Source: Selenomonas sp. AB3002 (GTDB taxonomy: Bacteria; Bacillota; Negativicutes; Selenomonadales; Selenomonadaceae). Taken from it: 64,000 nucleotides of DNA. A program made the position numbers and the translations under genes. This document shows positions 1 to 64,000 of this stretch, piece after piece. The number at the start of each line of letters is the position of its first letter. The stretch's first letter is position 1. The notes under the pieces were generated by a model, which was not told where the DNA came from, did not search any database, and saw only the letters and a list, made by a program, of their open reading frames with translations. The DNA lies in the NCBI RefSeq assembly GCF_000702545.1, contig NZ_JNIO01000008.1, forward strand, positions 930,001 to 994,000, in the 5' to 3' direction.

Positions 1-787
1 GCGCAGTGAAGAGCACGCTGTCAAAGCGGTCCCAAATGCCGCCGTGTCCCGGGATGATATTGCCGGAATCCTTGATGCCCGTATGGCGCTTGGCCACGGA
101 TTCCACCAAGTCCCCCAAAGTGCCGAAAATGGCAATCAGCACACCCAGTAGAGCCATGAGAGGCAGCGGCAGGCCGAAGAAGGCTCCCAAGGCCACAGTC
201 ATGGCGGTGGTACCAACTACTGCCCCCACAGCCCCCTCAATGGTCTTGTTGGGGCTGATGGCAGGGCAGAGCTTGTGTTTTCCGATGGCAGAGCCCACGA
301 AATAGGCAAAGCTGTCGCTGGACCAGGTGCCAATAAACATGACCCAGACCAGAGCGCAGCCGGGCTCAAAGGCTCCCAGTGATGTCTCTATAGGCGGCAG
401 ACCTGCTCCCAGCCCCCGCAGGGAAACAAGATGAGCAAAGGGCAGCCCCAGGTACATGATGCCCGCCGCCGACAGGCCCGCCGCCGGGAAGCTGACCTTG
501 CCGTGCAGGAGAACAGTTTCCAAAAAGATAGCCAGCACAGCCAGTGTTATGACGGCGCCCATAACCTCTGCCTTGCCAAGCCAGGCACAGCCCCAAAGAC
601 CTACCAGGCCCAGGGTGCCCACCAGGAAGGAAAGGTGCTCCCCCTTCTGCCTGAAGGCTCTCACATACTCCACCCAGGCCAGGATGGCCAGCAGCAGCGC
701 AAACAGGGCAAAGAGCTGCCCTCCCGTCTGTATGACCAAAGCCGCCAAGGCAATGCCGATGACGCCGGTGATGATTCTAACTAACAA
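1..787 (-). CDS. cdsA: Phosphatidate cytidylyltransferase (3' end outside window)
   Basis: Makes CDP-diacylglycerol from phosphatidate and CTP, the entry step to phospholipid synthesis in the membrane. I translated the minus strand directly. It begins at a TTG eight bases after an AAGGAG ribosome site and runs off the left edge. The body is strongly hydrophobic, and the end seen contains the family signature GHGGIWDRFDS preceded by KDSGNIIPG. An SDSFAY segment and a SPNKTIEGAVG segment lie upstream, as expected for CdsA. It follows uppS by 12 bases, the usual operon order. The missing part is only the extreme C-terminus. Confidence 0.93.
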   Translation of the reverse strand, partial: MLVRIITGVIGIALAALVIQTGGQLFALFALLLAILAWVEYVRAFRQKGEHLSFLVGTLGLVGLWGCAWLGKAEVMGAVITLAVLAIFLETVLLHGKVSFPAAGLSAAGIMYLGLPFAHLVSLRGLGAGLPPIETSLGAFEPGCALVWVMFIGTWSSDSFAYFVGSAIGKHKLCPAISPNKTIEGAVGAVVGTTAMTVALGAFFGLPLPLMALLGVLIAIFGTLGDLVESVAKRHTGIKDSGNIIPGHGGIWDRFDSVLFTA

Positions 788-799
788 ATGAACAGCTCC

Positions 800-1591
800 T
801 TATTTCTTATTAAGTCCCCCGAAGCGGCGGTCCCGATGGGCAAAATCCGTCATGGCCGCCACAAAATCCGCCGGGGTGAACTCAGGCCAGTTCTTGTCCG
901 TAAAATAAAACTCCGCATAGGCAGACTGCCACAGCAGGAAATTGCTGAGGCGCTGGTCGCCGCTGGTGCGGATCATGAGATCCACTGGCGGGTCCCCTGC
1001 CGTGTCCAGCAGGCTCTCCACCAGCTCAGCATCCACTTCCTCCTGCTTCAGGCTGCCGGCGGCTGCCTGGGCAGCCACCCTCTGCATGACCCGGAGCAGT
1101 TCGTCCTGGCCGCCGTAGTTGGCCGCCACATTGAAGTGGATGCCTGTATTGTTTGCCATGAGCCTTTCGGCATCGCTCATCTGACGCTGCAGGCTCTTGG
1201 GCATGCCTTCCTTTTTTCCCAGGAAACGGATGCGCACATTGTCATCATGCATTTCCTGCAGCTCTTTTTCCAGATACTCGGCAAAGAGCTTCATGAGGAA
1301 GTCCACTTCCGTTGTGGGGCGCTTCCAGTTCTCTGTAGAGAAAGCATACACCGTCAAAGCATCCAGCCCCAGGCCGATGGCGGTGCTGAGAATGCCCTTG
1401 AGGGTCTTGACCCCGGCCTTGTGGCCGGCAGTGCGGATAAGCCCCTGGCCCTTGGCCCAGCGGCCGTTGCCGTCCATGATCACCGCCACATGGCGGGGCA
1501 GCTTCTCCCATTCAATGGGAGCAAAAAGTGGGTCATCCCGCTTGGGGATTTCCTTGTAGGCATCTGCGCTGCCAAATATTTTTTTCCACAT
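800..1591 (-). CDS. uppS: Isoprenyl transferase (undecaprenyl diphosphate synthase)
   Basis: Cis-prenyltransferase that condenses isopentenyl diphosphate onto farnesyl diphosphate to make the C55 lipid carrier for peptidoglycan. The 263-residue protein has the typical length. HVAVIMDGNGRWAKG carries the catalytic Asp40, FSTENWKRP follows, and the C-terminal signature region reads DLMIRTSGDQRLSNFLLWQ then YAEFYFTD. It lies directly upstream of cdsA on the same strand, so lipid carrier and phospholipid precursor synthesis are probably cotranscribed. Confidence 0.97.
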   Translation of the reverse strand: MWKKIFGSADAYKEIPKRDDPLFAPIEWEKLPRHVAVIMDGNGRWAKGQGLIRTAGHKAGVKTLKGILSTAIGLGLDALTVYAFSTENWKRPTTEVDFLMKLFAEYLEKELQEMHDDNVRIRFLGKKEGMPKSLQRQMSDAERLMANNTGIHFNVAANYGGQDELLRVMQRVAAQAAAGSLKQEEVDAELVESLLDTAGDPPVDLMIRTSGDQRLSNFLLWQSAYAEFYFTDKNWPEFTPADFVAAMTDFAHRDRRFGGLNKK

Positions 1592-1631
1592 ATATGTGAA
1601 CCTCTTGGATTTAATCTCTAAATAGCATAAA

Positions 1632-1662
1632 GGCAGGCCCCTCTGAATGAGAAGGGCCTGCC
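1632..1662 (-). terminator. Hairpin between ferredoxin gene and uppS
   Basis: An inverted repeat with 11-base arms (GGCAGGCCCCT and AGGGGCCTGCC region) sits between the ferredoxin stop and uppS. On the minus strand it is followed only by a weak T-rich stretch, so it may attenuate rather than fully stop transcription into uppS. Confidence 0.5.
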
Positions 1663-1700
1663 CTGCAGGATTTCGTCCAGCTTCTCCTTAATCTTGACGA

Positions 1701-1874
1701 TTATTCCGGAGCAGAGATGGCCGATACAGGGCAGCCTGCTGCGCAGGCGCCGCACTCGACGCACTTATCTGGATCGATCTCGTAATGAGCGCTGCCTTCG
1801 CTGATAGCCTCCACGGGGCAAGTAGCCGCGCAAGCGCCGCAGGAAATGCAGTCATCACCGATCTTGTATGCCAT
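1701..1874 (-). CDS. Small 2[4Fe-4S] ferredoxin
   Basis: A 57-residue bacterial ferredoxin, a soluble low-potential electron carrier. Two complete cluster motifs are visible: CISCGACAATCP near residues 9-20 and CVECGACAAGCP near 38-49, giving eight cysteines for two [4Fe-4S] clusters. The start chosen is the ATG seven bases after AAGGAGGTG; a longer reading adds 12 residues with no ribosome site. It lies between a small unknown gene and uppS. Its redox partner cannot be told from the context. Confidence 0.95.
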   Translation of the reverse strand: MAYKIGDDCISCGACAATCPVEAISEGSAHYEIDPDKCVECGACAAGCPVSAISAPE

Positions 1875-1878
1875 TATC

Positions 1879-2109
1879 TTACACCTCCTTATCTTGGTGA
1901 CCCTGGACACTAGGTATTACCTTGGCCCCCAGTGTCACTTTGATGCCCTGCCCATGCTCTTGCACACGCAGGACGTACAGACGCTGCTCGTCTGTCTTGA
2001 AAAAATCACGCACGGGGCGTGTAATTTCCCGTTCATAAGGTACACCCGAATCCTGCAGGAGAGCTTCTGCCTCCTCCCAGGGCAGGGCGACAAGCGATTG
2101 GCAGTCCAT
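1879..2109 (-). CDS. Conserved-looking small protein coupled to frr
   Basis: A 76-residue protein I do not recognise. Its ATG shares one base with the frr stop codon (TGATG), which implies translational coupling, and it ends just upstream of the ferredoxin ribosome site. The composition is that of a soluble, mixed-charge protein without membrane segments or cysteine motifs. The codon use and tight packing inside a housekeeping operon argue that it is real. It may be a lineage-specific accessory of the frr operon; no function is proposed. Confidence 0.75.
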   Translation of the reverse strand: MDCQSLVALPWEEAEALLQDSGVPYEREITRPVRDFFKTDEQRLYVLRVQEHGQGIKVTLGAKVIPSVQGHQDKEV

Positions 2110-2672
2110 CAGACTTCCATGACCTCTTTTTCCTTGGCAGCCCGGGCAGAATCCACCAGCTTGATGTACTTGTCCACCAGCTTCTGGACATCTTCCTGCC
2201 CCTTCTTGGACTCGTCCTCGGTGATTTCCTTGGCCTTCTCCAGCTTCTTGATAGCCTCGTTGCCATCGCGGCGCACATTGCGCATAGCCACCTTGGCCTC
2301 CTCGGCCTTCTTGTTCACCGTCTTGACGATTTCCTTGCGGCGTTCCTGGGTAGGCTGGGGAATGGACAGGCGGATGGCAGTGCCGTCAGAGTTGGGAGAC
2401 AGGCCCAGGTCAGACTTCATGATAGCCACTTCGATGTCGTGGAGGATAGTCTTCTCCCAAGGCTGGATGACAATCATGTGAGGCTCGGGCACTGAGACCT
2501 TGGCCACCTGGTTCACAGGGGTAGGCGTGCCATAATACTCCACCATGACCTTGTCCAGCAGGGACGGAGTAGCGCGGCCTGCACGGAGGGTGCCGAACTC
2601 ACGCTTCACAGCCTCCAGGGATTTCTTCATGCGTTCTTCTTCATTTGCCAGGATTTCTTTTACGGTAGCCAT
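2109..2672 (-). CDS. frr: Ribosome recycling factor
   Basis: Together with EF-G, RRF splits post-termination ribosomes. At 187 residues it has the standard length. Diagnostic stretches are LRAGRATPSLLDKV, YYGTPTPVNQVA, and the C-terminal RRDGNEAIKKLEK helix. Its ATG overlaps the pyrH stop by one base (TAATG), and its own stop overlaps the next gene, so three consecutive genes are translationally coupled. Confidence 0.98.
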   Translation of the reverse strand: MATVKEILANEEERMKKSLEAVKREFGTLRAGRATPSLLDKVMVEYYGTPTPVNQVAKVSVPEPHMIVIQPWEKTILHDIEVAIMKSDLGLSPNSDGTAIRLSIPQPTQERRKEIVKTVNKKAEEAKVAMRNVRRDGNEAIKKLEKAKEITEDESKKGQEDVQKLVDKYIKLVDSARAAKEKEVMEV

Positions 2673-3397
2673 TACTCTTTCCCTCCTACGGTGGTGCCAA
2701 TCTCCTCGCCCAAAGCCGCACGGGCGATGTTTTCATGGTCGTCGATGTTGAAGACCACCAGCTGGATCTTGTTGTCCATGCACAGGCTGGTAGCCGTGGA
2801 GTCCATCACAGCCAGACCCTGGTTCAGGATGTCGATATAAGCCAGATGGTCGTACTTCTTGGCGTCGGGGTTCTTGTTGGGGTCAGAATCGTAGATGCCG
2901 TCAGTGCCCTTCTTGGCCATGAGGATCACGTCTGCCTCTACCTCAGCAGCCCGCAGGGCAGCAGTAGTATCGGTAGAGAAGTAGGGATTGCCCGTACCTG
3001 CACCAAAGATGACCACACGGCCCTTTTCCATGTGACGGATGGCCTTGCGGCGGATATAAGGCTCTGCCACCTGGCGCATCTCGATGGCAGTCTGGACACG
3101 AGTGTCCACATCGATTTTCTCCAGAGCATCCTGCAGGGCCAAAGAGTTCATGACAGTAGCCAGCATGCCCATATAATCAGCAGAGGCACGGTCCATGCCC
3201 TTGGCGCTGCCGGAAAGGCCGCGCCAGATATTGCCGCCTCCTACCACGATAGCCACATCCACGCCATGGTCGCGGATGACCTTGATCTGCCTGGCAATAT
3301 CCTCTACCACTTCAGGATTGATGCCAAAGCCCTGGTCACCAGCCAAGGACTCGCCGGACAATTTCAGAACCACACGTTTATATTTAGCTGTTTCCAA
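2672..3397 (-). CDS. pyrH: UMP kinase
   Basis: Phosphorylates UMP to UDP, the first committed step to UTP and CTP. The amino-acid-kinase fold is shown by [10 protein letters not shown] near the N-terminus, [10 protein letters not shown], and the C-terminal [13 protein letters not shown] segment. I place the start at the TTG seven bases after GGAGGG, giving 241 residues, the usual family length. A longer reading would put the ribosome site inside the coding region. It is cotranscribed with frr; a terminator separates it from tsf. Confidence 0.96.
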
Positions 3398-3462
3398 AGC
3401 AAACCCTCCATTTATCAAGTTTCACTATCTGCCATTATAACATAAATGTATAGCCTTTTTCC

Positions 3463-3499
3463 ATAAAAAAATAAAGAGGACATCAGTTAAGATGTCCTC
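3463..3499 (-). terminator. Intrinsic terminator after tsf
   Basis: On the minus strand GAGGACATC, a six-base loop and GATGTCCTC are followed by a T-rich run (TTTATTTTTTT). It ends the tsf transcript before pyrH. Confidence 0.9.
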
Positions 3500-3520
3500 T
3501 CATAAAAGGGAAGCCCCTTC

Positions 3521-4393
3521 TTATTTCATCTGTGCAGCAACCTCTGCAGCGAAGTCCTCTTCCTTCTTCTCGATGCCCTCGCCCAGCTGGAAGCGGGTGA
3601 AAGCATTGACCTTCTCGCTGCCAAGCACGTCAGCAACGGTCTTGTCGGAATCCTTCACGAAAATCTGCTCGTTCAGGCAGACTTCCTTGTAGAACTTGTT
3701 GATGCGGCCCTCAACCATCTTGTCCACGATCTTCTCGGGCTTGCCCTCTTCCAGAGCCTGCTTGCGGAGCACTTCCTTCTCGTGCTCGAGGTCAGCAGCA
3801 TCTACACCGCTGCGGTCGATAGCGGTGGGGTTGGCAGCTGCAATCTGCATAGCCACATCGTGAGCCAGCTCCTCGCTGCCGCCGGTGAGGTCAACCAGCA
3901 CGCCAATCTTGCCGCCCATGTGGATGTAGGAAGCAACCTGGCCAGCGCTCTCATAGCGAGCGAAACGACGGAGGGAAATCTTCTCGCCGATGGTAGCAGT
4001 AGCCTCGATGAGCAGGTCGGAAACCTTCTTGCCCTCGATCTCGCTGTTGTTCAGAGCATCAACATCGCCGGAAGCAATCTTGGCCTCCACGATGTGCTTG
4101 GCAACCTTGGCCACCAGAGCCTTGAACTGGTCGTTGCCAGCAGCGAAGTCGGTCTCGCAGTTGATCTCAACTACGCAGCCGCTCTTGGCATCCTCGGAAA
4201 CATAAGCACCGACAGCACCCTCTGCAGCCACGCGGCCAGCCTTCTTCTCAGCCTTGGCAATGCCCTTCTCGCGCAGGAAGTCGATGGCCTTTGCCATGTC
4301 GCCGCCTACCTCAGTCAGAGCCTTCTTGCAGTCCATCATGCCTGCGCCGGTGGTCTCGCGCAGTTCCTTTACCATAGCAGCAGTAATTGCCAT
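3521..4393 (-). CDS. tsf: Elongation factor Ts
   Basis: Nucleotide exchange factor for EF-Tu. The 290-residue protein has the N-terminal UBA-type segment with [16 protein letters not shown] and the characteristic [14 protein letters not shown] motif that contacts EF-Tu, followed by the two dimerisation-type subdomains. AGGAGG precedes the ATG. It is downstream of rpsB but separated from it by a terminator and a long inverted repeat. Confidence 0.98.
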
Positions 4394-4437
4394 TTATATT
4401 TCCTCCTAAAACCTTTTTATAAAATGTGCGTGAGTGA

Positions 4438-4570
4438 GGGGCACAGATACAGCATAAGCGGAACGTGTGGAATTTTACGATGAGTCTTAGCGAACACAAG
4501 CCGAAAGGCGCAGTGGGAGCATAGACTCGATCGTAAAATTCCAAGTGAAGCGTTGCTGTGTCTGTGACCC
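4438..4570. repeat. Long imperfect inverted repeat between rpsB and tsf
   Basis: The two halves are near reverse complements over about 50 bases each. GTGGAATTTTACGAT on the left matches ATCGTAAAATTCCA on the right, and GCACAGATACAGC matches GCTGTGTCTGTG. The whole would fold into a very long hairpin. It is not coding: short frames across it lack ribosome sites and known motifs. It could be a mobile palindromic repeat or a structured RNA leader for tsf. Confidence 0.75.
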
Positions 4571-4580
4571 GAACGCCTTA

Positions 4581-4621
4581 GAATAAATAACGGGGCAAGG
4601 GATAACGATTCCCTTACCCCG
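4581..4621 (-). terminator. Terminator after rpsB
   Basis: On the minus strand GGGGTAAGGGA and TCCCTTGCCCC form a strong hairpin followed by TTATTTATTC. It lies 30 bases past the rpsB stop. Confidence 0.75.
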
Positions 4622-4651
4622 TCTAGGTCATTTGTCAAATATCAAGCGATA

Positions 4652-5365
4652 TTACTCAGCAGCCTGAGCCTCGCTAGCATCGGAGCCCTGACGGCCTTCC
4701 AGCACAGCGTCAGCCATCTTGGCAGTCAGCAGGCGCACGGCGCGGATAGCGTCGTCGTTGCCGGGGATGACATAATCGATCTCATCAGGATCGCAGTTGG
4801 TGTCAACGATAGCCACGATGGGGATGTTCAGCTTGCGAGCCTCAGCCACAGCTATGCGCTCCTTGCGGGGATCAACCACGAAGAGTGCGCCCGGCAGCTT
4901 GTTCATCTCTTTGATACCGCCGAGGTAAGTCTCCAGCTTGTTCATCTCATGACGAAGAACCTGGACTTCCTTCTTGGTGAGGACCTCAAAAGTGCCGTCC
5001 TCTTCCATAGCCTCCAGCTCCTTGAGGCGTGCAACACGCTTCTGGATGGTCTGGAAGTTGGTCATCATGCCGCCCAGCCAACGCTCGTTGACATAGAACT
5101 GGCCTGCACGCTCAGACTCCTCACGGATAGCTTCCTGAGCCTGCTTCTTCGTGCCCACGAAGAGCACGGACTTGCCTTCCTCTGCAACGCTGCGCAGGAA
5201 AGCATATGCCTCATCGATCTTCTTCACGGTCTTCTGGAGATCAACGATGTAGATACCGTTGCGCTCGGTGAAGATGTAGCGGGCCATTTTCGGGTTCCAG
5301 CGACGAGTCTGATGACCGAAGTGGACACCTGCCTCGAGAAGCTGTTTCATAGAAATAACTGACAT
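4652..5365 (-). CDS. rpsB: 30S ribosomal protein S2
   Basis: Structural protein of the small ribosomal subunit. The 237-residue product starts [19 protein letters not shown] and contains [24 protein letters not shown] and the [19 protein letters not shown] segment, all typical of S2. The start is the ATG eight bases after AGGAGGT; an upstream in-frame extension of 23 residues lacks a ribosome site. A consensus-like promoter lies in the gap before it. Confidence 0.98.
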
Positions 5366-5478
5366 AGTGGTGCACCTCCTGTTTTGTACTTCTGCTGCCC
5401 TCATCCTCCGCGTCACCACGCTTTTACGCGGCACAGTACGGCTATCGGGCCAGCATGTTTATTTTTACACCGTGGAAA

Positions 5479-5508
5479 AGTATATCATAAGCCCTGGAAA
5501 CTTGGCAA
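5479..5508 (-). promoter_or_regulatory. Probable promoter of rpsB
   Basis: On the minus strand TTGCCA and TATACT are separated by 18 bases, about 110 bases upstream of the rpsB ATG. The long leader could hold an S2 autoregulatory structure, but I cannot define one. Confidence 0.55.
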
Positions 5509-5529
5509 TATGTTTTTTAATTTTTTTCG

Positions 5530-7530
5530 CTACCTTTTATCAAGTTCCGGCCAGCCCGTCCTGGCCTCGTCATAAGCTTCCATATAGTGAGCCAGGTCAT
5601 GCAGGAGCTTTTCCGGCTCCAGGGGCTTGGTCAGATGGCTGTTCATGCCGGCTGCCTTGGACTTCTCCGCATCCTCCCTGAAGGCATTGGCGGTCAGAGC
5701 CAGGATGGGCACTGCCCTGCTGTCCTTGCGGGGCATGGCACGTATGAGCTTGGCAGCCTGCAGCCCATCCATCACCGGCATGCGGATATCCATCAGGATA
5801 GCATCTATGCTGCCCAGATCCGAATCATTGAAAATCTCTATACCGATCTGCCCATTCTCTGCCAAGATCACCGCCATGCCCTCATCCTCCAGCAAGGTCT
5901 TGGCCAGTTCCTGATTGAGAGCATTATCCTCACAGAGCAGCACCCGCCGCCCCTCAAAGAAGTCTTTGGGAATGACCTCGTTCCCTCTGCCCGGCACAGG
6001 AGCCATCACCTGCTCCATATAGAACTCCACCTTGAACTCCGTGCCCTCGCCTACCCTGCTGGACACGTTTATGCTGCCCCCCAGCATATCCACCAGCTGC
6101 TTGGCAATAGCCAGCCCCAGTCCCGTCCCCTGCACAGGCAGCCTGTGCTCCTGGACAAAAGGCTCGAACATCTTGGGCAGGAAAGAATCCTCCATGCCTA
6201 TGCCCGTATCCTTGATGCTGACACGGCACTTCCGCCGCCCCCCCTGCCTTTCAGGCAGGCATTCGGCAGCAAAAGTCACCGTCCCTCCCACATGGGTGAA
6301 CTTGACTGCATTGGAAAGGAGATTCAGGAAAACCTTGTTGAGCTTCAGGGCATCCACTTTCACCGTCCCCATCTCAGCCAGGCTTCCCTTCGTCTCAAAA
6401 TGCAACCCTTTATTTTCCGCCATGGAGCTGATGGTGGTGAGCAAGGCATCGAACATGTTCTCTGCCTCGACGATTTCCGGTTCCAGCCGCAGCTTGCCAG
6501 CGGAAATCCTGGAAAGCTCCAAAGTATCATCAATCAGGCTTTGGAGCAGCTCCGCAGACTTGAGTATCTTCTGCAGGTAATTCTGCACCTTCTCCATATT
6601 GTTGGAAGCCGCCGCCAGCCGGGCAAAGCCCAGGATGCCGTTCAGAGGCGTGCGCATATCATGGCTCACATTGGAAAGAAAGGCTGTCTTGGCCCGGTTT
6701 GCCATTTCCGTGCGCTTGAGGGAGGCCAGCAGCCTGTCATTCAGTTCCACGATCTTCTGCTGCTGGCGGTACTCCTCGGTGACATCCTCAAAGCTGCCCA
6801 CCAGCCCCACGATCTCTCCATTTTCAATCAGGGGGCTCTTGCTGGCAACGATATCACGCATTTCCCCGTGGCTCAGGCATTTGCCGCGTACCCTGTGAGT
6901 TGAATGGCCTGTCTCCAGCACCCAAAGCTCATCATTCTTGTAGGGACCGTCCTCCTCATGCCAACCCATATCCTCATCGGTTTTGCCTATGATGACGGAC
7001 TCACTGGGAAAACCGTAATACTCCAGAAACGCCTTATTCGCCCCCAGGAACCTGCGGTCCTTATCCTTCCAGAAAATGCCGATCTGGGTAGTCTCCAGTA
7101 TCTTGTCCAAAAGCAGGTTCATGTGTTTCTGCTCTGCCCGGCGCCGCTCATTCTGCTCATGTTCCTGGGCCACATCCATGAGACTGCTGTAAAAAAGCCT
7201 GCCTCCTTCTGGCAGATTCACCTGCACAGTATGACAGATAACCCAAGCATAAGTGCCATCAGGTCGAAGCATACGGAAACTCAGTCGCCACTGCTCTTCC
7301 CCATTATCCAAAGCCCTTTGGGTAGCCTGTCTGATCCGCTGGGTATCCTCAGGGTGTGTCACCAAATCCAGCGACTGAGACAAATAATGGCAAGCTGCCT
7401 CTTCCTCCAGCCTGAGGAAATCACAAAGCCCCTTGGAAACCTTCAGGCACTGTCTGCCCTCGTCCTCCTCATATGAATAAATGAATATCGGCACCGGCAA
7501 TGCCGCCATGTTCTCCCATTCCATTGCCAT
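5530..7530 (-). CDS. Cytosolic PAS-PAS hybrid histidine kinase with receiver domain
   Basis: A sensor kinase of about 666 residues. Two PAS-like sensory regions (about 10-125 and 145-260, the second with IGKTDEDMGW) are followed by a HisKA domain with the phosphoacceptor in SNVSHDMRTPLNGILG near residue 290. An HATPase domain comes next, with NLLSNAVKFTH, DTGIGM and GTGLGLAIAKQ. A C-terminal receiver has the acceptor Asp in ILMDIRMPVMDG near 580 and the KPLEPEKL switch. No membrane segment is present, so it senses a cytoplasmic signal. No separate response regulator is adjacent, so output may go through an unlinked phosphotransfer protein. I prefer the ATG after AGGTGGG over a GTG four codons earlier. 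Confidence 0.93.
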   Translation of the reverse strand: MAMEWENMAALPVPIFIYSYEEDEGRQCLKVSKGLCDFLRLEEEAACHYLSQSLDLVTHPEDTQRIRQATQRALDNGEEQWRLSFRMLRPDGTYAWVICHTVQVNLPEGGRLFYSSLMDVAQEHEQNERRRAEQKHMNLLLDKILETTQIGIFWKDKDRRFLGANKAFLEYYGFPSESVIIGKTDEDMGWHEEDGPYKNDELWVLETGHSTHRVRGKCLSHGEMRDIVASKSPLIENGEIVGLVGSFEDVTEEYRQQQKIVELNDRLLASLKRTEMANRAKTAFLSNVSHDMRTPLNGILGFARLAAASNNMEKVQNYLQKILKSAELLQSLIDDTLELSRISAGKLRLEPEIVEAENMFDALLTTISSMAENKGLHFETKGSLAEMGTVKVDALKLNKVFLNLLSNAVKFTHVGGTVTFAAECLPERQGGRRKCRVSIKDTGIGMEDSFLPKMFEPFVQEHRLPVQGTGLGLAIAKQLVDMLGGSINVSSRVGEGTEFKVEFYMEQVMAPVPGRGNEVIPKDFFEGRRVLLCEDNALNQELAKTLLEDEGMAVILAENGQIGIEIFNDSDLGSIDAILMDIRMPVMDGLQAAKLIRAMPRKDSRAVPILALTANAFREDAEKSKAAGMNSHLTKPLEPEKLLHDLAHYMEAYDEARTGWPELDKR

Positions 7531-7705
7531 CGTCCATCCCACCTTGTTCTTCTGTCAATAACTATATTCAAAGTCCATTATTCCAAATACTTCCCGATAG
7601 GCAAAATATTTCTCTTACTAGTATTCTGCCTCAACTGCCAAAATGCCTGCCAGCGCAAAAGAAAAAACGCACCTGCCAGACGACAGATGCGGTATGTATA
7701 CAGAA

Positions 7706-9055
7706 TTAAAGCAATTTGGTCACCAGGACAATCAAGGGCAAAGCAATCAAGGTTCTTTCGATGAAGATGAGGAAGAGCCGTTTCATATCCAGCCCCACCT
7801 CGCTCTTGACGATGATGCTGCCCACCTCCGTGAGGTAAATGATCTGCACCAGCGAAAGGGCAGCCACCACAAAGCGTGTGGCATAAGGCAGGTCGGTACT
7901 GGTGATCAGGGCAGGGATGAACATGTCGATAAAGCCCACCAAAGTGGCAGGAGCAATCTGGAAGGCTCCCTCTACTCCCAAAAGCTGCATATACATGCCC
8001 ATGGGATAGGCCAGCCAGTGGAAAATGCTCGTTTCATTCACCAGGATTGAACCAATGGTTCCCCAGGCGACCACCACAGGGATAAGGTCAAAGATTATGC
8101 CCAGAGTCATGGCCGTGGCCTGCTCGAATGCCTTCCTGAAACTGAATTCACCGGCCCGCTCCAATGCCGCCCTGAAAGCCCAGCGCAGCAGCGTGGCCTC
8201 TGGCGGCACTTCCTCCGCCAGGCGTTTCTCTCCCCGATAGTCATTTGGCACTGCAGCCAGCGGAAACAACCTGACCCCGATAACCGCCAAAAGAAGGCCA
8301 ATCGCAGTGACGGAAGCATAGAGCAGCAGGAAGTGGTCAGCCACCTTCAGGGTCTCCGCCACCACCAGGCAGAAGGGAATGGACACCAGTGAGAAATTGG
8401 TCATGATGCAGGCCGCTTCCCGACGACTGTAGAAGCCCCCCTGATATTGCCCCGCCGTGATCAGCACGGCAGTATTGGAAGACGAAAGCCAGGAGGCAAT
8501 GAGATCCACGGAAGCCCGGCCGGGCACATGGAACAGGGGCCGCACCAAAGGCTTCAGCAAGATGCCCACAAACTCCATGATTCCTGAGTCCGTCAGGAAG
8601 GGCAGGATGAAGCTCAAAGTCACTGCCAGGGCAATCAGGGTCTGGCCCAGCCCCATCATGCTGCCGCCTACGTCATCGCCGATAACCCACTCAGGCCCAA
8701 AGCCGAAAAACACGCCCAGGGCAATCACAGCCGCCGCCAGGCGGGTCAGGAGATAGACCTTGGAGACACAGGCAATTTCCCTGAGCAATTTATACCCGCC
8801 ACGCTCTGATGGCTTCATAAAAAGCCCACCCAAGGCCAGCAGCGCCGCCGCCACAACCAGGCACACCAGCAGCCAGGGCGCATTCGCTCCAATCCACTTG
8901 TCCAGCGAATCCGTCAGCACGCTCAACGGGGTATTGAACCCCTCCCCGCCCCCCATGGGGCACAGGAACATGGCGAGGCCGAAAATGGAACAGCCAAAAA
9001 ACTTCAGGCTGCTGCTCCGGCTATTCAGGCCGGAGGATGTCATCTCCTTCTCCAT
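7706..9055 (-). CDS. YjiH-family membrane transporter with nucleoside-recognition (Gate) domains
   Basis: An integral membrane protein of about 449 residues with many hydrophobic helices. It resembles E. coli YjiH and spore-maturation-type Gate proteins, which are thought to move nucleosides or similar small molecules. Typical stretches are FLTDSGIMEFVG, LSSSNTAVLITAGQYQGGFYSRREA and the C-terminal GSIIVKSEVGLD. The substrate is not experimentally settled for the family. The start chosen is the ATG six bases after GAGGAG. It stands alone between the kinase and a divergently transcribed gene. Confidence 0.85.
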   Translation of the reverse strand: MEKEMTSSGLNSRSSSLKFFGCSIFGLAMFLCPMGGGEGFNTPLSVLTDSLDKWIGANAPWLLVCLVVAAALLALGGLFMKPSERGGYKLLREIACVSKVYLLTRLAAAVIALGVFFGFGPEWVIGDDVGGSMMGLGQTLIALAVTLSFILPFLTDSGIMEFVGILLKPLVRPLFHVPGRASVDLIASWLSSSNTAVLITAGQYQGGFYSRREAACIMTNFSLVSIPFCLVVAETLKVADHFLLLYASVTAIGLLLAVIGVRLFPLAAVPNDYRGEKRLAEEVPPEATLLRWAFRAALERAGEFSFRKAFEQATAMTLGIIFDLIPVVVAWGTIGSILVNETSIFHWLAYPMGMYMQLLGVEGAFQIAPATLVGFIDMFIPALITSTDLPYATRFVVAALSLVQIIYLTEVGSIIVKSEVGLDMKRLFLIFIERTLIALPLIVLVTKLL

Positions 9056-9220
9056 GCAAAAACTCCTCATCTTATTTGTTATGGTTTTCTTTTATTTTGT
9101 CATAGTGTATATAGACACCCTTCCCATGATAGGAGGAGACGATCATTTTGTCAAGGATTTTTTTGAATATTTATTGCCTGTCAATGAATATTTATCCAGA
9201 CGACATCATAATTCCCAACT

Positions 9221-9249
9221 TTGTCATAATCGGCAATACATGATATAAT
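9221..9249 (+). promoter_or_regulatory. Consensus sigma-A promoter
   Basis: TTGTCA and a perfect TATAAT with a 17-base spacer, 22 bases upstream of the start of the next plus-strand gene. Confidence 0.8.
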
Positions 9250-9270
9250 CTCCCCTGGGAGGGATTGAAT

Positions 9271-9687
9271 TTGACCAGGAAAAATTCTTCATATATAGAG
9301 AAATTAGCCGCTGATATTGCCAGGAAGGCCGTGCAGGATGCCGTCAGGACCATCACGGGCAAGTCCAAGGAAGTGGAAGCTGCGCCTCAGGCTGTCGAAG
9401 ATGCAGGCTCAACCGCCTCTGCTGAAGCGAAGAATGCCTATATCTTCTTCAACTGTGATGCCGAAAAAGCTCCTGCTTCCATGAACATAAGGTTCAATGA
9501 TGAAGCCTACATCGATTCTGTCTCCGGCAGGGAAGCCCTGCTGGCAAAAATCGAGACAGAACTGGCCGCTGGCAAAATCAAAGCCTCCGATATGGAAGCT
9601 ATCAGAGACGCCATCCTGAACGGCACCCCCACTGATGCCAGCCCCCTGCTGGAGTATGGCTGCATAGAACTTTTGATAATGTCATGA
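9271..9687 (+). CDS. Hypothetical alanine- and glutamate-rich protein
   Basis: A 138-residue soluble protein that I do not recognise. The N-terminal half is a charged, alanine-rich helix, followed by a linker and a C-terminal region with a helical segment (LLAKIETELAAGKI). The start is set at the TTG seven bases after GGGAGGG; an in-frame TTG two codons earlier is too close to the ribosome site. It has its own consensus promoter and a strong terminator, so it is a genuine monocistronic gene. Confidence 0.75.
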   Translation: MTRKNSSYIEKLAADIARKAVQDAVRTITGKSKEVEAAPQAVEDAGSTASAEAKNAYIFFNCDAEKAPASMNIRFNDEAYIDSVSGREALLAKIETELAAGKIKASDMEAIRDAILNGTPTDASPLLEYGCIELLIMS

Positions 9688-9701
9688 CTTCATATAAAAA
9701 G

Positions 9702-9726
9702 CGCCCCAAGCCGGGGCGTTTTTTAT
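9702..9726. terminator. Bidirectional terminator
   Basis: CGCCCC and GGGGCG pair around a short loop, with T-runs on both strands. It serves the hypothetical gene on the plus strand and rarA on the minus strand. Confidence 0.88.
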
Positions 9727-9744
9727 ATGCCTTGCAAAGTCTGA

Positions 9745-11079
9745 TCATTTATCTTCCCGCTCCGGCCAGCACCGGCGAAGGTACTCGCCCATGCGCTTCT
9801 CGGCACCATTCTCTGTAGGCCGGTAATAGCGGATGCCTGTCATTTCCCCAGGCAGGTATTGCTGCCTGGTGAAATGACCCGGGTAGTCGTGAGGATAGAT
9901 ATAGTCTATGCCATGACCCAGTTTGGCAGCACCCTTGTAGTGTGCATCCCTGAGATGCACAGGCACCTCGCCGCAATTTTTGCTGCGCACATCTGCCAAA
10001 GCACTGTCTATGCCCATGTAGGCAGCATTGCTCTTAGGAGCAGAGGCGATATAGGTCACGGCCTCGGCCAGGGGAATCCTGGCTTCCGGCATGCCCAGGA
10101 ACTGCACAGCCTGGGCAGCGGAATTGGCCAGCACCAGGGCCATAGGGTCGGCATTGCCCACATCTTCAGCGGCACAGATAACCACCCGGCGGGCGATGAA
10201 CTTCACATCCTCCCCTGCCGCCAGCATGCGGGCTAAGTAGTGCAGGGCCGCATCCGGATCGCTGCCCCTCATGCTCTTGATGAAGGCAGACACTATATCG
10301 TAGTGATTGTCACCTTTCTTGTCATAGCGCTGCACCCGCTCCCCCACAATCTGCTCCAGCAGTCCTACGGTGAGTTCTCCCCCCTCCGGCAGCATGGCGG
10401 CGGCATTTTCCAAGAGGTTCAGGCACATGCGGGCATCGCCGCCTCCCAATTCCGCCAGGGCCAGCAGGACTTCATCAGAGGCCTTCAAAGCCTGCTCTCC
10501 CAGCCCTCTTTCCCTGTCCGTGAGCGCACGACGAAGGATATCTTTCAGATGGCCTCCCTCCAGGGCCTGCAGGCGCACGATGCGCACCCTGGAAAGCAGG
10601 GCATGGTTCACCTCGAAAAAAGGATTTTCCGTGGTAGCGCCAATGAGCACCAGCCGTCCGTCCTCCACATAGGGCAGCAGCACATCCTGCTGGCTCTTGT
10701 TGAAGCGGTGTATCTCATCGATGAAGATGATGGTTCTCTTACTGTAATATTTTCTCTGCTCTTCCGCCTCTTTGACAATGGCACGTATGTCCTGTATCCC
10801 CGCCGCCACGGCATTCAGGCGATGGAAGCTGCTGCCTGTGAGGCTGGCTATCATTTGGGCCAGGGTGGTCTTGCCTGTGCCGGGAGGACCGTAGAGAATC
10901 AGGGAGGGAATCTGGTCCTTCTCAATCATCTGCCGCAGGAAGCGGCCCTTGCCCACTGCTTCCTCCTGGCCCACCAGCTCATCAAAATTCCTGGGCCGCA
11001 TGCGCTGAGCCAGAGGCTCAAAACTCCTGGCCTCTCCCCCCGACATGGCTGCCGCAGAAAACAAGTCCATATTTTCCAT
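9745..11079 (-). CDS. rarA: Replication-associated recombination protein A (AAA+ ATPase)
   Basis: RarA/MgsA acts at stalled replication forks, related to clamp-loader ATPases. The 444-residue protein begins with the conserved RPRNFDELVGQEEAVG segment. It has Walker A GPPGTGKTTLA, Walker B FIDEIHRFN, sensor GATTENPFFEV, and the C-terminal tetramerisation domain ending with HYKGAAKLGHG and YPHDYPGHF, which are hallmarks of the family. It is transcribed alone between two terminators. Confidence 0.97.
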   Translation of the reverse strand: MENMDLFSAAAMSGGEARSFEPLAQRMRPRNFDELVGQEEAVGKGRFLRQMIEKDQIPSLILYGPPGTGKTTLAQMIASLTGSSFHRLNAVAAGIQDIRAIVKEAEEQRKYYSKRTIIFIDEIHRFNKSQQDVLLPYVEDGRLVLIGATTENPFFEVNHALLSRVRIVRLQALEGGHLKDILRRALTDRERGLGEQALKASDEVLLALAELGGGDARMCLNLLENAAAMLPEGGELTVGLLEQIVGERVQRYDKKGDNHYDIVSAFIKSMRGSDPDAALHYLARMLAAGEDVKFIARRVVICAAEDVGNADPMALVLANSAAQAVQFLGMPEARIPLAEAVTYIASAPKSNAAYMGIDSALADVRSKNCGEVPVHLRDAHYKGAAKLGHGIDYIYPHDYPGHFTRQQYLPGEMTGIRYYRPTENGAEKRMGEYLRRCWPEREDK

Positions 11080-11098
11080 GCCTGCCTCCTTATGACAG

Positions 11099-11120
11099 AA
11101 AAAGGGGCCTAATGCCCCTT
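11099..11120 (-). terminator. Terminator after the RNA helicase gene
   Basis: On the minus strand AGGGGC, a short loop and GCCCCT are followed by TTTTCTG. Confidence 0.75.
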
Positions 11121-11131
11121 TATTCTACAAC

Positions 11132-12442
11132 TTAATGCCTGCCCATCTTGGAACGTCCTCCAAGGTTGGTAACGGTCTTGCCGGGCTTTGCCCTGCGGCT
11201 GCGGCCGTTGCGTCCCTTGTGGGAAGCCCCCTTGCGGTTGGCGTATTTAGAAAGAGGCTTTTTCTTCGGCTGCTGTGCCTCTCTCTGTTCCTTGATTTCC
11301 TTGAGGATCTTCTCCTGCTTTTCCTTATGGCTGCTGCGCTCTGAACGCTGCTTCCTGATGCGCTCCTTGATGCCTGTCTCGATGCGGCGCAGGAGCTCAT
11401 ACTGACGGGCATTCACGAAGGTAATGGCCTTGCCCTGCTGGCCTGCACGGCCCGTGCGGCCAATGCGGTGAATGTAGCTTTCCGTATCATGGGGAATATC
11501 GTAGCTCACCACATGGGTGACACCCTCGATATCCAGCCCCCGGGCAGCGATATCCGTGGCGCAAAGAATCTGCAGCTCTGCCTTGCGGAAACGCTTCAGC
11601 ACCAGCGTGCGCTGCACCTGGGACAGGTCGCCATGGAGCTCATCCACCAGATAGCCCCGGGCTGCCAGAGCCATGGTCAGCTGATGGGCGCGGGCCTTGG
11701 TATGGCAGAAAACCATCATGAGGTAAGGCTGCTCCCCGTTGATGATCTCGCAGAGCTTGTCCACCTTGGTATCCTCGGTGGTGTCTATGATGACCTGCTC
11801 GATGGTCTCCAGCGTCACCTGCCCGCTCCTGATCTCTATGCGCTCAGGCGCCTTCATGTACTGGGCTGCCAGAGCCTTCACCCTGTCGGGCATGGTGGCG
11901 GAAAACAGCATGAACTGACGGTCGGAAGCAGAAGCCCTCAGCAGCACCTCCACATCCTCGATGAAGCCCAGCTTCATCATCTCGTCCGCCTCATCCAGCA
12001 CCACCTTGTTCACCTTGGAAATATCGATGGTGCCGCGGCGCAGATGGTCCAGCAGGCGCCCCGGGGTGCCGATGATGATCTGCGGATGGCGCCTGAGTTT
12101 CTGCTTCTGCCGCTCAATGTCCTGCCCGCCGTAAATCACCAGGGAGGAAATGCCGGCTGCCTCTCCAAGGAGGCCAGCCACCTTGGCAATCTGTATAGCC
12201 AGCTCCCTGGTGGGAGTGACAATCAAAGCCTGGGCCACTTCAGCCTGGGGCTTGATCTTTTCCATGATGGGCAAGAGAAAGGCCAGCGTCTTGCCCGTAC
12301 CGGTCTGAGCCTTCACAATGCAGTCCCTGCCAGCCCGCACCACGGGAATGGCCCGCTCCTGCACAGGCGTAGCTTCCTTGATGCCCTGATAGCGCAGAGT
12401 CTCACAGATACTCTGGGATATGCCCAAATCTTTGAATTCCAT
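11132..12442 (-). CDS. DEAD-box RNA helicase
   Basis: ATP-dependent RNA helicase of 436 residues. Motifs in order: the Q motif TPVQERAIP, Walker A AQTGTGKTLAF, PTRELA, GTPGRLLDHL, DEAD, SATMP, then in the second RecA domain TDIAARGLDIEG and HRIGRTGRAG. The tail of about 80 residues is very rich in Lys and Arg, as in cold-shock helicases of the CshA group. Its ATG overlaps the map stop codon by one base, so the two are coupled. A longer upstream reading would overlap map and is rejected. Confidence 0.96.
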   Translation of the reverse strand: MEFKDLGISQSICETLRYQGIKEATPVQERAIPVVRAGRDCIVKAQTGTGKTLAFLLPIMEKIKPQAEVAQALIVTPTRELAIQIAKVAGLLGEAAGISSLVIYGGQDIERQKQKLRRHPQIIIGTPGRLLDHLRRGTIDISKVNKVVLDEADEMMKLGFIEDVEVLLRASASDRQFMLFSATMPDRVKALAAQYMKAPERIEIRSGQVTLETIEQVIIDTTEDTKVDKLCEIINGEQPYLMMVFCHTKARAHQLTMALAARGYLVDELHGDLSQVQRTLVLKRFRKAELQILCATDIAARGLDIEGVTHVVSYDIPHDTESYIHRIGRTGRAGQQGKAITFVNARQYELLRRIETGIKERIRKQRSERSSHKEKQEKILKEIKEQREAQQPKKKPLSKYANRKGASHKGRNGRSRRAKPGKTVTNLGGRSKMGRH

Positions 12443-13314
12443 TACGAAGAAAGCACCTCCGTACCTGTTTCCGTCACCAGGATCGTCTTTTCCCACTGGG
12501 CAGAGAGCTTGTGGTCCTTGGTGCGCACTGTCCAGCCATCGCCCTGGTCCACCACCACATGGTAGCTGCCCTCATTGATCATGGGCTCCACCGTCAACGT
12601 CATGCCCGGCACCAGCAGCATGCCCGTGCCTACCTGGCCCACATGGGGAACGAAGGGCTCCAGATGGAAGTCCTTGCCTACCCCATGGCCCCCCAGGTCA
12701 GTCACTACAGAATAACCGTTCTTGTGGGCATGGGCGCCACAGGCAGCCCCCACATCTCCCAGGAAATGCCAGGGCTTCACAGCTGCGATGCCCAATTCCA
12801 TGCACTCCTTGGTCACACGCACCAGGCGCTCTGCCTCAGGACTTACCTCGCCAATCATGACCATGCGGGAAGCATCCGCATAGTAGCCGTTCAGGGTAGT
12901 GGTGATGTCGATATTGGCAATATCCCCTTCCTTGAGAACGGTCTTCTTGGAAGGAATGCCGTGGCATACCACATCATTGATGGAAATGCAGATGCTCTTG
13001 GGGAAGCCCTCATAGTCCAGGCAGGAAGGATAGCCGCCGGCATCCATGATGTAGTCATGGACAGCCTTGTCTATCTCATAGGTGGAAACACCGGGCTTGG
13101 CCATGCTCACCGCCAGATCCAGGGCACCGTCATTGATCACGCCGGCAGCCCTGATGGCCTCAATATCTTCCTTATTGTTGATGATTTTCTTGGGCGGGCG
13201 CACCTGACCCTTGAAAAAATCAAATTTTATCTCGTCAAGACGCTCATCAAACGCCTCATGGCACTTCTTGTACTTCTTGCCGCTGCCACACCAGCAAAGG
13301 TCATTTCTTGACAT
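12442..13314 (-). CDS. map: Methionine aminopeptidase with N-terminal SEC-C zinc motif
   Basis: Removes the initiator methionine from nascent proteins. The first 20 residues carry the SEC-C metal-binding motif CWCGSGKKYKKCH, followed by a type I aminopeptidase domain with HGIPS, the metal ligands in NIDITTTLNGYYADASR, GHGVGKDFHLEPF and a glutamate in TVEPMINEG. The 290-residue length fits the SEC-C form. I start at MSRNDLCWC, the conserved beginning of the motif. It is followed by the coupled RNA helicase. Confidence 0.96.
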   Translation of the reverse strand: MSRNDLCWCGSGKKYKKCHEAFDERLDEIKFDFFKGQVRPPKKIINNKEDIEAIRAAGVINDGALDLAVSMAKPGVSTYEIDKAVHDYIMDAGGYPSCLDYEGFPKSICISINDVVCHGIPSKKTVLKEGDIANIDITTTLNGYYADASRMVMIGEVSPEAERLVRVTKECMELGIAAVKPWHFLGDVGAACGAHAHKNGYSVVTDLGGHGVGKDFHLEPFVPHVGQVGTGMLLVPGMTLTVEPMINEGSYHVVVDQGDGWTVRTKDHKLSAQWEKTILVTETGTEVLSS

Positions 13315-13449
13315 GAATCTCAATATCTCCTTTATCATTGACACGACTCTCCCGCGTCCCATGCAATACAGTATCCTATATTATACCCCAGCTGCCGTGC
13401 TTTTGCCAATGAAAAAATCTCTCAATGCCCATAAAATTTTCAGCATTCC

Positions 13450-13478
13450 TTGACACCCATAAACAGTTGTTATATATT
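13450..13478 (+). promoter_or_regulatory. Consensus promoter of the polysaccharide deacetylase gene
   Basis: TTGACA and TATATT with a 17-base spacer, about 50 bases upstream of the start codon. Confidence 0.75.
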
Positions 13479-13527
13479 TGTCTTTATGTGAACAACACAA
13501 AGGAAATATATCAAAGGAGTGTCTTCA

Positions 13528-14376
13528 TTGAAAGCACTGTTCAAGCGGCTGATTCTTGCCGCTATCCTGCTCCTGCTGCTGGCTGTACTGACAGGAGCAT
13601 ACCAAATGCACAAGCACGCAGGCGGCGTGCCGGTGCTGAACTATCATCAGATCAATGACCGTGATGAAAATTCCCTGACCATACATACTGACCAGTTCGA
13701 GGCCGAGATGAAGTATCTGGCGGATAACGGCTATCACGCCATCACCCCGGCAGAAATGCTGGAAGCCTGGGACGAAGGCAGGGAGCTGCCGGAGAAGCCC
13801 GTCATCATCACCTTCGATGACGGCTACGCCGACAACTACAAGAACGCCTATCCCATCCTGAAGAAGTATAACCTCAAAGGTACCATCTTCGTCATTTCTG
13901 ACTACCTGGGGACCTACCCCAACTACCTCACCTGGGCCATGGCACAGGAAATGCACGACAGCGGCATCATCGATATCGAAAGCCACACCCTGTCCCATGC
14001 CCAGCTTGACCAGCTGCCCTCCCGGGCTGAACTGGACAAGCAGCTGAAGGAATCGAAGCAGGCCATCGACTGGCATCTGAAAAAGGATGTGCGCTTCATC
14101 GCCTACCCCTGCGGTGCCTTCAACGAGGAGATTGAGGAAAGCTCCCTGGCCGCCGGCTACAAGGGCGCCTTCACTGTCCACTACGGCCTGGCAGAACCTG
14201 ACCAGAACCGGCTGCAGCTTGACCGTGTGCCGGTCTTCGGCAGCAACTCCCACACCCTGCTGCGCTTCAAGCTGCGCCTGAGCTGCGCTCCTATCTTTGC
14301 TCCTTTGGACGAACTGCAAAGGAACCTGCGCGCTGACGGGCATGAGTTCCTGGCACGCCTGCTGCTGGTGCCTTGA
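13528..14376 (+). CDS. Membrane-anchored polysaccharide deacetylase
   Basis: NodB-type carbohydrate esterase of 282 residues. An N-terminal hydrophobic helix (LILAAILLLLLAVLTG) anchors or exports it. The catalytic domain contains VLNYHQI, the metal/catalytic TFDDGYADNY, SHTLSHAQL and the YPCGAFN motif. It is likely to deacetylate peptidoglycan or an envelope polysaccharide outside the membrane; the exact substrate cannot be read. The start is the TTG eight bases after AAAGGAG, rather than an upstream GTG inside the ribosome site. It is monocistronic. Confidence 0.9.
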   Translation: MKALFKRLILAAILLLLLAVLTGAYQMHKHAGGVPVLNYHQINDRDENSLTIHTDQFEAEMKYLADNGYHAITPAEMLEAWDEGRELPEKPVIITFDDGYADNYKNAYPILKKYNLKGTIFVISDYLGTYPNYLTWAMAQEMHDSGIIDIESHTLSHAQLDQLPSRAELDKQLKESKQAIDWHLKKDVRFIAYPCGAFNEEIEESSLAAGYKGAFTVHYGLAEPDQNRLQLDRVPVFGSNSHTLLRFKLRLSCAPIFAPLDELQRNLRADGHEFLARLLLVP

Positions 14377-14385
14377 CTTCATAAG

Positions 14386-14425
14386 CAAAAATCCCTGCAA
14401 GCTTTTACGCTTGCAGGGATTTTTG
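14386..14425. terminator. Bidirectional terminator between convergent genes
   Basis: ATCCCTGCAAGC and GCTTGCAGGGAT form a perfect 12-base stem with T-runs on both sides. Confidence 0.92.
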
Positions 14426-14431
14426 CTTGCC

Positions 14432-15883
14432 TTACTTCAGGGCAGCAATTCTTTTCAAGGTTTCAAGAATAAGGTTCACCTGAGGCTCCACGGTAGCCAG
14501 TTCCAGTCTCTCCTTGGGGCTGTGGATATCCATGGTGGTGACGCCAATGGACACCATGTCCAGCTCGGGATTCTTGCGGAAATGCCAGCCGCACTCAAGA
14601 CCGGCATGGATGGTTTCCACCTTCATGGGCTGGCCATTCTGCGCTTCAAAGGTCTCAGCCATGATCTTGGCCAGACGGCTGTCCTTGTTCTCTTTCCAGC
14701 CAGGGGACTGGGTGCCGATATGAGCAGTGAAGCCCGTAAGCTCTGCCATCTGCTGAGCCAGATGACGGAACTCGTCCAGCTTCTGATCCACGGCAGAACG
14801 GGGGAAATACTGAATGGCTGCTTCCTCGCCGTCCATTTCCACTACGCCCAGGTTGGCAGAGGTTTCCACCAACCCTGGAATGACAGTGGACATAGCAAAG
14901 ACACCCGTGTGAAGGGTAGTGAGCAGGGTCAGCAGGCGCTTGGCATCCCCTGCGGTCAGCACCTCACCAGGGAGTTCTGCCTTGACTGCCTGGATCTTCC
15001 CCTGGAGATCGACGGAGCCGTAAATCCTCCCGAAGCGTTCCTCTTCTGCAGAGAGAACCTCCCTGATATCTTTTTCCGGCAAATCCGTAACCACTACTGC
15101 CACAGCACTGTCAGGGATGGCGTTGCGGGCCTTGCCTCCCCTGAAGTCTGCTACTTCCACCAGACCCTTATCCTGCAGCGCCTGCAGCGCCAGGGCCAGG
15201 GTGCGGATGGCATTGCCCCGGCCGTCGCCGATGCGCTCGCCAGAGTGGCCGCCGAGAAGCCCACTGACGGTGATCTTCCAGGCAGTCTTCCCCTGAGGCG
15301 CTGCCTTTTTCAATTTCCGGGAGAAATCAAGATTCACGCTGCCAGCGCTGCCCACGGTGAGCTCATCCCAGTTTTCCGAATCGCAGTTGATGAGGAAGCT
15401 GGCATCCTTCAGATATTTTTCCTCCAGATTGATGGCACCTGTCATGCCTCTCTCCTCATCCACGGTAATGATAAGGCGCAGGGGGCCATGGTCCTTGGCA
15501 TTTTTCAGCACGTAGATGCCCTCTGCCACCCCGATGCCATCATCTGCTCCCAGGCTGGTGCCCTCGGCAGAAAGATATTTGTCATCGCGTACAAGCTTGA
15601 TGGGATCCTTCTGGGGGTCAAAGCTGTAGCCTTCTTCTGCTACGCAGACCATATCCATGTGCCCCTGCAGGATGGTGAGAGGGGCTTTTTCAAAACCGGG
15701 AGATGCGGGGGCATCAGCAATGATGTTGTTCACCTTATCCTGATGAACGGAAAAGCCTGCCTCCGTGAGGTATTTTTTCAAGAAGTCGCTGACTGCCTGC
15801 TCGTGGCCCGACTGGCGGGGAATAGCAGCCAGCTGCTTGAACTCATCAAGCACACTTTCAAGGATTTCATTTTTCTTAGCCAT
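14432..15883 (-). CDS. pepD: Aminoacyl-histidine dipeptidase (M20 family)
   Basis: Cytosolic zinc dipeptidase of 483 residues that cleaves Xaa-His and similar dipeptides. Metal-binding and catalytic stretches are ILQGHMDMVCV, TSLGADDGIGVA, TVDEERGMTGA, VSGLLGGHSGERI and the C-terminal HAGLECGWH and DIHSPKERL. The start is the ATG seven bases after GGAGG; an upstream in-frame start lacks a ribosome site. Confidence 0.95.
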   Translation of the reverse strand: MAKKNEILESVLDEFKQLAAIPRQSGHEQAVSDFLKKYLTEAGFSVHQDKVNNIIADAPASPGFEKAPLTILQGHMDMVCVAEEGYSFDPQKDPIKLVRDDKYLSAEGTSLGADDGIGVAEGIYVLKNAKDHGPLRLIITVDEERGMTGAINLEEKYLKDASFLINCDSENWDELTVGSAGSVNLDFSRKLKKAAPQGKTAWKITVSGLLGGHSGERIGDGRGNAIRTLALALQALQDKGLVEVADFRGGKARNAIPDSAVAVVVTDLPEKDIREVLSAEEERFGRIYGSVDLQGKIQAVKAELPGEVLTAGDAKRLLTLLTTLHTGVFAMSTVIPGLVETSANLGVVEMDGEEAAIQYFPRSAVDQKLDEFRHLAQQMAELTGFTAHIGTQSPGWKENKDSRLAKIMAETFEAQNGQPMKVETIHAGLECGWHFRKNPELDMVSIGVTTMDIHSPKERLELATVEPQVNLILETLKRIAALK

Positions 15884-15957
15884 TTTGAAACCTCCAAAAA
15901 ACAATATAAAAACAGGCAGCCTGCATGAGACTGCCTGACCAAAACCAAATCAAAGAA

Positions 15958-16500
15958 TCAATAGGGCAGCGCTACGGACATGGCTTCGTCCACATCCACG
16001 CCCTCGGGGACGTACAGCACGATCTGCTCTGAAATGCGCTTGGCACAGCCGTCCAGCACATAGCAGACACCGTTGACAAAATCGCAGATACGGCGCTGCT
16101 CCTCTGCCTCAATGCGCTCGTAGTTCACCACAGCAGCCTTGCCAGCCTTCAGGTCATCGGCAATGGCGGTAACCTGGTCGAAATTGGTCGGCGCATAAAT
16201 GCGCACCTTGAGGCTGGGGGTCTTGGTGGTGTGCACCGTAAGCTTGGGACGCTCCTCATGGCTGCGGGCGGCAGCCTTCTCATAACGGCTCATCCTGCCT
16301 GCACTTTCCTCACTGTAGGCGGGGGCACCGTTCACCACCTTGCGGGCACTCTGCTGCAAAGGCTGCACCTTCTCCTCAGCCTTTGCCTGCACCTCTTCTT
16401 CTTCCTGTACCTCGTCCTCGACATAAGCCTCGGGAGGCATAAGGATGTTCACCAATCCGTCAAATTTCTTTTGTACGCTAGCCCATGCACTCATTGCCAT
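15958..16500 (-). CDS. sepF: Cell division protein SepF
   Basis: Membrane-associated FtsZ anchor found in Gram-positive lineages and Negativicutes. The 180-residue protein has an N-terminal amphipathic-helix region, a long acidic low-complexity linker (about 25-90), and the C-terminal SepF core with VRIYAPTNFDQVTAIADDLKAGKAAVVNYE and FVNGVCYVLDG. It is transcribed alone, separate from a ylm-type cluster. The start could be either of two ATGs two codons apart. Confidence 0.93.
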   Translation of the reverse strand: MAMSAWASVQKKFDGLVNILMPPEAYVEDEVQEEEEVQAKAEEKVQPLQQSARKVVNGAPAYSEESAGRMSRYEKAAARSHEERPKLTVHTTKTPSLKVRIYAPTNFDQVTAIADDLKAGKAAVVNYERIEAEEQRRICDFVNGVCYVLDGCAKRISEQIVLYVPEGVDVDEAMSVALPY

Positions 16501-16613
16501 CTCGTCCTTCCAACGTTTTTGTCACAGTATCCATATATGATTCCACATATTCTCTAATTCTAAGTCTAAGTTCACCCATAAACCTTTCTTCATGATACCA
16601 TAGTTATTCGCAA

Positions 16614-16657
16614 AAAGCAAAAAAAATCCTGCTGGAAAATCAATTTCCCTCAGGATT
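16614..16657 (-). terminator. Terminator after typA
   Basis: On the minus strand AATCCTG and CAGGATT arms with an inner GGAAA/TTTCC pair are followed by eight Ts. Confidence 0.85.
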
Positions 16658-16682
16658 TTTTCAGATTCACTTATCCAAGTTC

Positions 16683-18500
<1,818 letters not shown>

Positions 18501-18667
18501 TCTTGTTAATATGCCTCCTATAAAATAGCGGGTTGATCCCTCTCGTTTTCAACAATAAATACAATATTAGCTTATGCGGTTTTTCATGTCAATAACTATT
18601 TCACATATTATTGTGGATATGTTAGTATAGTAGTATTCTAATATGAAATCTTCAAGGAGGTATCCTT

Positions 18668-19420
18668 TTGCGCATTCTCATAGGCAATGATGACGGGGTT
18701 GAGGCACCGGGGCTGGAGGCGCTGGTGAAAGCCCTGTGCAAGGAGCATGAAGTGATCGTATCTGCCCCCCTGCACCAGCAGAGCGGCATGTCCCATGCCC
18801 TGACCATCGGTGATACCATGGAACTGGTAAGAAATGAGCGGCTTGCATCCCTTTATGGCATTGAGGCCTGGGGTGTGGGTGGCACTCCCGTGGATGGAAT
18901 CAAGCTCTACGTTGAGGAGCTGGGCAAAGACAGGCAGATAGATGTGGTGCTCTCAGGCATCAACAACGGCGCAAACCTCGCCACGGATATACTTTACTCC
19001 GGCACCGTGGGAGCTGCCCGGGAGGGCTTTTTGCACGATATCCCCTCCTTTGCCGTTTCCCTTGATGTCCACAGCGAAATCACAGCTGATGAGGCTGCTG
19101 GCATCTTCAAGGCATATCTGGAAAAAACCATGGCTGGAATGACTCATCCCTTCCTTTACAATATCAACTTCCCCAAATCCTTCCGGGGACGCCAGCCGCA
19201 ATTTCTCTTCAGCCGCCAGGGACGCCGTGATTACCTGAACGCCTTTATCAGGGAAGAGCGTGACGACCGGGTCTTCTACTCAGTGGCAGGAGAAATCTAC
19301 GACACGGACAAGGGCGAAGCCACAGACATCTATGCTGCAGAACAGGGCTTCATCTCCGTCACTCCCCTGATTACTGATTTGACAAATTACCAGATACTGG
19401 ACGAAAGACTTTCATTATAA
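18668..19420 (+). CDS. surE: 5'/3'-nucleotidase SurE
   Basis: Metal-dependent phosphatase acting on nucleoside monophosphates and short polyphosphates. The 250-residue protein starts with MRILIGNDDGVEAPGLE, where the Asp pair binds the metal, and contains SAPLHQQSGMSHALT, the metal-binding Asn in SGINNGANLATDILYSGTVG, and the family-length C-terminal swap arm. The start is a TTG seven bases after AAGGAGG. It is divergent from typA and convergent with polC. Confidence 0.95.
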   Translation: MRILIGNDDGVEAPGLEALVKALCKEHEVIVSAPLHQQSGMSHALTIGDTMELVRNERLASLYGIEAWGVGGTPVDGIKLYVEELGKDRQIDVVLSGINNGANLATDILYSGTVGAAREGFLHDIPSFAVSLDVHSEITADEAAGIFKAYLEKTMAGMTHPFLYNINFPKSFRGRQPQFLFSRQGRRDYLNAFIREERDDRVFYSVAGEIYDTDKGEATDIYAAEQGFISVTPLITDLTNYQILDERLSL

Positions 19421-19436
19421 GGGTCAGACATAAGGA

Positions 19437-19474
19437 AAAGGCTTGCCTCCTTTCTTTCAGGAAGCAAGCCTTTT
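19437..19474. terminator. Bidirectional terminator between surE and polC
   Basis: AAAAGGCTTGC and GCAAGCCTTTT arms with flanking A- and T-rich ends. Confidence 0.85.
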
Positions 19475-19486
19475 CTCTATGCCATT

Positions 19487-22400
19487 TCACCCAAACAGGG
19501 AAACCTGGTCGCTTTCACTCATGCCTGCCAGGCACCCGTGGTCACGCAGGATTTCGATATTGGTCTTGGAAATGCCTGAACGGCGGCGCAGATTCTCTAT
19601 GGAAGTAAAGACGCCGTTCTTCCTGGCCTCCACAATGCCCTGAGCTGCCTTGGTCCCCATGCCTGCCAAAGAAGCCAGAGGAGGCAGCAGGGAATCACCC
19701 TCGATGATGAACTTTTCCGCATCGCTGCGGTAGATGTCCACCAGCTGGCAGTCAAAGCCCCGGAGATAAAGTTCCCAGGCCAGCTGCAGCACAATCAGGG
19801 TGGCGTTCTGCTTGGCATCAAGCTTCTGCTCTTTGGAGATTGCCTCCAGTTCATCGATTTGCTGCTTCACAAAGTCCTTGCCCCGGGACACCACGTTGGC
19901 ATCAAACTCGTCTGCGCGAATGGAGAAATACGCTGCATAGTAAGCCAGGGGATAGTGCACCTTGCAGAAAGCTATGCGGTAAGCCATCATGACGTAAGCC
20001 GTAGCATGGGCACGGGGGAAAAGGTACTTGATTTTCTGGCAGGATTCGATATACCACTCGGGTATGCCACCTGCCCTGAGTTTTTCCACCACATCCTCTG
20101 CTATCCCCTTCCCCTTGCGCACCTTCTCCATGGTCTTGAAGGAAAGCAGGGGCTCGATGCCATTGTGAATCAGGTACATCATGATATCGTCACGGGCCGA
20201 GATGGCGTTTTTCAGCGTGCACTGGCCGCTGCGTATGAGGTCCTGGGCATTGCCAAGCCACACGTCCGTACCGTGGGAGAAACCGGAGATGCGCACCAGG
20301 TCTGAGAAGCAGTCCGGATGGGTATCATCTATCATCTGCCGGGTAAAGGGAGTGCGGAACTCGGGAATGCCGAAGGTGCCGGAGGTGGCCCCAAGCTCCT
20401 CCGGGGTAAGCCCCAGGGCATCCGTGCAATTGAAGAGTGACATGGTGGCCGGGTCATCGAAGGGTATGGTCTTGGGGTCCCGGTTGGTGAGATCCTCCAA
20501 CATCTTTATCACCGTGGGATCATCGTGTCCCAGTATATCCAGCTTGACCAGACGGCTGCTGATGGAGTGATAGTCGAAGTGGGTGGTGATGATGCCGCAG
20601 TTCATATCATTGGCAGGGTGCTGGATGGGGGTAAAGAAATGCACGTCCATATTGCGGGGCACAACCATGATGCCTGCCGGGTGCTGCCCGGTGGTGCTCT
20701 TGACACCCATGCAGCCCTTGGCCATGCGGTCAATATAGGCGATGTGACGTCTCTCCCCCTTTTCCTCGAAGAACTTCTTCACATAGCCGAAGGCGGTCTT
20801 GTCCGCCACAGTCTGGATAGAGCCTGCCTTGTAGACATTGTCCTTGCCGAAGAGGATTTCCGTGTACTTATGGGCCACAGGCTGATAGACGCCGGAGAAG
20901 TTCAGGTCGATATCAGGCACCTTGTCCCCGTCAAACCCCAGGAACACCGCAAAGGGAATATCATGGCCGTCCTTCAGGAGCCTGGTGCCGCAGACAGGAC
21001 ACTCCTTGTCAGGCAGGTCGTAACCGCAGCCTACGGAGCCGTCATTGATGAAGTGGCTGTACTGGCAGTGGGGGCAGCGGTAGTGCGGCGGCAGAGGATT
21101 GACCTCCGTGATGCCCGTCATGGTGGCTATGAAGGAAGAACCCACAGAGCCACGGGAGCCTACCAGATAGCCGTCATCATTCGACTTCTTTACCAGCCGC
21201 TGGGCAATGAGATACAGCACGGAGAAGCCGTGGCCGATGATGGGCTTGAGCTCCTGCTGCAATCTTGCTTCCACGATTTCTGGCAAATTATCCCCATACA
21301 TGTATTTGGCCTTGTTGTAGGACATGGAGCGGATTTCTTCGTCCGCCCCCGGAATCATGGGAGAATAGAGGTCATCGGGGATAGGCTTGAACTTCTCTAT
21401 CATCTCGCTGATCTTCCGGGGATTCTCCACCACCGCCGCATAAGCCTCTTCTTCTCCCAGATAGGAGAACTCTGCCAGCATTTCTTCCGTAGTGCGCAGG
21501 TAAAGGGGCGGCTGCATCTCCGCATCATCAAAGCCCTTGCCCTTCATGAGGATGGCACGGTAAATAGAATCATCAGGATTCAGGAAATGCACGTCGCAGG
21601 TGGCCACCAGCAGCTTGCCGGCCTTTTTCGCCAGTTCTGCCACCTTGAGATTGATTTTCCTCAGGTCATCATCGGTATTCACATTGGCAAATTCGTCTTT
21701 GCGCTTCAGGAAGTCATTATTGTGGATGGGCTGGATTTCCAGATAATCGTAGAACTCCACGATTTCCATGAGCTCATCATCATTGTTGCCCGCCACAATG
21801 GCCCGGATCAGCTCCCCCGCCTCGCAGGCAGAGCCGATGAGCAGCCCCTGCCGGTATTCCTGGATGATGGACTTGGGCAGCCTGGGCTGACGATGGAAAT
21901 ATTTGAGATGGGACAGGGAAACCAGCTGATAGAGGTTGCGCAGGCCATTGGGGTCTTTGGCCAAAAGGATAATATGGTTGGCCCGCTTCTGCTCGAAGTC
22001 ATCACCTACCAGATAGCCTTCCATGCCGTAGATGACCTTGATGTCCAGCTTGTTTTCCTTCACGGTCTTGGCGGCATCAGGAAAAGCCTGCACCACGCCG
22101 TGGTCAGTAACGGCAATGGCAGGCCAGCCCCAGGAGGCAGCGGTCTTGATGAGATCCTTAACGGACACCACGGCATCCATGCTGCTCATGGTAGTATGGG
22201 CATGAAGCTCCACCCGCTTCACCTCGGCATGATCCTCACGCTTGGCCTTGTCCTTCTTCGCCAGGCTGTCCACGAAAAGGGCATACTCATTCATGTAGGT
22301 ATCAAAGCGGACAGAGCCCCGGACACGCACCTCCATGCCCTCTTTCAGGGAAGCTGCAATCTGCTCGAAGTCCTCCTCCTCGCTGTTGCCCTTTTTGGGC

Positions 22401-23320
22401 TTGAAGAACTTCTTGCAGCTGATGCCGTTGGTGTTATCTGCCAGGGCAAAGGTCAGCATCTTGGTGCCGGTCTTGAATTCCATGGTCTTGAGAGACAGCA
22501 GCGTACCTTCCAGGATGACGTTCTTGGATTCGCCCTCCAGCTCGGCAATGGGCATGGACTCGCCCATGACACCACGGCCAAAGATGAGCTTGCCCGCCCC
22601 CTGTATGACCACAGGCTTCTGCTGCCCAGCCCTGGGTGCAGGTTTCTTGGCAGCTTCCTTCTTCTCCTGGGGCTTGGCAGCACTGGCCTCAGATGCCTTG
22701 ACAGGCTGGCTGTAGTTTGTGGCACTCTCATGCACAGCAGACTCCTGCCGCTCATTTCTCACCGCCTGCACATAGTCAGGGGTATTGAAGGCGCAGTCCA
22801 CCTCTATATCCGGCAGCACCTCGTCGCTGGCATTGCAGATGACATGGCAGGAGAAGCCCAGCAGCTTCTTGATGGCCTTGCCCATCATCTGGGTTACCGC
22901 ATGGGCCCGCATGATTTCCCCTGCCAGCTCACCGGGTACGTCCAGCACCACCTGGCTGCCGTCCACACTGTGTTTGGAGCGCTTCAGGAGCTGGAATACC
23001 GTGGCATTGCCATCGGCAGACATATTGATGAGCTTCCCCCAGACCTTGTTCAGCTCATCTTCCAGGTTTACCACATCCTGGTAGAAGATCACTTCCCCCA
23101 ACTGGCACTTTTGAGCGATATGGGCCGAAGCGTCTGCCAGAAGGCCTTCAGGTATCAGGCTCTGGGAAATCATGGCAATCTCCCAGCTGGATCCCTGCAC
23201 CTCTACATGCTGTATGGCACTGTTCTTGAAGAGCTCCTTCTGCTCAGGCTCCAGCCTCATTCCCTGGACCAATTCCCAAAGGAGATTCCCCTGCTTGGGC
23301 ACAATCCGATACTTCTGCAT
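19487..23320 (-). CDS. polC: DNA polymerase III alpha subunit, PolC type, apparently lacking the exonuclease domain
   Basis: Replicative polymerase of Firmicutes, 1277 residues. Domain order: N-terminal PolC domains, an OB fold near 265-355, a PHP domain starting at HAHTTMSSMDAV (about 371), the polymerase core with VGSRGSVGSSFIATMT, a four-cysteine zinc site, catalytic PDIDLNF near 800, TTGQHPAGI, LDILGHDDPT, and a C-terminal HhH. In classical PolC a DnaQ-like 3'-5' exonuclease of about 170 residues interrupts PHP right after the IYGMEG motif. Here IYGMEGYLV continues directly into ANHIILLAKDPNGLRNLY, so that domain is absent, which explains the short length. No frameshift or relic is seen at the site. 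Proofreading would need another protein. Confidence 0.97.
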   Translation of the reverse strand: MQKYRIVPKQGNLLWELVQGMRLEPEQKELFKNSAIQHVEVQGSSWEIAMISQSLIPEGLLADASAHIAQKCQLGEVIFYQDVVNLEDELNKVWGKLINMSADGNATVFQLLKRSKHSVDGSQVVLDVPGELAGEIMRAHAVTQMMGKAIKKLLGFSCHVICNASDEVLPDIEVDCAFNTPDYVQAVRNERQESAVHESATNYSQPVKASEASAAKPQEKKEAAKKPAPRAGQQKPVVIQGAGKLIFGRGVMGESMPIAELEGESKNVILEGTLLSLKTMEFKTGTKMLTFALADNTNGISCKKFFKPKKGNSEEEDFEQIAASLKEGMEVRVRGSVRFDTYMNEYALFVDSLAKKDKAKREDHAEVKRVELHAHTTMSSMDAVVSVKDLIKTAASWGWPAIAVTDHGVVQAFPDAAKTVKENKLDIKVIYGMEGYLVGDDFEQKRANHIILLAKDPNGLRNLYQLVSLSHLKYFHRQPRLPKSIIQEYRQGLLIGSACEAGELIRAIVAGNNDDELMEIVEFYDYLEIQPIHNNDFLKRKDEFANVNTDDDLRKINLKVAELAKKAGKLLVATCDVHFLNPDDSIYRAILMKGKGFDDAEMQPPLYLRTTEEMLAEFSYLGEEEAYAAVVENPRKISEMIEKFKPIPDDLYSPMIPGADEEIRSMSYNKAKYMYGDNLPEIVEARLQQELKPIIGHGFSVLYLIAQRLVKKSNDDGYLVGSRGSVGSSFIATMTGITEVNPLPPHYRCPHCQYSHFINDGSVGCGYDLPDKECPVCGTRLLKDGHDIPFAVFLGFDGDKVPDIDLNFSGVYQPVAHKYTEILFGKDNVYKAGSIQTVADKTAFGYVKKFFEEKGERRHIAYIDRMAKGCMGVKSTTGQHPAGIMVVPRNMDVHFFTPIQHPANDMNCGIITTHFDYHSISSRLVKLDILGHDDPTVIKMLEDLTNRDPKTIPFDDPATMSLFNCTDALGLTPEELGATSGTFGIPEFRTPFTRQMIDDTHPDCFSDLVRISGFSHGTDVWLGNAQDLIRSGQCTLKNAISARDDIMMYLIHNGIEPLLSFKTMEKVRKGKGIAEDVVEKLRAGGIPEWYIESCQKIKYLFPRAHATAYVMMAYRIAFCKVHYPLAYYAAYFSIRADEFDANVVSRGKDFVKQQIDELEAISKEQKLDAKQNATLIVLQLAWELYLRGFDCQLVDIYRSDAEKFIIEGDSLLPPLASLAGMGTKAAQGIVEARKNGVFTSIENLRRRSGISKTNIEILRDHGCLAGMSESDQVSLFG

Positions 23321-23390
23321 GTGCTGCCTTCCTTTCCAAAAAAAACTGTGCCTCTATTTTATCTCACGTGCAGGGGGATAGCAACAAGTA

Positions 23391-23423
23391 AAATAAAAAG
23401 ACTGCGCCCGGAAGGACGCAGCC
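23391..23423 (-). terminator. Terminator after asd
   Basis: On the minus strand CTGCG and CGCAG arms with an inner partial stem are followed by TCTTTTTATTTT. Confidence 0.75.
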
Positions 23424-23446
23424 CGAAAAAGGATTTCCTGAGGAAA

Positions 23447-24478
23447 TCACACCATATCATGCTCAATCATGTATTCAGCTATCTGCAGGGCGTTGAGTGC
23501 AGCCCCCTTGCGGATCTGGTCACCGCAAACCCAGAAGTTCAAGCCATTTTCAACGGACTCGTCATAGCGCAGGCGGCCCACTTCCACATCGTTCTTGCCG
23601 GAAGTATCCAGGGGCATGGGATAGACCTGCTCAGCAGTATTGTCACGGAGGATCACGCCGGGGAACTTGTCGATGGCGGCCCTGGCAGCTTCCAAAGTTA
23701 CCTTCTTGTCAAACTCTACCGTAATGGACTCGGCATGGCTACGGTAAACAGGAATGCGCACGGTGGTAGCCGTCACAGGCATGTTGGGCTCGTGGAGGAT
23801 CTTGCGGGTCTCGTTGACCATCTTCATCTCTTCCTTGGTATAGCCATTCTCCAGGAACACATCCACCTGGGGAATGGCATTGAAGGCCAGCTGATAATGC
23901 TTGGGCAGCTTGCCCACGGGGAAAATCTTAGGCTCAACAGCCTCACCTTTGGCCAGCTGCTGGGACTCGATTTCCAGTTCCTCCATGCCTTCCTTGCCGG
24001 CACCGGAGGCTGCCTGATAAGTGGAGATGATCAGGCGCTTCACATGGCCGATATCATGAAGGGGCTTCAGGGCCATCAGAAGGATAGCGGTGGTGCAGTT
24101 GGGGTTGGCAATGATGCCCTTGTGCTTGGCAATATCCTCAGGGTTCACCTCGGGCACTACCAAAGGCACCTCAGGATCCATGCGGAAGGCGCTGGAATTG
24201 TCAATAACCACAGCACCAGCCTTGACAGCAGCAGGCGCAAATTCCTGGCTGGCAGCACCGCCGGCAAAGAGAGCAATATCCACACCCTTGAAGGAGTCAG
24301 CCGTGGTTTCTTCCACGGTGTAATCCTTGCCCATGAAGTTTATCACCTTGCCCGCAGAACGCTTGGAAGCCAGCATCTTCAGCTCTGCAAAAGGAAAATT
24401 GCGTTCTTCAATGAGATTCAGGAATTCCTTGCCAACAGCGCCGGTTGCGCCCAAGATTGCTACATTATACTTTTTCAT
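23447..24478 (-). CDS. asd: Aspartate-semialdehyde dehydrogenase
   Basis: NADPH-dependent reduction of aspartyl phosphate to the semialdehyde, the branch to lysine, diaminopimelate, threonine and methionine. The 343-residue protein has the nucleotide-binding GATGAVGKEF, the catalytic cysteine in NPNCTTAILLMAL, and STYQAASGAGKEGMEEL. The start is the ATG after GGGAGG; a 14-residue longer reading lacks a ribosome site. It lies just downstream of dapB, so two consecutive steps toward diaminopimelate are cotranscribed. Confidence 0.97.
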   Translation of the reverse strand: MKKYNVAILGATGAVGKEFLNLIEERNFPFAELKMLASKRSAGKVINFMGKDYTVEETTADSFKGVDIALFAGGAASQEFAPAAVKAGAVVIDNSSAFRMDPEVPLVVPEVNPEDIAKHKGIIANPNCTTAILLMALKPLHDIGHVKRLIISTYQAASGAGKEGMEELEIESQQLAKGEAVEPKIFPVGKLPKHYQLAFNAIPQVDVFLENGYTKEEMKMVNETRKILHEPNMPVTATTVRIPVYRSHAESITVEFDKKVTLEAARAAIDKFPGVILRDNTAEQVYPMPLDTSGKNDVEVGRLRYDESVENGLNFWVCGDQIRKGAALNALQIAEYMIEHDMV

Positions 24479-24535
24479 GCGGTGATCCTCCCCTAAACGA
24501 TGAATACACTTCCCTGACAAATACTGCTTTTTTGC

Positions 24536-25330
24536 TTAGAGCAATTTATCCAGCCCTATGGTAAGCCCCTTGAGGCTCCTGACTTTCTTGGCAGCCAGTG
24601 CCACCCCGGGCATGAAAGACTCGCGGCTGGTGGTATCGTGGCGAAGAGTCAGGGTCTGGCCCAGTCCGCCAAAGATGACCTCCTGGCTGGCGATATAGCC
24701 CGGCAGGCGCACACTGTGGATGTGCATGCCCTCCTGGTCAGCACCTCTGGCCCCCTCATAGCCTTCCTTTTCCTTCTCATCAGGATTGCCCTGCACATGA
24801 GCCTTCCTGACTTCGGCAATCATATTGGCCGTCTGCACAGCCGTGCCGGAAGGAGCATCAAGCTTCTTGTCATGATGCAGCTCGATGATCTCCACCTCCG
24901 GCATATACTTGGCAGCCTGGGCGGAGAGAACCATCAGCAGCACTGCACCGATGGCAAAGTTGGGAGCGATAAAGGCAGGCGTGTTCTCTTTTTCCGCTGC
25001 CTGCCTGATTTCCTCCTGCTGTTCCTTGCTGAGCCCCGTGGTGCCCACCACAGGAGACACATGATGCTTCAAAGCCGTCATCACATTGCCATACACCACA
25101 TCAGGACGGGTGAAATCAATCATCACCTCAGCCCCGGAATCCTCCAGAGCCTTATCCAGATTGTCGCTGACAGCCACACCGCATTTCCCGGCGCCAACCA
25201 CTGCGCCCACATCTTCCTGGGCCTTGATGTCAACAGCCGCGACAAGTTCCATTTCCTCATCGGCCAGCACGGTCTTGACTACCATCTGCCCCATGCGCCC
25301 ACAGGCGCCATTTACCAATACTTTAAGCAA
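24536..25330 (-). CDS. dapB: 4-hydroxy-tetrahydrodipicolinate reductase
   Basis: Reduces the dapA product on the way to diaminopimelate and lysine. The 264-residue protein carries the nucleotide-binding VNGACGRMGQMV, IDFTRPDVV, GTTGLS, and the substrate-binding ELHHDKKLDAPSGTA. It starts with TTG about ten bases after GGAGG. It is the first gene of a dapB-asd unit; no lysine riboswitch was seen upstream. Confidence 0.97.
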   Translation of the reverse strand: MLKVLVNGACGRMGQMVVKTVLADEEMELVAAVDIKAQEDVGAVVGAGKCGVAVSDNLDKALEDSGAEVMIDFTRPDVVYGNVMTALKHHVSPVVGTTGLSKEQQEEIRQAAEKENTPAFIAPNFAIGAVLLMVLSAQAAKYMPEVEIIELHHDKKLDAPSGTAVQTANMIAEVRKAHVQGNPDEKEKEGYEGARGADQEGMHIHSVRLPGYIASQEVIFGGLGQTLTLRHDTTSRESFMPGVALAAKKVRSLKGLTIGLDKLL

Positions 25331-25364
25331 AATTAACCGCCTCCACCTGAATATTTCTGGAAGT

Positions 25365-25394
25365 ATTGTATACTATGTCCACGCTCCGTGTCAA
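25365..25394 (-). promoter_or_regulatory. Probable promoter of dapB-asd
   Basis: On the minus strand TTGACA and TACAAT are separated by 18 bases; an overlapping TATACA at 16 is an alternative -10. The start codon is about 35 bases downstream of the -10. Confidence 0.6.
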
Positions 25395-25492
25395 GTTGTT
25401 TATATTTGTATAAATACTTGCTACAACTTTTTCTTTCTATAGGAAAACACCTCGACAGCCCTGGCTGGTGAGTAGTACACTATTCAGGAAGC

Positions 25493-25978
25493 TCATCTGG
25501 CAATTTGGGCCACAGTGGCAGCAGTAGCTGAAACCAGATCATCTGGTTTCAGGATAATCTGCTCTCCCCGCTTGCCGGCGCTGATAGCTATAGTTTCCTG
25601 AGCCCGGGCCCTCGCATCAAGGTAAACAGGGTATTCCTTCTTGGCCCCCAAAGGAGAACAGCCGCCTCGGATATAGCCGGTAAGGGCAAAAACCTCCTTC
25701 AGATGCACCATCTCTACCCGCTTATTGCCAGAGGCTGCTGCCAGAGCTTTCAGGTCAAGTTCCAGATCTCCCTGTATGACGGCCATGACAATCCCATGCT
25801 TGTCTCCCCTGGCCACCAGGGTCTTATAGACCCGCTCAATGGGCATGCCCACAGAAGCTGCCACGTGAACAGCAGAGAGGTCTGACTCGTCTACCTCGTA
25901 TTCCTTCAGTTCATAGTCAATGCCCAACCTGTCCAGGATACGGGCAGCGTTGGTCTTTTGCTGTTTTTTCTTTGCCAT
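25493..25978 (-). CDS. ybaK: Cys-tRNA(Pro)/aminoacyl-tRNA deacylase, YbaK family
   Basis: Hydrolyses mischarged Cys-tRNA(Pro). The 161-residue protein has the YbaK fold with VYKTLVARGDK, AVIQGDLELDLKALA, the GYIRGGCSPLG motif and a C-terminal IISAGKRG-like strand (ISAGKRGEQIIL). It is divergent from nadE. The ribosome site is weak; the ATG chosen gives the usual length. Confidence 0.92.
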   Translation of the reverse strand: MAKKKQQKTNAARILDRLGIDYELKEYEVDESDLSAVHVAASVGMPIERVYKTLVARGDKHGIVMAVIQGDLELDLKALAAASGNKRVEMVHLKEVFALTGYIRGGCSPLGAKKEYPVYLDARARAQETIAISAGKRGEQIILKPDDLVSATAATVAQIAR

Positions 25979-26052
25979 TTTGTCACCATGTCTTTCTAAT
26001 CATATATTATCTGATATAATTATAGCACCATTGTTCAAATTTCGCCGTAAGC

Positions 26053-26085
26053 AAAGGAAACACTGAATTAATCAGTGTTTCCTTA
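26053..26085 (+). promoter_or_regulatory. Perfect palindrome in the nadE leader
   Basis: AGGAAACACTGA and TCAGTGTTTCCT form a perfect 12-base inverted repeat around a five-base spacer, ending 30 bases before the nadE start codon. There is no T-run on the plus strand, so it is more likely an operator or leader hairpin than a terminator. Confidence 0.55.
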
Positions 26086-26115
26086 AGTCTTCATATACTT
26101 TAAGGAGTGTTTTTT

Positions 26116-28014
26116 GTGCTGAAAATCGCCATGGCCCAGATGGAAGTCATCCCCGGACGTCCTGACCTGAACACCGGGAAAATCCTGCAGATGATGGAAG
26201 ATGCCCGCCAGGAGGGCACCGACCTTGTGATATTCCCGGAAATGTCTGTCCCCGGCTACCTCCTGGGAGATACCTGGGAACAGAGTTCCTTTCTGGCCGA
26301 CTGCGAAAGTTACGGAGAAGATATCATCGCCGCCACCAAAGACACGGAGCTTACGATCATCTTTGGCAATATCGCCGTGGACTGGAAAAAGAAGAACAAC
26401 GACGGCCGGGTGCGGAAATACAATGCTCTCTTCATTGCCCAGGGCGGCAAGCTTGTCCAGCCTGACAGCATGCCCTACCCCTTTGTAATCAAGACCCTGA
26501 TGCCCAACTACCGTGAGTTTGACGACACCCGCCATTTCTTCAGCCTCCAAAAGCTGGCCCGTGAGCTGGGCACCACCCCGGGCAAGCTGCTGTCTCCCAT
26601 CAGCCTGAAGCTCAAGGGCAGGGATTACCAGATAGGCTGCCTGCTCTGTGAGGACGGCTGGAGCGACAATTACGAAATCACGCCGCTTTCAGAACTCACC
26701 AATGGCGAAAAGGTGGATTTCCTGGTCAATATCTCCGCCTCCCCCTACACCCTGGGCAAGAACCACCGCCGCAATGTAGTCTTCGGCAAGCAGGCGGAAG
26801 AAAACCAGGCCCCTCTTTTCTATGTGAACGCCATCGGCCTGCAGAACAACGGCAAGACCATCTATACCTTTGACGGAGCAAGCACCGCCTACAATGCCGC
26901 AGGCCAGGTAGTTGCCATGACTCCCGCATACAAAGAAAAACTCACGTTGCTGGATTTCGACCAGCTTGCAGCCATGCCTGTGCAGGAAGAAGAAAAACTC
27001 ACGGAAATGGCCCAGATTCACCGCGCCCTGAAATACGGCGTCAGCCATTTCCTGCGCAACATCCGCATGGAAAAAGTCGTCATTGGCATTTCCGGCGGCA
27101 TCGACTCTGCCGTGGCCGCCGCCCTCTACACGGAAATCCTGGGACCTGACAAGGTGCTGCTGGTGAATATGCCCAGCGTCTACAATTCCGAAACCACCAA
27201 GGGACTCTCTGCCCAGCTGGCAAATAATCTGGGGTGCCGCTACATGGTAGTCCCCATCCAGCATTCCGTGGATCATACCATAAAACAGCTGGAGGGCACC
27301 CCAATGACCTTCCTGCAGGAAGGCACGGAGACCAGCCTGAAAGTTTCCTCCTTCGTAGCCGAAAACATCCAGGCCCGTGACCGCAGCGCCAGAGTCCTGG
27401 CAGGAGCTGCAGCAGCTTTCGGGGCAGGCTTCACCTGCAATGCCAACAAGGCGGAGACCACCGTGGGCTACTCCACCCTCTACGGTGACCAGTCCGGCTT
27501 CCTGGCAGCTCTGGCCGACCTCTGGAAGCATCAGGTCTACGCTCTGGCTTATTACCTCAATGAGGAAGTCTTCCATAAGGAAGCCATCCCCCAGGGCATC
27601 ATCGATATCGTGCCCAGTGCGGAGCTCTCCAGTGCCCAGAACGTAGACGAGGGCAAGGGTGATCCTATCAAGTACCCCTACCACGATTATCTCTTCCGCT
27701 CCTTCGTAGAACGCTGGCAGAAAGCTGCCCCGGAAGACATACTCACCTGGTACAGCGAAGGACGGCTGGAAGAAGAACTGGGCTGCGAAAAAGGACTGGT
27801 GGATAAATACTTCCCCACCCCGGCTGAGTTCATTGCCGACCTTGAACGCTGGTGGAACCTCTTCACCGGCATGGCTGTGGCCAAGCGCATACAGGCTCCC
27901 CCCATCCTGGCTGTGAGCCGCCGGGCCTATGGCTTTGACCACCGGGAAGCACAGAACGGACCTTACTATACCCGCAAATACAGGGAACTGAAAGCAAGGC
28001 TCTTGTCCTTATAA
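26116..28014 (+). CDS. nadE: Glutamine-dependent NAD+ synthetase
   Basis: Amidates nicotinic acid adenine dinucleotide, using ammonia from glutamine. The 632-residue two-domain protein has an N-terminal nitrilase-type glutaminase (catalytic Glu42 in FPEMSVPGY, a Lys in the following strand, and the cysteine in LLCEDGW). The C-terminal synthetase has the ATP-binding ISGGIDSAVAAAL and the NKAETTVGYSTLYGD motif. The start is the GTG eight bases after AAGGAG; an earlier in-frame GTG overlaps the ribosome site. Confidence 0.96.
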   Translation: MLKIAMAQMEVIPGRPDLNTGKILQMMEDARQEGTDLVIFPEMSVPGYLLGDTWEQSSFLADCESYGEDIIAATKDTELTIIFGNIAVDWKKKNNDGRVRKYNALFIAQGGKLVQPDSMPYPFVIKTLMPNYREFDDTRHFFSLQKLARELGTTPGKLLSPISLKLKGRDYQIGCLLCEDGWSDNYEITPLSELTNGEKVDFLVNISASPYTLGKNHRRNVVFGKQAEENQAPLFYVNAIGLQNNGKTIYTFDGASTAYNAAGQVVAMTPAYKEKLTLLDFDQLAAMPVQEEEKLTEMAQIHRALKYGVSHFLRNIRMEKVVIGISGGIDSAVAAALYTEILGPDKVLLVNMPSVYNSETTKGLSAQLANNLGCRYMVVPIQHSVDHTIKQLEGTPMTFLQEGTETSLKVSSFVAENIQARDRSARVLAGAAAAFGAGFTCNANKAETTVGYSTLYGDQSGFLAALADLWKHQVYALAYYLNEEVFHKEAIPQGIIDIVPSAELSSAQNVDEGKGDPIKYPYHDYLFRSFVERWQKAAPEDILTWYSEGRLEEELGCEKGLVDKYFPTPAEFIADLERWWNLFTGMAVAKRIQAPPILAVSRRAYGFDHREAQNGPYYTRKYRELKARLLSL

Positions 28015-28021
28015 CCCCCTC

Positions 28022-29272
28022 TCATACCAGCACATCCATCACATTCAGAACCGGCATGATGATTGCCATCACCAGAAACAACAGCAGCAACCCCATAACC
28101 AGAGTCAGCGCCGGCTCAACCAGAGCTATCATTCTCTCTGCTTCCTGACCAGCTTGTTCCTGGCAGAGGGCCGCTGACTCTGATAGCATTTCCTCCAAAC
28201 GGCCTGCTTCCTCGCCTGCCGCAATGAGTTCCTGGACCTGCCAGGGAACGTACTGGCAAAGAGTCAGGGAGTCCATGAAAGTCTGTCCCTGCTCCACCTT
28301 CCGCCCTATCTTATCCAGGCAGTTCCTGAGGTATGAATTCTGCGGCACTGCCCTGACCATCTTCAAGGCTGCTGCCAGTTGTATGCCGCTTTTCAACAGC
28401 ACGGCCAGCGTTCCCAAGATCTGCAGCCATTCCAAATGCACAATCAGCCTGCCCAAAGCAGGCAGAGACAGCAATGTCCTGTCAATCCGCAGCCGGCAGC
28501 GCTGTTCCTTAAGCATTGCTGCCACACCACAAACCAATGCCAGCATCAGTCCCAGGAGCAGTGCCTTCCCTTGCCAGCCACCCAGGAAATTCGCAGCTTC
28601 CAACATCAAAGCAGTAGACCAGGGCAATTCCCCCTGAAGGTTTTCCAGCAGATTCGCAAAGGTAGGCAGGACAAACACTGCCACAATGGATATTGAGATA
28701 ACCATCATGGCAAGCAGGATAGCCGGATATACAAGAGCTGACTTCAGCTTTCCCCTGGCCTTGAGACTTTTCTTCAAGTACCATGACAGCTGCTGGAGTA
28801 TCTCTCCCAAAGAACCGCTGGCTTCACCTGCTTTCACGCAGGCGCGCACTGTTTCCGAAAACACCTGCGGATAGCGGGCCATGGATTCCCACAGGCTCCT
28901 GCCAGCTGACACATCATGCTCCAATTGCTTCTTGAGTTTCTGATATGATTCCTGCTCCCCATATCTGCCCATGGCACAAAGTGCTTTAGGCAAAGGCAGG
29001 CCGGCTTGAAGCATAGAGGAAAGCTGGCTGAGGAAAAGGGCTTCCTCCTCCCTGCCCAAACTGGCAGAAATCCCAGGTATGCTGATGTCCTGCATCAGAA
29101 AAGCCGTCACTTTTTCCCACCAGGGACGCCGGGGCACCTCCTCTTCAAGCTGAACCACCCACAAGCCCTTGCTCCGTATCTGCATAGCCGCCGCATGGAT
29201 ATCTTTGGCAGTGACTTCTCCTGTAAAAAGCTCTGCATGATTATTTCTGGCACGATAATGAAATATCCCCAC
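28022..29272 (-). CDS. pilC: Type IV pilus/type II secretion inner-membrane platform protein
   Basis: PilC/GspF-family platform protein that couples the assembly ATPases to the pilus, 416 residues. There are two homologous T2SSF domains (about 70-190 and 270-395), each with a cytoplasmic helical bundle. Membrane segments are at about 165-190, 215-240 and 385-410. Family motifs include LSQLSSMLQAGLPLPKAL, VKAGEASGSLGEIL and IAAGEEAGRLEEML. It follows pilT by 15 bases on the same strand, and pilB lies interrupted at 56.8 kb. Confidence 0.92.
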   Translation of the reverse strand: MGIFHYRARNNHAELFTGEVTAKDIHAAAMQIRSKGLWVVQLEEEVPRRPWWEKVTAFLMQDISIPGISASLGREEEALFLSQLSSMLQAGLPLPKALCAMGRYGEQESYQKLKKQLEHDVSAGRSLWESMARYPQVFSETVRACVKAGEASGSLGEILQQLSWYLKKSLKARGKLKSALVYPAILLAMMVISISIVAVFVLPTFANLLENLQGELPWSTALMLEAANFLGGWQGKALLLGLMLALVCGVAAMLKEQRCRLRIDRTLLSLPALGRLIVHLEWLQILGTLAVLLKSGIQLAAALKMVRAVPQNSYLRNCLDKIGRKVEQGQTFMDSLTLCQYVPWQVQELIAAGEEAGRLEEMLSESAALCQEQAGQEAERMIALVEPALTLVMGLLLLFLVMAIIMPVLNVMDVLV

Positions 29273-29287
29273 AATATTACCTTCCTC

Positions 29288-30316
29288 TTAGCAATGGTAT
29301 CTTCTCCAAATCTCCTGGCTGATACGGCCATCCTGCAGCAGCTTATCCAGCGCCCTGTCTTTTGTCTGCATGCCCTGTTGCTGATGGCTGAGCATGACAC
29401 TGCTCAACTGAGAATATTTGCCTTGCCTGATGATATTCCTGACCGCAGGATCTCTGAGCAAGACCTCGCTGGCATTCACCCTGCCGCCCCCGTTCCCCGG
29501 CAAGAGCTGCTGACTGACTATCCCTGCCAGCACTTCAGAGAACTCCGCCCTTACGATTTCCTGCTCCGCCAAAGAGAACAGCCCCTCCACCCTCAGGGCT
29601 GTTTCCTCCGCAGAGGGCGTATGCAGGGACGCAAGCACCAAAATGCCTGTTTCAGCCGCCATCATAGCTGTTTTCATGGTCAGGGCATCGCGAATCTCTC
29701 CCACCAATATCACATCTGGTGCTTCCCGCAGTGCACTTTTCAAAGCCTGCGAAAAATCCAGAAAATCTCTGCCCAGCTCACGTTGGCTGAAAAAGCATTT
29801 CCTGGGAGTGAAAACGTACTCTATGGGGTCTTCCAAGGTGACGATATGATACGATTTCTCCCGGTTCAGCTCCTCAATAAAGGCTGCAAGCGTTGTTGTT
29901 TTGCCGCTACCTGTCCTGCCAGTCACCAGAATCAGCCCATGGTCCACTTCCTTCAGCTTCTGCCAGGCCTTCGGCGCCCCCAACTCCGCCAGGCTCGGAA
30001 TCCTCTCCGGCAGCAGGCGGATAGCCAGAGCGGGAAACCCCTGCTGGTAGTAAGCATTGACCCGGAACCGCCGCCCCGCATAGGTCCAGGAAAGGTCAAT
30101 GTCCCTGTCCCTTGCCAGCCGTTCCCGCTGAGCCTCGCTTAAGATGACCGCACAAAAATCCGACATGAATCGCTCTGTCAGCGGGTCAGTATCCATGGAA
30201 CTCAGTATCCCCTGGCACCGCATATACGGCCTCTGCCCCACTGTCATGTGTATATCTGAGGCTTCGTTTTCTATGACTCTGCCTATGAGTCCTTGCCAAT
30301 CTGCATCACTACACAT
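29288..30316 (-). CDS. pilT: PilT-type pilus retraction ATPase
   Basis: Hexameric secretion ATPase that powers pilus retraction (twitching, DNA uptake), 342 residues. Motifs: ASDIHMTVGQRPYMR at the N-terminus, Walker A GRTGSGKT (133-140), the Asp box TLEDPIEYVF, Walker B ALREAPDVILVGEIRD, and the His box SLHTPSAEET. PilT rather than PilB is favoured by the short N-terminal domain and the absence of a tetracysteine zinc site. It starts at an ATG seven bases after GAGGTG. Confidence 0.9.
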   Translation of the reverse strand: MCSDADWQGLIGRVIENEASDIHMTVGQRPYMRCQGILSSMDTDPLTERFMSDFCAVILSEAQRERLARDRDIDLSWTYAGRRFRVNAYYQQGFPALAIRLLPERIPSLAELGAPKAWQKLKEVDHGLILVTGRTGSGKTTTLAAFIEELNREKSYHIVTLEDPIEYVFTPRKCFFSQRELGRDFLDFSQALKSALREAPDVILVGEIRDALTMKTAMMAAETGILVLASLHTPSAEETALRVEGLFSLAEQEIVRAEFSEVLAGIVSQQLLPGNGGGRVNASEVLLRDPAVRNIIRQGKYSQLSSVMLSHQQQGMQTKDRALDKLLQDGRISQEIWRRYHC

Positions 30317-30380
30317 ACACCATCACCTCTAAATTTCTAATGATGGTGTATTTTTTCTACATACACAGCTTAATACCTGC

Positions 30381-30410
30381 AAAAAAATAAGCACCTCCGC
30401 CGGAAGTGCT
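30381..30410 (-). terminator. Terminator-like hairpin between divergent genes
   Basis: AGCAC and GTGCT arms are followed on the minus strand by TATTTTTTT. It sits between pilT (minus) and the antitoxin gene (plus), where nothing upstream on the minus strand needs terminating. That is odd and may be a relic of what stood here before the island arrived. Confidence 0.5.
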
Positions 30411-30439
30411 TTTCCTCCCCATCTATATAATCAATTTAC

Positions 30440-30468
30440 TTTACATCGTAAACCAGATTGTTTATAAT
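30440..30468 (+). promoter_or_regulatory. Promoter and candidate operator of the toxin-antitoxin pair
   Basis: TTTACA and TATAAT with a 17-base spacer. The inverted repeat TAAAC-N6-GTTTA (30449-30464) overlaps the -10 box and is a plausible autoregulatory site for the antitoxin. Confidence 0.65.
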
Positions 30469-30491
30469 TGAGTTGAAAGGTGGTGTTTATC

Positions 30492-30764
30492 ATGGCAACT
30501 GTACCTACTCAGATACGAATTGACCGTGATATCAAAGAACAAGCCAGTGCTCTTTTCTCTGGCCTGGGACTAGATATGTCCGGTGCCGTGAATATGTTTC
30601 TGCACCAGTGCGTCCTTCGTGGAGGCATTCCATTTTCCATCGAAATGCCCCGCTACAGGCAAAGTACCTTGGCTGCTATGGAAGAAGCACGACGCATCTC
30701 CCGTGACCCCAGCGTACCTAGCTATGACAGCATGGATGAATTGAAGAGGGCACTTGAAGAATGA
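30492..30764 (+). CDS. RelB/DinJ-family antitoxin
   Basis: A 90-residue ribbon-helix-helix antitoxin. The N-terminal TQIRIDRDIKEQASALFSGL followed by GLDMSGAVNMFLHQ is typical of the RelB/DinJ family, and the acidic C-terminus would wrap the toxin. The start is the ATG after AAAGGTGG, four codons inside a longer frame. The gene overlaps the toxin gene by four bases (ATGA). Autoregulation by binding the upstream inverted repeat is inferred from the family. Confidence 0.92.
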   Translation: MATVPTQIRIDRDIKEQASALFSGLGLDMSGAVNMFLHQCVLRGGIPFSIEMPRYRQSTLAAMEEARRISRDPSVPSYDSMDELKRALEE

Positions 30765-31042
30765 CCTACCACGTAAAATTTACCAGTGCCTACAAGAAGG
30801 GCTACAAACGAGCCAAGAAGCGTGGCTTAAACCTTCAGCTGCTTGATGACGTTGTCGAGGAACTCCGGCAGGGACATAAACTTGATGCCAAATACCGCGA
30901 CCATGAACTCCATGGCGATTGGGCCGGTTTTCGTGAGTGCCATATCCAGCCGGATTGGCTTTTGATTTACCTGGTCGAGAACGATATCCTTACTCTGACC
31001 CTGGTAGAAACCGGAACCCACGCAGAACTATTCGATGAATAA
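30761..31042 (+). CDS. RelE/YafQ-family mRNA interferase toxin
   Basis: A 93-residue ribosome-dependent endoribonuclease-type toxin. YHVKFTSAYKKGYKRAKKRG at the N-terminus, the DHELHGDWAGFRECHI segment and LLIYLVENDILTLTLVETGTHAELF match the YafQ group of the RelE family, including the C-terminal histidine. It is translationally coupled to the antitoxin. A plus-strand terminator follows at once, so the pair is a self-contained cassette at the left edge of the island. Confidence 0.92.
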   Translation: MTYHVKFTSAYKKGYKRAKKRGLNLQLLDDVVEELRQGHKLDAKYRDHELHGDWAGFRECHIQPDWLLIYLVENDILTLTLVETGTHAELFDE

Positions 31043-31067
31043 GCTGTCCATTTAGGACGGCTTTTTT
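31042..31067 (+). terminator. Terminator after the toxin gene
   Basis: AGCTGTCC and GGACGGCT arms around ATTTA, followed by six Ts. Confidence 0.85.
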
Positions 31068-31260
31068 CTTTGGTAAATCTTCTCATGGCAACTGATGCAA
31101 AGAATCTGCAGGTTGCTCTCGTCATGGGTGCCCCCTTTTGCCAGTAACTTGATGTGATGCACCAGCCTGACCTTAGCGAACAGACTCACCGTCGACAACA
31201 GCATCACAAACATGGGAACAATTCTCGTTATTGCACCATGCGTTACGGATCTTGATTTTT
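31052..31260 (-). pseudogene. Relic of an HNH endonuclease
   Basis: Translating the minus strand gives VHHIKLLAKGGTHDESNLQ then LCISCHEKIY, the core of an HNH nuclease, ending at a TAA. The upstream zinc-knuckle half (RNAWCNNENCSHVCDA) is in another frame, and an in-frame stop separates the two. No start or ribosome site remains. This is a decayed mobile-element or phage-type HNH gene. Confidence 0.65.
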
Positions 31261-31350
31261 CTATTGCAAAATAGCATCTGAAGCAGGAAACACCTTGCCC
31301 TCATAGAATGTTGAACCGTAGAAACATATATATGCAGAGGAGCGGTGAAA

Positions 31351-33036
31351 ATGGCTAAATTCTACCCCACTATGGACCAGAACTTCCACGGCAGCGACGG
31401 TGAACAGATAGTTTATGAGGCACTGAGGCAGAACCTTCCCGACAGCTACACTGTCTTCCACTCCTTCGTATGGCTGGGCAATGAAAAACAGCGGAGAAGC
31501 GAAGGTGAGGCCGATTTTGTCATCCTGCACCCGACGCTCGGTATCCTTGCCATCGAAGTGAAGGCCGGCGGCATTGCTTACACGGAAGGGAACTGGATAC
31601 AAATCAACCGGCATACAGGTGAAGAGAAAATTATTGACCCTCTGGGGCAGGCAGCGGAGAGCCAGCACCACATCATCAACCTGCTGCGCCAAAAGCTGCC
31701 GAACCTCTCCCCCCGCCCCATCGTAGGCCGAGCAGTCTGGTTCACCTCGGTGATTCTGGACAGGAAACTGCCTCTTCCCCCATCGGCCTCCCCGGCTATA
31801 CTTCTGGATGAGACAGACCTAGACACCCCTGAAGAAGGACTAAAGAAAGTCTTTGACTTCTGGAAAGAAAACCTTGGGGCAGGCAAGACAGACCTTTCTG
31901 CTGCTCAATTCACCCAGGTAGTCGATACCCTTATGCCAAGTTTCCGTATAGCCCCCGCCATCAGCAGCATTATCAGGGAGAACCGTCAGCAATATGTGCG
32001 CATGACCGGCCAACAGTCCGCTATACTGGAATTTCTTGGAGAGCAACCTACCGCTTCAATCCACGGCCCAGCCGGGACAGGCAAGACACTTCTGGCCGTA
32101 GAAAAAGCCCGTATGCTCTCTGCTACGGGACAGAAAACCCTCTATCTCTGCTTCAACGAGTTTCTGCTGGAGTCCCTGCGAAAAGCATATCCAAACGATA
32201 AGTACATCACTTTCCACAACGTACGCACCCTCGGACAGGAGATTCTGGGTCGGGATGATATACCCATTGAGAAGATAGTGTCTACCTTTGAGAGCTATCT
32301 GGATGAGGAGTACGATGACAGCCTGTGGCCCTACCCCAACATTATCGTGGATGAAGCCCAGGATCTGAGCGATACCCTGCTGGAGCACCTGGCCTATCTC
32401 ATGGAAATAAGCGGTGGCGTATTCTACACCTTCTACGACCGCAATCAGGCCATTATGAAGAAAGAGCCCTCCAAGTGGATTGACGAGCACGCCGACTGCC
32501 GCCTGGTACTTTATCGCAACTGCCGCAACACCTCAGAAATAGCCAAGCTCATCAGCGGCCTCGTGCCAGTGCGGGAGGAAAGCTATATCAACGACATCCA
32601 TGGCACCATGCCAAAGTGCTCCATCTACAGGGATGGCAAGGACCTTCAGACCATTGCTGCCAACTTCGTCAAGGATATGCTGAAAAACGGTATCAAGGTT
32701 GAAGACATCGTAATCCTCAGCATCCACCGCACAGAAACCAATCCTCTTCACGAGATAATAACACTCGCCGGAATTCCAATTTCCGAGAAAAGGGAACCAG
32801 GCAAAATATGGTTCACCTCCATACGAAAATTCAAGGGGCTGGAAGCCCAGGCGGTGCTTATCGTGGATTTCAGGTTCAGCGAAGTTGACAGTGAACTGTC
32901 CAAACGTATTTTCTACGTCGGCTGCTCCAGAGCCAACGCCCATCTGCAGGTGGCGCTATACAAGGATACAGAGGAAATAAAAGATGCCGAGCTTATGAAA
33001 AAGCTCGGCATGCATAAAAGACTAACAAAGCGTTGA
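31351..33036 (+). CDS. NERD-domain superfamily 1 helicase
   Basis: A 561-residue protein joining an N-terminal nuclease-related domain (NERD, about 10-130) to a UvrD-like helicase. The NERD region has EGEADFVIL and AIEVKAG, which supply the Asp, Glu and Lys expected of a PD-(D/E)XK core. The helicase has Walker A HGPAGTGKTLLA near 237-248, Walker B IIVDEAQDL near 333, a YRNCRNTSEIA motif IV-like segment and a C-terminal GCSRANAHLQV. It may process DNA ends or act in defence; that is inferred from the family. The start is the ATG after GAGGAG. Confidence 0.88.
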   Translation: MAKFYPTMDQNFHGSDGEQIVYEALRQNLPDSYTVFHSFVWLGNEKQRRSEGEADFVILHPTLGILAIEVKAGGIAYTEGNWIQINRHTGEEKIIDPLGQAAESQHHIINLLRQKLPNLSPRPIVGRAVWFTSVILDRKLPLPPSASPAILLDETDLDTPEEGLKKVFDFWKENLGAGKTDLSAAQFTQVVDTLMPSFRIAPAISSIIRENRQQYVRMTGQQSAILEFLGEQPTASIHGPAGTGKTLLAVEKARMLSATGQKTLYLCFNEFLLESLRKAYPNDKYITFHNVRTLGQEILGRDDIPIEKIVSTFESYLDEEYDDSLWPYPNIIVDEAQDLSDTLLEHLAYLMEISGGVFYTFYDRNQAIMKKEPSKWIDEHADCRLVLYRNCRNTSEIAKLISGLVPVREESYINDIHGTMPKCSIYRDGKDLQTIAANFVKDMLKNGIKVEDIVILSIHRTETNPLHEIITLAGIPISEKREPGKIWFTSIRKFKGLEAQAVLIVDFRFSEVDSELSKRIFYVGCSRANAHLQVALYKDTEEIKDAELMKKLGMHKRLTKR

Positions 33037-33099
33037 GGATATAAACACAAAACTTCTTTCAATAGCTAGAAATGAAATTTAGTGGCAAGTTATCATCCT

Positions 33100-33735
33100 T
33101 TAATTGCTATTGAATTGGAACACTGAAATTACTTTGTAAGGATCTTTTAAAAGCATAGAATCATTGCAATCTATGCTATCCAACTGTTCCAAGGTACGTC
33201 TACTATTTAAATACTCTATATAACTTGTCGCCGGATAATATAAGAATATTAACATTTGACGCATACTTTTCTCATACGATTCAAAAATATTAAGTATTGT
33301 CTTTTTAAATACAGTTAGTGAAAACGGTCTAAAAAAATAAAAACGATCAACTGTAACTGGAACTTTAAAATTAGCAGCGTCTTCTTGAACTATAGATACA
33401 TTATCTGATATCACACTACTAGAAAGATTCTCATAAGCTTTAGACACAAGGGTAGGATTATACTCGATTCCAATAGTCTTACATTTTATTAAGTATGACA
33501 AAAAAAAACATACACGCCCTTTTCCGCAACCGTAATCTAAAAGAGTATTTCCAGATGTAATATATCCACTGTCAGCCAATCGTTTCAACACTTTATAATT
33601 TGTAGGTTCATAAGGAGCATCCCCATGCATATAAGGAATTTTCTCCTTCCCAGTTGTTTGAATAGAAAGGATTTTATCCCAACATTCCCCTTCTCTATAC
33701 ACTTTAGAATCTATTATTCCATTATTCTTGACCAT
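33100..33735 (-). CDS. Class I SAM-dependent methyltransferase in the radical SAM peptide cluster
   Basis: A 211-residue protein with the SAM-binding motif I LLDYGCGKGR (65-74) and an acidic motif II (GIEYNPT). The substrate is not evident. It is the last gene of the AT-rich unit and overlaps the DUF4097-like gene by 14 bases, so it is probably cotranslated with it. A role in methylating the small peptides, or in self-protection, is an inference from position only. Codon use is far more AT-rich than in the flanking genes. Confidence 0.8.
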   Translation of the reverse strand: MVKNNGIIDSKVYREGECWDKILSIQTTGKEKIPYMHGDAPYEPTNYKVLKRLADSGYITSGNTLLDYGCGKGRVCFFLSYLIKCKTIGIEYNPTLVSKAYENLSSSVISDNVSIVQEDAANFKVPVTVDRFYFFRPFSLTVFKKTILNIFESYEKSMRQMLIFLYYPATSYIEYLNSRRTLEQLDSIDCNDSMLLKDPYKVISVFQFNSN

Positions 33736-34477
33736 AGACCCCAACCTTAACATTATCATTCTCAGAACTCAGTTTGACGTTAATACACTTCCCTGTTTTA
33801 TCACCATAATCAAACTCTAGCCCACTTTCTTTTTTTAATTTTAAATTAGGTAATTTTACTATACATTTTCCATTTGAACTTGATAGTTCCCCTTTAATAT
33901 AATGAGAAGCTATATCATCCGGCCTGAGCTTTAAACTAATTCTACCATTTCTACACTTACAATCAATCAAATTCTCATTCCCTATAGCATATATATCTTC
34001 CAATGAAACACTTCCATTATCTCCACGCATCTTCATATCTTCTATGCCTACCCCCTGTAATTTTATCTTTGAGTTAGACGCTTTAACCTTAAGTTTATTA
34101 ACAGCAATATTCTTCACGTCCACAGTTCCATTATCCGTTTTTAATGTAGCTGTATCAGCCTTTCTAAACGGCAAATATAAAAAAACATCCATTCCATCAA
34201 CTACATTTTTCAAAGGACGCAATTTTAAAATTCCATTATCACAACTTAAATCAAACAAATCATTATCAGGATTACAAGTGGTAATTTCTAATCTTAATGT
34301 TGCATTTTCGATATCATTTTTATGTAATATATTTATATCTCCATTTTCAGAAAGTAAATCTATTTCATGAAAGTCTTTTTCCAAATTAATACATTTGGTA
34401 ATAGACTTTTGATTATTCATATGCTCAATTGCTTTTTCCGCAAACGAAGATACAATTTTTTTTAAGGAATCATTCAC
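33722..34477 (-). CDS. DUF4097-like beta-repeat protein in the peptide cluster
   Basis: A 251-residue protein with repeated short strand-turn units such as SENGDINIL, SCDNGILKL, TDNGTVDVKN and GDNGSVSLEDI. This pattern is typical of DUF4097 putative adhesin/beta-helix proteins. No signal peptide or membrane anchor is present, so it is probably cytosolic. The start is the GTG seven bases after GGAGGT; the longer reading would run back into a hairpin. A scaffold, immunity or chaperone role for the peptides is possible but not shown. Confidence 0.7.
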   Translation of the reverse strand: MNDSLKKIVSSFAEKAIEHMNNQKSITKCINLEKDFHEIDLLSENGDINILHKNDIENATLRLEITTCNPDNDLFDLSCDNGILKLRPLKNVVDGMDVFLYLPFRKADTATLKTDNGTVDVKNIAVNKLKVKASNSKIKLQGVGIEDMKMRGDNGSVSLEDIYAIGNENLIDCKCRNGRISLKLRPDDIASHYIKGELSSSNGKCIVKLPNLKLKKESGLEFDYGDKTGKCINVKLSSENDNVKVGVYGQE

Positions 34478-34506
34478 TTCAATTACCTCCTGTCCTAAAA
34501 TTCTAC

Positions 34507-34558
34507 CAACAAAAAGCGACGCAGCCAGCATAAATTACCATCTACGTCGCTTTTCGTT
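34507..34558 (-). terminator. Attenuator-like hairpin between peptide genes and downstream genes
   Basis: CAACGAAAAGCGACG and CGTCGCTTTTTGTTG form 15-base near-perfect arms around a 20-base loop; the right arm ends in a short T-run. Partial termination here would give more peptide mRNA than DUF4097 and methyltransferase mRNA. Confidence 0.65.
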
Positions 34559-34570
34559 GTACATTACAAT

Positions 34571-34645
34571 TTATATACCTATATGAAACTTACATGCGAA
34601 CACATAGCTACAAACTTCAACTTCAGGTAATACCAAATATTCCAT
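34571..34645 (-). CDS. Putative RiPP precursor peptide 5 (24 aa)
   Basis: A 24-codon frame starting MEYLVLPEVEVCSYV and ending ACKFHIGI. AGGAG lies eight bases before the ATG, inside the end of the previous peptide gene. It carries the C-x-F-x-I motif shared by all five peptides and has the IG[IL] tail shared only with peptide 4. It is too short for ordinary gene finding; support is the ribosome site, the shared motif and the tandem arrangement after a peptide-modifying enzyme. Confidence 0.78.
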   Translation of the reverse strand: MEYLVLPEVEVCSYVFACKFHIGI

Positions 34646-34659
34646 AAGAAACACTCCTC

Positions 34660-34734
34660 TCAAAGACCTATGGAAAATTCGCAAATACTCATCAAGTCAT
34701 ATTTCTTTACCTCAGGCTGAATCAAGAATTCCAT
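34660..34734 (-). CDS. Putative RiPP precursor peptide 4 (24 aa)
   Basis: A 24-codon frame starting MEFLIQPEVKKYDL and ending SICEFSIGL, with AGGAG nine bases before the ATG. It is clearly related to peptide 5 (ME[YF]L-x-x-PEV at the start, C-x-F-x-IG at the end) and has a single cysteine, inside the C-x-F-x-I motif. That single cysteine makes it useful for locating the modification site. Confidence 0.78.
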   Translation of the reverse strand: MEFLIQPEVKKYDLMSICEFSIGL

Positions 34735-34772
34735 AAAATCACACTCCTGACAAATATACACAACAAAATAAG

Positions 34773-34856
34773 TTAAAATCGAAATGAGCAATCAAAATTG
34801 CAAATTTCCATAATAACATCTTCATCGTAATCAATGGGACATACTAAAACTAACAT
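34773..34856 (-). CDS. Putative RiPP precursor peptide 3 (27 aa)
   Basis: A 27-codon frame starting MLVLVCPIDYDEDV and ending ICNFDCSFRF. GGAGG precedes the ATG by four to five bases. The C-terminus has C-N-x-x-C-x-F-x-F, shared with peptides 1 and 2, and the middle is acidic (DYDED) like a leader. A third cysteine near the N-terminus is not conserved. Confidence 0.8.
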   Translation of the reverse strand: MLVLVCPIDYDEDVIMEICNFDCSFRF

Positions 34857-34885
34857 AGTTCCTCCGCATTATATTGTCCTTACAC

Positions 34886-34972
34886 TTAAAAACTAAACCG
34901 GCAATTTGCATTACAAAAAGCAACTGCTACAAACTCTTCCTCACAAACAACAGAAGCAATCAGCATTTCCAT
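34886..34972 (-). CDS. Putative RiPP precursor peptide 2 (28 aa)
   Basis: A 28-codon frame starting MEMLIASVVCEEEFV and ending FCNANCRFSF, with GGAGGTG six bases before the ATG, the strongest ribosome site of the set. The C-terminal C-N-x-x-C-x-F-x-F motif matches peptides 1 and 3. The N-terminal part is hydrophobic then acidic. Confidence 0.82.
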   Translation of the reverse strand: MEMLIASVVCEEEFVAVAFCNANCRFSF

Positions 34973-34999
34973 TTTTTTCACCTCCATTAATAATAGTTA

Positions 35000-35086
35000 T
35001 TAAAAACTAAAAGTACATCTACCATTACAACCAGCTAAAAATACACCATCTTCAAATAAATCATTTGAAAACATCAGAAAAACCAT
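35000..35086 (-). CDS. Putative RiPP precursor peptide 1 (28 aa)
   Basis: A 28-codon frame starting MVFLMFSNDLFEDGV and ending GCNGRCTFSF, with GGAGGT eight bases before the ATG. It begins 24 bases after the radical SAM gene ends, so it is the first peptide on the transcript. It carries the C-N-x-x-C-x-F-x-F ending. An ATG two codons earlier is too close to the ribosome site. Confidence 0.82.
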   Translation of the reverse strand: MVFLMFSNDLFEDGVFLAGCNGRCTFSF

Positions 35087-35110
35087 AAACATACACCTCC
35101 ATGCAATAAC

Positions 35111-36421
35111 TTAAGATCCTCCTTGCAAATGATCGTAATAAAACCTCATCACTTGCCGTATATTATATTTGATGCTGTCACATATTGCCCCATCTTTCGA
35201 ATTCTGCCGTGCCATTTGTGGGCATCCTCCCATACAAACAGGCAAAAGATTGCATTCACGGCATTTTTCGATAGCAAAAGGACTACGCACCATCCATGAA
35301 AGATAATTATCATGCTTTGTATTGCAGCCTGTTTTTACATTTCCACAGCTTTGTGTTTTATCACCTACAATGCTCCAACACTTGTATAAAACTCCTTCTG
35401 GATCAATAACAAAGGAGTTTGCTTGATCAGCTCCACAATAATTCTGTTTCAACGAAGGGTAAAGCATCATCTTACAATTAGAGAACCCTTCCTCAAATGC
35501 CAATTCGTATAAAGGCAATATTTTTTCAGAAAACTGATCCGCTCCAAAACATGCCTCATGAACAGATTGACAAACTTCATTTATTGGCATAACTGGAGCA
35601 AAACCAAGTTTTACTTTTTTATAATATTCCATATCTTCTTTTAAAGATGATAACAATTCTGGTATATGATTTTCATTTTTCTGATCTATATTAACTCTTA
35701 TCGATACTTCTATGTCATTTTTTAATAGCATGTCAACGTTTTTAACTATTGTTTTAAACGTACTCTTCCCACTCAAAGAAATTCTTCTGCTATCATGAAT
35801 AACCTGTGGGCCATCCAGAGTGACTTGTATAAAATGTATTCTATTCTTTTTCAAGAAATCTACAGCGTCTTCTGTAATTAAACTGCCATTGGTAATCATT
35901 GCCGAACGATAATTTACCCCATGCTTCTTACAAAGCTCCATAATTTTATCTGAAAGGTCAGCTATAGTCTCCTTTGCCAGAAAAGGCTCTCCGCCATACC
36001 AAGTAACAGCAAGCTCCTTTAAATACTGCACTTTCTTTTCAATAAACATTATAATAGCATTTTGCGTTTCTATGTTCATACTATTATTTACATGCTTTTC
36101 AAAGCAATAGGTACAACGAAAATTGCAAGCCAAAGTCGGTGCAATCGTCAACGACAACCCTAATGGACTGTATACAGAAAGCCCCCTTCTATACTCTAAA
36201 TACTTTAATTCATCTACCTCATCATCCACTAAGCATCCTGAACGCAACATGTCCTTCAATAATGCCTCATCTTTAGGTATCGGTTCATAACACCCCTGAT
36301 TTACTGATTCGTAGATTCTTGTAAAATCCTGGTTTACGACAGCAAGCGCACATGTACGAGCATTAAAAAAAATTTTTCTTCCTTTATAATCCTCCAGAAA
36401 GTTAAAACGTGAAAGTTTCAA
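35111..36421 (-). CDS. Radical SAM/SPASM peptide maturase
   Basis: A 436-residue enzyme of the peptide-modifying radical SAM group. The N-terminal region (1-85) looks like a RiPP precursor-recognition region. The SAM cluster motif CNFRCTYC is at 99-106, followed by WYGGEPFL, ITNGSL and TLDGP. The C-terminal SPASM domain has cysteines in NYCGADQ, YKCWSIVG, SCGNVKTGC and KCRECNLLPVCMGGCPQMARQN, enough for auxiliary [4Fe-4S] clusters. Such enzymes install thioether or C-C crosslinks in small peptides. It opens an AT-rich unit with five tiny Cys-containing peptides directly downstream. It starts with TTG after GGGGAG. Confidence 0.93.
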   Translation of the reverse strand: MKLSRFNFLEDYKGRKIFFNARTCALAVVNQDFTRIYESVNQGCYEPIPKDEALLKDMLRSGCLVDDEVDELKYLEYRRGLSVYSPLGLSLTIAPTLACNFRCTYCFEKHVNNSMNIETQNAIIMFIEKKVQYLKELAVTWYGGEPFLAKETIADLSDKIMELCKKHGVNYRSAMITNGSLITEDAVDFLKKNRIHFIQVTLDGPQVIHDSRRISLSGKSTFKTIVKNVDMLLKNDIEVSIRVNIDQKNENHIPELLSSLKEDMEYYKKVKLGFAPVMPINEVCQSVHEACFGADQFSEKILPLYELAFEEGFSNCKMMLYPSLKQNYCGADQANSFVIDPEGVLYKCWSIVGDKTQSCGNVKTGCNTKHDNYLSWMVRSPFAIEKCRECNLLPVCMGGCPQMARQNSKDGAICDSIKYNIRQVMRFYYDHLQGGS

Positions 36422-37100
36422 TACTCTCTCCCCAATCCAAGTTGTCCTATTATTTATTTTAATCTACAATAGAGAATATTCGCACAAAAAACCGCTAATC
36501 TCACATGAATATTCTGCTATATATTCATATTGAACAAAAAAATGAATTTTTTCATACTAAGTTATCTAAAATAACTCTTTATGATAGTTTCTACATATCT
36601 GAGCTATTTCCTCCTGAAAAAAAAATTTTTTTAGCTTATACAGATTCACATATCCTATTCTTATGTCCCCATTATTATGCTTACAGAAAAACACTTTTCC
36701 ATATATGACCTCAGCACGTTTAAACAGAGACAGACACCGTCGTTCCTCCCATTGCTGTGCTTCTGATGGCCATAGGCCACCGTCTGCAATGCATGCCTCA
36801 CCTTGTAAGACATGCCAGCCTAAAGATTTTCTTGCTTCCCTATCAGAAAGCCATATCTGTTTTACCGAATCGTATTGGTGAACTGGTGTCTGACGAATTA
36901 TCGATATAGCGTATGTCGCAAGATGGTCATAACGTCATGAAGAAACGATTAGCGGCGGATTTCATGGGTCTTTGCCACATACGGATCCGTTGCCGTTTTT
37001 CCTCTTCATGTAATTGAACCAAGCCCTGCGACCGTTCTTTTCATGCAGCTTCATAGTTCATCTGCACCTGAACCAGATTCCCTCCGATCTCTGTCCCTGT
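36422..37100. other. Gene-poor spacer between the peptide cluster and the TerY-P operon
   Basis: No supported gene. The AT-rich first 290 bases must hold the maturase promoter; two copies of the palindrome GAATATTC (36474-36481 and 36507-36514) lie there and could be operator half-sites. A 66-codon plus-strand frame starting at 36505 has no ribosome site and is rejected. From 36710 the composition becomes GC-richer. A minus-strand frame without a start reads LGWHVLQGEACIADGG and may be a decayed gene, but I do not recognise it. Confidence 0.5.
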
Positions 37101-37102
37101 TC

Positions 37103-37121
37103 AAGCGGCCGAATGCCGCTT
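37103..37121. terminator. Possible terminator at the end of the TerY-P operon
   Basis: AAGCGGC and GCCGCTT arms around five bases, just past the last stop codon. The T-run is on the plus-strand side, so its use by the minus-strand operon is uncertain. Confidence 0.35.
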
Positions 37122-37126
37122 GTTTA

Positions 37127-37756
37127 TTAGCTCTCCAGCATTTCCTCAATGATAAGCCTGTCCTCACCTGAAAGGTCGAACTCCAACTGATAGTCCACCT
37201 GGGTATGGAGCAATGCCTCATCAATCTTGAGGGAAATCTCCTCAGCCTCGCTGTGGAGCTTCTTGGCTAGGTCACGAACTTTATTCCTATCGTAGTCAAT
37301 AGTCATAATGCGGTCTATGTCATAGCAATACGAGGTCTGGTTGCCATCGTTATTAAATACATAGCCCCGGCCTTCACCTTTCTGAAGCCTGTGGCTGCTC
37401 TTGCGTCCTGCCATCTCCTGGAGAGTGGATAGGAACATGCGTTTGCTTTTGTTGGCATCCACAGCTGCATCCAGGTTGAAGTCCATTCCGGCCTTGGCCT
37501 TGCCGATAGCTGCCCCCAGACTTTCCTTTTCCTTCATCAGTTTCTGCCATATAGTGAGCAGTCCTGCTACATCGAACCCTTCCTCTGACCGTTCACTGAC
37601 ATCTACAGACTCATCCTGCTGCCCTGCCAATGCCTTGCTGCGGAGATGCTTCTCCGTGACAGTCATGACATTATCCTCATCGTTTAGGTACCTGACAACA
37701 TACGCCATTAAACTGTTGAGCTTATTCTGTGCTTGAAAGGCTTCTTTCAGATTCAT
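37127..37756 (-). CDS. Hypothetical helical protein, last gene of the TerY-P operon
   Basis: A 209-residue soluble protein rich in charged helices (coiled-coil-like from about 60 to 115 and 160-195). I do not recognise a domain. It sits 70 bases downstream of the DUF1232 gene on the same strand, with the same GC-rich codon style. It is therefore likely part of the signalling operon that begins near 42.6 kb. Confidence 0.7.
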   Translation of the reverse strand: MNLKEAFQAQNKLNSLMAYVVRYLNDEDNVMTVTEKHLRSKALAGQQDESVDVSERSEEGFDVAGLLTIWQKLMKEKESLGAAIGKAKAGMDFNLDAAVDANKSKRMFLSTLQEMAGRKSSHRLQKGEGRGYVFNNDGNQTSYCYDIDRIMTIDYDRNKVRDLAKKLHSEAEEISLKIDEALLHTQVDYQLEFDLSGEDRLIIEEMLES

Positions 37757-37826
37757 GATGTTTCCTCCCCATAATCATGTGTGTATCTTCGACATAAACA
37801 TTGAAAATCCTGCCTTTTTTTGCATT

Positions 37827-38240
37827 TTATGAAGATTTTTCCTCTTCATCCAGCCTCGCCACAGCCTCTCCTCCGAACATGCCATGGATTCTATTCCTGG
37901 CCTGGGCCTTGACCTCCTCGGTTATATACATCTGTGCCAGGAACAGCGCCATGCCAATGGCTGTGGCATCATCGGCATATCCCATGACCGGCGTAAAGTC
38001 AGGGATGATATCAATGGGTGAAATGAGGTACCCCAGAACTGCATAGATGCCAGCCTTGACCTTCGTGGGGCAATTGGGCGACTGAGCCACATAGTAAAGC
38101 TGCAGGGCCTTGTAGATAAGCTTAAGCCCAATGCTGGTCACATTGTCCCGAATCTTTTCCCAGAGCCCCACCTCCGTGTACTCATCTGCATATTTGCCCA
38201 TATCAATATCCTGAAAGTCGTTTTCGCTTACAATTTTCAT
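37827..38240 (-). CDS. DUF1232 (YkvA-like) protein
   Basis: A 137-residue protein with the DUF1232 core KAGIYAVLGYLISPIDIIPD followed by F-x-P-V-x-GYADDA. The core is an amphipathic, probably membrane-associated helical hairpin of unknown function. Members are often near stress genes. It lies ten bases after the preceding operon gene. Confidence 0.85.
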   Translation of the reverse strand: MKIVSENDFQDIDMGKYADEYTEVGLWEKIRDNVTSIGLKLIYKALQLYYVAQSPNCPTKVKAGIYAVLGYLISPIDIIPDFTPVMGYADDATAIGMALFLAQMYITEEVKAQARNRIHGMFGGEAVARLDEEEKSS

Positions 38241-38250
38241 AGTCTAGCCC

Positions 38251-39144
38251 TCACATATCCTTTATAACGTTCAAGAACCCCGCCAGGTCGCAAATATTGT
38301 CATACACCGGGGTGGACAGCATCTTATTTTCATCTGTCTCATAGCTCATGCCATTTTTTAAGTAGATTGTCATGGTGTCCGTGAAAAATCCCCGTTCTGA
38401 CTCCACATAGTCGATGTCAGCAAAGGGAATCAGCCAATCCTCCCCTGCTGATACGACGAGGCTTTCATAGGTGACACCCCAAGAGCGGGTCATATCGGTG
38501 CTGGTTCTGATATATGCAAAGTCTCCCTCCTGATAGTGCCCCTTGCCCAACTTCTTCACTATGAGACTCTTTTCCCTCTGGCCAAGGCTCCTGCTGTAGT
38601 GCTCATTGCTGCGCATGTCGACCACATCCCAGGTGCCCATATCCTGGCTTCTGGTAATCTTGCACTTCTTCATGAGCTTTTCTTTAGTCCGAAAGAAAAC
38701 TTCCCTTACATCAGCTACAGACAGGCGGGAGTTACGCAGCCTGGTAGACGGTACGGACATATTCATAATTATGGAGCCTGCAGGTTTTCCCGTCCTTTGT
38801 CCGGGCATGCTGTACCCCTGCTGTCTGCCAGTTGTCCCAAAGCCAGGGGGGAGATTCTCCTTGAATACCTCCCCCAGCCACGTTTCAATGATATAGATGG
38901 CATTTTCTTCCCTGATGCCGTGGTTGTCCACGATGGTATTAGCAAACTTTGTCAGCCTTGCCTCTGAACAATTCTCGCCCACCAGGGAGAAGATTCCTTC
39001 ATCGAATCCCATAAGGAGGAGGTTCACCGTCAGCTTGTCCTGGGGGAAGATATCCCTTAGTATGCCCTGCAGCATGGTACGGTTTTCCATGACAGCCGGA
39101 TTCTTTCTTAGGTACTCTCCCAAATCTGACAGGGCCAGCATCAT
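38251..39144 (-). CDS. Hypothetical protein coupled to the PP2C gene
   Basis: A 297-residue protein of unknown function. The N-terminal 110 residues are helical, resembling modules at the ends of TerY-P-type partners. A Gly/Pro linker follows, and then a beta-rich C-terminal half (IPFADIDYVE, TMTIYLKNGMSYETD) that looks like a PH-like or small barrel fold. Its ATG overlaps the phosphatase stop by four bases (ATGA), so the two are cotranslated. Confidence 0.75.
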   Translation of the reverse strand: MMLALSDLGEYLRKNPAVMENRTMLQGILRDIFPQDKLTVNLLLMGFDEGIFSLVGENCSEARLTKFANTIVDNHGIREENAIYIIETWLGEVFKENLPPGFGTTGRQQGYSMPGQRTGKPAGSIIMNMSVPSTRLRNSRLSVADVREVFFRTKEKLMKKCKITRSQDMGTWDVVDMRSNEHYSRSLGQREKSLIVKKLGKGHYQEGDFAYIRTSTDMTRSWGVTYESLVVSAGEDWLIPFADIDYVESERGFFTDTMTIYLKNGMSYETDENKMLSTPVYDNICDLAGFLNVIKDM

Positions 39145-40091
39145 TCTTCCTCACCCGCTTCCGTTTCCTCATTATCCATAATGCTCTGGGGCAAGCTTAT
39201 GCTTTCAAAGGCATTCTGCAAAAGTTCCTTGTCATCAGTCACCATCAACCCCAGGGATATGTCATCGTGGCTTCCCTTGGCGGACATCTCTGACAATGTC
39301 TCCCGAGCCAGTTCATCAAAGAGTGCCTCTGTGCCCTCCCTGATGGCCGTTTCTGCCAGTACCTTGTAGAACTTGAAAAGGTATTCCTCATTCTTGTAAG
39401 CAGGAAAACAATCATCCACGCCATCGGTGGACAGGAATATTGACACCGGGCAATTGCAGGCTCCTTTATCAAGGGACAGCACTGCATGTCGAATCTTCTG
39501 GTCGGCGTTCTCATCTGACAGGCTGGTGGTGACATTAAGATAGTTTTCCTCGTCCTGTGGCACCGGCATATCAAAAAGTCCATTGGCGCACAGCACAACA
39601 GCTGAACCATCGCCTATCTGAATCAGCAGCAATTCATTTTCTATGGCAATGGCTGCCAGCAGGGTGGTTCCGTAGGCAGTATAAAGATAGTTCTTACTCT
39701 CGTTCTGATAGCGCAGCCTGTATTTCTCGCTGACAAATTCATACCTGGGTTCATTATCGCCTATGGCACCTATAGCCAGCTTGCTATCCCAGTCACGCCT
39801 CACCACCTCTCGCCAGCTTTGCCAGAGCTTGTACTTGAAGCTTTTTATGCCCTGCTCGCTGAAAGGAAGGCTTTCTTCATATAATAAAGGAAGGGCCTCA
39901 GCTATTAGCGTGTCAATGGCAATACTGGCTCCGATTTCACTTCTGAAACAGTCATCAGCCCCATGGCCGTCTGCTACAGCCACAATCTGTATGCCGTTCT
40001 TGGTGCAGGTACCAGAGCTGTCCTGGCATCTGAAGCCTCGCCTGGCATACTTCTCGCCCGGTCTGGACAGGGAAAAGATTCTATATGGCAC
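39141..40091 (-). CDS. PP2C-type serine/threonine phosphatase
   Basis: A 316-residue metal-dependent phosphatase. Metal-binding motifs are QDSSG near 23, VAVADGHGADD (37-47), and the C-terminal STDGVDD and GSHDDISLGLMV. The start is the GTG after GGAGGGG; the longer frame runs over the ribosome site. It is the third element of the kinase-vWA-PP2C triad and presumably reverses phosphorylation by the neighbouring kinase. Confidence 0.88.
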   Translation of the reverse strand: MPYRIFSLSRPGEKYARRGFRCQDSSGTCTKNGIQIVAVADGHGADDCFRSEIGASIAIDTLIAEALPLLYEESLPFSEQGIKSFKYKLWQSWREVVRRDWDSKLAIGAIGDNEPRYEFVSEKYRLRYQNESKNYLYTAYGTTLLAAIAIENELLLIQIGDGSAVVLCANGLFDMPVPQDEENYLNVTTSLSDENADQKIRHAVLSLDKGACNCPVSIFLSTDGVDDCFPAYKNEEYLFKFYKVLAETAIREGTEALFDELARETLSEMSAKGSHDDISLGLMVTDDKELLQNAFESISLPQSIMDNEETEAGEEE

Positions 40092-40117
40092 CTTTCGCCC
40101 CTCCTTCCTGCTATTCC

Positions 40118-40846
40118 TTACCAATCTTCATCAGCAGAAGCTGCAGTCATCTCGCCGCCCTGGGCTTCAAGTTCTTCAGCCAGCGCGGCTGTATTGTCAT
40201 CTGAAGCCTCCTCGGCAGCATTGGTTGCCACCTTGCGGCTGGCCACCATGGAAGAAGTAATGGAAACGAAGCGAATCATCTTCTTCAGATCCTCAGGTGA
40301 ATTTGTGTGCAGCACAGTCTCCCTGTTCCCCGTGAATTCCGCCAGGATATTATCATCTGCATCACCATAGCCAATAGCTACTCTGACTGCCACCTTGTAC
40401 CAGTTGTTTTCCTTCAGCTTGGCCAGCGCCGACTGATAATCATCGGTAGGCGCCCCGTCGGAGAGAAGGAACAGCACCGGGGCTACGGAGCCGCTGGCAC
40501 GGCGCATGAAGCCTGTCTCTATGGAAAGCTTTTTGTCCAGTTCCCGGAAAGCTGCTCCCATTTCGGTGGGGCCCATGGCATCCATGCCGTTCCAGGCTAC
40601 ATTCTGCGGGGAGACCAGCTTGTCCCCTGTCACCCAGTCTGCGCCCCCGGAAAAACTCATGATGGCTGTCTTGATTTCCGCATCCGCATTCTCATCATTC
40701 ATAGCGCAAAGCTCAGGAAGCACTCCCTCTATGGCCGAATTCACTGCTCCGATAGGCGCTCCGTCCATGCTGCCGGAAGTATCCACCAGAAAAATCACTG
40801 GGCACATACGCCTGGTCATTTCTACCTTATCCAAAATACCTGCCAT
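40118..40846 (-). CDS. TerY-like von Willebrand factor A protein
   Basis: A 242-residue vWA protein. The metal-ion-dependent adhesion site is intact: DTSGS at 22-26, a Thr in MGPTEMG near 92 and LLSDGAPTDD near 130. The arrangement matches TerY of tellurium-resistance/stress loci. The C-terminal 40 residues are an acidic, Ala-rich tail. It is placed between the kinase and the phosphatase, as in the described TerY-P triad, where it is thought to present a substrate to both. Confidence 0.88.
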   Translation of the reverse strand: MAGILDKVEMTRRMCPVIFLVDTSGSMDGAPIGAVNSAIEGVLPELCAMNDENADAEIKTAIMSFSGGADWVTGDKLVSPQNVAWNGMDAMGPTEMGAAFRELDKKLSIETGFMRRASGSVAPVLFLLSDGAPTDDYQSALAKLKENNWYKVAVRVAIGYGDADDNILAEFTGNRETVLHTNSPEDLKKMIRFVSITSSMVASRKVATNAAEEASDDNTAALAEELEAQGGEMTAASADEDW

Positions 40847-40859
40847 GATTATGTCCTCC

Positions 40860-42161
40860 TTAACCTTTCACTACTTCGCCGACTACACCATGACCGAAAT
40901 CCAGCTTGAAGCCATCACCGATGACAGCCACTTCCTCAGGATTCTTCACGGCCTGTGAGCCATCGGGAGCCGTAATCGTCCACTTGCTGCCGGATTCGTT
41001 CTTGAGTCCAATCTTGCCCGGCTTCTCCAGCACATGGGCCGCCACCTTGCTCTCCTCCTTGGCGTTCTCGTCCAGGTGATACTCGAAAAGCCTTGCTCCA
41101 CCCATGACGGGAACCAGGACTTCCGTATTAGCCCGCTTGGGGAATTTGATATACCCGGCTGGCTTTATGCCTTGGCCACAGGCGGGACATGCAAACTCGC
41201 CTTTCTCGGCAAAAACTGCCTCATGACAATGGGGGCACTTCACCAGTGACGCTTTCAGCCTCATCAGCACATGCTTCCACATGGCTTCCAGCAGACGGCC
41301 CTTCCCTTCCTTCAGGCTTTCCTGGCTGAAGGAGGTCGTGAAAGCTTCCTGAACATAGCTGGGGAAATAGGGCCACTTGGCTATGGCATTGCGATGAAGC
41401 CCCGGTACCGGGCGGTTGCTTTCATCCTTGGGATCAAAGATGAACAGGGGATTCTCCCCAAAGAACCGCTTTTCGTATTTGCTGGTCAGAGCCGGTACAT
41501 TGGTGTGTTTCCCCTCCAAGGGATGGTCACCCATGAGAAGGATGAAAAGCACCACTGCCAAGGAGAATCTATCCGTCAGCTTGTCCGGCTTCTTCTCCTT
41601 CCGCACCACTTCCGGAGCCATGTAGCGGGCCTTGCCCAATATCCCGGATTCAAAACCGTGGCCGCCTACGTTGTCATTGTCACAGATCAGCACGTGGCCA
41701 GTGGCAGGATTGATGGAAAAGTTGCCATCGTTCAGGTCTTGGTAATTGTAGCCCTTGTTGTGCAGGTCCATAAAGGCTGTGACGATGTTCAGGGCAGCGT
41801 CCAGCATGGCGTCAATGCTCCTGAAGTTCACCCTTGCCGTAATGAACTTGGAAAAGCCCTCGTAACCCTGGGGATAGAGGGGCATGATATAGCCAAAGGT
41901 GCCATTGCTCCACTCCGTAAGTTCCTCTGGCCAGATAAAAGCAGGTGACGGGCTTCCCGCTTCAATGTTCTGGGCCAAATGACGATAGAATACCTCGGGG
42001 TTGCCAAGCTTATCGCCAAAATACCATTTGAGCGCCCTCGTCCCGCCTGACTCCAGACGCACCTTGTAGACAATGCCCTGACCGCCGATGCCAAGCCTGT
42101 CCATTACAGTGATGCTTCTGCCGTCCCGCAGCATGACTTGCTGATTTCTTTTCAATTGCAT
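40860..42161 (-). CDS. TerY-P-type serine/threonine kinase with zinc ribbon and FHA-like tail
   Basis: A 433-residue kinase. The Gly-rich loop is LGIGGQG (23-29), the ATP-binding Lys is 45, and the catalytic loop YQDLNDGN (140-147) replaces HRDLKxxN. DND (161-163) stands for DFG, and MAPE is at 181-184. A zinc ribbon (Cys308, 311, 324, 327) follows, then a C-terminal segment with LKNESGSKWTITAPDG that resembles a degenerate FHA domain. This order is typical of the kinase in TerY-P loci. Confidence 0.9.
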   Translation of the reverse strand: MQLKRNQQVMLRDGRSITVMDRLGIGGQGIVYKVRLESGGTRALKWYFGDKLGNPEVFYRHLAQNIEAGSPSPAFIWPEELTEWSNGTFGYIMPLYPQGYEGFSKFITARVNFRSIDAMLDAALNIVTAFMDLHNKGYNYQDLNDGNFSINPATGHVLICDNDNVGGHGFESGILGKARYMAPEVVRKEKKPDKLTDRFSLAVVLFILLMGDHPLEGKHTNVPALTSKYEKRFFGENPLFIFDPKDESNRPVPGLHRNAIAKWPYFPSYVQEAFTTSFSQESLKEGKGRLLEAMWKHVLMRLKASLVKCPHCHEAVFAEKGEFACPACGQGIKPAGYIKFPKRANTEVLVPVMGGARLFEYHLDENAKEESKVAAHVLEKPGKIGLKNESGSKWTITAPDGSQAVKNPEEVAVIGDGFKLDFGHGVVGEVVKG

Positions 42162-42174
42162 AAGCTTTTCTCCC

Positions 42175-42603
42175 TCAAACAGATGGCGCAGGCTTTATAG
42201 AGGCCAGAGTTTCATCCAGCGCCTTGGTCAGATCTTCCATGCTGCTCTTGAACTTTCGCACTGCATCTTCCCCATCTTCTTCCTCATCATCCTCACTGCC
42301 GCTGAGAGCCTGTTCCTTGAGGTCGGCTATAATCTCATCCCCCCGTTGCTTCAGCGTTGCTTGGAGGTCACGGATAGAACTTGCCACTTCTTCATAGACC
42401 TTCTCCCGCTCCTCATCGGTAGTGCATTCCTCCATAGCCCATTCAGCTTCCTTCCGCACCTTCTCCACCAGAAGCTCCATGCCGTCTGCCTGAGAATCCT
42501 TCCCTTCACGGCTATTCTCGCACTCCGACTCCAGCCAAGCCGCCAGGGCCAGACCAGCTACCCCTCCTGCAGCCAGCAGCAAACCATTTTTCCACCATGT
42601 CAT
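42175..42603 (-). CDS. Membrane-anchored acidic protein, first gene of the TerY-P operon
   Basis: A 142-residue protein with one N-terminal membrane helix (WWKNGLLLAAGGVAGLALAAW) followed by an acidic coiled-coil region. No known domain is recognised. The start is the ATG after GGAGGAG, giving the membrane helix directly after the N-terminus; the upstream frame extension is rejected. It could tether the kinase system to the membrane, an inference from position. Confidence 0.75.
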   Translation of the reverse strand: MTWWKNGLLLAAGGVAGLALAAWLESECENSREGKDSQADGMELLVEKVRKEAEWAMEECTTDEEREKVYEEVASSIRDLQATLKQRGDEIIADLKEQALSGSEDDEEEDGEDAVRKFKSSMEDLTKALDETLASIKPAPSV

Positions 42604-42648
42604 ATAAATCTCCTCCAATCTTTGCTTATGATATACCCTATCTAACTC

Positions 42649-42664
42649 CAAAAGGTTGCCTGGC
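42649..42664. repeat. Half copy of the GGTTGCC palindrome
   Basis: AAAAGGTTGCCTGGC matches the left arm and centre of the palindrome repeated across 44-54.6 kb; the right arm is missing. It lies between the TerY-P operon and the IS30 element. Confidence 0.4.
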
Positions 42665-42716
42665 ATTCAACATTTGAAACAAATTTCCATATACTCTGCT
42701 AATATACGACGGATTG

Positions 42717-43700
42717 TCAAGCTAAGTGCAACACTTTCTCAAAATGGACCTCATATGGTGTTCTGTAGTTAAGACATTTCCTTGGGCGCAAGTTCATCAT
42801 AGCGACTTTTCTCTGTATGTAGTCATCAGGGATTTCTGTTATGTCCTTGCCCTTTGGGAAATATTCTCTAAGCAGGCCGTTAGTATTCTCGTTGGAACCC
42901 CTTTGCCACGGCTGGTGAGGCTGCGGAAAATAGAAAGGCAGGCCATCCAGGTATTCTGTCACATCTGCATGGCGGGCAAATTCTTTGCCCCTGTCAGGCG
43001 TTACCGACAGGGCTGTGGCACCAAGAAGCAGGTCAATCATTGTCCTGCTGACGGCCTGAGCATTTTTCTTGTCAGCTTTGCCACACATAAGGTAGCGGCT
43101 TTTTCGGTCGACAAGGGTTAAAAGGCAGGCTTTTCCTTGCTTGCCAACAACGGTATCAGCTTCCCAGTGACCTAATTCTGAGCGGTTTTCGGCTCCTGCC
43201 GGGCGTTCTGTAATATCGTGGCTGATTTGGATTTTGCCACGCTTCTCCTCAGCGGAACGCTTCCTCCTGCGCTTGCCACGGTGCCTCAATTTTTTTATGA
43301 CGCTTGCCGTAGAAGCTTTTGGGGCGTTAAGCCATCCGCTGTATATCGCACGGTAGATGGTCGTGGTGCTTATTACACACTGGCCATATTCGGCTCTCAG
43401 CCGTCCGGCGATTTCCTCTGGAGACCACTGACATTCGAGCAGCCTGTGCTTTACATGCTCCAAGAGACTGGTGTGTTCCAGCCTGTTATGGGGCTTGCAA
43501 TATGCACGGCGTGCATGATACTGGTGCTGTGCCACTACAGGCATATACTGGCTGCCAACAGAGTTTCTGCGAAGCTCTCGGGATATGGTTCCCTTGTTGC
43601 GCCCCATACTTTCGGCTATGGCAGTAATGGAATAGCCCTTGGCCCTAAGAAATAGTAGATTTTCTCTCTCATATAGTGTAAGATGTTTGTAATGACGCAT
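42717..43700 (-). CDS. IS30-family transposase
   Basis: A 327-residue DDE transposase. The N-terminal helix-turn-helix reads LTLYERENLLFLRAKGYSI, then ESMGRNKGTISRELRRN. The catalytic core shows GHWEADTV, LVDRKSRY, TPDRGKEFARH and the Glu in SNENTNGLLREYFPKG. It is intact, preceded by AGGAGG, and its TGA stop lies at the very edge of the element. Confidence 0.96.
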   Translation of the reverse strand: MRHYKHLTLYERENLLFLRAKGYSITAIAESMGRNKGTISRELRRNSVGSQYMPVVAQHQYHARRAYCKPHNRLEHTSLLEHVKHRLLECQWSPEEIAGRLRAEYGQCVISTTTIYRAIYSGWLNAPKASTASVIKKLRHRGKRRRKRSAEEKRGKIQISHDITERPAGAENRSELGHWEADTVVGKQGKACLLTLVDRKSRYLMCGKADKKNAQAVSRTMIDLLLGATALSVTPDRGKEFARHADVTEYLDGLPFYFPQPHQPWQRGSNENTNGLLREYFPKGKDITEIPDDYIQRKVAMMNLRPRKCLNYRTPYEVHFEKVLHLA

Positions 43701-43793
43701 AGCTCCTCCTGGAAATGGGTTGTCGCAAACACCATTATACCAGAGGTCTATGCGTTATTTTATTTTGAGCTATGTGCTGTTGCACTTAGATTG
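42718..43793. mobile_element. IS30-family insertion sequence
   Basis: The transposase gene is flanked by inverted repeats CAA[G/T]CTAAGTGCAACA (42718-42733 and, reversed, 43778-43793) with one mismatch in 16. I see no certain target duplication. It sits about 115 bases upstream of the TerY-P operon, and a TTGACA at its left edge points outward toward that operon. Confidence 0.88.
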
Positions 43794-43902
43794 TAAATCC
43801 GCCACTATAATACGTTCCAAGCAGATTTTTAGCCATGGAACTTCCCTCCCCCATAGCACATTTTTAATACCACAACCATGCTTATCAAATCTTCTCTCTT
43901 TT

Positions 43903-44013
43903 CTATACGCCCTCAAAACCGGTAGCAATTACAACGGCTTTGACGGTGTCACCTAGGTTATTATCCACTGTAGCCCCCAAAATGATATTTACAGCCGGAG
44001 AAGCCAATTTCCT
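43903..44013 (-). pseudogene. Fragment of an FtsZ-type gene
   Basis: The minus strand encodes SPAVNIILGATVDNN then LGDTVKAVVIATGFEGV before a TAG. This matches the conserved FtsZ segment around helix H10 (ANIIFGA...VIATGF), but only about 36 codons survive. The nucleotide-binding half is absent. GAGGAGG precedes a TTG, so a short peptide could be made. It is a relic of a second ftsZ-like gene. Confidence 0.6.
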
Positions 44014-44093
44014 CCTCACTAAGTCACCATTAGTTCATCTGCGGCACTGCATCCAATCTTGCTTGAGTTCAGTATAATCCAGATTTTATAGCT

Positions 44094-44118
44094 AAAGGTT
44101 GCCTGTCAGGAAACCTTT
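44094..44118. repeat. GGTTGCC palindrome, degenerate copy
   Basis: AAAGGTTGCCTGTCAGG then AAACCTTT: the same palindrome as at 45.06 and 49.59 kb with two changes. Confidence 0.6.
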
Positions 44119-44170
44119 GGATTTATTTTCCACGACAAGCGTCTCTGCAAGCTATCCTTTATCAAAGCAT

Positions 44171-44204
44171 AACAAAACACCCGCAGAAATTGTTATCCTG
44201 CGGG
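44171..44204 (-). terminator. Terminator after the small cysteine protein
   Basis: On the minus strand CCCGCAG and CTGCGGG arms are followed by TGTTTTGTT. Confidence 0.65.
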
Positions 44205-44291
44205 GACAATTTGCAAAATATTTTTTTATGGCTGGATTTTCCCTATGAATTCTTTGCAGCACCTATCAGCGTTCCTGTCCAATCGCATCTT

Positions 44292-44435
44292 CTAGCAGTA
44301 GTTAACGACCGTATCATCGTATTCCCATACAGCATTCTTTGGACGTATGGGCTTTATTGCAGTGTTAGTGGAATCATAGCAATGCTGGCAGAAGGCGCAG
44401 CGGTGATCAACCCGAATATTGATAGCTCGTCGCAT
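44292..44435 (-). CDS. Small cysteine-containing protein, possibly truncated
   Basis: A 47-residue protein with RVDHRCAFCQHCYD then NTAIKPIRPKNAVWEYD. This resembles a small conserved Firmicute protein with C-x-x-C and WEYD motifs that normally has another C-terminal portion. GAGGTG lies seven bases before the ATG. The frame stops soon after the WEYD motif, so the usual tail may be lost. A zinc-binding fold is plausible; the function is unknown. Confidence 0.55.
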   Translation of the reverse strand: MRRAINIRVDHRCAFCQHCYDSTNTAIKPIRPKNAVWEYDDTVVNYC

Positions 44436-44494
44436 AGTGCTTGCACCTCTTATAGCTTTTTTATAATTATCGCTTTTATCATATGCTGCACATA

Positions 44495-44992
44495 TCAGAA
44501 ACAAACCGATTCAAACACGTCCTGCAGTTTTTCAGCCCTGCTACGACTGCGAAAACGTTTATTTCTCCTCTTTTTCTTGAAAGCTCTAATCGGTCCCACT
44601 TCATGCTTTATATGGTTCATAAGAACATAATTATAAAAATCTACTACAATTTCTCCTCCAAAAAACGCATATTCTCGCTTCCATTGTGTGGTATGCTTTT
44701 CCATATACATAGTGATATATTTTGCAAATATATCATCATCAAAAGTGATACGATGAGAGCGCACCTTATTGCCCATAGTCTGCCTGATATATAATACGGC
44801 TCCACAACAATAGTTGAAACACAACTCTAAATCTCCATATTTCCTTGTTGGAAGAAAGGAAATCAATTTATAGTTCATCCACCCGTAGTCATACAATAGC
44901 AAATCCGACGTTATACTAGGGTCATACGGTGTCCTAGTAAAATCAAATTCAGCGTCCCTATCCTCATAAGAGATTGGTTTCAGATCTTCCAT
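44495..44992 (-). CDS. Hypothetical protein with basic C-terminus
   Basis: A 165-residue protein not recognised. It is rich in aromatic residues and ends in a strongly basic region (KKKRRNKRFRSRSR), which suggests nucleic acid contact. The ATG after GGAGGT gives this start; a 20-residue longer reading runs through the ribosome site. It lies between two copies of the GGTTGCC palindrome. Confidence 0.65.
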   Translation of the reverse strand: MEDLKPISYEDRDAEFDFTRTPYDPSITSDLLLYDYGWMNYKLISFLPTRKYGDLELCFNYCCGAVLYIRQTMGNKVRSHRITFDDDIFAKYITMYMEKHTTQWKREYAFFGGEIVVDFYNYVLMNHIKHEVGPIRAFKKKRRNKRFRSRSRAEKLQDVFESVCF

Positions 44993-45062
44993 ACCGCTAC
45001 CTCCGTAACATTTCATCATGTCCATCGAACTTATACCTACAGTATAAGGCAATCATTATGGA

Positions 45063-45089
45063 AAAAGGTTGCCTGCCAGGCAACCTTTT
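45063..45089 (-). repeat. GGTTGCC palindrome, perfect copy, terminator-like
   Basis: AAAAGGTTGCC, TG/CA centre and GGCAACCTTTT form a perfect hairpin just past the stop of the HTH gene on the minus strand, with a T-rich end. It probably works as a terminator. Confidence 0.75.
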
Positions 45090-45097
45090 AGAAACTT

Positions 45098-45631
45098 TTA
45101 ATCCTTTGTTTTTCGCCAGTTACTCAGAGTCTTGTGTCCCCGGAAGTCCAACTGATAGTTGATTTCATCAATATTCCACATGCGGTGTTCAATAAAGTAC
45201 TCCACAATCAGGTCGCTTTCAGAGCTGTGCGAGATGGTATACCCGGCCCGACCTATCAAATCGCTAGTTTCCTCCAGATTCAGGTGCAGGGCCACTGCAA
45301 AGGCAAGAGCAGTCTCTTTGGTCGGATGGTATTCACTATCTGACTTTATCTTGGAGAAGACAGATTTGGCAATGCCAGCCTTGTTATATACCTCAGACGG
45401 CTTGCGTCCCTTCTTCTCTATAAGCTTCATCAGTTTCTCTGAGAAGGACAGTTCCATCTTGCTAAGGAGGAAGTCCAGAGCCCATTTGGCCCCACCGGTC
45501 GATGGGCCGGCGGCATGGCTGCCGCCACCTATGACATCAAAAAAGTCCTTTAGCTTGAAGCCTTCCGGGCGCAGGTTCTGTTTTATGTACCAGTCGATTT
45601 CCTGTGTCAGGCGGTCATTTCCCATTTGCAT
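45098..45631 (-). CDS. HTH protein of the type found fused to macro domains
   Basis: A 177-residue protein. Residues from about 60 on form a helix-turn-helix module: SFSEKLMKLIEKKGRKPSEV, KAGIAKSVFSKIKS, TKETALAFAVALHLNLEE, DLIGRAGYTISHSSESD. I recall this module as the C-terminal part of macro-domain proteins in other Firmicutes; here it stands alone, with a macro-domain gene 9 kb away. DNA-binding or sensor function is inferred. Confidence 0.75.
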   Translation of the reverse strand: MQMGNDRLTQEIDWYIKQNLRPEGFKLKDFFDVIGGGSHAAGPSTGGAKWALDFLLSKMELSFSEKLMKLIEKKGRKPSEVYNKAGIAKSVFSKIKSDSEYHPTKETALAFAVALHLNLEETSDLIGRAGYTISHSSESDLIVEYFIEHRMWNIDEINYQLDFRGHKTLSNWRKTKD

Positions 45632-45701
45632 AGCGGCACCTCACATAGTTCCAGTGTAAATCTCATGACCTCCTAATTCGCCACATGCAAGAGTTATCCT
45701 G

Positions 45702-47618
45702 CTATGCCAACAAATTCACAAACTTCTCCCTGGTCACCTTATCCAGTCCCAAGTCCACTTCTGCCTCATTGGCGCTTTCTACCAGTATGGCCCCCGCCCT
45801 CTTCAACACCTCTCTCAGCTTCAGGCTCGACTCTACCGTAGCTTGCACCGCTTCCAGCGCAATGCGTTCTTTTTTCCCGTAGCTTGCCACGATACTATGG
45901 CCAAAACCTACTTCCATAAAGTAGAACGTCTTCTCTCCTGTCTTATCTGTGTGCATAAATCCCAGGAAGTCCTGGTCCCGTTCATTCACAATATTGATGT
46001 TTACGGCAAGTTTATGGCAATTCAGCAGATAATCCTTGGATAGTTGCTCTGAATCAGCCGGTCCCATTACGAATTTATAGGGTACTGGGTCATCGTTTGA
46101 GGTAAAGCAGTTAAGCATAACTGCCGCCCAATCATCCACCAACTTGTCACTTAAGAAGAAAGCTTCCGTAGCTCCGCCTTCTTCCGGCGGAGCATCTGTC
46201 ATATCCCCTGAGAATACTATTTCCGCTTTCCTATCAAACTGCGTATTCCAACCAACCCGATATTTCTGTGAAACATAGTGTAAATCCAGGTCCACCCTAT
46301 GTCTTGGCAAGTTTTCCCAGTGAATGCCCATCACTGCGCTTTTGGACAGCTTCAGGGAGGAATAAAATGGTATGCCTCCAACAAAGCGTTTCTCACTTAC
46401 CGGCAAAGCATATTCTACTTCTGGGGGAATATAGTATTTCCTGCCCTGAACTCGCGGCCTTATTTCTGAAACGATTGACTCCAACAACAGTTCTAGAATT
46501 TGTTTCTGCTTATCTGTCAGAACTCTTTTTTCGGTCACAGCCTTGGCGTAGGTCTTGCCATTCCTTATCAAATACATAGCAGATGTGGGGTGATGCTCCC
46601 AATAGAGCAGGTTGTTGGCAAGACTTATCCTCCTGTAGATCGTAACCTTGGGAATTTCCTTGGCCACTTCAGCAGGCTCTATCATAGTATCCCAGGTAAT
46701 GCGCTCCAACAGTCCAGTCTTTTTCACATACTTGTGCTTTTCAGCCATTTTCCTGGCACGGTTCAGGATATGAGCCAGTTCTGACGATTCTCCCTTGAAA
46801 GCCAGCCAAAGCTTCTTGTACCGCAAAAACTCCGCAGCCAGTGCGCCCATGCCATTTTGGCTCACAAAGGCACGGAACATATCTGTATATAGCAGTCCCG
46901 TCTTACCCTCTTTTATTACGTTGCGTATGCGTTCGATGACATCCTGGCTTTTTATGAGCAAGGTAGAATTTGTAGCCTTAAATATCAGCAGCCGCAAGAA
47001 CTCCTGGGCTCTTTGTGGCACCTGCTGCATCATATCGTAAAGATATATTTTCAGCTCTTTGTTGGGGATAGACTGAATGTCCACCTCTATTCCCATTTCC
47101 TTAATAATATGGACAATGCAACGCAGAGACTCCTGGGAAAGGGCCATGCCCGAGTTAATCATAGACTGGGTGCGCTTAATGATGTCATCCCGCTCTATAA
47201 CGTCTATCACTGTCAGCTTGATTGGCGCACCTTCAGGAAGCTGTAACTTGGTGGTCGGGACAAAGACGATGCTGCTGTCTACCTGGACAGGATCTGTCAT
47301 ATCTTCATTCTGCAAGCCAACAGAAAGGTAATGCAGCAGCTGATGTATCAGCCACTTGTCCTCCGAAGCCTCCTGTACCTCATGGAAGTTCTTATAGAAC
47401 CCTCTGTTCATGTCCAGCATGTCATATCCATACATATCCCATATTTGTTCCATGGATTCCTCTTCCGTAAGGGATGGGCAAGCTGCGACCGCGCTTTCCG
47501 TGACATAGACACCGTGCTTCACGTTTTCTGTATTATCAATCTTCCCCTTACCATCATTCGCACGCGGAACAGCACAGAACAATGTGAGCACTGCCAACTC
47601 ATAATCACTAAGCATCAT
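45702..47618 (-). CDS. Large protein with TerD-like C-terminal region
   Basis: A protein of about 638 residues. The first 330 residues are helical repeats without a recognised domain. Residues around 440-560 contain HWENLPRHRVDLDLHYVS, a GWNT turn, and IVFSGDMTDAPPEEGG. This resembles the DLD...HSGD pattern of TerD-related domains in MXAN_6230/SCO0854-type proteins. If correct, it links functionally to the TerY-P operon. The start is the double ATG after the GGGGGGG ribosome site; an upstream TTG reading is less likely. Confidence 0.6.
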   Translation of the reverse strand: MMLSDYELAVLTLFCAVPRANDGKGKIDNTENVKHGVYVTESAVAACPSLTEEESMEQIWDMYGYDMLDMNRGFYKNFHEVQEASEDKWLIHQLLHYLSVGLQNEDMTDPVQVDSSIVFVPTTKLQLPEGAPIKLTVIDVIERDDIIKRTQSMINSGMALSQESLRCIVHIIKEMGIEVDIQSIPNKELKIYLYDMMQQVPQRAQEFLRLLIFKATNSTLLIKSQDVIERIRNVIKEGKTGLLYTDMFRAFVSQNGMGALAAEFLRYKKLWLAFKGESSELAHILNRARKMAEKHKYVKKTGLLERITWDTMIEPAEVAKEIPKVTIYRRISLANNLLYWEHHPTSAMYLIRNGKTYAKAVTEKRVLTDKQKQILELLLESIVSEIRPRVQGRKYYIPPEVEYALPVSEKRFVGGIPFYSSLKLSKSAVMGIHWENLPRHRVDLDLHYVSQKYRVGWNTQFDRKAEIVFSGDMTDAPPEEGGATEAFFLSDKLVDDWAAVMLNCFTSNDDPVPYKFVMGPADSEQLSKDYLLNCHKLAVNINIVNERDQDFLGFMHTDKTGEKTFYFMEVGFGHSIVASYGKKERIALEAVQATVESSLKLREVLKRAGAILVESANEAEVDLGLDKVTREKFVNLLA

Positions 47619-47645
47619 CAAGCCCCCCCTATACAAGCTATGTAA

Positions 47646-47734
47646 AAAGCGGCTACAAATCAGTAACCGCTATATAAAGCAAAACCGGGCGGAAGGTAAT
47701 TTTTCCAGAAAACAGGAACCTTCTATGCCCGGTA
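47646..47734 (-). terminator. Two tandem terminator hairpins after pcfJ-like gene
   Basis: On the minus strand a long stem (ACCGGGC...GCCCGGT with an inner AAGGT/ACCTT pair, followed by TTTGCTTT) precedes a second stem (AGCGGTTAC/GTAGCCGCT followed by TTTTT). Confidence 0.75.
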
Positions 47735-47813
47735 AAACAATATGCAACTCTTATGTGTCTATTTTAACACCTTTGGCTGCATATTGCCACTTATTTTTCA
47801 AAAAATTTGCTCA

Positions 47814-49391
47814 TCATGTTCTTTGTCGCACTTTATAGGCAATTCTCTTGTCATCAGCCCAACGGCACAGGACCTCTCCCACAGCCATTGGCAGCTTCTG
47901 GTTGCATGGCCCCAAAGCCTGCGCCAGCCGGTTCTGTCTTACTTCCAAACATGCGATATATTTATCTCCCCGCTTCATGGCAAGAATCAATGTCCTTTTC
48001 TCCAACACACCTTCGCAGTAGCTGGCCACACAATTATGAAATGCTTTGCCGTAGCTGCGCAACTCATCAGTATCCTTAGGCAGCACTATGCTGTAACCCT
48101 CACGGCTGTCCACATACTTCTTCTCTGCCTTGGTATAGCTTATGGGAGTATTCTTTCTAGGAGCCGGTGGTACTGATAGATCGAATATATTCTGTCTGCG
48201 TGGCAATATGTCCGGGAGTTCCTCCATCAAAAGGTCATGGACTTCTCTGGTAAAGCCCTCCCGTAGCAGTCTGCGTTTTGTTTCCTGATGTAGCACACGG
48301 TCATCTCCGTCTACATTTGCTCCCGTAAACATACGAAGGATATCTATGGCATCCTGATTCCACTCATCTGCTACCGCCAACGGCCGCAGGCAGTTAGCCA
48401 AATCAGTTTCAGGACGATTGCGAAGATACCAATGGCAGAACCTTTCCAGCCAATGAATACGCTCTTCGTAAAGGTGCCTGCCCCTGGAGATTCTAGACTG
48501 CTCTGGCATGTATGACATTTCCATCAGCGTCCAGCCAAACAGCTTTTCCCTATGGAAGAAACGTCTGATTACGTTGATGTCCCGGAACCCCAGCTGACTG
48601 AGCAAAATATAAGCTACGAAGCTTTCCGGGGACTCCCCATAGATTTTCCTCAGGCTTTTAGGGGGATTCGCAATCCGAAAGAACTGGCACAGGGGACGAT
48701 AGTTATCCCTTTGGTCCCTAGGAAAAAGTTCTTCGTATTGTTCACCCACAAAATGACGGAACAGATGGATGTTCAAGTCCAGAGGTCTCTTACAAAAGCC
48801 AACCATATGCCTTATCCCATGGATATTGCCCATATAAGAGGGTTTAAAACCATATTCTTTAGCTACCAGCTCCTGCATATAGGATATAGCAGTTTCTGTA
48901 ACTGCCGTAGGGACATCCACATAGGAAGCTCCCAGCATATCTGGAAATATGACAGATGTAGTACAGGAGAATGCACCCACCCATCCATCAACCCTGCCTT
49001 TCATCATGGCCTTAGGCCATGCCTGCACGATACCATTGGTGACATCACACTCTAACAACCATTCCTTTTCCTGTACGGATTCAGTCTTGCCGCCAACTAT
49101 ATTAACCGCATCCAGCTGCAAGGCTGCACTTACGATGCCATCTTCCCTCAACTCTACAATCCACTGACGGGGAATAAACAGCCTATGATTATACCCACGT
49201 GCAAATTTCCTTACCTGATCATCCAGATTTACATCGAAAATTTCGCCTTCCACCCACTGTTGGGTTGATGCGTCATAACCAAAGGTCTTCTTCTTAAGAA
49301 CGGCGGCCTTCTTGCCATAATACATCTCCAGCACACTATCATCGTAGTTTATGCGAGGCTCATCATTTGTTTCGTAGGCATTCATCACCAT
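47814..49391 (-). CDS. PcfJ-like protein
   Basis: A 525-residue protein whose C-terminal 120 residues carry the PcfJ signature: EGYSIVLPKDTDELRSYGKA, FHNCVASYCE, ILAMKRGDKYIACLEV and LAQALGPCNQ. PcfJ was named from the conjugative plasmid pCF10 and occurs on mobile elements; its biochemical role is unknown. The N-terminal 390 residues are unfamiliar. The start is the ATG after GGAAGGA. A decayed second copy exists at 53.7-53.9 kb. Confidence 0.82.
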   Translation of the reverse strand: MVMNAYETNDEPRINYDDSVLEMYYGKKAAVLKKKTFGYDASTQQWVEGEIFDVNLDDQVRKFARGYNHRLFIPRQWIVELREDGIVSAALQLDAVNIVGGKTESVQEKEWLLECDVTNGIVQAWPKAMMKGRVDGWVGAFSCTTSVIFPDMLGASYVDVPTAVTETAISYMQELVAKEYGFKPSYMGNIHGIRHMVGFCKRPLDLNIHLFRHFVGEQYEELFPRDQRDNYRPLCQFFRIANPPKSLRKIYGESPESFVAYILLSQLGFRDINVIRRFFHREKLFGWTLMEMSYMPEQSRISRGRHLYEERIHWLERFCHWYLRNRPETDLANCLRPLAVADEWNQDAIDILRMFTGANVDGDDRVLHQETKRRLLREGFTREVHDLLMEELPDILPRRQNIFDLSVPPAPRKNTPISYTKAEKKYVDSREGYSIVLPKDTDELRSYGKAFHNCVASYCEGVLEKRTLILAMKRGDKYIACLEVRQNRLAQALGPCNQKLPMAVGEVLCRWADDKRIAYKVRQRT

Positions 49392-49449
49392 TGGTATAGT
49401 CCTTCCTGTTTCCCTTATTACCATCAGTCACTTTGCCAAAGCGTTCCAG

Positions 49450-49555
49450 AGAGCACATCCATGCAGGATAGCTTCCCTTCCGGCTTTTTGGCAGATGTGT
49501 CCATCATTATAATGTTTTTCCTTACCAGCGGCACATATCTGCCTGGCTCTATCAG
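49450..49555 (-). pseudogene. Duplicated gene fragment, copy A
   Basis: Encodes GRYVPLVRKNIIMMDTSAKK then PEGKLSCMDVL on the minus strand, without start or stop context. A second copy with two-thirds identical residues lies at 49744-49835. The parent gene is not in the window. Confidence 0.5.
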
Positions 49556-49586
49556 TTTTATTATAAATATATACCACACATACATG

Positions 49587-49612
49587 AAAAAGGTTGCCTG
49601 CCAGGCAACCTT
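49587..49612. repeat. GGTTGCC palindrome, near-perfect copy
   Basis: AAAAAGGTTGCCTGCCAGGC then AACCTT, between the two relic blocks. Confidence 0.7.
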
Positions 49613-49639
49613 AGGAAAAATTCATATTAAGCAGGGTAT

Positions 49640-49739
49640 CACCGAACAGCACCCACAGGATTTCATCAAACGCCTCCGAATGTTCCTTCACCACTGCCTG
49701 AACTGTCTGTACAGCAATTTCCGCTGCCTGTTGTACAGG
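49640..49739 (-). pseudogene. Fragment of a macro-domain gene
   Basis: Minus-strand translation gives [20 protein letters not shown] then [12 protein letters not shown]. This is almost the same as the C-terminus of the intact macro-domain protein at 54.6-55.1 kb. The upstream catalytic part is missing. It is the relic of a duplicated copy. Confidence 0.75.
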
Positions 49740-49743
49740 ATGT

Positions 49744-49835
49744 AAGAACATCCATACAGGACAGCTTTCCCTCCGGCCTTTTGGCGGAGGTGTCCATCGT
49801 GACGACCTTGCCTCTTACCAGAGAAGTGTGCCTCC
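49744..49835 (-). pseudogene. Duplicated gene fragment, copy B
   Basis: Encodes GRHTSLVRGKVVTMDTSAKR then PEGKLSCMDVL; paralogous to copy A at 49450-49555. It is fused to the macro-domain relic through a frame change. Confidence 0.5.
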
Positions 49836-50010
49836 CAAGAATCAGCTTACATATCTGGGTATGCCCTACCACTAGCACGGCTTCGCTATTATAGGTGAGG
49901 TTACGTGGCTATAGTGATATAATTCTCCCCTATTCTCCGAAATCCTCTAAGCATCTGGCTCTCAAGGCGGTACAACTATCAACAACAATCTTCCTTCCCC
50001 GCTGGTTTCA

Positions 50011-50019
50011 TGGTATAAT
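50011..50019 (+). promoter_or_regulatory. Extended -10 promoter of the Rpn-family gene
   Basis: TGGTATAAT, an extended -10, 22 bases upstream of the start codon; no clear -35 box. Confidence 0.6.
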
Positions 50020-50041
50020 CACCGTATAAGGGGGACATCAG

Positions 50042-50884
50042 ATGAAGGCCAAACGTACATACAAAGATTCACTCTTCAGAGACATCTTCAACAACAAGCG
50101 CCGCCTGCAACGAATCTATGAGGCACTAACAGGCAATCACATCTCCTTGAGCGATATAACGATTACTACGCTGAGGGGCACCTTTTTTGAAGACATAAAG
50201 AATGACATCAGCTTCATGGCTGGCAACCAGCACATCATACTCATGGAGCACCAGTCTACCCTCTCGGAAAATATGCCGCTACGTATGCTGTGGTATATTG
50301 CCAAGCTCTACAGGCAGAGAGTTGATCCAGATGCTCCCTACAAGAAAACCCGTATAGCACTTCCCTCACCGCATTTCTACATGTTCTACAACGGCAAGGA
50401 CGATGCTCCTGCCAAATGGACTATGCGTCTCTCTGATGCTTTCGAGGAAAATGGCAATCCCCTGGAGCTTGTCGTCACGGTGTTCAATATCAACTACGCC
50501 AAGAACAGCGAGCTCCTGCAGAAATGCCACGACCTCAAGTGCTACAGCATCTTCGTCGACCAGGTACGCAAAGAAGTGGCCTCCGGCAATACACTGCGCC
50601 AGGCCATCAGCCAAGCCATCAAATACTGCAAAGAACACGACCTTCTGGCTGACTACTTCGCCAGGAAGGAACAAGAGGAGGTTTTCGATATGGTTAGCTT
50701 CAAATGGGATTGGGACAGGGCTATGGAAGTCAGGGCTGAAGAAGCCGCTGACGCAAAGACCACAGAAGTTGTCATCAATATGCTAAAAAAGCATTATAGC
50801 TGCGATGAAATTGTTGAGCTTGCTGGAACCACCAAAGATAATATAATCCGCATTGCCCAAATGAATAAGCTCGCCTACAACTAA
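50042..50884 (+). CDS. Rpn-family PD-(D/E)XK nuclease
   Basis: A 280-residue protein of the Rpn/transposase-like nuclease family (recombination-promoting nucleases). The N-terminal KDSLFRDIFNNKRRLQRIYEAL, the core NDISFMAGNQHIILMEHQS with its D...ExQ catalytic pattern, then PLRMLWYIAKLY are typical. The C-terminal 60 residues are a helical variable region with EIVELAGTTKDNI. It may act in recombination or phage defence. Promoter and terminator flank it closely, so it is a single-gene cassette. Confidence 0.88.
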   Translation: MKAKRTYKDSLFRDIFNNKRRLQRIYEALTGNHISLSDITITTLRGTFFEDIKNDISFMAGNQHIILMEHQSTLSENMPLRMLWYIAKLYRQRVDPDAPYKKTRIALPSPHFYMFYNGKDDAPAKWTMRLSDAFEENGNPLELVVTVFNINYAKNSELLQKCHDLKCYSIFVDQVRKEVASGNTLRQAISQAIKYCKEHDLLADYFARKEQEEVFDMVSFKWDWDRAMEVRAEEAADAKTTEVVINMLKKHYSCDEIVELAGTTKDNIIRIAQMNKLAYN

Positions 50885-50897
50885 GTTCAAACCGACC

Positions 50898-50938
50898 AGC
50901 CGTCCCCTACGCAAAGCAGGGAACGGCTCTTTTTTTTT
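50898..50938 (+). terminator. Terminator after the Rpn-family gene
   Basis: AGCCGTCCC and GGGAACGGCT arms followed by a nine-base T-run. Confidence 0.88.
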
Positions 50939-50980
50939 GAGGATGAACAGCTCATATGCAACTCCAAATTGCTGACAATC

Positions 50981-51409
50981 CTATGAATTAAGCATGTCTA
51001 TGCACCTACCAGCCTCCTTGTCTTGAAGTCCATACTCTGAATCAGTCTGCACCAAATTTGTATCCGTGAATTCTGCCATATCCTCATCATCGTCCAGGAT
51101 AACGAAGGTTTCGACAGATTGACCATTATCACTAAGCCATTGACGTATTTCATCGCCTTTACATGACGAACCAGGCAACACGGGTGTGCTGTCCATGATT
51201 TCCAGTCCGTATTCCGCCAATCGGTTATTTAGATTCCTAAATGCCTTTGCGGGACCTACTCTCCATGACGAAGACAAGACAATTTTAACCCCAGTAGCTT
51301 TGACAATCTCCTGTAGCAATCTCAAATGTGAATCTATACGCAATTTAATCGAATTTCCGTCCTTCCTGGAATTCAGTACACCATCCACATCTAAAAATAA
51401 TATTTTCAA
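50981..51409 (-). CDS. HAD-fold phosphatase of the RNA-repair-associated type
   Basis: A 142-residue minimal HAD protein. The nucleophile motif is FLDVDGVLNSR, then the Ser motif IVLSSSWRVG and the acidic VILDDDED. The pattern DVDGVLN...SSSWR...ILDDD matches the HAD_SAK group associated with Swiss-army-knife RNA repair proteins, whose members act as small phosphatases. It is followed by the Sel1 protein on the same strand, 28 bases apart, so it is probably the second gene of a two-gene unit. Confidence 0.78.
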   Translation of the reverse strand: MKILFLDVDGVLNSRKDGNSIKLRIDSHLRLLQEIVKATGVKIVLSSSWRVGPAKAFRNLNNRLAEYGLEIMDSTPVLPGSSCKGDEIRQWLSDNGQSVETFVILDDDEDMAEFTDTNLVQTDSEYGLQDKEAGRCIDMLNS

Positions 51410-51437
51410 AAGCTCGCCCCCTAACGAATATTAGTCT

Positions 51438-53243
51438 TCATTCTTTATAAATACGAAGAACGGTTTCCAACATCTCATACTCTATAGTTTTAGTCTTATC
51501 GAAAGACATTTTCTCCAACTCTAGTGGCCATATTGATTCCTTAGACTTTGATGCCTTGATATAATTGTTATATGCCTCTTTCTTGCGTTCTTTCCAACGG
51601 CCATACCCATAATAGCAAATATTTCCTTTGGTAAAAGCAGCCCACCCATCACCTTCTTTTATTGCTTTATTCAACCATTTTATTTCGTTTTTAAGCTTAG
51701 CGTTCGGATTCTTCCTAGCAGCTTCTGCAAAGGAACCTTCAATATATTCACGACCAAGCTGCCCAATCTTTTCTAAACCGCTATTCTTTACAGCCTGCTC
51801 AAGCCAAACCGTATACCTTTTTGATAAATCACCTGCCCATGCATCCATAACCATTTGATAATATGAACAGGCTTTTTCATTATCCTGTAACCGCCCTAGC
51901 CTTCCTTTCTCATAGGCTTTTCCCAAAAAGAGCATCGCTGACACATCACCATCAGCTGCCAATTTTTCTTTGCTGTTAATCACTTCATCAAAATGTTGCA
52001 ACTGCTCCATTTTGCCACACAGTAGTCTGCATTTCTCATTATAGTAGCTTGTTATACTTCTAATACTGTCAGCAGTAGCATCAATCACCCATGGAAATAA
52101 AAAGCACATAATACCGCCGAACATATAGTGTGGCCTGTACTTTTCTTGCTCTTTTTCCCATTCTGGTAATCTCTTTTTCATTTCCAGAATACCCTGCTCA
52201 GTACAGCCTTCAATCACCAGGGCAGCTAACTCCTCAAGCATCGGATTCATTTCTGCCCTCCTAAGTATATCTTCGTCTAGATTGTACTGCTTACGAATAT
52301 TTGCAAACTCAGACATACATTGACTTAAAAATTCAGCTTCATTAAATTCTTTATATTCAGTATTGCTGCTTTGCTTATCTATCGATTTTGGCCTTTTTAT
52401 CCTTTCTTGTGAAATTAATTTTTCTAGATATTCTTCACTAAACCTGCTATAAAACAAATCAACTATACTTTTTACTGCTTCTCCTGCGTCACCTCCCTCA
52501 GCGTAAATATCCAGCTTGGTCCCCCGAGTCCATGACACAGGTTTAAAAAGCATCATCAGACAATCCTTAGCATCTATACATCTCCCACGAACGTAAATTT
52601 TTATATCAGATTTAAATGACCTAGCCAGCTGTGATAATATGATCTCTGGATTATCACGGCGTCTGATGTTATGAAATACATATGCAGTTGCTTTGGCACA
52701 TTTTCCATCGCATATAACTTCTGGCACACATTCATCCAATTTAAGTTCCTTCAAAGCTTTCCAGTTGCAATTATCTACTGCTTTTCTCAGCCACTCATCC
52801 GCAATCACTTCATCTTTTTGAACCCCCTGTCCCCACTTGTACATCATTCCTATCCAATACATACACTCTCCAGTATAATCATCAGGCTTTACGTTTGCAC
52901 CAGCTATGGAAAGAAATTCTTCCATAGCTTCTTTGTATTTTCCTGCTTCTCTTAATTTGCAAACCTCTACTATATAGGCACATCTATTAACATAAGACGG
53001 GTCAACCATCAGCACCAATGCGTTTGCAGCCTTTTTATGCCCTTTATCAGCAGCTTGTCTAAATAAAGTTTTGGCTTTGCAAATACTTTTAGGAACCCCC
53101 ATTCCGGATTGGTACATACAGGCTGCCAAGTACATTGCCTGGGCATCACCTTCAGCTATTGCCTTTTCAAAACAATCTATCGCCACGTCATATTGTTTTA
53201 GATTATAGGCTCTCCTGCCTTTATTTAACCAGCTTTTTTCCAT
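51438..53243 (-). CDS. Sel1/TPR-repeat protein with an embedded degenerate HPr-like domain
   Basis: A 601-residue protein. Sel1-type repeats are at the N-terminus (AIDCFEKAIAEGDAQAMYLA, AKTLFRQAADKGHKKAANAL, MYKWGQGVQKDEVIADEWL) and again near 420-590. Residues 186-264 match HPr of the phosphotransferase system (LARSFKSDIKIYVRG, then AKD, then KLDIYAEGGDAGEAVKSIV). The phosphoacceptor His position is Arg196, and the regulatory Ser46 position is Asp227, so it cannot carry PEP-derived phosphate. The role is unknown; protein-protein scaffolding is likely. Confidence 0.75.
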   Translation of the reverse strand: MEKSWLNKGRRAYNLKQYDVAIDCFEKAIAEGDAQAMYLAACMYQSGMGVPKSICKAKTLFRQAADKGHKKAANALVLMVDPSYVNRCAYIVEVCKLREAGKYKEAMEEFLSIAGANVKPDDYTGECMYWIGMMYKWGQGVQKDEVIADEWLRKAVDNCNWKALKELKLDECVPEVICDGKCAKATAYVFHNIRRRDNPEIILSQLARSFKSDIKIYVRGRCIDAKDCLMMLFKPVSWTRGTKLDIYAEGGDAGEAVKSIVDLFYSRFSEEYLEKLISQERIKRPKSIDKQSSNTEYKEFNEAEFLSQCMSEFANIRKQYNLDEDILRRAEMNPMLEELAALVIEGCTEQGILEMKKRLPEWEKEQEKYRPHYMFGGIMCFLFPWVIDATADSIRSITSYYNEKCRLLCGKMEQLQHFDEVINSKEKLAADGDVSAMLFLGKAYEKGRLGRLQDNEKACSYYQMVMDAWAGDLSKRYTVWLEQAVKNSGLEKIGQLGREYIEGSFAEAARKNPNAKLKNEIKWLNKAIKEGDGWAAFTKGNICYYGYGRWKERKKEAYNNYIKASKSKESIWPLELEKMSFDKTKTIEYEMLETVLRIYKE

Positions 53244-53249
53244 GTCACT

Positions 53250-53660
53250 TCATCCTTCATCATCCATTTTTGCTAAATCTTTATAAATTTCTTTATAATA
53301 TTTTGCTTTTTCATAATCACCATACAATTCACTCTCCTGCCAGTGGAACATTGCTAAATTAAGCACCTCTGCATCAGCCTTGAACTGTGGGATATTATAC
53401 TTGTTCATAAGACTTTTCCATACCTTCATCTTCTCTTCTTCGTCCTCTGGCCACTCTATTTGAGAGTCACATGTCATATTTATTCTTTCCATAAGCCCCT
53501 CAGCCAACATCATCTCAAAATCATCAGCAAAAGTCATACTCATCTGTGTACAAAGCATAGCAGCCTCCCATATTTCCTCTTTCAGAAATTTCCATGCTAA
53601 GTATCTATAGTAGTTCATCATCAAATCAAGTTTATATATATAGTGGTATGTCTCCTGCAA
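53250..53660 (-). CDS. Hypothetical acidic helical protein
   Basis: A protein of up to 136 residues, not recognised. It is rich in aromatic and acidic residues with helical, TPR-like spacing (WEAAMLCTQMSM, LNLAMFHWQESELYGDYEKA). It ends six bases before the Sel1 gene starts and has similar composition, so the two are likely a unit. The N-terminus is uncertain: the first possible start is TTG at 53660, and an ATG pair lies at about 53621 without a good ribosome site. Confidence 0.55.
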   Translation of the reverse strand: MQETYHYIYKLDLMMNYYRYLAWKFLKEEIWEAAMLCTQMSMTFADDFEMMLAEGLMERINMTCDSQIEWPEDEEEKMKVWKSLMNKYNIPQFKADAEVLNLAMFHWQESELYGDYEKAKYYKEIYKDLAKMDDEG

Positions 53661-53668
53661 TACTTCAT

Positions 53669-53926
53669 TTTTTCAAGCACGCTGTTACAGTAGCTGGCTA
53701 CACAGTTTTGGAATTCCCGCCCGTAGGCTCGTATTTAATCGATGTCCTTAGGCAGCAGGATTTGGTAACCGTCCTCATAAGGCATCTGCCGTATTTCCTT
53801 TTCGATATCCCGCCCGGGGCCTGCCCCTTCCAGCCATTGCTGGTTCTCTGCATCAAAGCTTAAGCTCTTCTGCTCAATAACTGCCCCGCAATCGTAATAG
53901 TCCGATAAGCTGTATGCGTAATCCAT
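53669..53926 (-). pseudogene. Decayed pcfJ-like gene
   Basis: The N-terminal part (SLSFDAENQQWLEG) matches the start of the intact PcfJ-like protein at 47.8 kb and jumps straight to its C-terminal signature. DGYQILLPKDID is interrupted by TAA and then continues RAYGREFQNCVASYCNSVLE. About 380 internal codons are deleted. A good ribosome site remains, so a 63-residue product could still be made. Confidence 0.78.
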
Positions 53927-53984
53927 GTGATGTTTCTCCTCCAAGCCTTACTACTTACAGCCCCATTATATATGACAACTATGT

Positions 53985-54010
53985 AAAAAAGGTTGCCTTG
54001 CAGGCAACAT
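53985..54010. repeat. GGTTGCC palindrome, degenerate copy
   Basis: AAAAAAGGTTGCCTTGCAGG then CAACAT; the right arm is decayed. Confidence 0.55.
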
Positions 54011-54075
54011 CTAGAATTTTTTGTTAGTTCTCCAAACAAAAAGCTGGCCTATGACAGCCAGCTCCCAGTATCATG

Positions 54076-54342
54076 TTATCTTTCAGACAGCCCATCATCA
54101 GGTATGACATCATATACTGTCACATGATAGATATCATCCTCTTTTTTCATTTCCAGAACCACACCAACCTCCCTGCCACCAGTCCACAAGTGATGCGGTT
54201 CTTCCTTTTCGAGCACATCCGGGTGTTCGGTCATCCAGAGCAGGACTTCTCCCAAACTAATATAGGGCATAATCTTTTCGGAGAGATTGTGCTCAAGGAT
54301 ATACTTAATGCAATGCTCATCGAAGTCCATTTGGATTTTCAT
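54076..54342 (-). CDS. Hypothetical 88-residue protein
   Basis: A small acidic protein starting MKIQMDFDEHCIKYIL at the ATG seven bases after AAAGGGG. A mixed alpha/beta pattern is seen, with YISLGEVLLWMTEHPDVL and a beta-rich end (GVVLEMKKEDDIYHVTVYDV). No domain is recognised. A 40-residue upstream frame extension has no ribosome site. It stands alone between two copies of the palindrome. Confidence 0.65.
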   Translation of the reverse strand: MKIQMDFDEHCIKYILEHNLSEKIMPYISLGEVLLWMTEHPDVLEKEEPHHLWTGGREVGVVLEMKKEDDIYHVTVYDVIPDDGLSER

Positions 54343-54537
54343 AAAAATTCCCCTTTCCGCAGAGACAGCTATAAAGACTTGCAAATAGGCAGACTGATAC
54401 CAGTCTCCCATTTGCCTAGCAAAATAATTCTGAGCAGCCTTCCTCCTAGAAAGCACTGCCACTCCTGTCTCTTCAAAAAGGGGATGATTTCACATTTCGT
54501 TTTCTGTGTTTCATTATAGCAGGTTTCATGGCCTGTG

Positions 54538-54560
54538 GGTAGCCTGCCAGGCAACCTTTT
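54538..54560 (-). repeat. GGTTGCC palindrome, terminator-like copy
   Basis: GGTAGCCTGCCAGGCAACCT then TTTT just past the macro-domain gene on the minus strand. Confidence 0.6.
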
Positions 54561-54600
54561 TATTATTTATCTGATAATTTCCACAGGTTCTTTACTGTCA

Positions 54601-55113
54601 TCATTCCTGCAATGCTCCATCATATATCAATTTCGTCCGCTCATCGAACAACACCCACAAGATTTCATCAAACGCTTCCGGGTGCTCCTTTACTACTTCC
54701 CTGACCGTCCGCACAGCAATCTCCGCTGCCTGCTGGACGGGATAGGAATACACCCCCGTGGAGATAGAAGGAAAGGCCACGCTACGAATACCATGCTCCA
54801 TGGCAAGTTCCAGAGAGTGACGGTAGCAACCTGCCAGCAATTCTGCCTCGCCGTGGCTGCCTCCATGCCAGATTGGCCCAACCGTATGTATCACATAGTC
54901 GCAGGGCAGCCTGTATGCCTTGGTGATTTTCGCCTGACCTGTACTGCAGCCATGCAACGTCCGGCACTCTGCCAAAAGCTCCGGTCCAGCCGCCCGGTGT
55001 ATAGCCCCATCAACACCACCGCCCCCAAGCAGGCTCTCATTAGCTGCGTTGACAATGGCATCAGCAAAGTGCCTGACTGTGATGTCACCTAATTCAGTCC
55101 TTATGACAGTCAT
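54601..55113 (-). CDS. Macro-domain O-acetyl-ADP-ribose deacetylase
   Basis: A 170-residue YmdB-type macro domain that binds ADP-ribose and removes O-acetyl or ADP-ribosyl groups. Motifs: [57 protein letters not shown]. The start is the ATG after GGAGGT. It overlaps the upstream DUF1653 gene by 20 bases. A relic of a second copy sits at 49.6 kb. Confidence 0.94.
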
Positions 55114-55414
55114 CCTGCTGACCTCCTTCCGTCTTCCTCTCAAACCGATATCGCTGCTCCGCCTGGGGATATTTCTCATGGTCAACTTCACTCATGAACA
55201 TATCCAGAGGTCGGCAGTATATGCCGCAACTGCCATACAATGCCTGATACACGCAGTAAATTTCCTGCGTCTCCGTGTGCATGACAGGACAGGCCAAAAT
55301 CTTATACTCATTACTCTTGAAATGATGCCACAATTCTCCAGCTTTTGGAATCTCTCTACGATACTTGGCATCAAGCAGCCTCCGCTGCTCCTGTATTTCC
55401 GTTGTCTCTTCCAT
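55094..55414 (-). CDS. DUF1653 protein
   Basis: A 106-residue protein with the DUF1653 core: [40 protein letters not shown], then FMSEVD. The domain is a short beta-rich fold of unknown function, common next to nucleotide- or ADP-ribose-related genes. It overlaps the macro-domain gene and so is translationally linked to it. Confidence 0.88.
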
Positions 55415-55423
55415 TGCTATTGT

Positions 55424-55531
55424 TTATACCTCATGCTTTCCTGCTTTTCTTGAGAGCATCGCTTTCATTTCAGCTTCCAGCATATCCAATACCTTGTCCA
55501 CCGATACATATACCCTGCCTCTTTCCTCCAT
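55424..55531 (-). CDS. Possible 35-residue protein at the island/chromosome junction
   Basis: A short frame starting MEERGRVYVSVDKVLDMLEA and ending AGKHEV, ten bases before DUF1653. An AAGGT lies four bases ahead of the ATG. It overlaps the end of the truncated permease in another frame. It may be a real leader gene of the DUF1653-macro unit or the 3' remnant of a larger gene. Confidence 0.4.
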   Translation of the reverse strand: MEERGRVYVSVDKVLDMLEAEMKAMLSRKAGKHEV

Positions 55532-55901
55532 TGCTACCTTCTGGGTATAGAAGAAAGAAAGCCTGCCTGTGCAGGATGGCGGAGCGCAAAAGCTCTGCCA
55601 CATGAGCCGCGGTGTGAAGCGAAAAGGCCAGTATGGCTACGACAACGGGCACCAGGCCACTTTGGGCAAAGCCCCCGTAAAAGAGCAGCATCAGCACAGG
55701 ACAGCCCCGCACCAAAGCAATGTAAACCATAGCCAGCAGCCGCAGAAAGCGGTTCCTGCCCATGCGGAAAAAGCAGAGCAGCGCCCCCAGGAGAGTACCT
55801 GCCAGCAGGGATGCCAGAGAAATCTCCACCGTTACCCAGATGCCCTTGCCTATAGTGATCCAGGCATCGTTGGCGATAAAAATCTGATAAAGCTTCTCCA
55901 T
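55470..55901 (-). pseudogene. Amino-acid ABC transporter permease, 3' truncated
   Basis: The first 115 or so residues are a normal HisM/GlnP-type permease: WITIGKGIWVTVEISLASLL, GALLCFFRMGRN, ALVRGCPVLMLLFYGG and TAAHVAELLRSAI. The normal proteins continue for about another 100 residues, including the EAA loop that contacts the ATPase. Here the sequence switches near 55.56 kb to unrelated residues and stops. GGAGGA precedes the ATG. It marks the right edge of the island. Confidence 0.8.
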
Positions 55902-55939
55902 CCTGCGTCCTCCCTCCTTCGCTTCCAGCCTGGAAATCT

Positions 55940-56662
55940 TTACGTTTTCTTCTTGCCCCTGAGGATATCGTAAAGGTCCAGCATATCCTGCACACGTTCA
56001 CACTCATGGGCATTCAGATAACGGTCATCATTGGAAGGGCCCGGCAGGGGCATGAATATCTTGCCCACACCTGAGGATCCCATGTAGCGCAAGGCATCCT
56101 CATCATTCTTATCCGCCACCTGATTGAAGAACTGTATCATGCCGTCTCCATCGGGCAGTTCCTTCACCTCTGACCGGGCCTTGATGGGAAACACCTTTTC
56201 ATCAGACAGCTGCAAGTCAATCCCGGTAAAATTCACAGGATTCTGGCCGATGTGGCAGACAAAGACCCAGAGCTGGGCATCCGTGCCGCCATTGTGCACC
56301 ACATAGGGCTGCACAAAAACCCCCGATTCTGTGGGCCTGGCGTAGTAATAGACCGTACCGCCCCCCTCAAGGGATTGTTCTTCCATCTGCATGGTAAGCC
56401 CCCTCAATACCTCATCCGGCTTGTCATCCTTGATGCCGGATTTCAAAGTCTTGGCTTCCTGTTCTGCCCAGTGGGCTCTTTTCTCCGCCAGTTCCTTCTG
56501 TTCTTTGGCTTCTATGGCTTCCATCTTTTCCTGCAATTCCTTTTCCTGGCGCTCTGCCACCACAGCCTTGGTTTCCTGATAATGCTGAATAGCTATCACT
56601 CCCAAAGGCGTGACCAGACCCACGATAAGTACCAATATGGCAATCATCTTGAATTTCCCCAT
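55940..56662 (-). CDS. Membrane-anchored coiled-coil protein
   Basis: A 240-residue protein. An N-terminal membrane helix (MIAILVLIVGLVTPLGVIAI) is followed by a charged coiled coil of about 55 residues (EKELQEKMEAIEAKEQKELA). The C-terminal domain of about 130 residues is soluble and unassigned. It lies between the pilB remnant and the permease. It may face the outside of the membrane; no function is proposed. The start is the ATG ten bases after GGAGGT. Confidence 0.7.
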   Translation of the reverse strand: MGKFKMIAILVLIVGLVTPLGVIAIQHYQETKAVVAERQEKELQEKMEAIEAKEQKELAEKRAHWAEQEAKTLKSGIKDDKPDEVLRGLTMQMEEQSLEGGGTVYYYARPTESGVFVQPYVVHNGGTDAQLWVFVCHIGQNPVNFTGIDLQLSDEKVFPIKARSEVKELPDGDGMIQFFNQVADKNDEDALRYMGSSGVGKIFMPLPGPSNDDRYLNAHECERVQDMLDLYDILRGKKKT

Positions 56663-56759
56663 AAGGGCAAACACCTCCCTCTGACGGCACTGATTCTGAT
56701 ATAAGTGTTATTCGACTGCCAGCGCCTGATTCCTTCTCCCTTTGCCCTGTGCAGAAAAA

Positions 56760-57490
56760 CTATATGACGCGTTTCAGCTCAGCCAGAGTCGTCCTGCCTT
56801 CCAGCACTTTGTCCACGCCATCCTGCCAGAGGGTCCTCATGCCTTCCTTTTCCGCCACGGCCTGCAAACTCTCCCTATCCATGTCCTGCAGGATCGCTGC
56901 CCGCACAGGGGGGGTGATGACCAGCACTTCCTGCAGGGCCAGGCGGCCGCTATAGCCAGTATTGCTGCAGGAAGGGCAGCCTCTGTTTCCCTTGAGCCTG
57001 AGACCAGGATGCCAGTCCTTTCCCAACATCTGCGCTTCAGCCGAGCCTGCCTTTACCTCATGTTCTTCCTGGCATTCCGGACAGGACTTTCTCACCAGCC
57101 GCTGGGCCACAGCCCCCGTGAGCGTGGCTGCTATCATGTAGGGAGGAATCCCCATTTCCCGCAGGCGGAAGATCACCCCCACCGCATTTTCTGTATGCAA
57201 GGTAGTCATCAGCAGATGTCCTGTAAGGGCAATGCGCACGCTATAAGAAGCCACTTCCCCGTCCCGTATTTCTCCCACCATCACCGCCGTGATGTCCTGG
57301 CGCAGGAGAGCTTTCAGCCCTGCCATATAGCTGAGGCCCGTTTTGGGATTTATCTCCACCTGGTTGATGCCCGCCATGACCCGCTCCACCGGATTTTCCA
57401 GCGTCACCAGATTGCTTTCCGGCTTATTCAAAGCCTGCAGGGCGGCATAGAGAGTCGTGGTCTTGCCAGAATTCACGGGCGGGAAATTGA
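56760..57490 (-). pseudogene. pilB: pilB, C-terminal half, cut off at Walker A
   Basis: Pilus assembly ATPase (PilB/GspE). From the junction the sequence reads PVNSGKTTTLYAAL (Walker A), TLENPVERVMAGINQVEINP, LKALLRQDITAVMVGEIRDG (Walker B), TTLHTENAV (His box), and a zinc-binding tetracysteine (CPEC and CPSC). Its end, LAELKRVI, is normal. About 330 N-terminal residues, including the N1 and N2 domains, are missing. A phage-type gene stops only 13 bases upstream of the first recognisable codon. The remnant cannot work as an ATPase. Confidence 0.88.
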
Positions 57491-57492
57491 AA

Positions 57493-57717
57493 CTACACTA
57501 ATGCCCATTCCCGCGACCAGATGCGGGCGCACGCGCTCCAAATCTCACCGTCTAGCAAGTCCTCGTCGTGAAAAATATCATGGATTTCGGAATACAGGCT
57601 TTCGGTCAATAAAATCCTGTCCTTGCGCTCTTTGCCGAAATCATACTCATAACGGGAGAAATATTTCCGCCCGAGCTTGAAAACCACATCGTTAATCATA
57701 ATGGTTTCGTGTGCCAT
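57493..57717 (-). CDS. Small phage protein, paralogue of the gene at 59.7 kb
   Basis: 74 residues, unknown function. It aligns along its whole length with the product at 59709-59936: both have T-I-x-x-NDV near the start, K-x-F-x-R, L-x-E-x-L, D-x-F and a LD...W...IW ending. It is the last gene before the pilB junction, and its stop codon is within about 13 bases of bacterial sequence. Confidence 0.65.
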   Translation of the reverse strand: MAHETIMINDVVFKLGRKYFSRYEYDFGKERKDRILLTESLYSEIHDIFHDEDLLDGEIWSACARIWSREWALV

Positions 57718-57719
57718 TG

Positions 57720-57947
57720 TTATTCCTCCTCCTCATAATCTTCGTCGTCGGGGTCGGGGTCGGCCATGCTGTCAATAATATTCCAGCGGATGCCCCCGTA
57801 GGTGTACCCGTTGTCGTGGGCAATATAAATTTTTTCATCTTCGGGAAAATTCTCCTGCATATATTCAATTAGCTCGCCCACGGTCATGGTGCTTTTAACC
57901 TGGTCGATGCCGTAGCCCTCACGGCTTGCATAAATCACCATCGCCAT
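57720..57947 (-). CDS. Small acidic phage protein
   Basis: 75 residues, unknown function. A folded part (MTVGELIEYMQENFPEDEKI) is followed by YIAHDNGYTYGGI and an acidic tail. It is separated by two bases from the next gene, so it belongs to the operon. Confidence 0.65.
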   Translation of the reverse strand: MAMVIYASREGYGIDQVKSTMTVGELIEYMQENFPEDEKIYIAHDNGYTYGGIRWNIIDSMADPDPDDEDYEEEE

Positions 57948-57949
57948 GA

Positions 57950-58408
57950 TTAAGCCCCCCTTTTGATGTACTCAATAACCGCATCATAATGTCGAACTAT
58001 TTCGACATATTCCCGCGCACGTTTGGAATCTGCGCCGTAGAAATAGGCTTCCCGTTCCCCATCCTTCTTTGCTTTCTGTTTCTTCTGCTCGAAATATAGC
58101 AGTATTCCACCCGTCGGAACATTCTCCACGACTTCGATTTCGGCGTGCTCCTTGTTCCACGCATCCCCTTCTGCCCGCTTGCGCATATTGTTCGTGAATA
58201 TCATAATCGGCCACGAACAAAGATGGTATTTCGCCGTGCTGATTTTCCCCCGCTTGCTGATTTTTGACAAACTATGGTCGCCCCCACACCAATTCGGGTC
58301 GCCAGGGGAATAATCGACAAACCAAAAACCGTTATCACTTTTGAAGTATGCGCCCGTAATCTGCACCACATCGCCCGTGCGAATTTCGCGCCCGTTTTTA
58401 TCAATCAT
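57950..58408 (-). CDS. Hypothetical phage protein
   Basis: 152 residues, unknown. The N-terminal 60 residues are beta-rich with IRTGDVVQITGAYF and WFVDYSPGDPNW, resembling a small SH3-like or KOW-type barrel. The C-terminal half is helical and charged. GAGGAGG precedes the ATG, two bases after the upstream stop. Confidence 0.65.
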   Translation of the reverse strand: MIDKNGREIRTGDVVQITGAYFKSDNGFWFVDYSPGDPNWCGGDHSLSKISKRGKISTAKYHLCSWPIMIFTNNMRKRAEGDAWNKEHAEIEVVENVPTGGILLYFEQKKQKAKKDGEREAYFYGADSKRAREYVEIVRHYDAVIEYIKRGA

Positions 58409-58410
58409 TG

Positions 58411-58809
58411 TTATTCCTCCTCTATGACTTCACAGCGCATTGCGGTCATTATGTATGCCCGCATCTTCTCAGTTACGCGCCACCGCCAGGATTTGCCCCC
58501 TTCGCAATCCGCGCGCCCAATTTTTACAACCTCGCCTTTTCCATCTTTGCGAAATCTTATTATGCAGTATGTCCCCATAGGACGATATTTATAAGCACTC
58601 GGGAACGCGCCTGCGCCCACGCTGATGATTAACTCGCACCCCTCAAATGCCAGCTTTGGCACGTCTGGCAATTCCTTCTTGTAGTCCTCGACGTATTCCT
58701 CCAATTCGTCATAATCACTAATAATTCTGGCGGTTGCTTTGCCCTGGGCTTCTACCAAAGCCGCATTTATTTCCGCTTCGTGTGCGCGGTCTATAATCAA
58801 CTTTTTCAT
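58411..58809 (-). CDS. Hypothetical phage protein
   Basis: 132 residues, unknown. A helical N-terminus (DRAHEAEINAALVEAQGKAT) is followed by a beta-rich part with CELIISVGAGAFPSAYKYRP and ends in acidic residues. A GGAGGGG ribosome site is present. It is part of the accessory operon. Confidence 0.65.
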   Translation of the reverse strand: MKKLIIDRAHEAEINAALVEAQGKATARIISDYDELEEYVEDYKKELPDVPKLAFEGCELIISVGAGAFPSAYKYRPMGTYCIIRFRKDGKGEVVKIGRADCEGGKSWRWRVTEKMRAYIMTAMRCEVIEEE

Positions 58810-58882
58810 TGTTCGCCCCTCCTTATTCTACTGTCAATGCCCCCTGCCGAATGACTTCGCCTCGGCTCGCGCGTCCTCTTTT

Positions 58883-59060
58883 CTAAGTGTTCCCCCGCCT
58901 GCCCTTCTTGCAGATGGATGCTTTCAAAAGAGTACCGAGAAAATATGTGCCTTCCGTTGACGGCTTTTTCCTTTCAAACAACCGCCGAAAAATCAGATGC
59001 CCTGGCGTTGTCTCAATCAGCCCCCTACCTAATACACCCGCCGCCGCTATTGAGTTCGCC
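58883..59060 (-). other. Open frame without a normal start codon
   Basis: Between two operon genes the minus strand is open for about 58 codons and reads IDGLANSIAAAGVLGRGLIE then TTPGHLIFRRLFERKKPSTE. No ATG, GTG or TTG opens it, though GAAGGA lies 14 bases ahead of an ATT. It may be a small gene with a rare start or a fragment that lost its 5' end. Confidence 0.35.
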
Positions 59061-59066
59061 AGTCCA

Positions 59067-59255
59067 TCAATGCAGGTCGTTTTCCTTCGCTAGTCTCTCC
59101 ATCCCGAGCAGTATGTATGCTCGGAACGACAGCCCCATTTTTTCCGCGGTCGCTTTGTACCGCTCTAGCTCCTCCCGCTTTATGCGGAAGGTCACGCTTG
59201 CGAGATTCCTTTGATACTTCGCGGTCGCCCGCTTTTGTGCTTCGCTGGTTGCCAT
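59067..59255 (-). CDS. Ribbon-helix-helix-like small protein
   Basis: 62 residues: SEAQKRATAKYQRNLASVTF, RIKREELERYKATAEKMGLS, FRAYILLGMERLAKE. The strand followed by two helices is the pattern of Arc/MetJ-type DNA-binding proteins common on phages and conjugative elements. It could be the repressor acting on the palindromic operator upstream of this operon, which is an inference. Confidence 0.75.
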   Translation of the reverse strand: MATSEAQKRATAKYQRNLASVTFRIKREELERYKATAEKMGLSFRAYILLGMERLAKENDLH

Positions 59256-59257
59256 TG

Positions 59258-59455
59258 TTACCCCCTCATGAAATCGAGCCGCTTGCGTAATTCAAAATCG
59301 GCAAGATTTACCATTTCCCGATAAAACTGTTCTTTTTTACTGTCGTTTCTCTCTTTTGCAATGCCCTGCCTTTTTGCACATACGCTTATAATACTGATTA
59401 AATCGGACGTTTTGGCCTGGGTGATACGTTTTGCCTGCATAATATTTAATAACAT
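59258..59455 (-). CDS. Small basic phage protein
   Basis: 65 residues, unknown, helical and basic (QAKRITQAKTSDLISIISVC, then KRQGIAKERNDSKKEQFYRE). It is two bases upstream of the ribbon-helix-helix gene and cotranscribed. A G-rich ribosome site precedes it. Confidence 0.6.
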   Translation of the reverse strand: MLLNIMQAKRITQAKTSDLISIISVCAKRQGIAKERNDSKKEQFYREMVNLADFELRKRLDFMRG

Positions 59456-59471
59456 ATTCTTTGCCCCCTTT

Positions 59472-59696
59472 TTAATTATAAGCCCGATAATGCGGGTTTG
59501 TATGACAGCAATAAATCCGAAAACTTTCTAGTTCTGATTCTTCCTCACGTGCGATATATTCCTGCCATTCTTCGGGCGTTCTGTCGTAATATTTCCAGCC
59601 CCACACCTTAATCATATACGGGTCAATCTCAATGTTAAATTCTGCACACCTTTTTTTAATCTGCTCTTTTTCCTCCTCTGTGTATGCTTTAATCAT
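59472..59696 (-). CDS. Hypothetical phage protein
   Basis: 74 residues, unknown. Charged helix at the N-terminus (YTEEEKEQIKKRCAEFNIEI) then DRTPEEWQEYIAREEESELE. Good ribosome site (AAGGGGGTG). Operon member. Confidence 0.6.
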   Translation of the reverse strand: MIKAYTEEEKEQIKKRCAEFNIEIDPYMIKVWGWKYYDRTPEEWQEYIAREEESELESFRIYCCHTNPHYRAYN

Positions 59697-59708
59697 ATTC
59701 GCACCCCC

Positions 59709-59936
59709 TTAATTAAGGCTGTGAGTTAATCGGGCTTCAATCCAAATTGCATTAACTTCGTGCCATAAATCCAGCCCCGAAAAATTGCTAAAAACATCGT
59801 TCAGCAGTTCCGTTAAATGTTCATCTAAAGCCATTTTTTCCCTGCTGTTTCTTATCGCCCCATAGCCATTACGGACAAAATTTTTATCCGTCATGGAATA
59901 CGAGACATCATTATGCGTTATGGTTGCTTTCCTCAT
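59709..59936 (-). CDS. Small phage protein, paralogue of the gene at 57.5 kb
   Basis: 75 residues, starting MRKATITHNDVSYSMTDK at the ATG after GAGGGGGGC. It shares with the product at 57493-57717 the NDV motif, K-x-F-x-R, the L-x-E-x-L and the C-terminal LD-x-W...IW. The two are distant tandem duplicates within one operon. Function unknown. Confidence 0.65.
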   Translation of the reverse strand: MRKATITHNDVSYSMTDKNFVRNGYGAIRNSREKMALDEHLTELLNDVFSNFSGLDLWHEVNAIWIEARLTHSLN

Positions 59937-60047
59937 GTGTGCCCCCCTCAACTATTAAAAAATCCTTACAAGTTCGTTTCGCTGTCCGCCACATCCTCCG
60001 CCCTTTACCCTCGGGTCGAGCCGTGTTTGCTTTGTGTATGCCCTGGG

Positions 60048-60102
60048 GGTTAATCCCTCCATTATCGCTCCTTCCGAGGAAGGAGCGACTTGCAAGAATT
60101 AA
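60048..60102 (-). repeat. Two-box hairpin element, copy 1
   Basis: GGTTAATCCCTCCAT and TTGCAAG-N-ATTAA flank a perfect hairpin (TCGCTCCTTCC/GGAAGGAGCGA). The same two boxes flank an unrelated hairpin at 60706-60760. Both lie directly after a coding region on the minus strand. They are candidate mRNA processing or stability elements. Confidence 0.7.
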
Positions 60103-60106
60103 CGTG

Positions 60107-60439
60107 TTACTTCACGTACCAATCACATTCCAATTCTTCCCACGGCGTTACCTCTCTAACCTTGATTTTCCACGCCACCACACGCCAGTTATCGTCCTCA
60201 GATTTAGTAATTTTAGTTGCAATCCCGAAGCCGTTGAAATTGTCTACTTCGGTTCGTGTCCCGTCTTTGTTGTAGCTGTGCTCGCCTTTCCACGCCTTCA
60301 AATACTCCGTCAATCCTTTTCGTGCCTCCTCAATGTTGTCGTATGTCCATTTAGTCTCCATCGACCAACGGACATTAGTCCATAAGTGTTTTTCACACTG
60401 AAATTTGTGTTGCGCCAACACTAAGTATTCTTTCATCAT
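60107..60439 (-). CDS. Hypothetical phage protein
   Basis: 110 residues, unknown. Rich in Trp and charged residues, beta-strand-like throughout (EYLVLAQHKFQCEKHLWTNV, WRVVAWKIKVREVTPWEELE). AAAGGGGGC ribosome site. A hairpin element follows directly. Confidence 0.65.
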   Translation of the reverse strand: MMKEYLVLAQHKFQCEKHLWTNVRWSMETKWTYDNIEEARKGLTEYLKAWKGEHSYNKDGTRTEVDNFNGFGIATKITKSEDDNWRVVAWKIKVREVTPWEELECDWYVK

Positions 60440-60460
60440 TTACGCCCCCTTTTACATTCT

Positions 60461-60664
60461 TTAATATTTCCAGTCCTCGGGGTAATACTCAACCCCGAGC
60501 CTTTCGCAAAGCTCCCGTGTAATAATTCCTTCCGCTCTGGCTGTTGATTTTGTTAAGCCGCGGCGGGTGTTGCATTCGAATATGGATGTAATTGTAATGC
60601 TCTGGAATTGTCTCAGCAGGTCTTTATTGCTCAGTTCTTTAACTTCCTGCCTTGATACTGCCAT
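60461..60664 (-). CDS. Small phage protein
   Basis: 67 residues, unknown; helical (VKELSNKDLLRQFQSITITS and TARAEGIITRELCERLGVEY). Similar small helical proteins occur in Firmicute phage accessory regions. Ribosome site AAGGGGGC. Confidence 0.6.
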   Translation of the reverse strand: MAVSRQEVKELSNKDLLRQFQSITITSIFECNTRRGLTKSTARAEGIITRELCERLGVEYYPEDWKY

Positions 60665-60705
60665 GATGTGCGCCCCCTTATGTAGTTATCAAGAATCATT
60701 TTAGA

Positions 60706-60760
60706 GGTTAATCCCTCCATGATGCCCGTTTAGAAATAAACGGGCATTTGCAAGGATTAA
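60706..60760 (-). repeat. Two-box hairpin element, copy 2
   Basis: GGTTAATCCCTCCAT and TTGCAAG-N-ATTAA flank a perfect hairpin (GATGCCCGTTTA/TAAACGGGCAT region). The stem sequence differs completely from copy 1, while the boxes are the same. Confidence 0.7.
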
Positions 60761-60763
60761 ATT

Positions 60764-61129
60764 TTATTCTGTAATTATCCCGTGATTGACAAGTAGCGCG
60801 GTGTCGCAACCCCAACAAACTTTTTGCCCTTCTTTTTCGAGTGCCCTGCACCGCTTATAATTTTTTTGCTCCAAATCCACGTTAAATTCGAATAAATATT
60901 CCTGATAAATATTTTTTGTGGCTTCGGTGTTCGGTAACATTTGATAACGGTCTGCAATATTCGAACAATATCTGACCGTTGCACATTTCCGCCCTTTGCT
61001 ATTTACATATAGCTTTTCGACGATGCCTGCTCGGAACATCCAGCCATTCCAGCCGCTCCGTGATGGTTCAAACTGATACCACGGGAATTGAATTACGCTT
61101 CCGACCTGGATTTTTTTGGCTTTCCTCAT
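60764..61129 (-). CDS. Hypothetical phage protein, first gene of the accessory operon
   Basis: 121 residues, unknown. A beta-rich N-terminus (KIQVGSVIQFPWYQFEPSRS) suggests a small barrel; a helical part and a C-x-x-C pair (VCWGCD) close to the C-terminus could bind a metal. It is the first gene after a consensus promoter with an overlapping palindrome. Confidence 0.65.
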   Translation of the reverse strand: MRKAKKIQVGSVIQFPWYQFEPSRSGWNGWMFRAGIVEKLYVNSKGRKCATVRYCSNIADRYQMLPNTEATKNIYQEYLFEFNVDLEQKNYKRCRALEKEGQKVCWGCDTALLVNHGIITE

Positions 61130-61200
61130 GTTGTCGCCCTCCCTATGTAGTTGTCATTGAGCCTTTTTGTTTTTGTGTTGTGTTCCCCTTGTCTAATTAG

Positions 61201-61236
61201 AGTATATAGCATACCCCATACGTTGTCAATGGGGTA
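61201..61236 (-). promoter_or_regulatory. Strong promoter with overlapping operator for the phage accessory operon
   Basis: On the minus strand TTGACA and TATACT with a 17-base spacer, nearly consensus. The inverted repeat TACCCCAT-N9-ATGGGGTA (61212-61236) covers the -35 box and spacer, as expected of a repressor site. Confidence 0.8.
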
Positions 61237-61333
61237 CGCCCTATATTTTTATGTATACCGCAAAACACATATCAATTACAATGTCCACGCATGGCGCACA
61301 CCTGTCCGCATTACTTATAATAGTAGGAAACCA

Positions 61334-61365
61334 CAAAAAAAGGCCGTGGCTACTACTGCCACGGC
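61334..61365 (-). terminator. Terminator 2 of the lysis region
   Basis: On the minus strand GCCGTGGC and GCCACGGC arms are followed by a T-run of seven. Confidence 0.88.
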
Positions 61366-61402
61366 TATTCAAAAGTAAATCTATAAGCATCTATCATTAT
61401 AG

Positions 61403-61432
61403 CAAAAAAGGGCGCATCGTCAAAACGCCCCT
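61403..61432 (-). terminator. Terminator 1 of the lysis region
   Basis: On the minus strand GGGCG and CGCCC arms are followed by six Ts. Together with the next hairpin it insulates the lysis transcript from the accessory operon. Confidence 0.75.
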
Positions 61433-61480
61433 TTGCTGTCGTAACTAAAGGCTATAGCTCCTCAAGCAATAATTATTGTC

Positions 61481-61768
61481 TCACTTGTCGCCAGTATTAG
61501 CAACCGCCTTTGTCAAAAATTTATCAATGAGCCATAGGCCACCCTCGACCGCGAACGGAATCACAATCAAGTCGCGGATTTTCGTCCAGCCAGATTCTTT
61601 TTCCGCCTGCTCCCGCACCTGGGCGATAAACTTATCTGCATACGGACGGACGACTGGCAGAACAATTTCCGACAGCCAAAGGACGAAATCTTGCTTTGTT
61701 TTTTCCGTGACGGTTTCGACGTCAATGTGCTTTATGACCGCATCCCTAATTTCAACCCATTTTGACAT
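61481..61768 (-). CDS. Hypothetical phage protein after the endolysin
   Basis: 95 residues, amphipathic helices throughout (EIRDAVIKHIDVETVTEKTK, LWLSEIVLPVVRPYADKFIA, IVIPFAVEGGLWLIDKFLTK). A weakly hydrophobic C-terminal helix suggests membrane association, so a lysis-related role is possible. It has its own short upstream region of tandem repeats and is followed by two terminators. Confidence 0.6.
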   Translation of the reverse strand: MSKWVEIRDAVIKHIDVETVTEKTKQDFVLWLSEIVLPVVRPYADKFIAQVREQAEKESGWTKIRDLIVIPFAVEGGLWLIDKFLTKAVANTGDK

Positions 61769-61937
61769 TATACACGCCCCCCTTTATCTAATTTATCTAA
61801 CTAAATAGATAAAATATAGATAGTTTTAGATAGTTTTTGCAAGTTGCAGGCAAGTTAAAATGCCCGCATAAATACTGGATTTGCGTCATATATGGCGCAC
61901 CAATGTGCCAAAAATGCAAGTTATTTTCGCATGATTT

Positions 61938-61971
61938 AACTCGATTTTAACACGATTTTAACACGATTTAA
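61938..61971. repeat. Three tandem 11-base repeats
   Basis: Three consecutive copies of AA[C]ACGATTTT-type units (the first with a T for A) in the AT-rich gap between the endolysin and the next gene. They may be protein binding sites or a slippage product. Confidence 0.6.
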
Positions 61972-61994
61972 CACACGCAAAAAATGCGTTTGCG

Positions 61995-62570
61995 TTAAAT
62001 GTCGAGATACAAAACATCGCCATCAAACGCCTTCCCGCCGATATTCAACGAATCGGTAAACTGCCACATATACCCCTTTATATCGTCACACTGCCCCCAC
62101 TGTGCATTCCACACCGCGCACCCCAAAGACCGCCAATCAATATAGTTCTCGAACCAGGACAGGGACGCATATACGCCGCAATCCAGCGGTTTTATTTCGT
62201 CAAGAAACGCCCTGCATATAGCGGTTACATTTTCGCGGGAGAAGTCAAAACCGTGGGCTTTTTTATATCCGTCCGCATCTTCCATATCGAACCATACAGG
62301 CAATTCTAAAAGCACGCCCGCTTCATCAATGGCCTGTTTGCAGTTCCGCGCTTCCTGCTGTGCCTGCTCGGGATTAAGCGCATACGAATAATGATACGCG
62401 CCACACAGCAAGCCCATGTCGTGCGCCCCGTTGACATTACGCACAAAATCTTCATCTATCGCGTAACGCCCGTAAGAACTCCGCACAATCGCGAATTTCA
62501 TGCCTGCATCTGCAACCGCTTCCCAATCTACACGACCGTTGTTTTCGCTTACGTCAATGCCATTTGTCAT
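61995..62570 (-). CDS. GH25 endolysin (lysozyme)
   Basis: A 191-residue phage muramidase of glycoside hydrolase family 25. The barrel shows GIDVSENNGRVDWEAV with the first Asp, FAIVRSSYG, GAYHYSYALNPEQAQQEA, the catalytic pair in PVWFDMEDADG, CGVYASLSWFENYID, MWQFTD and FDGDVLYLD. It has no cell-wall-binding domain and no signal peptide, so it depends on a holin for release. Its ATG overlaps the upstream stop by four bases. Confidence 0.94.
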   Translation of the reverse strand: MTNGIDVSENNGRVDWEAVADAGMKFAIVRSSYGRYAIDEDFVRNVNGAHDMGLLCGAYHYSYALNPEQAQQEARNCKQAIDEAGVLLELPVWFDMEDADGYKKAHGFDFSRENVTAICRAFLDEIKPLDCGVYASLSWFENYIDWRSLGCAVWNAQWGQCDDIKGYMWQFTDSLNIGGKAFDGDVLYLDI

Positions 62571-62731
62571 AATTTAGCCCCCTTTTTGTGCTCGACAATC
62601 ATTTCATCTTCATCATTAAACCAGAGACGGAAATTATTCGTTTCCGCCCCTGGATAAAACCCCATCACACGCATTCTGCGTTCGAATGTTGTATGTCCCA
62701 AATTCCGAAGTTTATCCCACAGTTTTCGCAT
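62567..62731 (-). CDS. Small phage protein upstream of the endolysin
   Basis: 54 residues, too short for the usual cut-off. It starts MRKLWDKLRNLGHTTFERRM and ends EMIVEHKKGAKL. Its stop overlaps the endolysin ATG (ATGA), which supports expression. Small basic/acidic protein, function unknown. Confidence 0.7.
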   Translation of the reverse strand: MRKLWDKLRNLGHTTFERRMRVMGFYPGAETNNFRLWFNDEDEMIVEHKKGAKL

Positions 62732-62733
62732 CC

Positions 62734-62889
62734 CTATTTCCCCTCTTTCCCCTCCGTATGCCGCTGTAGATACCCGAGCAAACCGCCCGCCAGGAATGTC
62801 TGTAGGTCTTTATCGCTCCCCATAATTATCGCGCCAAAAAACGCCACCAAGACGCCCATGGCTATAATCTTATCTGTGCTCCATGCCAT
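62734..62889 (-). CDS. Holin-like small membrane protein
   Basis: 51 residues with one strong membrane segment (IIAMGVLVAFFGAIIMG), a second amphipathic segment (LQTFLAGGLLGYL) and a charged C-terminus (RHTEGKEGK). The size, charge pattern and place two genes ahead of the endolysin fit a holin. GGAGGG lies eight bases before the ATG; it overlaps the preceding gene by 20 bases. Confidence 0.65.
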   Translation of the reverse strand: MAWSTDKIIAMGVLVAFFGAIIMGSDKDLQTFLAGGLLGYLQRHTEGKEGK

Positions 62890-63148
62890 CGACTTTTCCC
62901 TCCAATCGTTCGAGCCTGGAATGGTCTGAACGGGTTCGTTGGTCTAATTCTGCGACCCGCAATTCCAGTTCGTGTCGTCTATCTTCGGCGGTTAATAATT
63001 CCATGCGCAAATCCTTAATAGCATCATTCAAATTTTTGATTGATGTATTAAGCGGCTTTAAAATCGAATATGAAAAAATGCCCCATACGAAACCTAATAA
63101 GAGCGTTACCGATACTGCGTTCTGCAAGATTATTTCCACGTCTATCAC
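62870..63148 (-). CDS. Membrane-anchored coiled-coil phage protein, holin/antiholin-like
   Basis: 92 residues with an N-terminal membrane helix (AVSVTLLLGFVWGIFSYSIL) and a long coiled coil (NDAIKDLRMELLTAEDRRHE, ELRVAELDQRTRSDHSRLER). The layout resembles XhlA-type lysis accessory proteins with the membrane part at the other end. GTG start after AGGGGGT. It overlaps the structural gene upstream by 101 bases. Confidence 0.65.
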   Translation of the reverse strand: MIDVEIILQNAVSVTLLLGFVWGIFSYSILKPLNTSIKNLNDAIKDLRMELLTAEDRRHELELRVAELDQRTRSDHSRLERLEGKVDGMEHR

Positions 63149-64000
63149 CCGTTACCCCCTGTGCAGAGGACTTTTTATCTTTTGAGAGTTTCCCTGACCT
63201 CACATCTGCAATTAGGTCATTGATATTTTTTATATTATGTGTTGCACGGCGCAGGTTTTTTACGTATTCAAAATTGATATTAAAGCAGTATCTCTTTAAC
63301 TCCGTTTCCTGGTCTGTTGGTGATGGCTCGTCGGGGTTAATCGCCTTGTTGTCAATCAAGACGCATCCGTAAGGAAAGACGGAATAAACCCACCGATTGT
63401 CGTTAATCTCCCAGAACGCAAGCCGCCCAAAATAAGAAGTCGCGCCCGTGGTTAATTGTGCAAAACCAGATTCGACACTTTCGCAAAATGTATATTTACT
63501 TTCATACGCCCAAAGGCCGATTTGATGCTCAGATTTAATTTCGGCGTTCCCCGTCCAAAGTCTTTCGCGGCGATAACTTCTCACTGCGCCCTCTGTCATA
63601 ACGCTTTTGTCGGGGTTTGTTGTTTCGAGATAACCGCATACATCGGGGTCGATTAAATACTGGATTCTTCGTCCGTTCGCTACTCCCGAAAATGTTCTCC
63701 TAAAATCGGTCATTATTGAGCAATTGTCGGGACAGTTTATCCGCACGACGGGGAACTCTTTTTCGTTTATTTCTGTTACTTCTGCTCCCTGCGCATTCGT
63801 CCATTCTCGCTTCGATATCCCGTTATTTGTGTTTTTATTTACGACTAGCCAGTGTTGCAAAATCTCTATTGCTCCCGTAGATTTTACCCGCAAAACATAA
63901 CACACAATAGGGCAATAAACATGATAATATGACGAAACATCTTTGTATTCTCCTTCGTCCCTATCATATTCCTGGTCGATGGTATGCGGAGAACAAACAC
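63048..64000 (-). CDS. Phage structural-type protein of unknown role (5' end outside window)
   Basis: The minus-strand frame is open from the window edge to a stop at 63048, so at least 316 codons; it does not need to start at the GTG near 63905. It is beta-rich with many aromatic residues (YLIDPDVCGYLETTNPDKS, RLAFWEINDNRWVYSVFPYG). The C-terminal part is helical and then basic. Position just upstream of the lysis genes suggests a tail or baseplate component. The end overlaps the next gene unusually far (101 bases). Confidence 0.6.
   Translation of the reverse strand, partial: VCSPHTIDQEYDRDEGEYKDVSSYYHVYCPIVCYVLRVKSTGAIEILQHWLVVNKNTNNGISKREWTNAQGAEVTEINEKEFPVVRINCPDNCSIMTDFRRTFSGVANGRRIQYLIDPDVCGYLETTNPDKSVMTEGAVRSYRRERLWTGNAEIKSEHQIGLWAYESKYTFCESVESGFAQLTTGATSYFGRLAFWEINDNRWVYSVFPYGCVLIDNKAINPDEPSPTDQETELKRYCFNINFEYVKNLRRATHNIKNINDLIADVRSGKLSKDKKSSAQGVTGDRRGNNLAERSIGNALIRFRMGHFFIFDFKAA

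Follow-up and report, generated by a model that had tools for sequence, protein, structure and literature searches.

A radical SAM/SPASM maturase with five micro-peptides and a Toastrack protein in Selenomonas sp. AB3002, related to the Clo7bot peptide family

The well-studied RiPPs are mostly exported products. Peptides such as PqqA and MftA are converted into a small cofactor or metal ligand that functions inside the cell. Among the described maturase families, Clo7bot (TIGR04334, cut-off 600 bits) is the one nearest to the locus reported here, and the term "undescribed", which the first-pass annotation had applied to this cluster, was for this reason too strong. Four of the related maturases that we collected fit the Clo7bot model (L051, L056, L060, and L061, with 719–822 bits), and their loci carry a HEXXH peptidase and an ABC exporter. 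When the peptides of 10 relatives were compared to the Clo7bot peptide model (TIGR04333, cut-off 31 bits), those from L051, L060, L061, and L065 scored 36–43 bits, those from L049, L055, and L045 remained below the cut-off (20.5, 14.1, and 12.9 bits), and those from L041, L043, and L039 gave no match.

The window, which is the complete stretch of 64 kb that was analysed, carries a maturase gene followed by five micro-peptide genes, a hairpin, a DUF4097 gene, and a methyltransferase gene (33100-36421), all on the minus strand. The features are as follows.

35111..36421, minus strand: radical SAM/SPASM peptide maturase, 436 aa, TTG start; best NCBIfam match TIGR04334, 384.7 bits
35000..35086, minus strand: precursor peptide 1, 28 aa, MVFLM...CNGRCTFSF; pattern with Shine-Dalgarno (SD) site, profile
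34886..34972, minus strand: precursor peptide 2, 28 aa, MEMLI...CNANCRFSF; pattern with SD site, profile
34773..34856, minus strand: precursor peptide 3, 27 aa, MLVLVCP...CNFDCSFRF; pattern with SD site, profile
34660..34734, minus strand: precursor peptide 4, 24 aa, MEFLIQP...CEFSIGL; leader close to the MKFLVKP of relatives
34571..34645, minus strand: precursor peptide 5, 24 aa, MEYLVLP...CKFHIGI; pattern with SD site, profile
34507..34559, minus strand: strong hairpin, U-rich in its 3' arm, separating the peptide genes from the DUF4097 gene; -32.2 kcal/mol, z -6.5
33722..34477, minus strand: Toastrack (DUF4097) protein, 251 aa, GTG start; PF13349, 34.8 bits (gathering cut-off 22.9)
33100..33735, minus strand: class I SAM-dependent methyltransferase, overlapping the end of the DUF4097 gene; domain match
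32984..33011, minus strand: terminator-like site after the methyltransferase gene

The GC content is 31–37% across 33–37 kb, compared to 51% and 49% in the flanking kilobases. The first-pass annotation had already described this low-GC unit with its radical SAM/SPASM protein, the five tandem frames of 24–28 residues with a ribosome site each, and the subsequent hairpin, DUF4097-like protein, and methyltransferase; all of these were recovered by our analysis. It had also stated that the unit lacks a peptidase and an exporter, which was confirmed when the genes of the unit were read directly. The hairpin, which perhaps acts as an attenuator or partial terminator, was not among the output of a simple terminator scan. 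The unit probably ends at the terminator-like site, one of three such sites in the region (1.7 expected). An empty-site test against five other genomes from the genus resulted in a partial match for one flank in one genome (74%, ca. 0.6 kb) and in no match for the other flank, and thus did not demonstrate an insertion.

The maturase has a Radical_SAM domain (66 bits) with the CxxxCxxC motif in the form CNFRCTYC. The Pfam SPASM model was not among its matches at E <= 1, and the SPASM pattern was read directly from the seven cysteines (C329-x13-G-x4-C348, C387-x2-C390-x5-C396-x3-C400, C414), all of which are invariant in a three-row maturase alignment. It thus shows the two hallmarks of a SPASM peptide maturase. 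Its TIGR04334 score resembles that of the proteins from L041, L049, L050, L010, L011, and L045 (385–449 bits). The second and third best families are also SPASM maturases and were also matched below cut-off: TIGR04463 (310 bits, cut-off 525) and CefB (NF038107, 278 bits, cut-off 600). The combination of radical SAM and SPASM domains is shared with CteB, PapB, and QhpD, but the precursors of these differ and the scores are below the model cut-offs for PapB (139 bits, cut-off 340) and the quinohemoprotein maturase (123 bits, cut-off 453). The nearest solved chain, 5wgg, is named as radical SAM domain protein and aligns over residues 77-252 only; we take it to be the thioether-forming maturase CteB.

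The peptide starts were set at ATG codons with SD spacing (GGAGG or AGGAG precedes all five) and the common opening, even though the mechanical ORF list has longer starts for some of them. All five keep the opening M-x-h-L-h, with a proline at position 7 in three of the five, and all five contain C-x-F-x-[F/I]. A pattern was defined after the peptides had been seen (ATG frames of 20–35 codons, M-x-h-L-h, SD match of at least 4 bases, Cys within the last 12 residues), and these five are the sole frames that fit it on both strands of the 64 kb. First-order shuffling of the 561-base region (5000 replicates) gave one fitting frame in 13 cases and never more than one. A profile built from the five peptides had no further match in the own genome (E <= 10). 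Together with the strand bias of the leader (see below), the shuffles and this search rule out a chance origin of the frames. The peptides matched no NCBIfam or Pfam model (TIGR04333: none at E <= 1). Across the own genome, TIGR04333 itself remained without a match (E <= 10), and 398 genomes of the phylum gave only one sub-cut-off match, within a 494-aa frame.

In related loci, short peptides open with MK[FY]hhxP. A scan with the strict leader M-[KR]-[FYW]-h-h-x-P covered 76 of the 80 named loci (L044, L053, L081, and L100 have no full maturase frame) and resulted in 77 frames on the maturase strand and none on the opposite strand, with ca. 0.85 expected from base shuffles. At least two of the 77 look like chance matches (L039 at -2011, L064 at +5108; both devoid of Cys). 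The first-pass annotation had expected homologous maturases to have such peptides next to them. This holds for the near relatives, where all 15 rows of the clade described below have leader-like peptides (partly counted by eye), whereas in the wider set the strict leader occurs in only 26 of the 76 loci, 22 of them among the nearest ones (L036-L065). Closer examination covered 29 of the 80 loci; L037 and L010 share a contig, as do L064 and L011.

From their sequences, the window peptides appear to be divergent members of this leader family. Profile comparison connects them to the clade peptides (E 1.4e-5, prob 80%) and the latter to the Clo7bot peptides (E 5.6e-8, prob 95%), both E-values being pairwise and the alignments hand-picked from the peptides found (A6, n=21; A5, n=13); part of this stepwise link follows from the selection itself, as the leader served to recognise many of the clade peptides. 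Directly, window and Clo7bot peptides were not linked by profile (prob 7.6%). Cores vary strongly, both within and between loci. C-x-F-x-[F/I], which had been proposed as a search signature, did not hold as a family motif, being found in one of 21 clade peptides (L045, CTFRF) and in none of the 13 from Clo7bot loci. The family signature is the N-terminal leader.

A quick tree, computed from 51 different hand-picked rows of which 29 are in no group, places the window maturase inside a supported (99) clade of 15 rows, which spans Selenomonadales, one Clostridia MAG, and one Bacteroidota MAG. A beta-helix-type partner is encoded in 14 of these loci (11 bactofilin-like, three DUF4097), while L040 has peptides and no partner. 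L047 and L048, with cut maturases, a bactofilin-like gene, and peptides, are outside the 15 rows. The DUF4097 rows do not form one group on the tree (two changes; 33 of 500 shuffles were as low). In the grouping, L057, whose short contig contains no exporter gene, was placed in the peptidase plus ABC group, and L054 and L065, which have ABC genes without a peptidase match, were not.

DUF4097 exceeds the Pfam cut-off in the window, L049, and L050, always in the order maturase, peptide(s), DUF4097. These proteins have F-x-E-K-x-I at the N-terminus in common, and the helical moment of their N-termini was equalled in only 2.5%, 0.7%, and 0.7% of shuffles, respectively. The window protein has a predicted N-terminal helix and, by eye, no signal peptide; its structure model was of low confidence (pLDDT 44) and was not used in the fold search. 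As to the other partners, 9 of the 11 bactofilin-like proteins from Selenomonadales match PF04519 at E <= 0.01 (best 6e-06). Scores from L041 (26.5 bits), L043 (20.1), L048 (16.6), and L010 (12.3) were all below the gathering cut-off of 27.9 bits. A model of such a protein is beta-rich (pLDDT 85.5), and in a Foldseek search of PDB nothing reached E <= 0.001, with bactofilin 6ria at rank 31 (E 4.0). Jackhmmer searches from the window partner (P0002), L049, L050, and L041 did not join the two partner types, and P0002 had no match in the 188 other genomes of the family at E <= 1e-4. Outside the clade, a scan across 61 loci covered 41 same-strand frames of 140–450 aa whose start lies no more than 1.5 kb from where the maturase ends. 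The beta-helix partner, which had no place in the earlier interpretation, looks like a part of the system.

The window resembles Clo7bot loci in its SPASM maturase of similar length with TIGR04334 as best model match, in its row of short Cys-containing peptides, and in the leader, which is MK[FY]hhxP in its clade and loosely retained in the window. In contrast to the 13 peptides from Clo7bot loci (35–46 aa, 5–7 Cys), those from the window have 24–28 aa and 1–3 Cys, their genes follow the maturase gene instead of preceding it, and a beta-helix protein is found where Clo7bot loci have the HEXXH protein and the ABC exporter. Direct Clo7bot membership is rejected, given the maturase score, the missing TIGR04333 match of the peptides, and the low direct profile probability. 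The window maturase represents a branch without a name within a peptide-modification family that has received little study. Seeds for the Clo7bot peptidase and ABC exporter had no same-strand match in the flanking DNA of the 15 clade loci, with flanks being short for several of them (17–690 bases upstream in L036, L042, and L046; ca. 1.5 kb on each side in L118 and L119).

According to the part of a published account that deals with it (PMC11237479), Toastrack is an intracellular right-handed beta-helix with proposed docking surfaces near the membrane. The window protein shares the domain with the PSP/Lia Toastrack proteins but is stand-alone and encoded beside a peptide maturase. We see about an even chance that the window codes for a RiPP system from a branch that is sister to the Clo7bot family, with a product that is kept in the cytosol and docked on the Toastrack protein. 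The five peptides would be produced together with the maturase, which would recognise their very short leader M-x-h-L-h-x-P. Its iron-sulfur clusters would very probably install a cross-link, most likely a thioether, at the Cys of the C-terminal core. A peptidase and an exporter of its own would be missing from the system, unlike in Clo7bot, and the peptides, once modified, would stay cytosolic and dock on the Toastrack protein, which may sit under the membrane via an amphipathic N-terminal helix.

That the product is instead an exported, Clo7bot-like RiPP, with peptidase and transporter coded elsewhere and the beta-helix protein acting in immunity or as chaperone, we consider rather unlikely, even though the sister family has its HEXXH protein and ABC exporter. 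Moreover, L011/L163, a nearby Selenomonadaceae type outside the clade, has such peptides without a beta-helix partner and, downstream on the same strand, an ABC-2 permease-like gene, and the outgroup maturase locus L101 combines a DUF4097 protein (with signal-like N-terminus) with a Cys-rich peptide of similar opening and an ABC exporter. Against export stand the seed searches in the clade's flanks; a Clo7bot peptidase homologue was not found in the own genome either, an empty answer that shows nothing by itself as the search had no positive control. The very small peptides, the lack of an exporter in the unit, the overlapping methyltransferase gene, and the Cys-rich relatives would suit conversion into a small cofactor or metal ligand for use within the cell, with the methyltransferase as tailoring enzyme. 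We regard this as improbable: cores vary strongly, a 43% relative of the methyltransferase is encoded at another place in the same genome, 24 of 189 genomes of the family (this one and 23 others) contain matches to the enzyme, and jackhmmer retrieved no homologue from the related loci searched. The methyltransferase was rejected as a core part and kept as linked candidate, which may have a role in the system; its open frame is 33100-33759, with the start at 33735 preferred by eye. Finally, the small frames might be untranslated or not be substrates, with the maturase acting on a different target, for instance the DUF4097 protein. The window peptides match no family model, but leader, ribosome sites, tandem copies, and maturase linkage are far above chance, which makes this very improbable and agrees with the initial assignment of a maturase with substrate-like tandem peptides.

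Returning to the reading with a cytosolic, Toastrack-docked product, a maturase clade that occurs in two phyla, has no Clo7bot peptidase and exporter in its vicinity, and mostly comes with a beta-helix protein would be a sign of peptides modified for intracellular use. Toastrack domains, for which docking is only proposed, would gain a candidate client. More tentatively, and with some doubt, such loci could represent an intracellular RiPP class, in which micro-peptides cross-linked by a radical SAM enzyme are never exported. They would dock on a beta-helix protein (Toastrack or bactofilin-like) that serves as a cytosolic scaffold near the membrane, and act there as ligands, caps, or switches of an envelope-stress or cytoskeletal assembly. 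Most automatic annotation passes over peptides of this size, which makes such clusters easy to overlook; with the leader rule they can be searched for.

A first scan of genome contigs with a single-protein query confirmed nothing, and a search of the phylum with alignment A4 retrieved 13 of 398 genomes at E <= 1e-70. A phage origin of the maturase was rejected, with PHROGs matches to general radical SAM only. Viral contigs contain 21 relatives, at 21–30% identity.

The cluster appears to be a real RiPP-type cluster, as the first-pass annotation had it; its label "undescribed" goes too far, since there is a nearest described family, Clo7bot (maturase model TIGR04334, peptide model TIGR04333). 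The cluster lies in a 3.67 Mb genome, on an island with a GC content of 31-37% over 33-37 kb (adjoining kilobases: 51% and 49%). Among named relatives, those closest to its maturase come from ruminant MAGs of Selenomonadaceae.

Features of the cluster, in gene order
35111-36421, minus strand: radical SAM/SPASM protein (maturase), 436 aa
after the maturase, minus strand: five peptide frames of, in order, 28, 28, 27, 24 and 24 residues
between the peptide frames and the DUF4097 gene, minus strand: hairpin, -32 kcal/mol, z -6.5
33722-34477, minus strand: Toastrack/DUF4097 protein, after the hairpin
33100-33735, minus strand: methyltransferase, its start overlapping the DUF4097 gene
after the methyltransferase gene: terminator-like site

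Upstream of the maturase, 36430-36820 (minus strand) is AT-rich; it contains a long A/T run and some short open stretches, and no gene was recognised there. Genes for DUF1232, PP2C phosphatase, VWA and protein kinase proteins are directly upstream of the cluster (37127-42161, minus strand); contig C5 of the same genome carries copies of parts of 37130-38240 at 72-75% identity. At 42717-49424 (minus strand), genes resembling those for an integrase-core transposase and PcfJ suggest that mobile DNA adjoins the cluster. Among the related loci compared, linkage of the methyltransferase was seen in the window alone; the methyltransferase has a 43% identical relative elsewhere in the genome (L189, C8:683000-692000, at 3869-4501) and matches in 23 other genomes of the family.

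A separate ribosome site (GGAGG or AGGAG) precedes each of the five peptide frames, which agrees with the initial description of five tandem micro-peptides. A frame rule (ATG, 20-35 codons, first residues M-x-[hydrophobic]-L-[hydrophobic], at least 4 bases of SD, Cys within the last 12 residues) returned these five frames on the minus strand of the window and none on the plus strand. Among 5000 first-order shuffles of the peptide region, 4987 had no fitting frame, 13 had one and none had more, a test that overstates the case because the rule was composed after the peptides had been seen; the evidence from other genomes is independent of the rule. A profile built from the five peptides matched only these five in their own genome (E <= 10). 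We regard the five frames as real.

Two closer maturases (44% and 37% identity) were found among 100 relatives searched, and an alignment of both with the window maturase, used as query, yielded as named loci the best 80 of 512. In 29 loci inspected, short SD-preceded frames next to near maturases have a common leader (MKFLVKP, MKFLIRP, MKYIVKP etc.), followed by Cys-rich variable cores. The strict leader derived from these loci, M-[KR]-[FYW]-h-h-x-P, was found over 76 loci in 77 frames on the maturase strand and in none on the opposite strand (about 0.85 expected from base shuffles); the 77 frames are spread over 26 loci, 22 of them within L036-L065. Three window peptides keep the leader including its Pro (MEFLIQP, MEYLVLP, MLVLVCP), the remaining two keep M-x-h-L-h, and the set probably fits the family as a diverged one. 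The clade, a supported set of 15 maturase rows including the window, has at least one leader-like peptide in 15 of 15 rows (relaxed leader needed for L010, L040, L050 and the window), so that the proposed presence of peptides next to homologous maturases is borne out for near relatives. In L050 (Bacteroidota), the peptide MNFIVEP...GCGTRCNNNCFECEFGCFCFK lies between the maturase and DUF4097 genes. The predicted ending C-x-F-x-[F/I] did not generalise: it occurs in one of 21 peptides of relatives, that of L045, where CTFRF resembles CTFSF, CRFSF and CSFRF of the window. In L166 (Selenomonadaceae), a maturase relative is found in DNA resembling a mobile element by eye, with a single 27-aa peptide (MTVIVPPIVSSDDSCSLDICLPIKIVF) at the maturase end; no such peptide was found in L165, which has a similar maturase.

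TIGR04334 is the best model for the window maturase, which scores 385 bits, under the cut-off of 600 bits; six further relatives tested (L041, L049, L050, L011, L010, L045) score 385-449 bits. Scores of 719-822 bits are reached by L051, L056, L060 and L061, which are Clo7bot-type loci that combine peptides with a HEXXH protein and an ABC exporter. The TIGR04333 cut-off is passed by peptides from L051, L060, L061 and L065; those of L049, L055 and L045 match under it, and there was no match for those of L041, L043 and L039 or for the five window peptides. Profile comparison linked window peptides to clade peptides (E 1.4e-5) and clade peptides to those of Clo7bot loci (E 5.6e-8), a stepwise link that is partly built in because many clade peptides were picked out by their leader; direct comparison did not join window and Clo7bot peptides (prob 7.6%). 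Given these scores and profile links, we consider the cluster to be outside the curated family and probably Clo7bot-like: it would work like the Clo7bot system yet fails both curated family tests. The name Clo7bot presumably stands for seven peptides in a row.

The peptides are downstream of the maturase in the clade, whereas they are upstream in Clo7bot-type loci (L051, L056, L057, L060, L061). In these five loci, a 202-224-aa protein with HEXXH follows the maturase; the two scanned matched Pfam peptidases only under the cut-off. Also downstream are GNAT proteins in L056, L057 and L060, and an ABC exporter in L051 and L061 (Pfam) and in L056 and L060 (jackhmmer), with none in the short contig of L057. 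Clo7bot peptidase and exporter seeds had no same-strand match in the 15 clade loci, several with short flanks, consistent with the earlier remark that the unit has no peptidase or exporter; one weak opposite-strand match (E 2.6e-4) is to a 662-aa frame of L045 without a Pfam family. A beta-helix-type protein is present in 14 of 15 clade rows (DUF4097 in three, namely the window, L049 and L050; bactofilin-like in 11 Selenomonadales rows), and no such partner was found in L040. The clade is distinct: a beta-helix partner is usual in it, and neither the peptidase nor the exporter of Clo7bot loci was found on the same strand of the DNA covered. Its 15 rows form one set (value 99) in a 51-row tree made by a quick method, the careful search being unfinished. 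With ungrouped rows set aside, the bactofilin rows are on one side of a branch (95), likewise the peptidase and ABC rows (99), and the DUF4097 rows are not on one side of any branch. L011/L163 (Selenomonadaceae type, outside the clade) have similar peptides, no beta-helix partner, an ABC-2 permease/Usp protein downstream on the same strand and an HlyD-like gene further on, which counts against a neat two-architecture picture.

The window, L049 and L050 proteins pass the Pfam DUF4097 cut-off, and in all three cases the gene follows the peptides. They have in common an N-terminal stretch with F-x-E-K-x-I, the helical moment of which is matched by 2.5%, 0.7% and 0.7% of shuffles, respectively. 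Toastrack is described in PMC11237479, and again in PMC12791056, as an intracellular right-handed beta-helix with proposed docking surfaces near the membrane. For the bactofilin-like family, a long run of strands is predicted (pLDDT 85.5), which we read as a probable beta-solenoid; the model has no good match among solved structures, and the four members scored are all under the bactofilin cut-off. At L050:6001-11397, four radical SAM proteins, the maturase and three others, are encoded around the DUF4097 gene; at L049:8511-10949 (Clostridia), an 812-aa TIR/NB-ARC-like protein follows it. Outside the clade (61 loci), one of 41 downstream neighbours matches DUF4097, in L101 from Faecalibacterium longum. 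Its N-terminus looks signal-like by eye, so the L101 protein appears to be extracytoplasmic. An ABC exporter and a 58-aa Cys-rich peptide starting MNILIPP are encoded at the same locus; partner and product would share a compartment in the L101 and clade designs, L101 being one case only. AgrB, sensor- and regulator-like frames adjoin the related maturase (L101:1708-9174).

At the sequence level, maturase, peptides, leader and partner linkage are established. The related maturase PapB forms a thioether from Cys to Asp or Glu (PMC9413430), and CteB and QhpD, also related, make thioether links from Cys (PMC10352776). The window peptides may carry a Cys thioether in their C-x-F region, may be retained in the cell once modified, and would then dock on the beta-helix protein. 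Through the hairpin, peptide output could exceed that of the partner.

Neither Clo7bot nor TIGR04334 is mentioned in the literature searched, which covers only a minority of subscription papers and preprints, so that an earlier description elsewhere is possible; the Clo7bot family is described, yet unstudied in that literature. The same literature had no radical SAM RiPP with bactofilin and no SPASM RiPP in Selenomonas. In it, radical SAM, RiPP and DUF4097 came together in one paper, on Enterococcus proteomics, and no title described a maturase-peptides-beta-helix architecture. Locus L190 of the window's genome (C8:225000-232000; genes at 5-1708, 2573-3889, 6239-6562 and 6632-6985) encodes a second SPASM maturase, 34% identical, together with an ABC transporter and a tandem pair of precursors of a different kind, which are weakly like the nitrile hydratase alpha chain and have DLDKAAGG or ELDKAAGG before the core.
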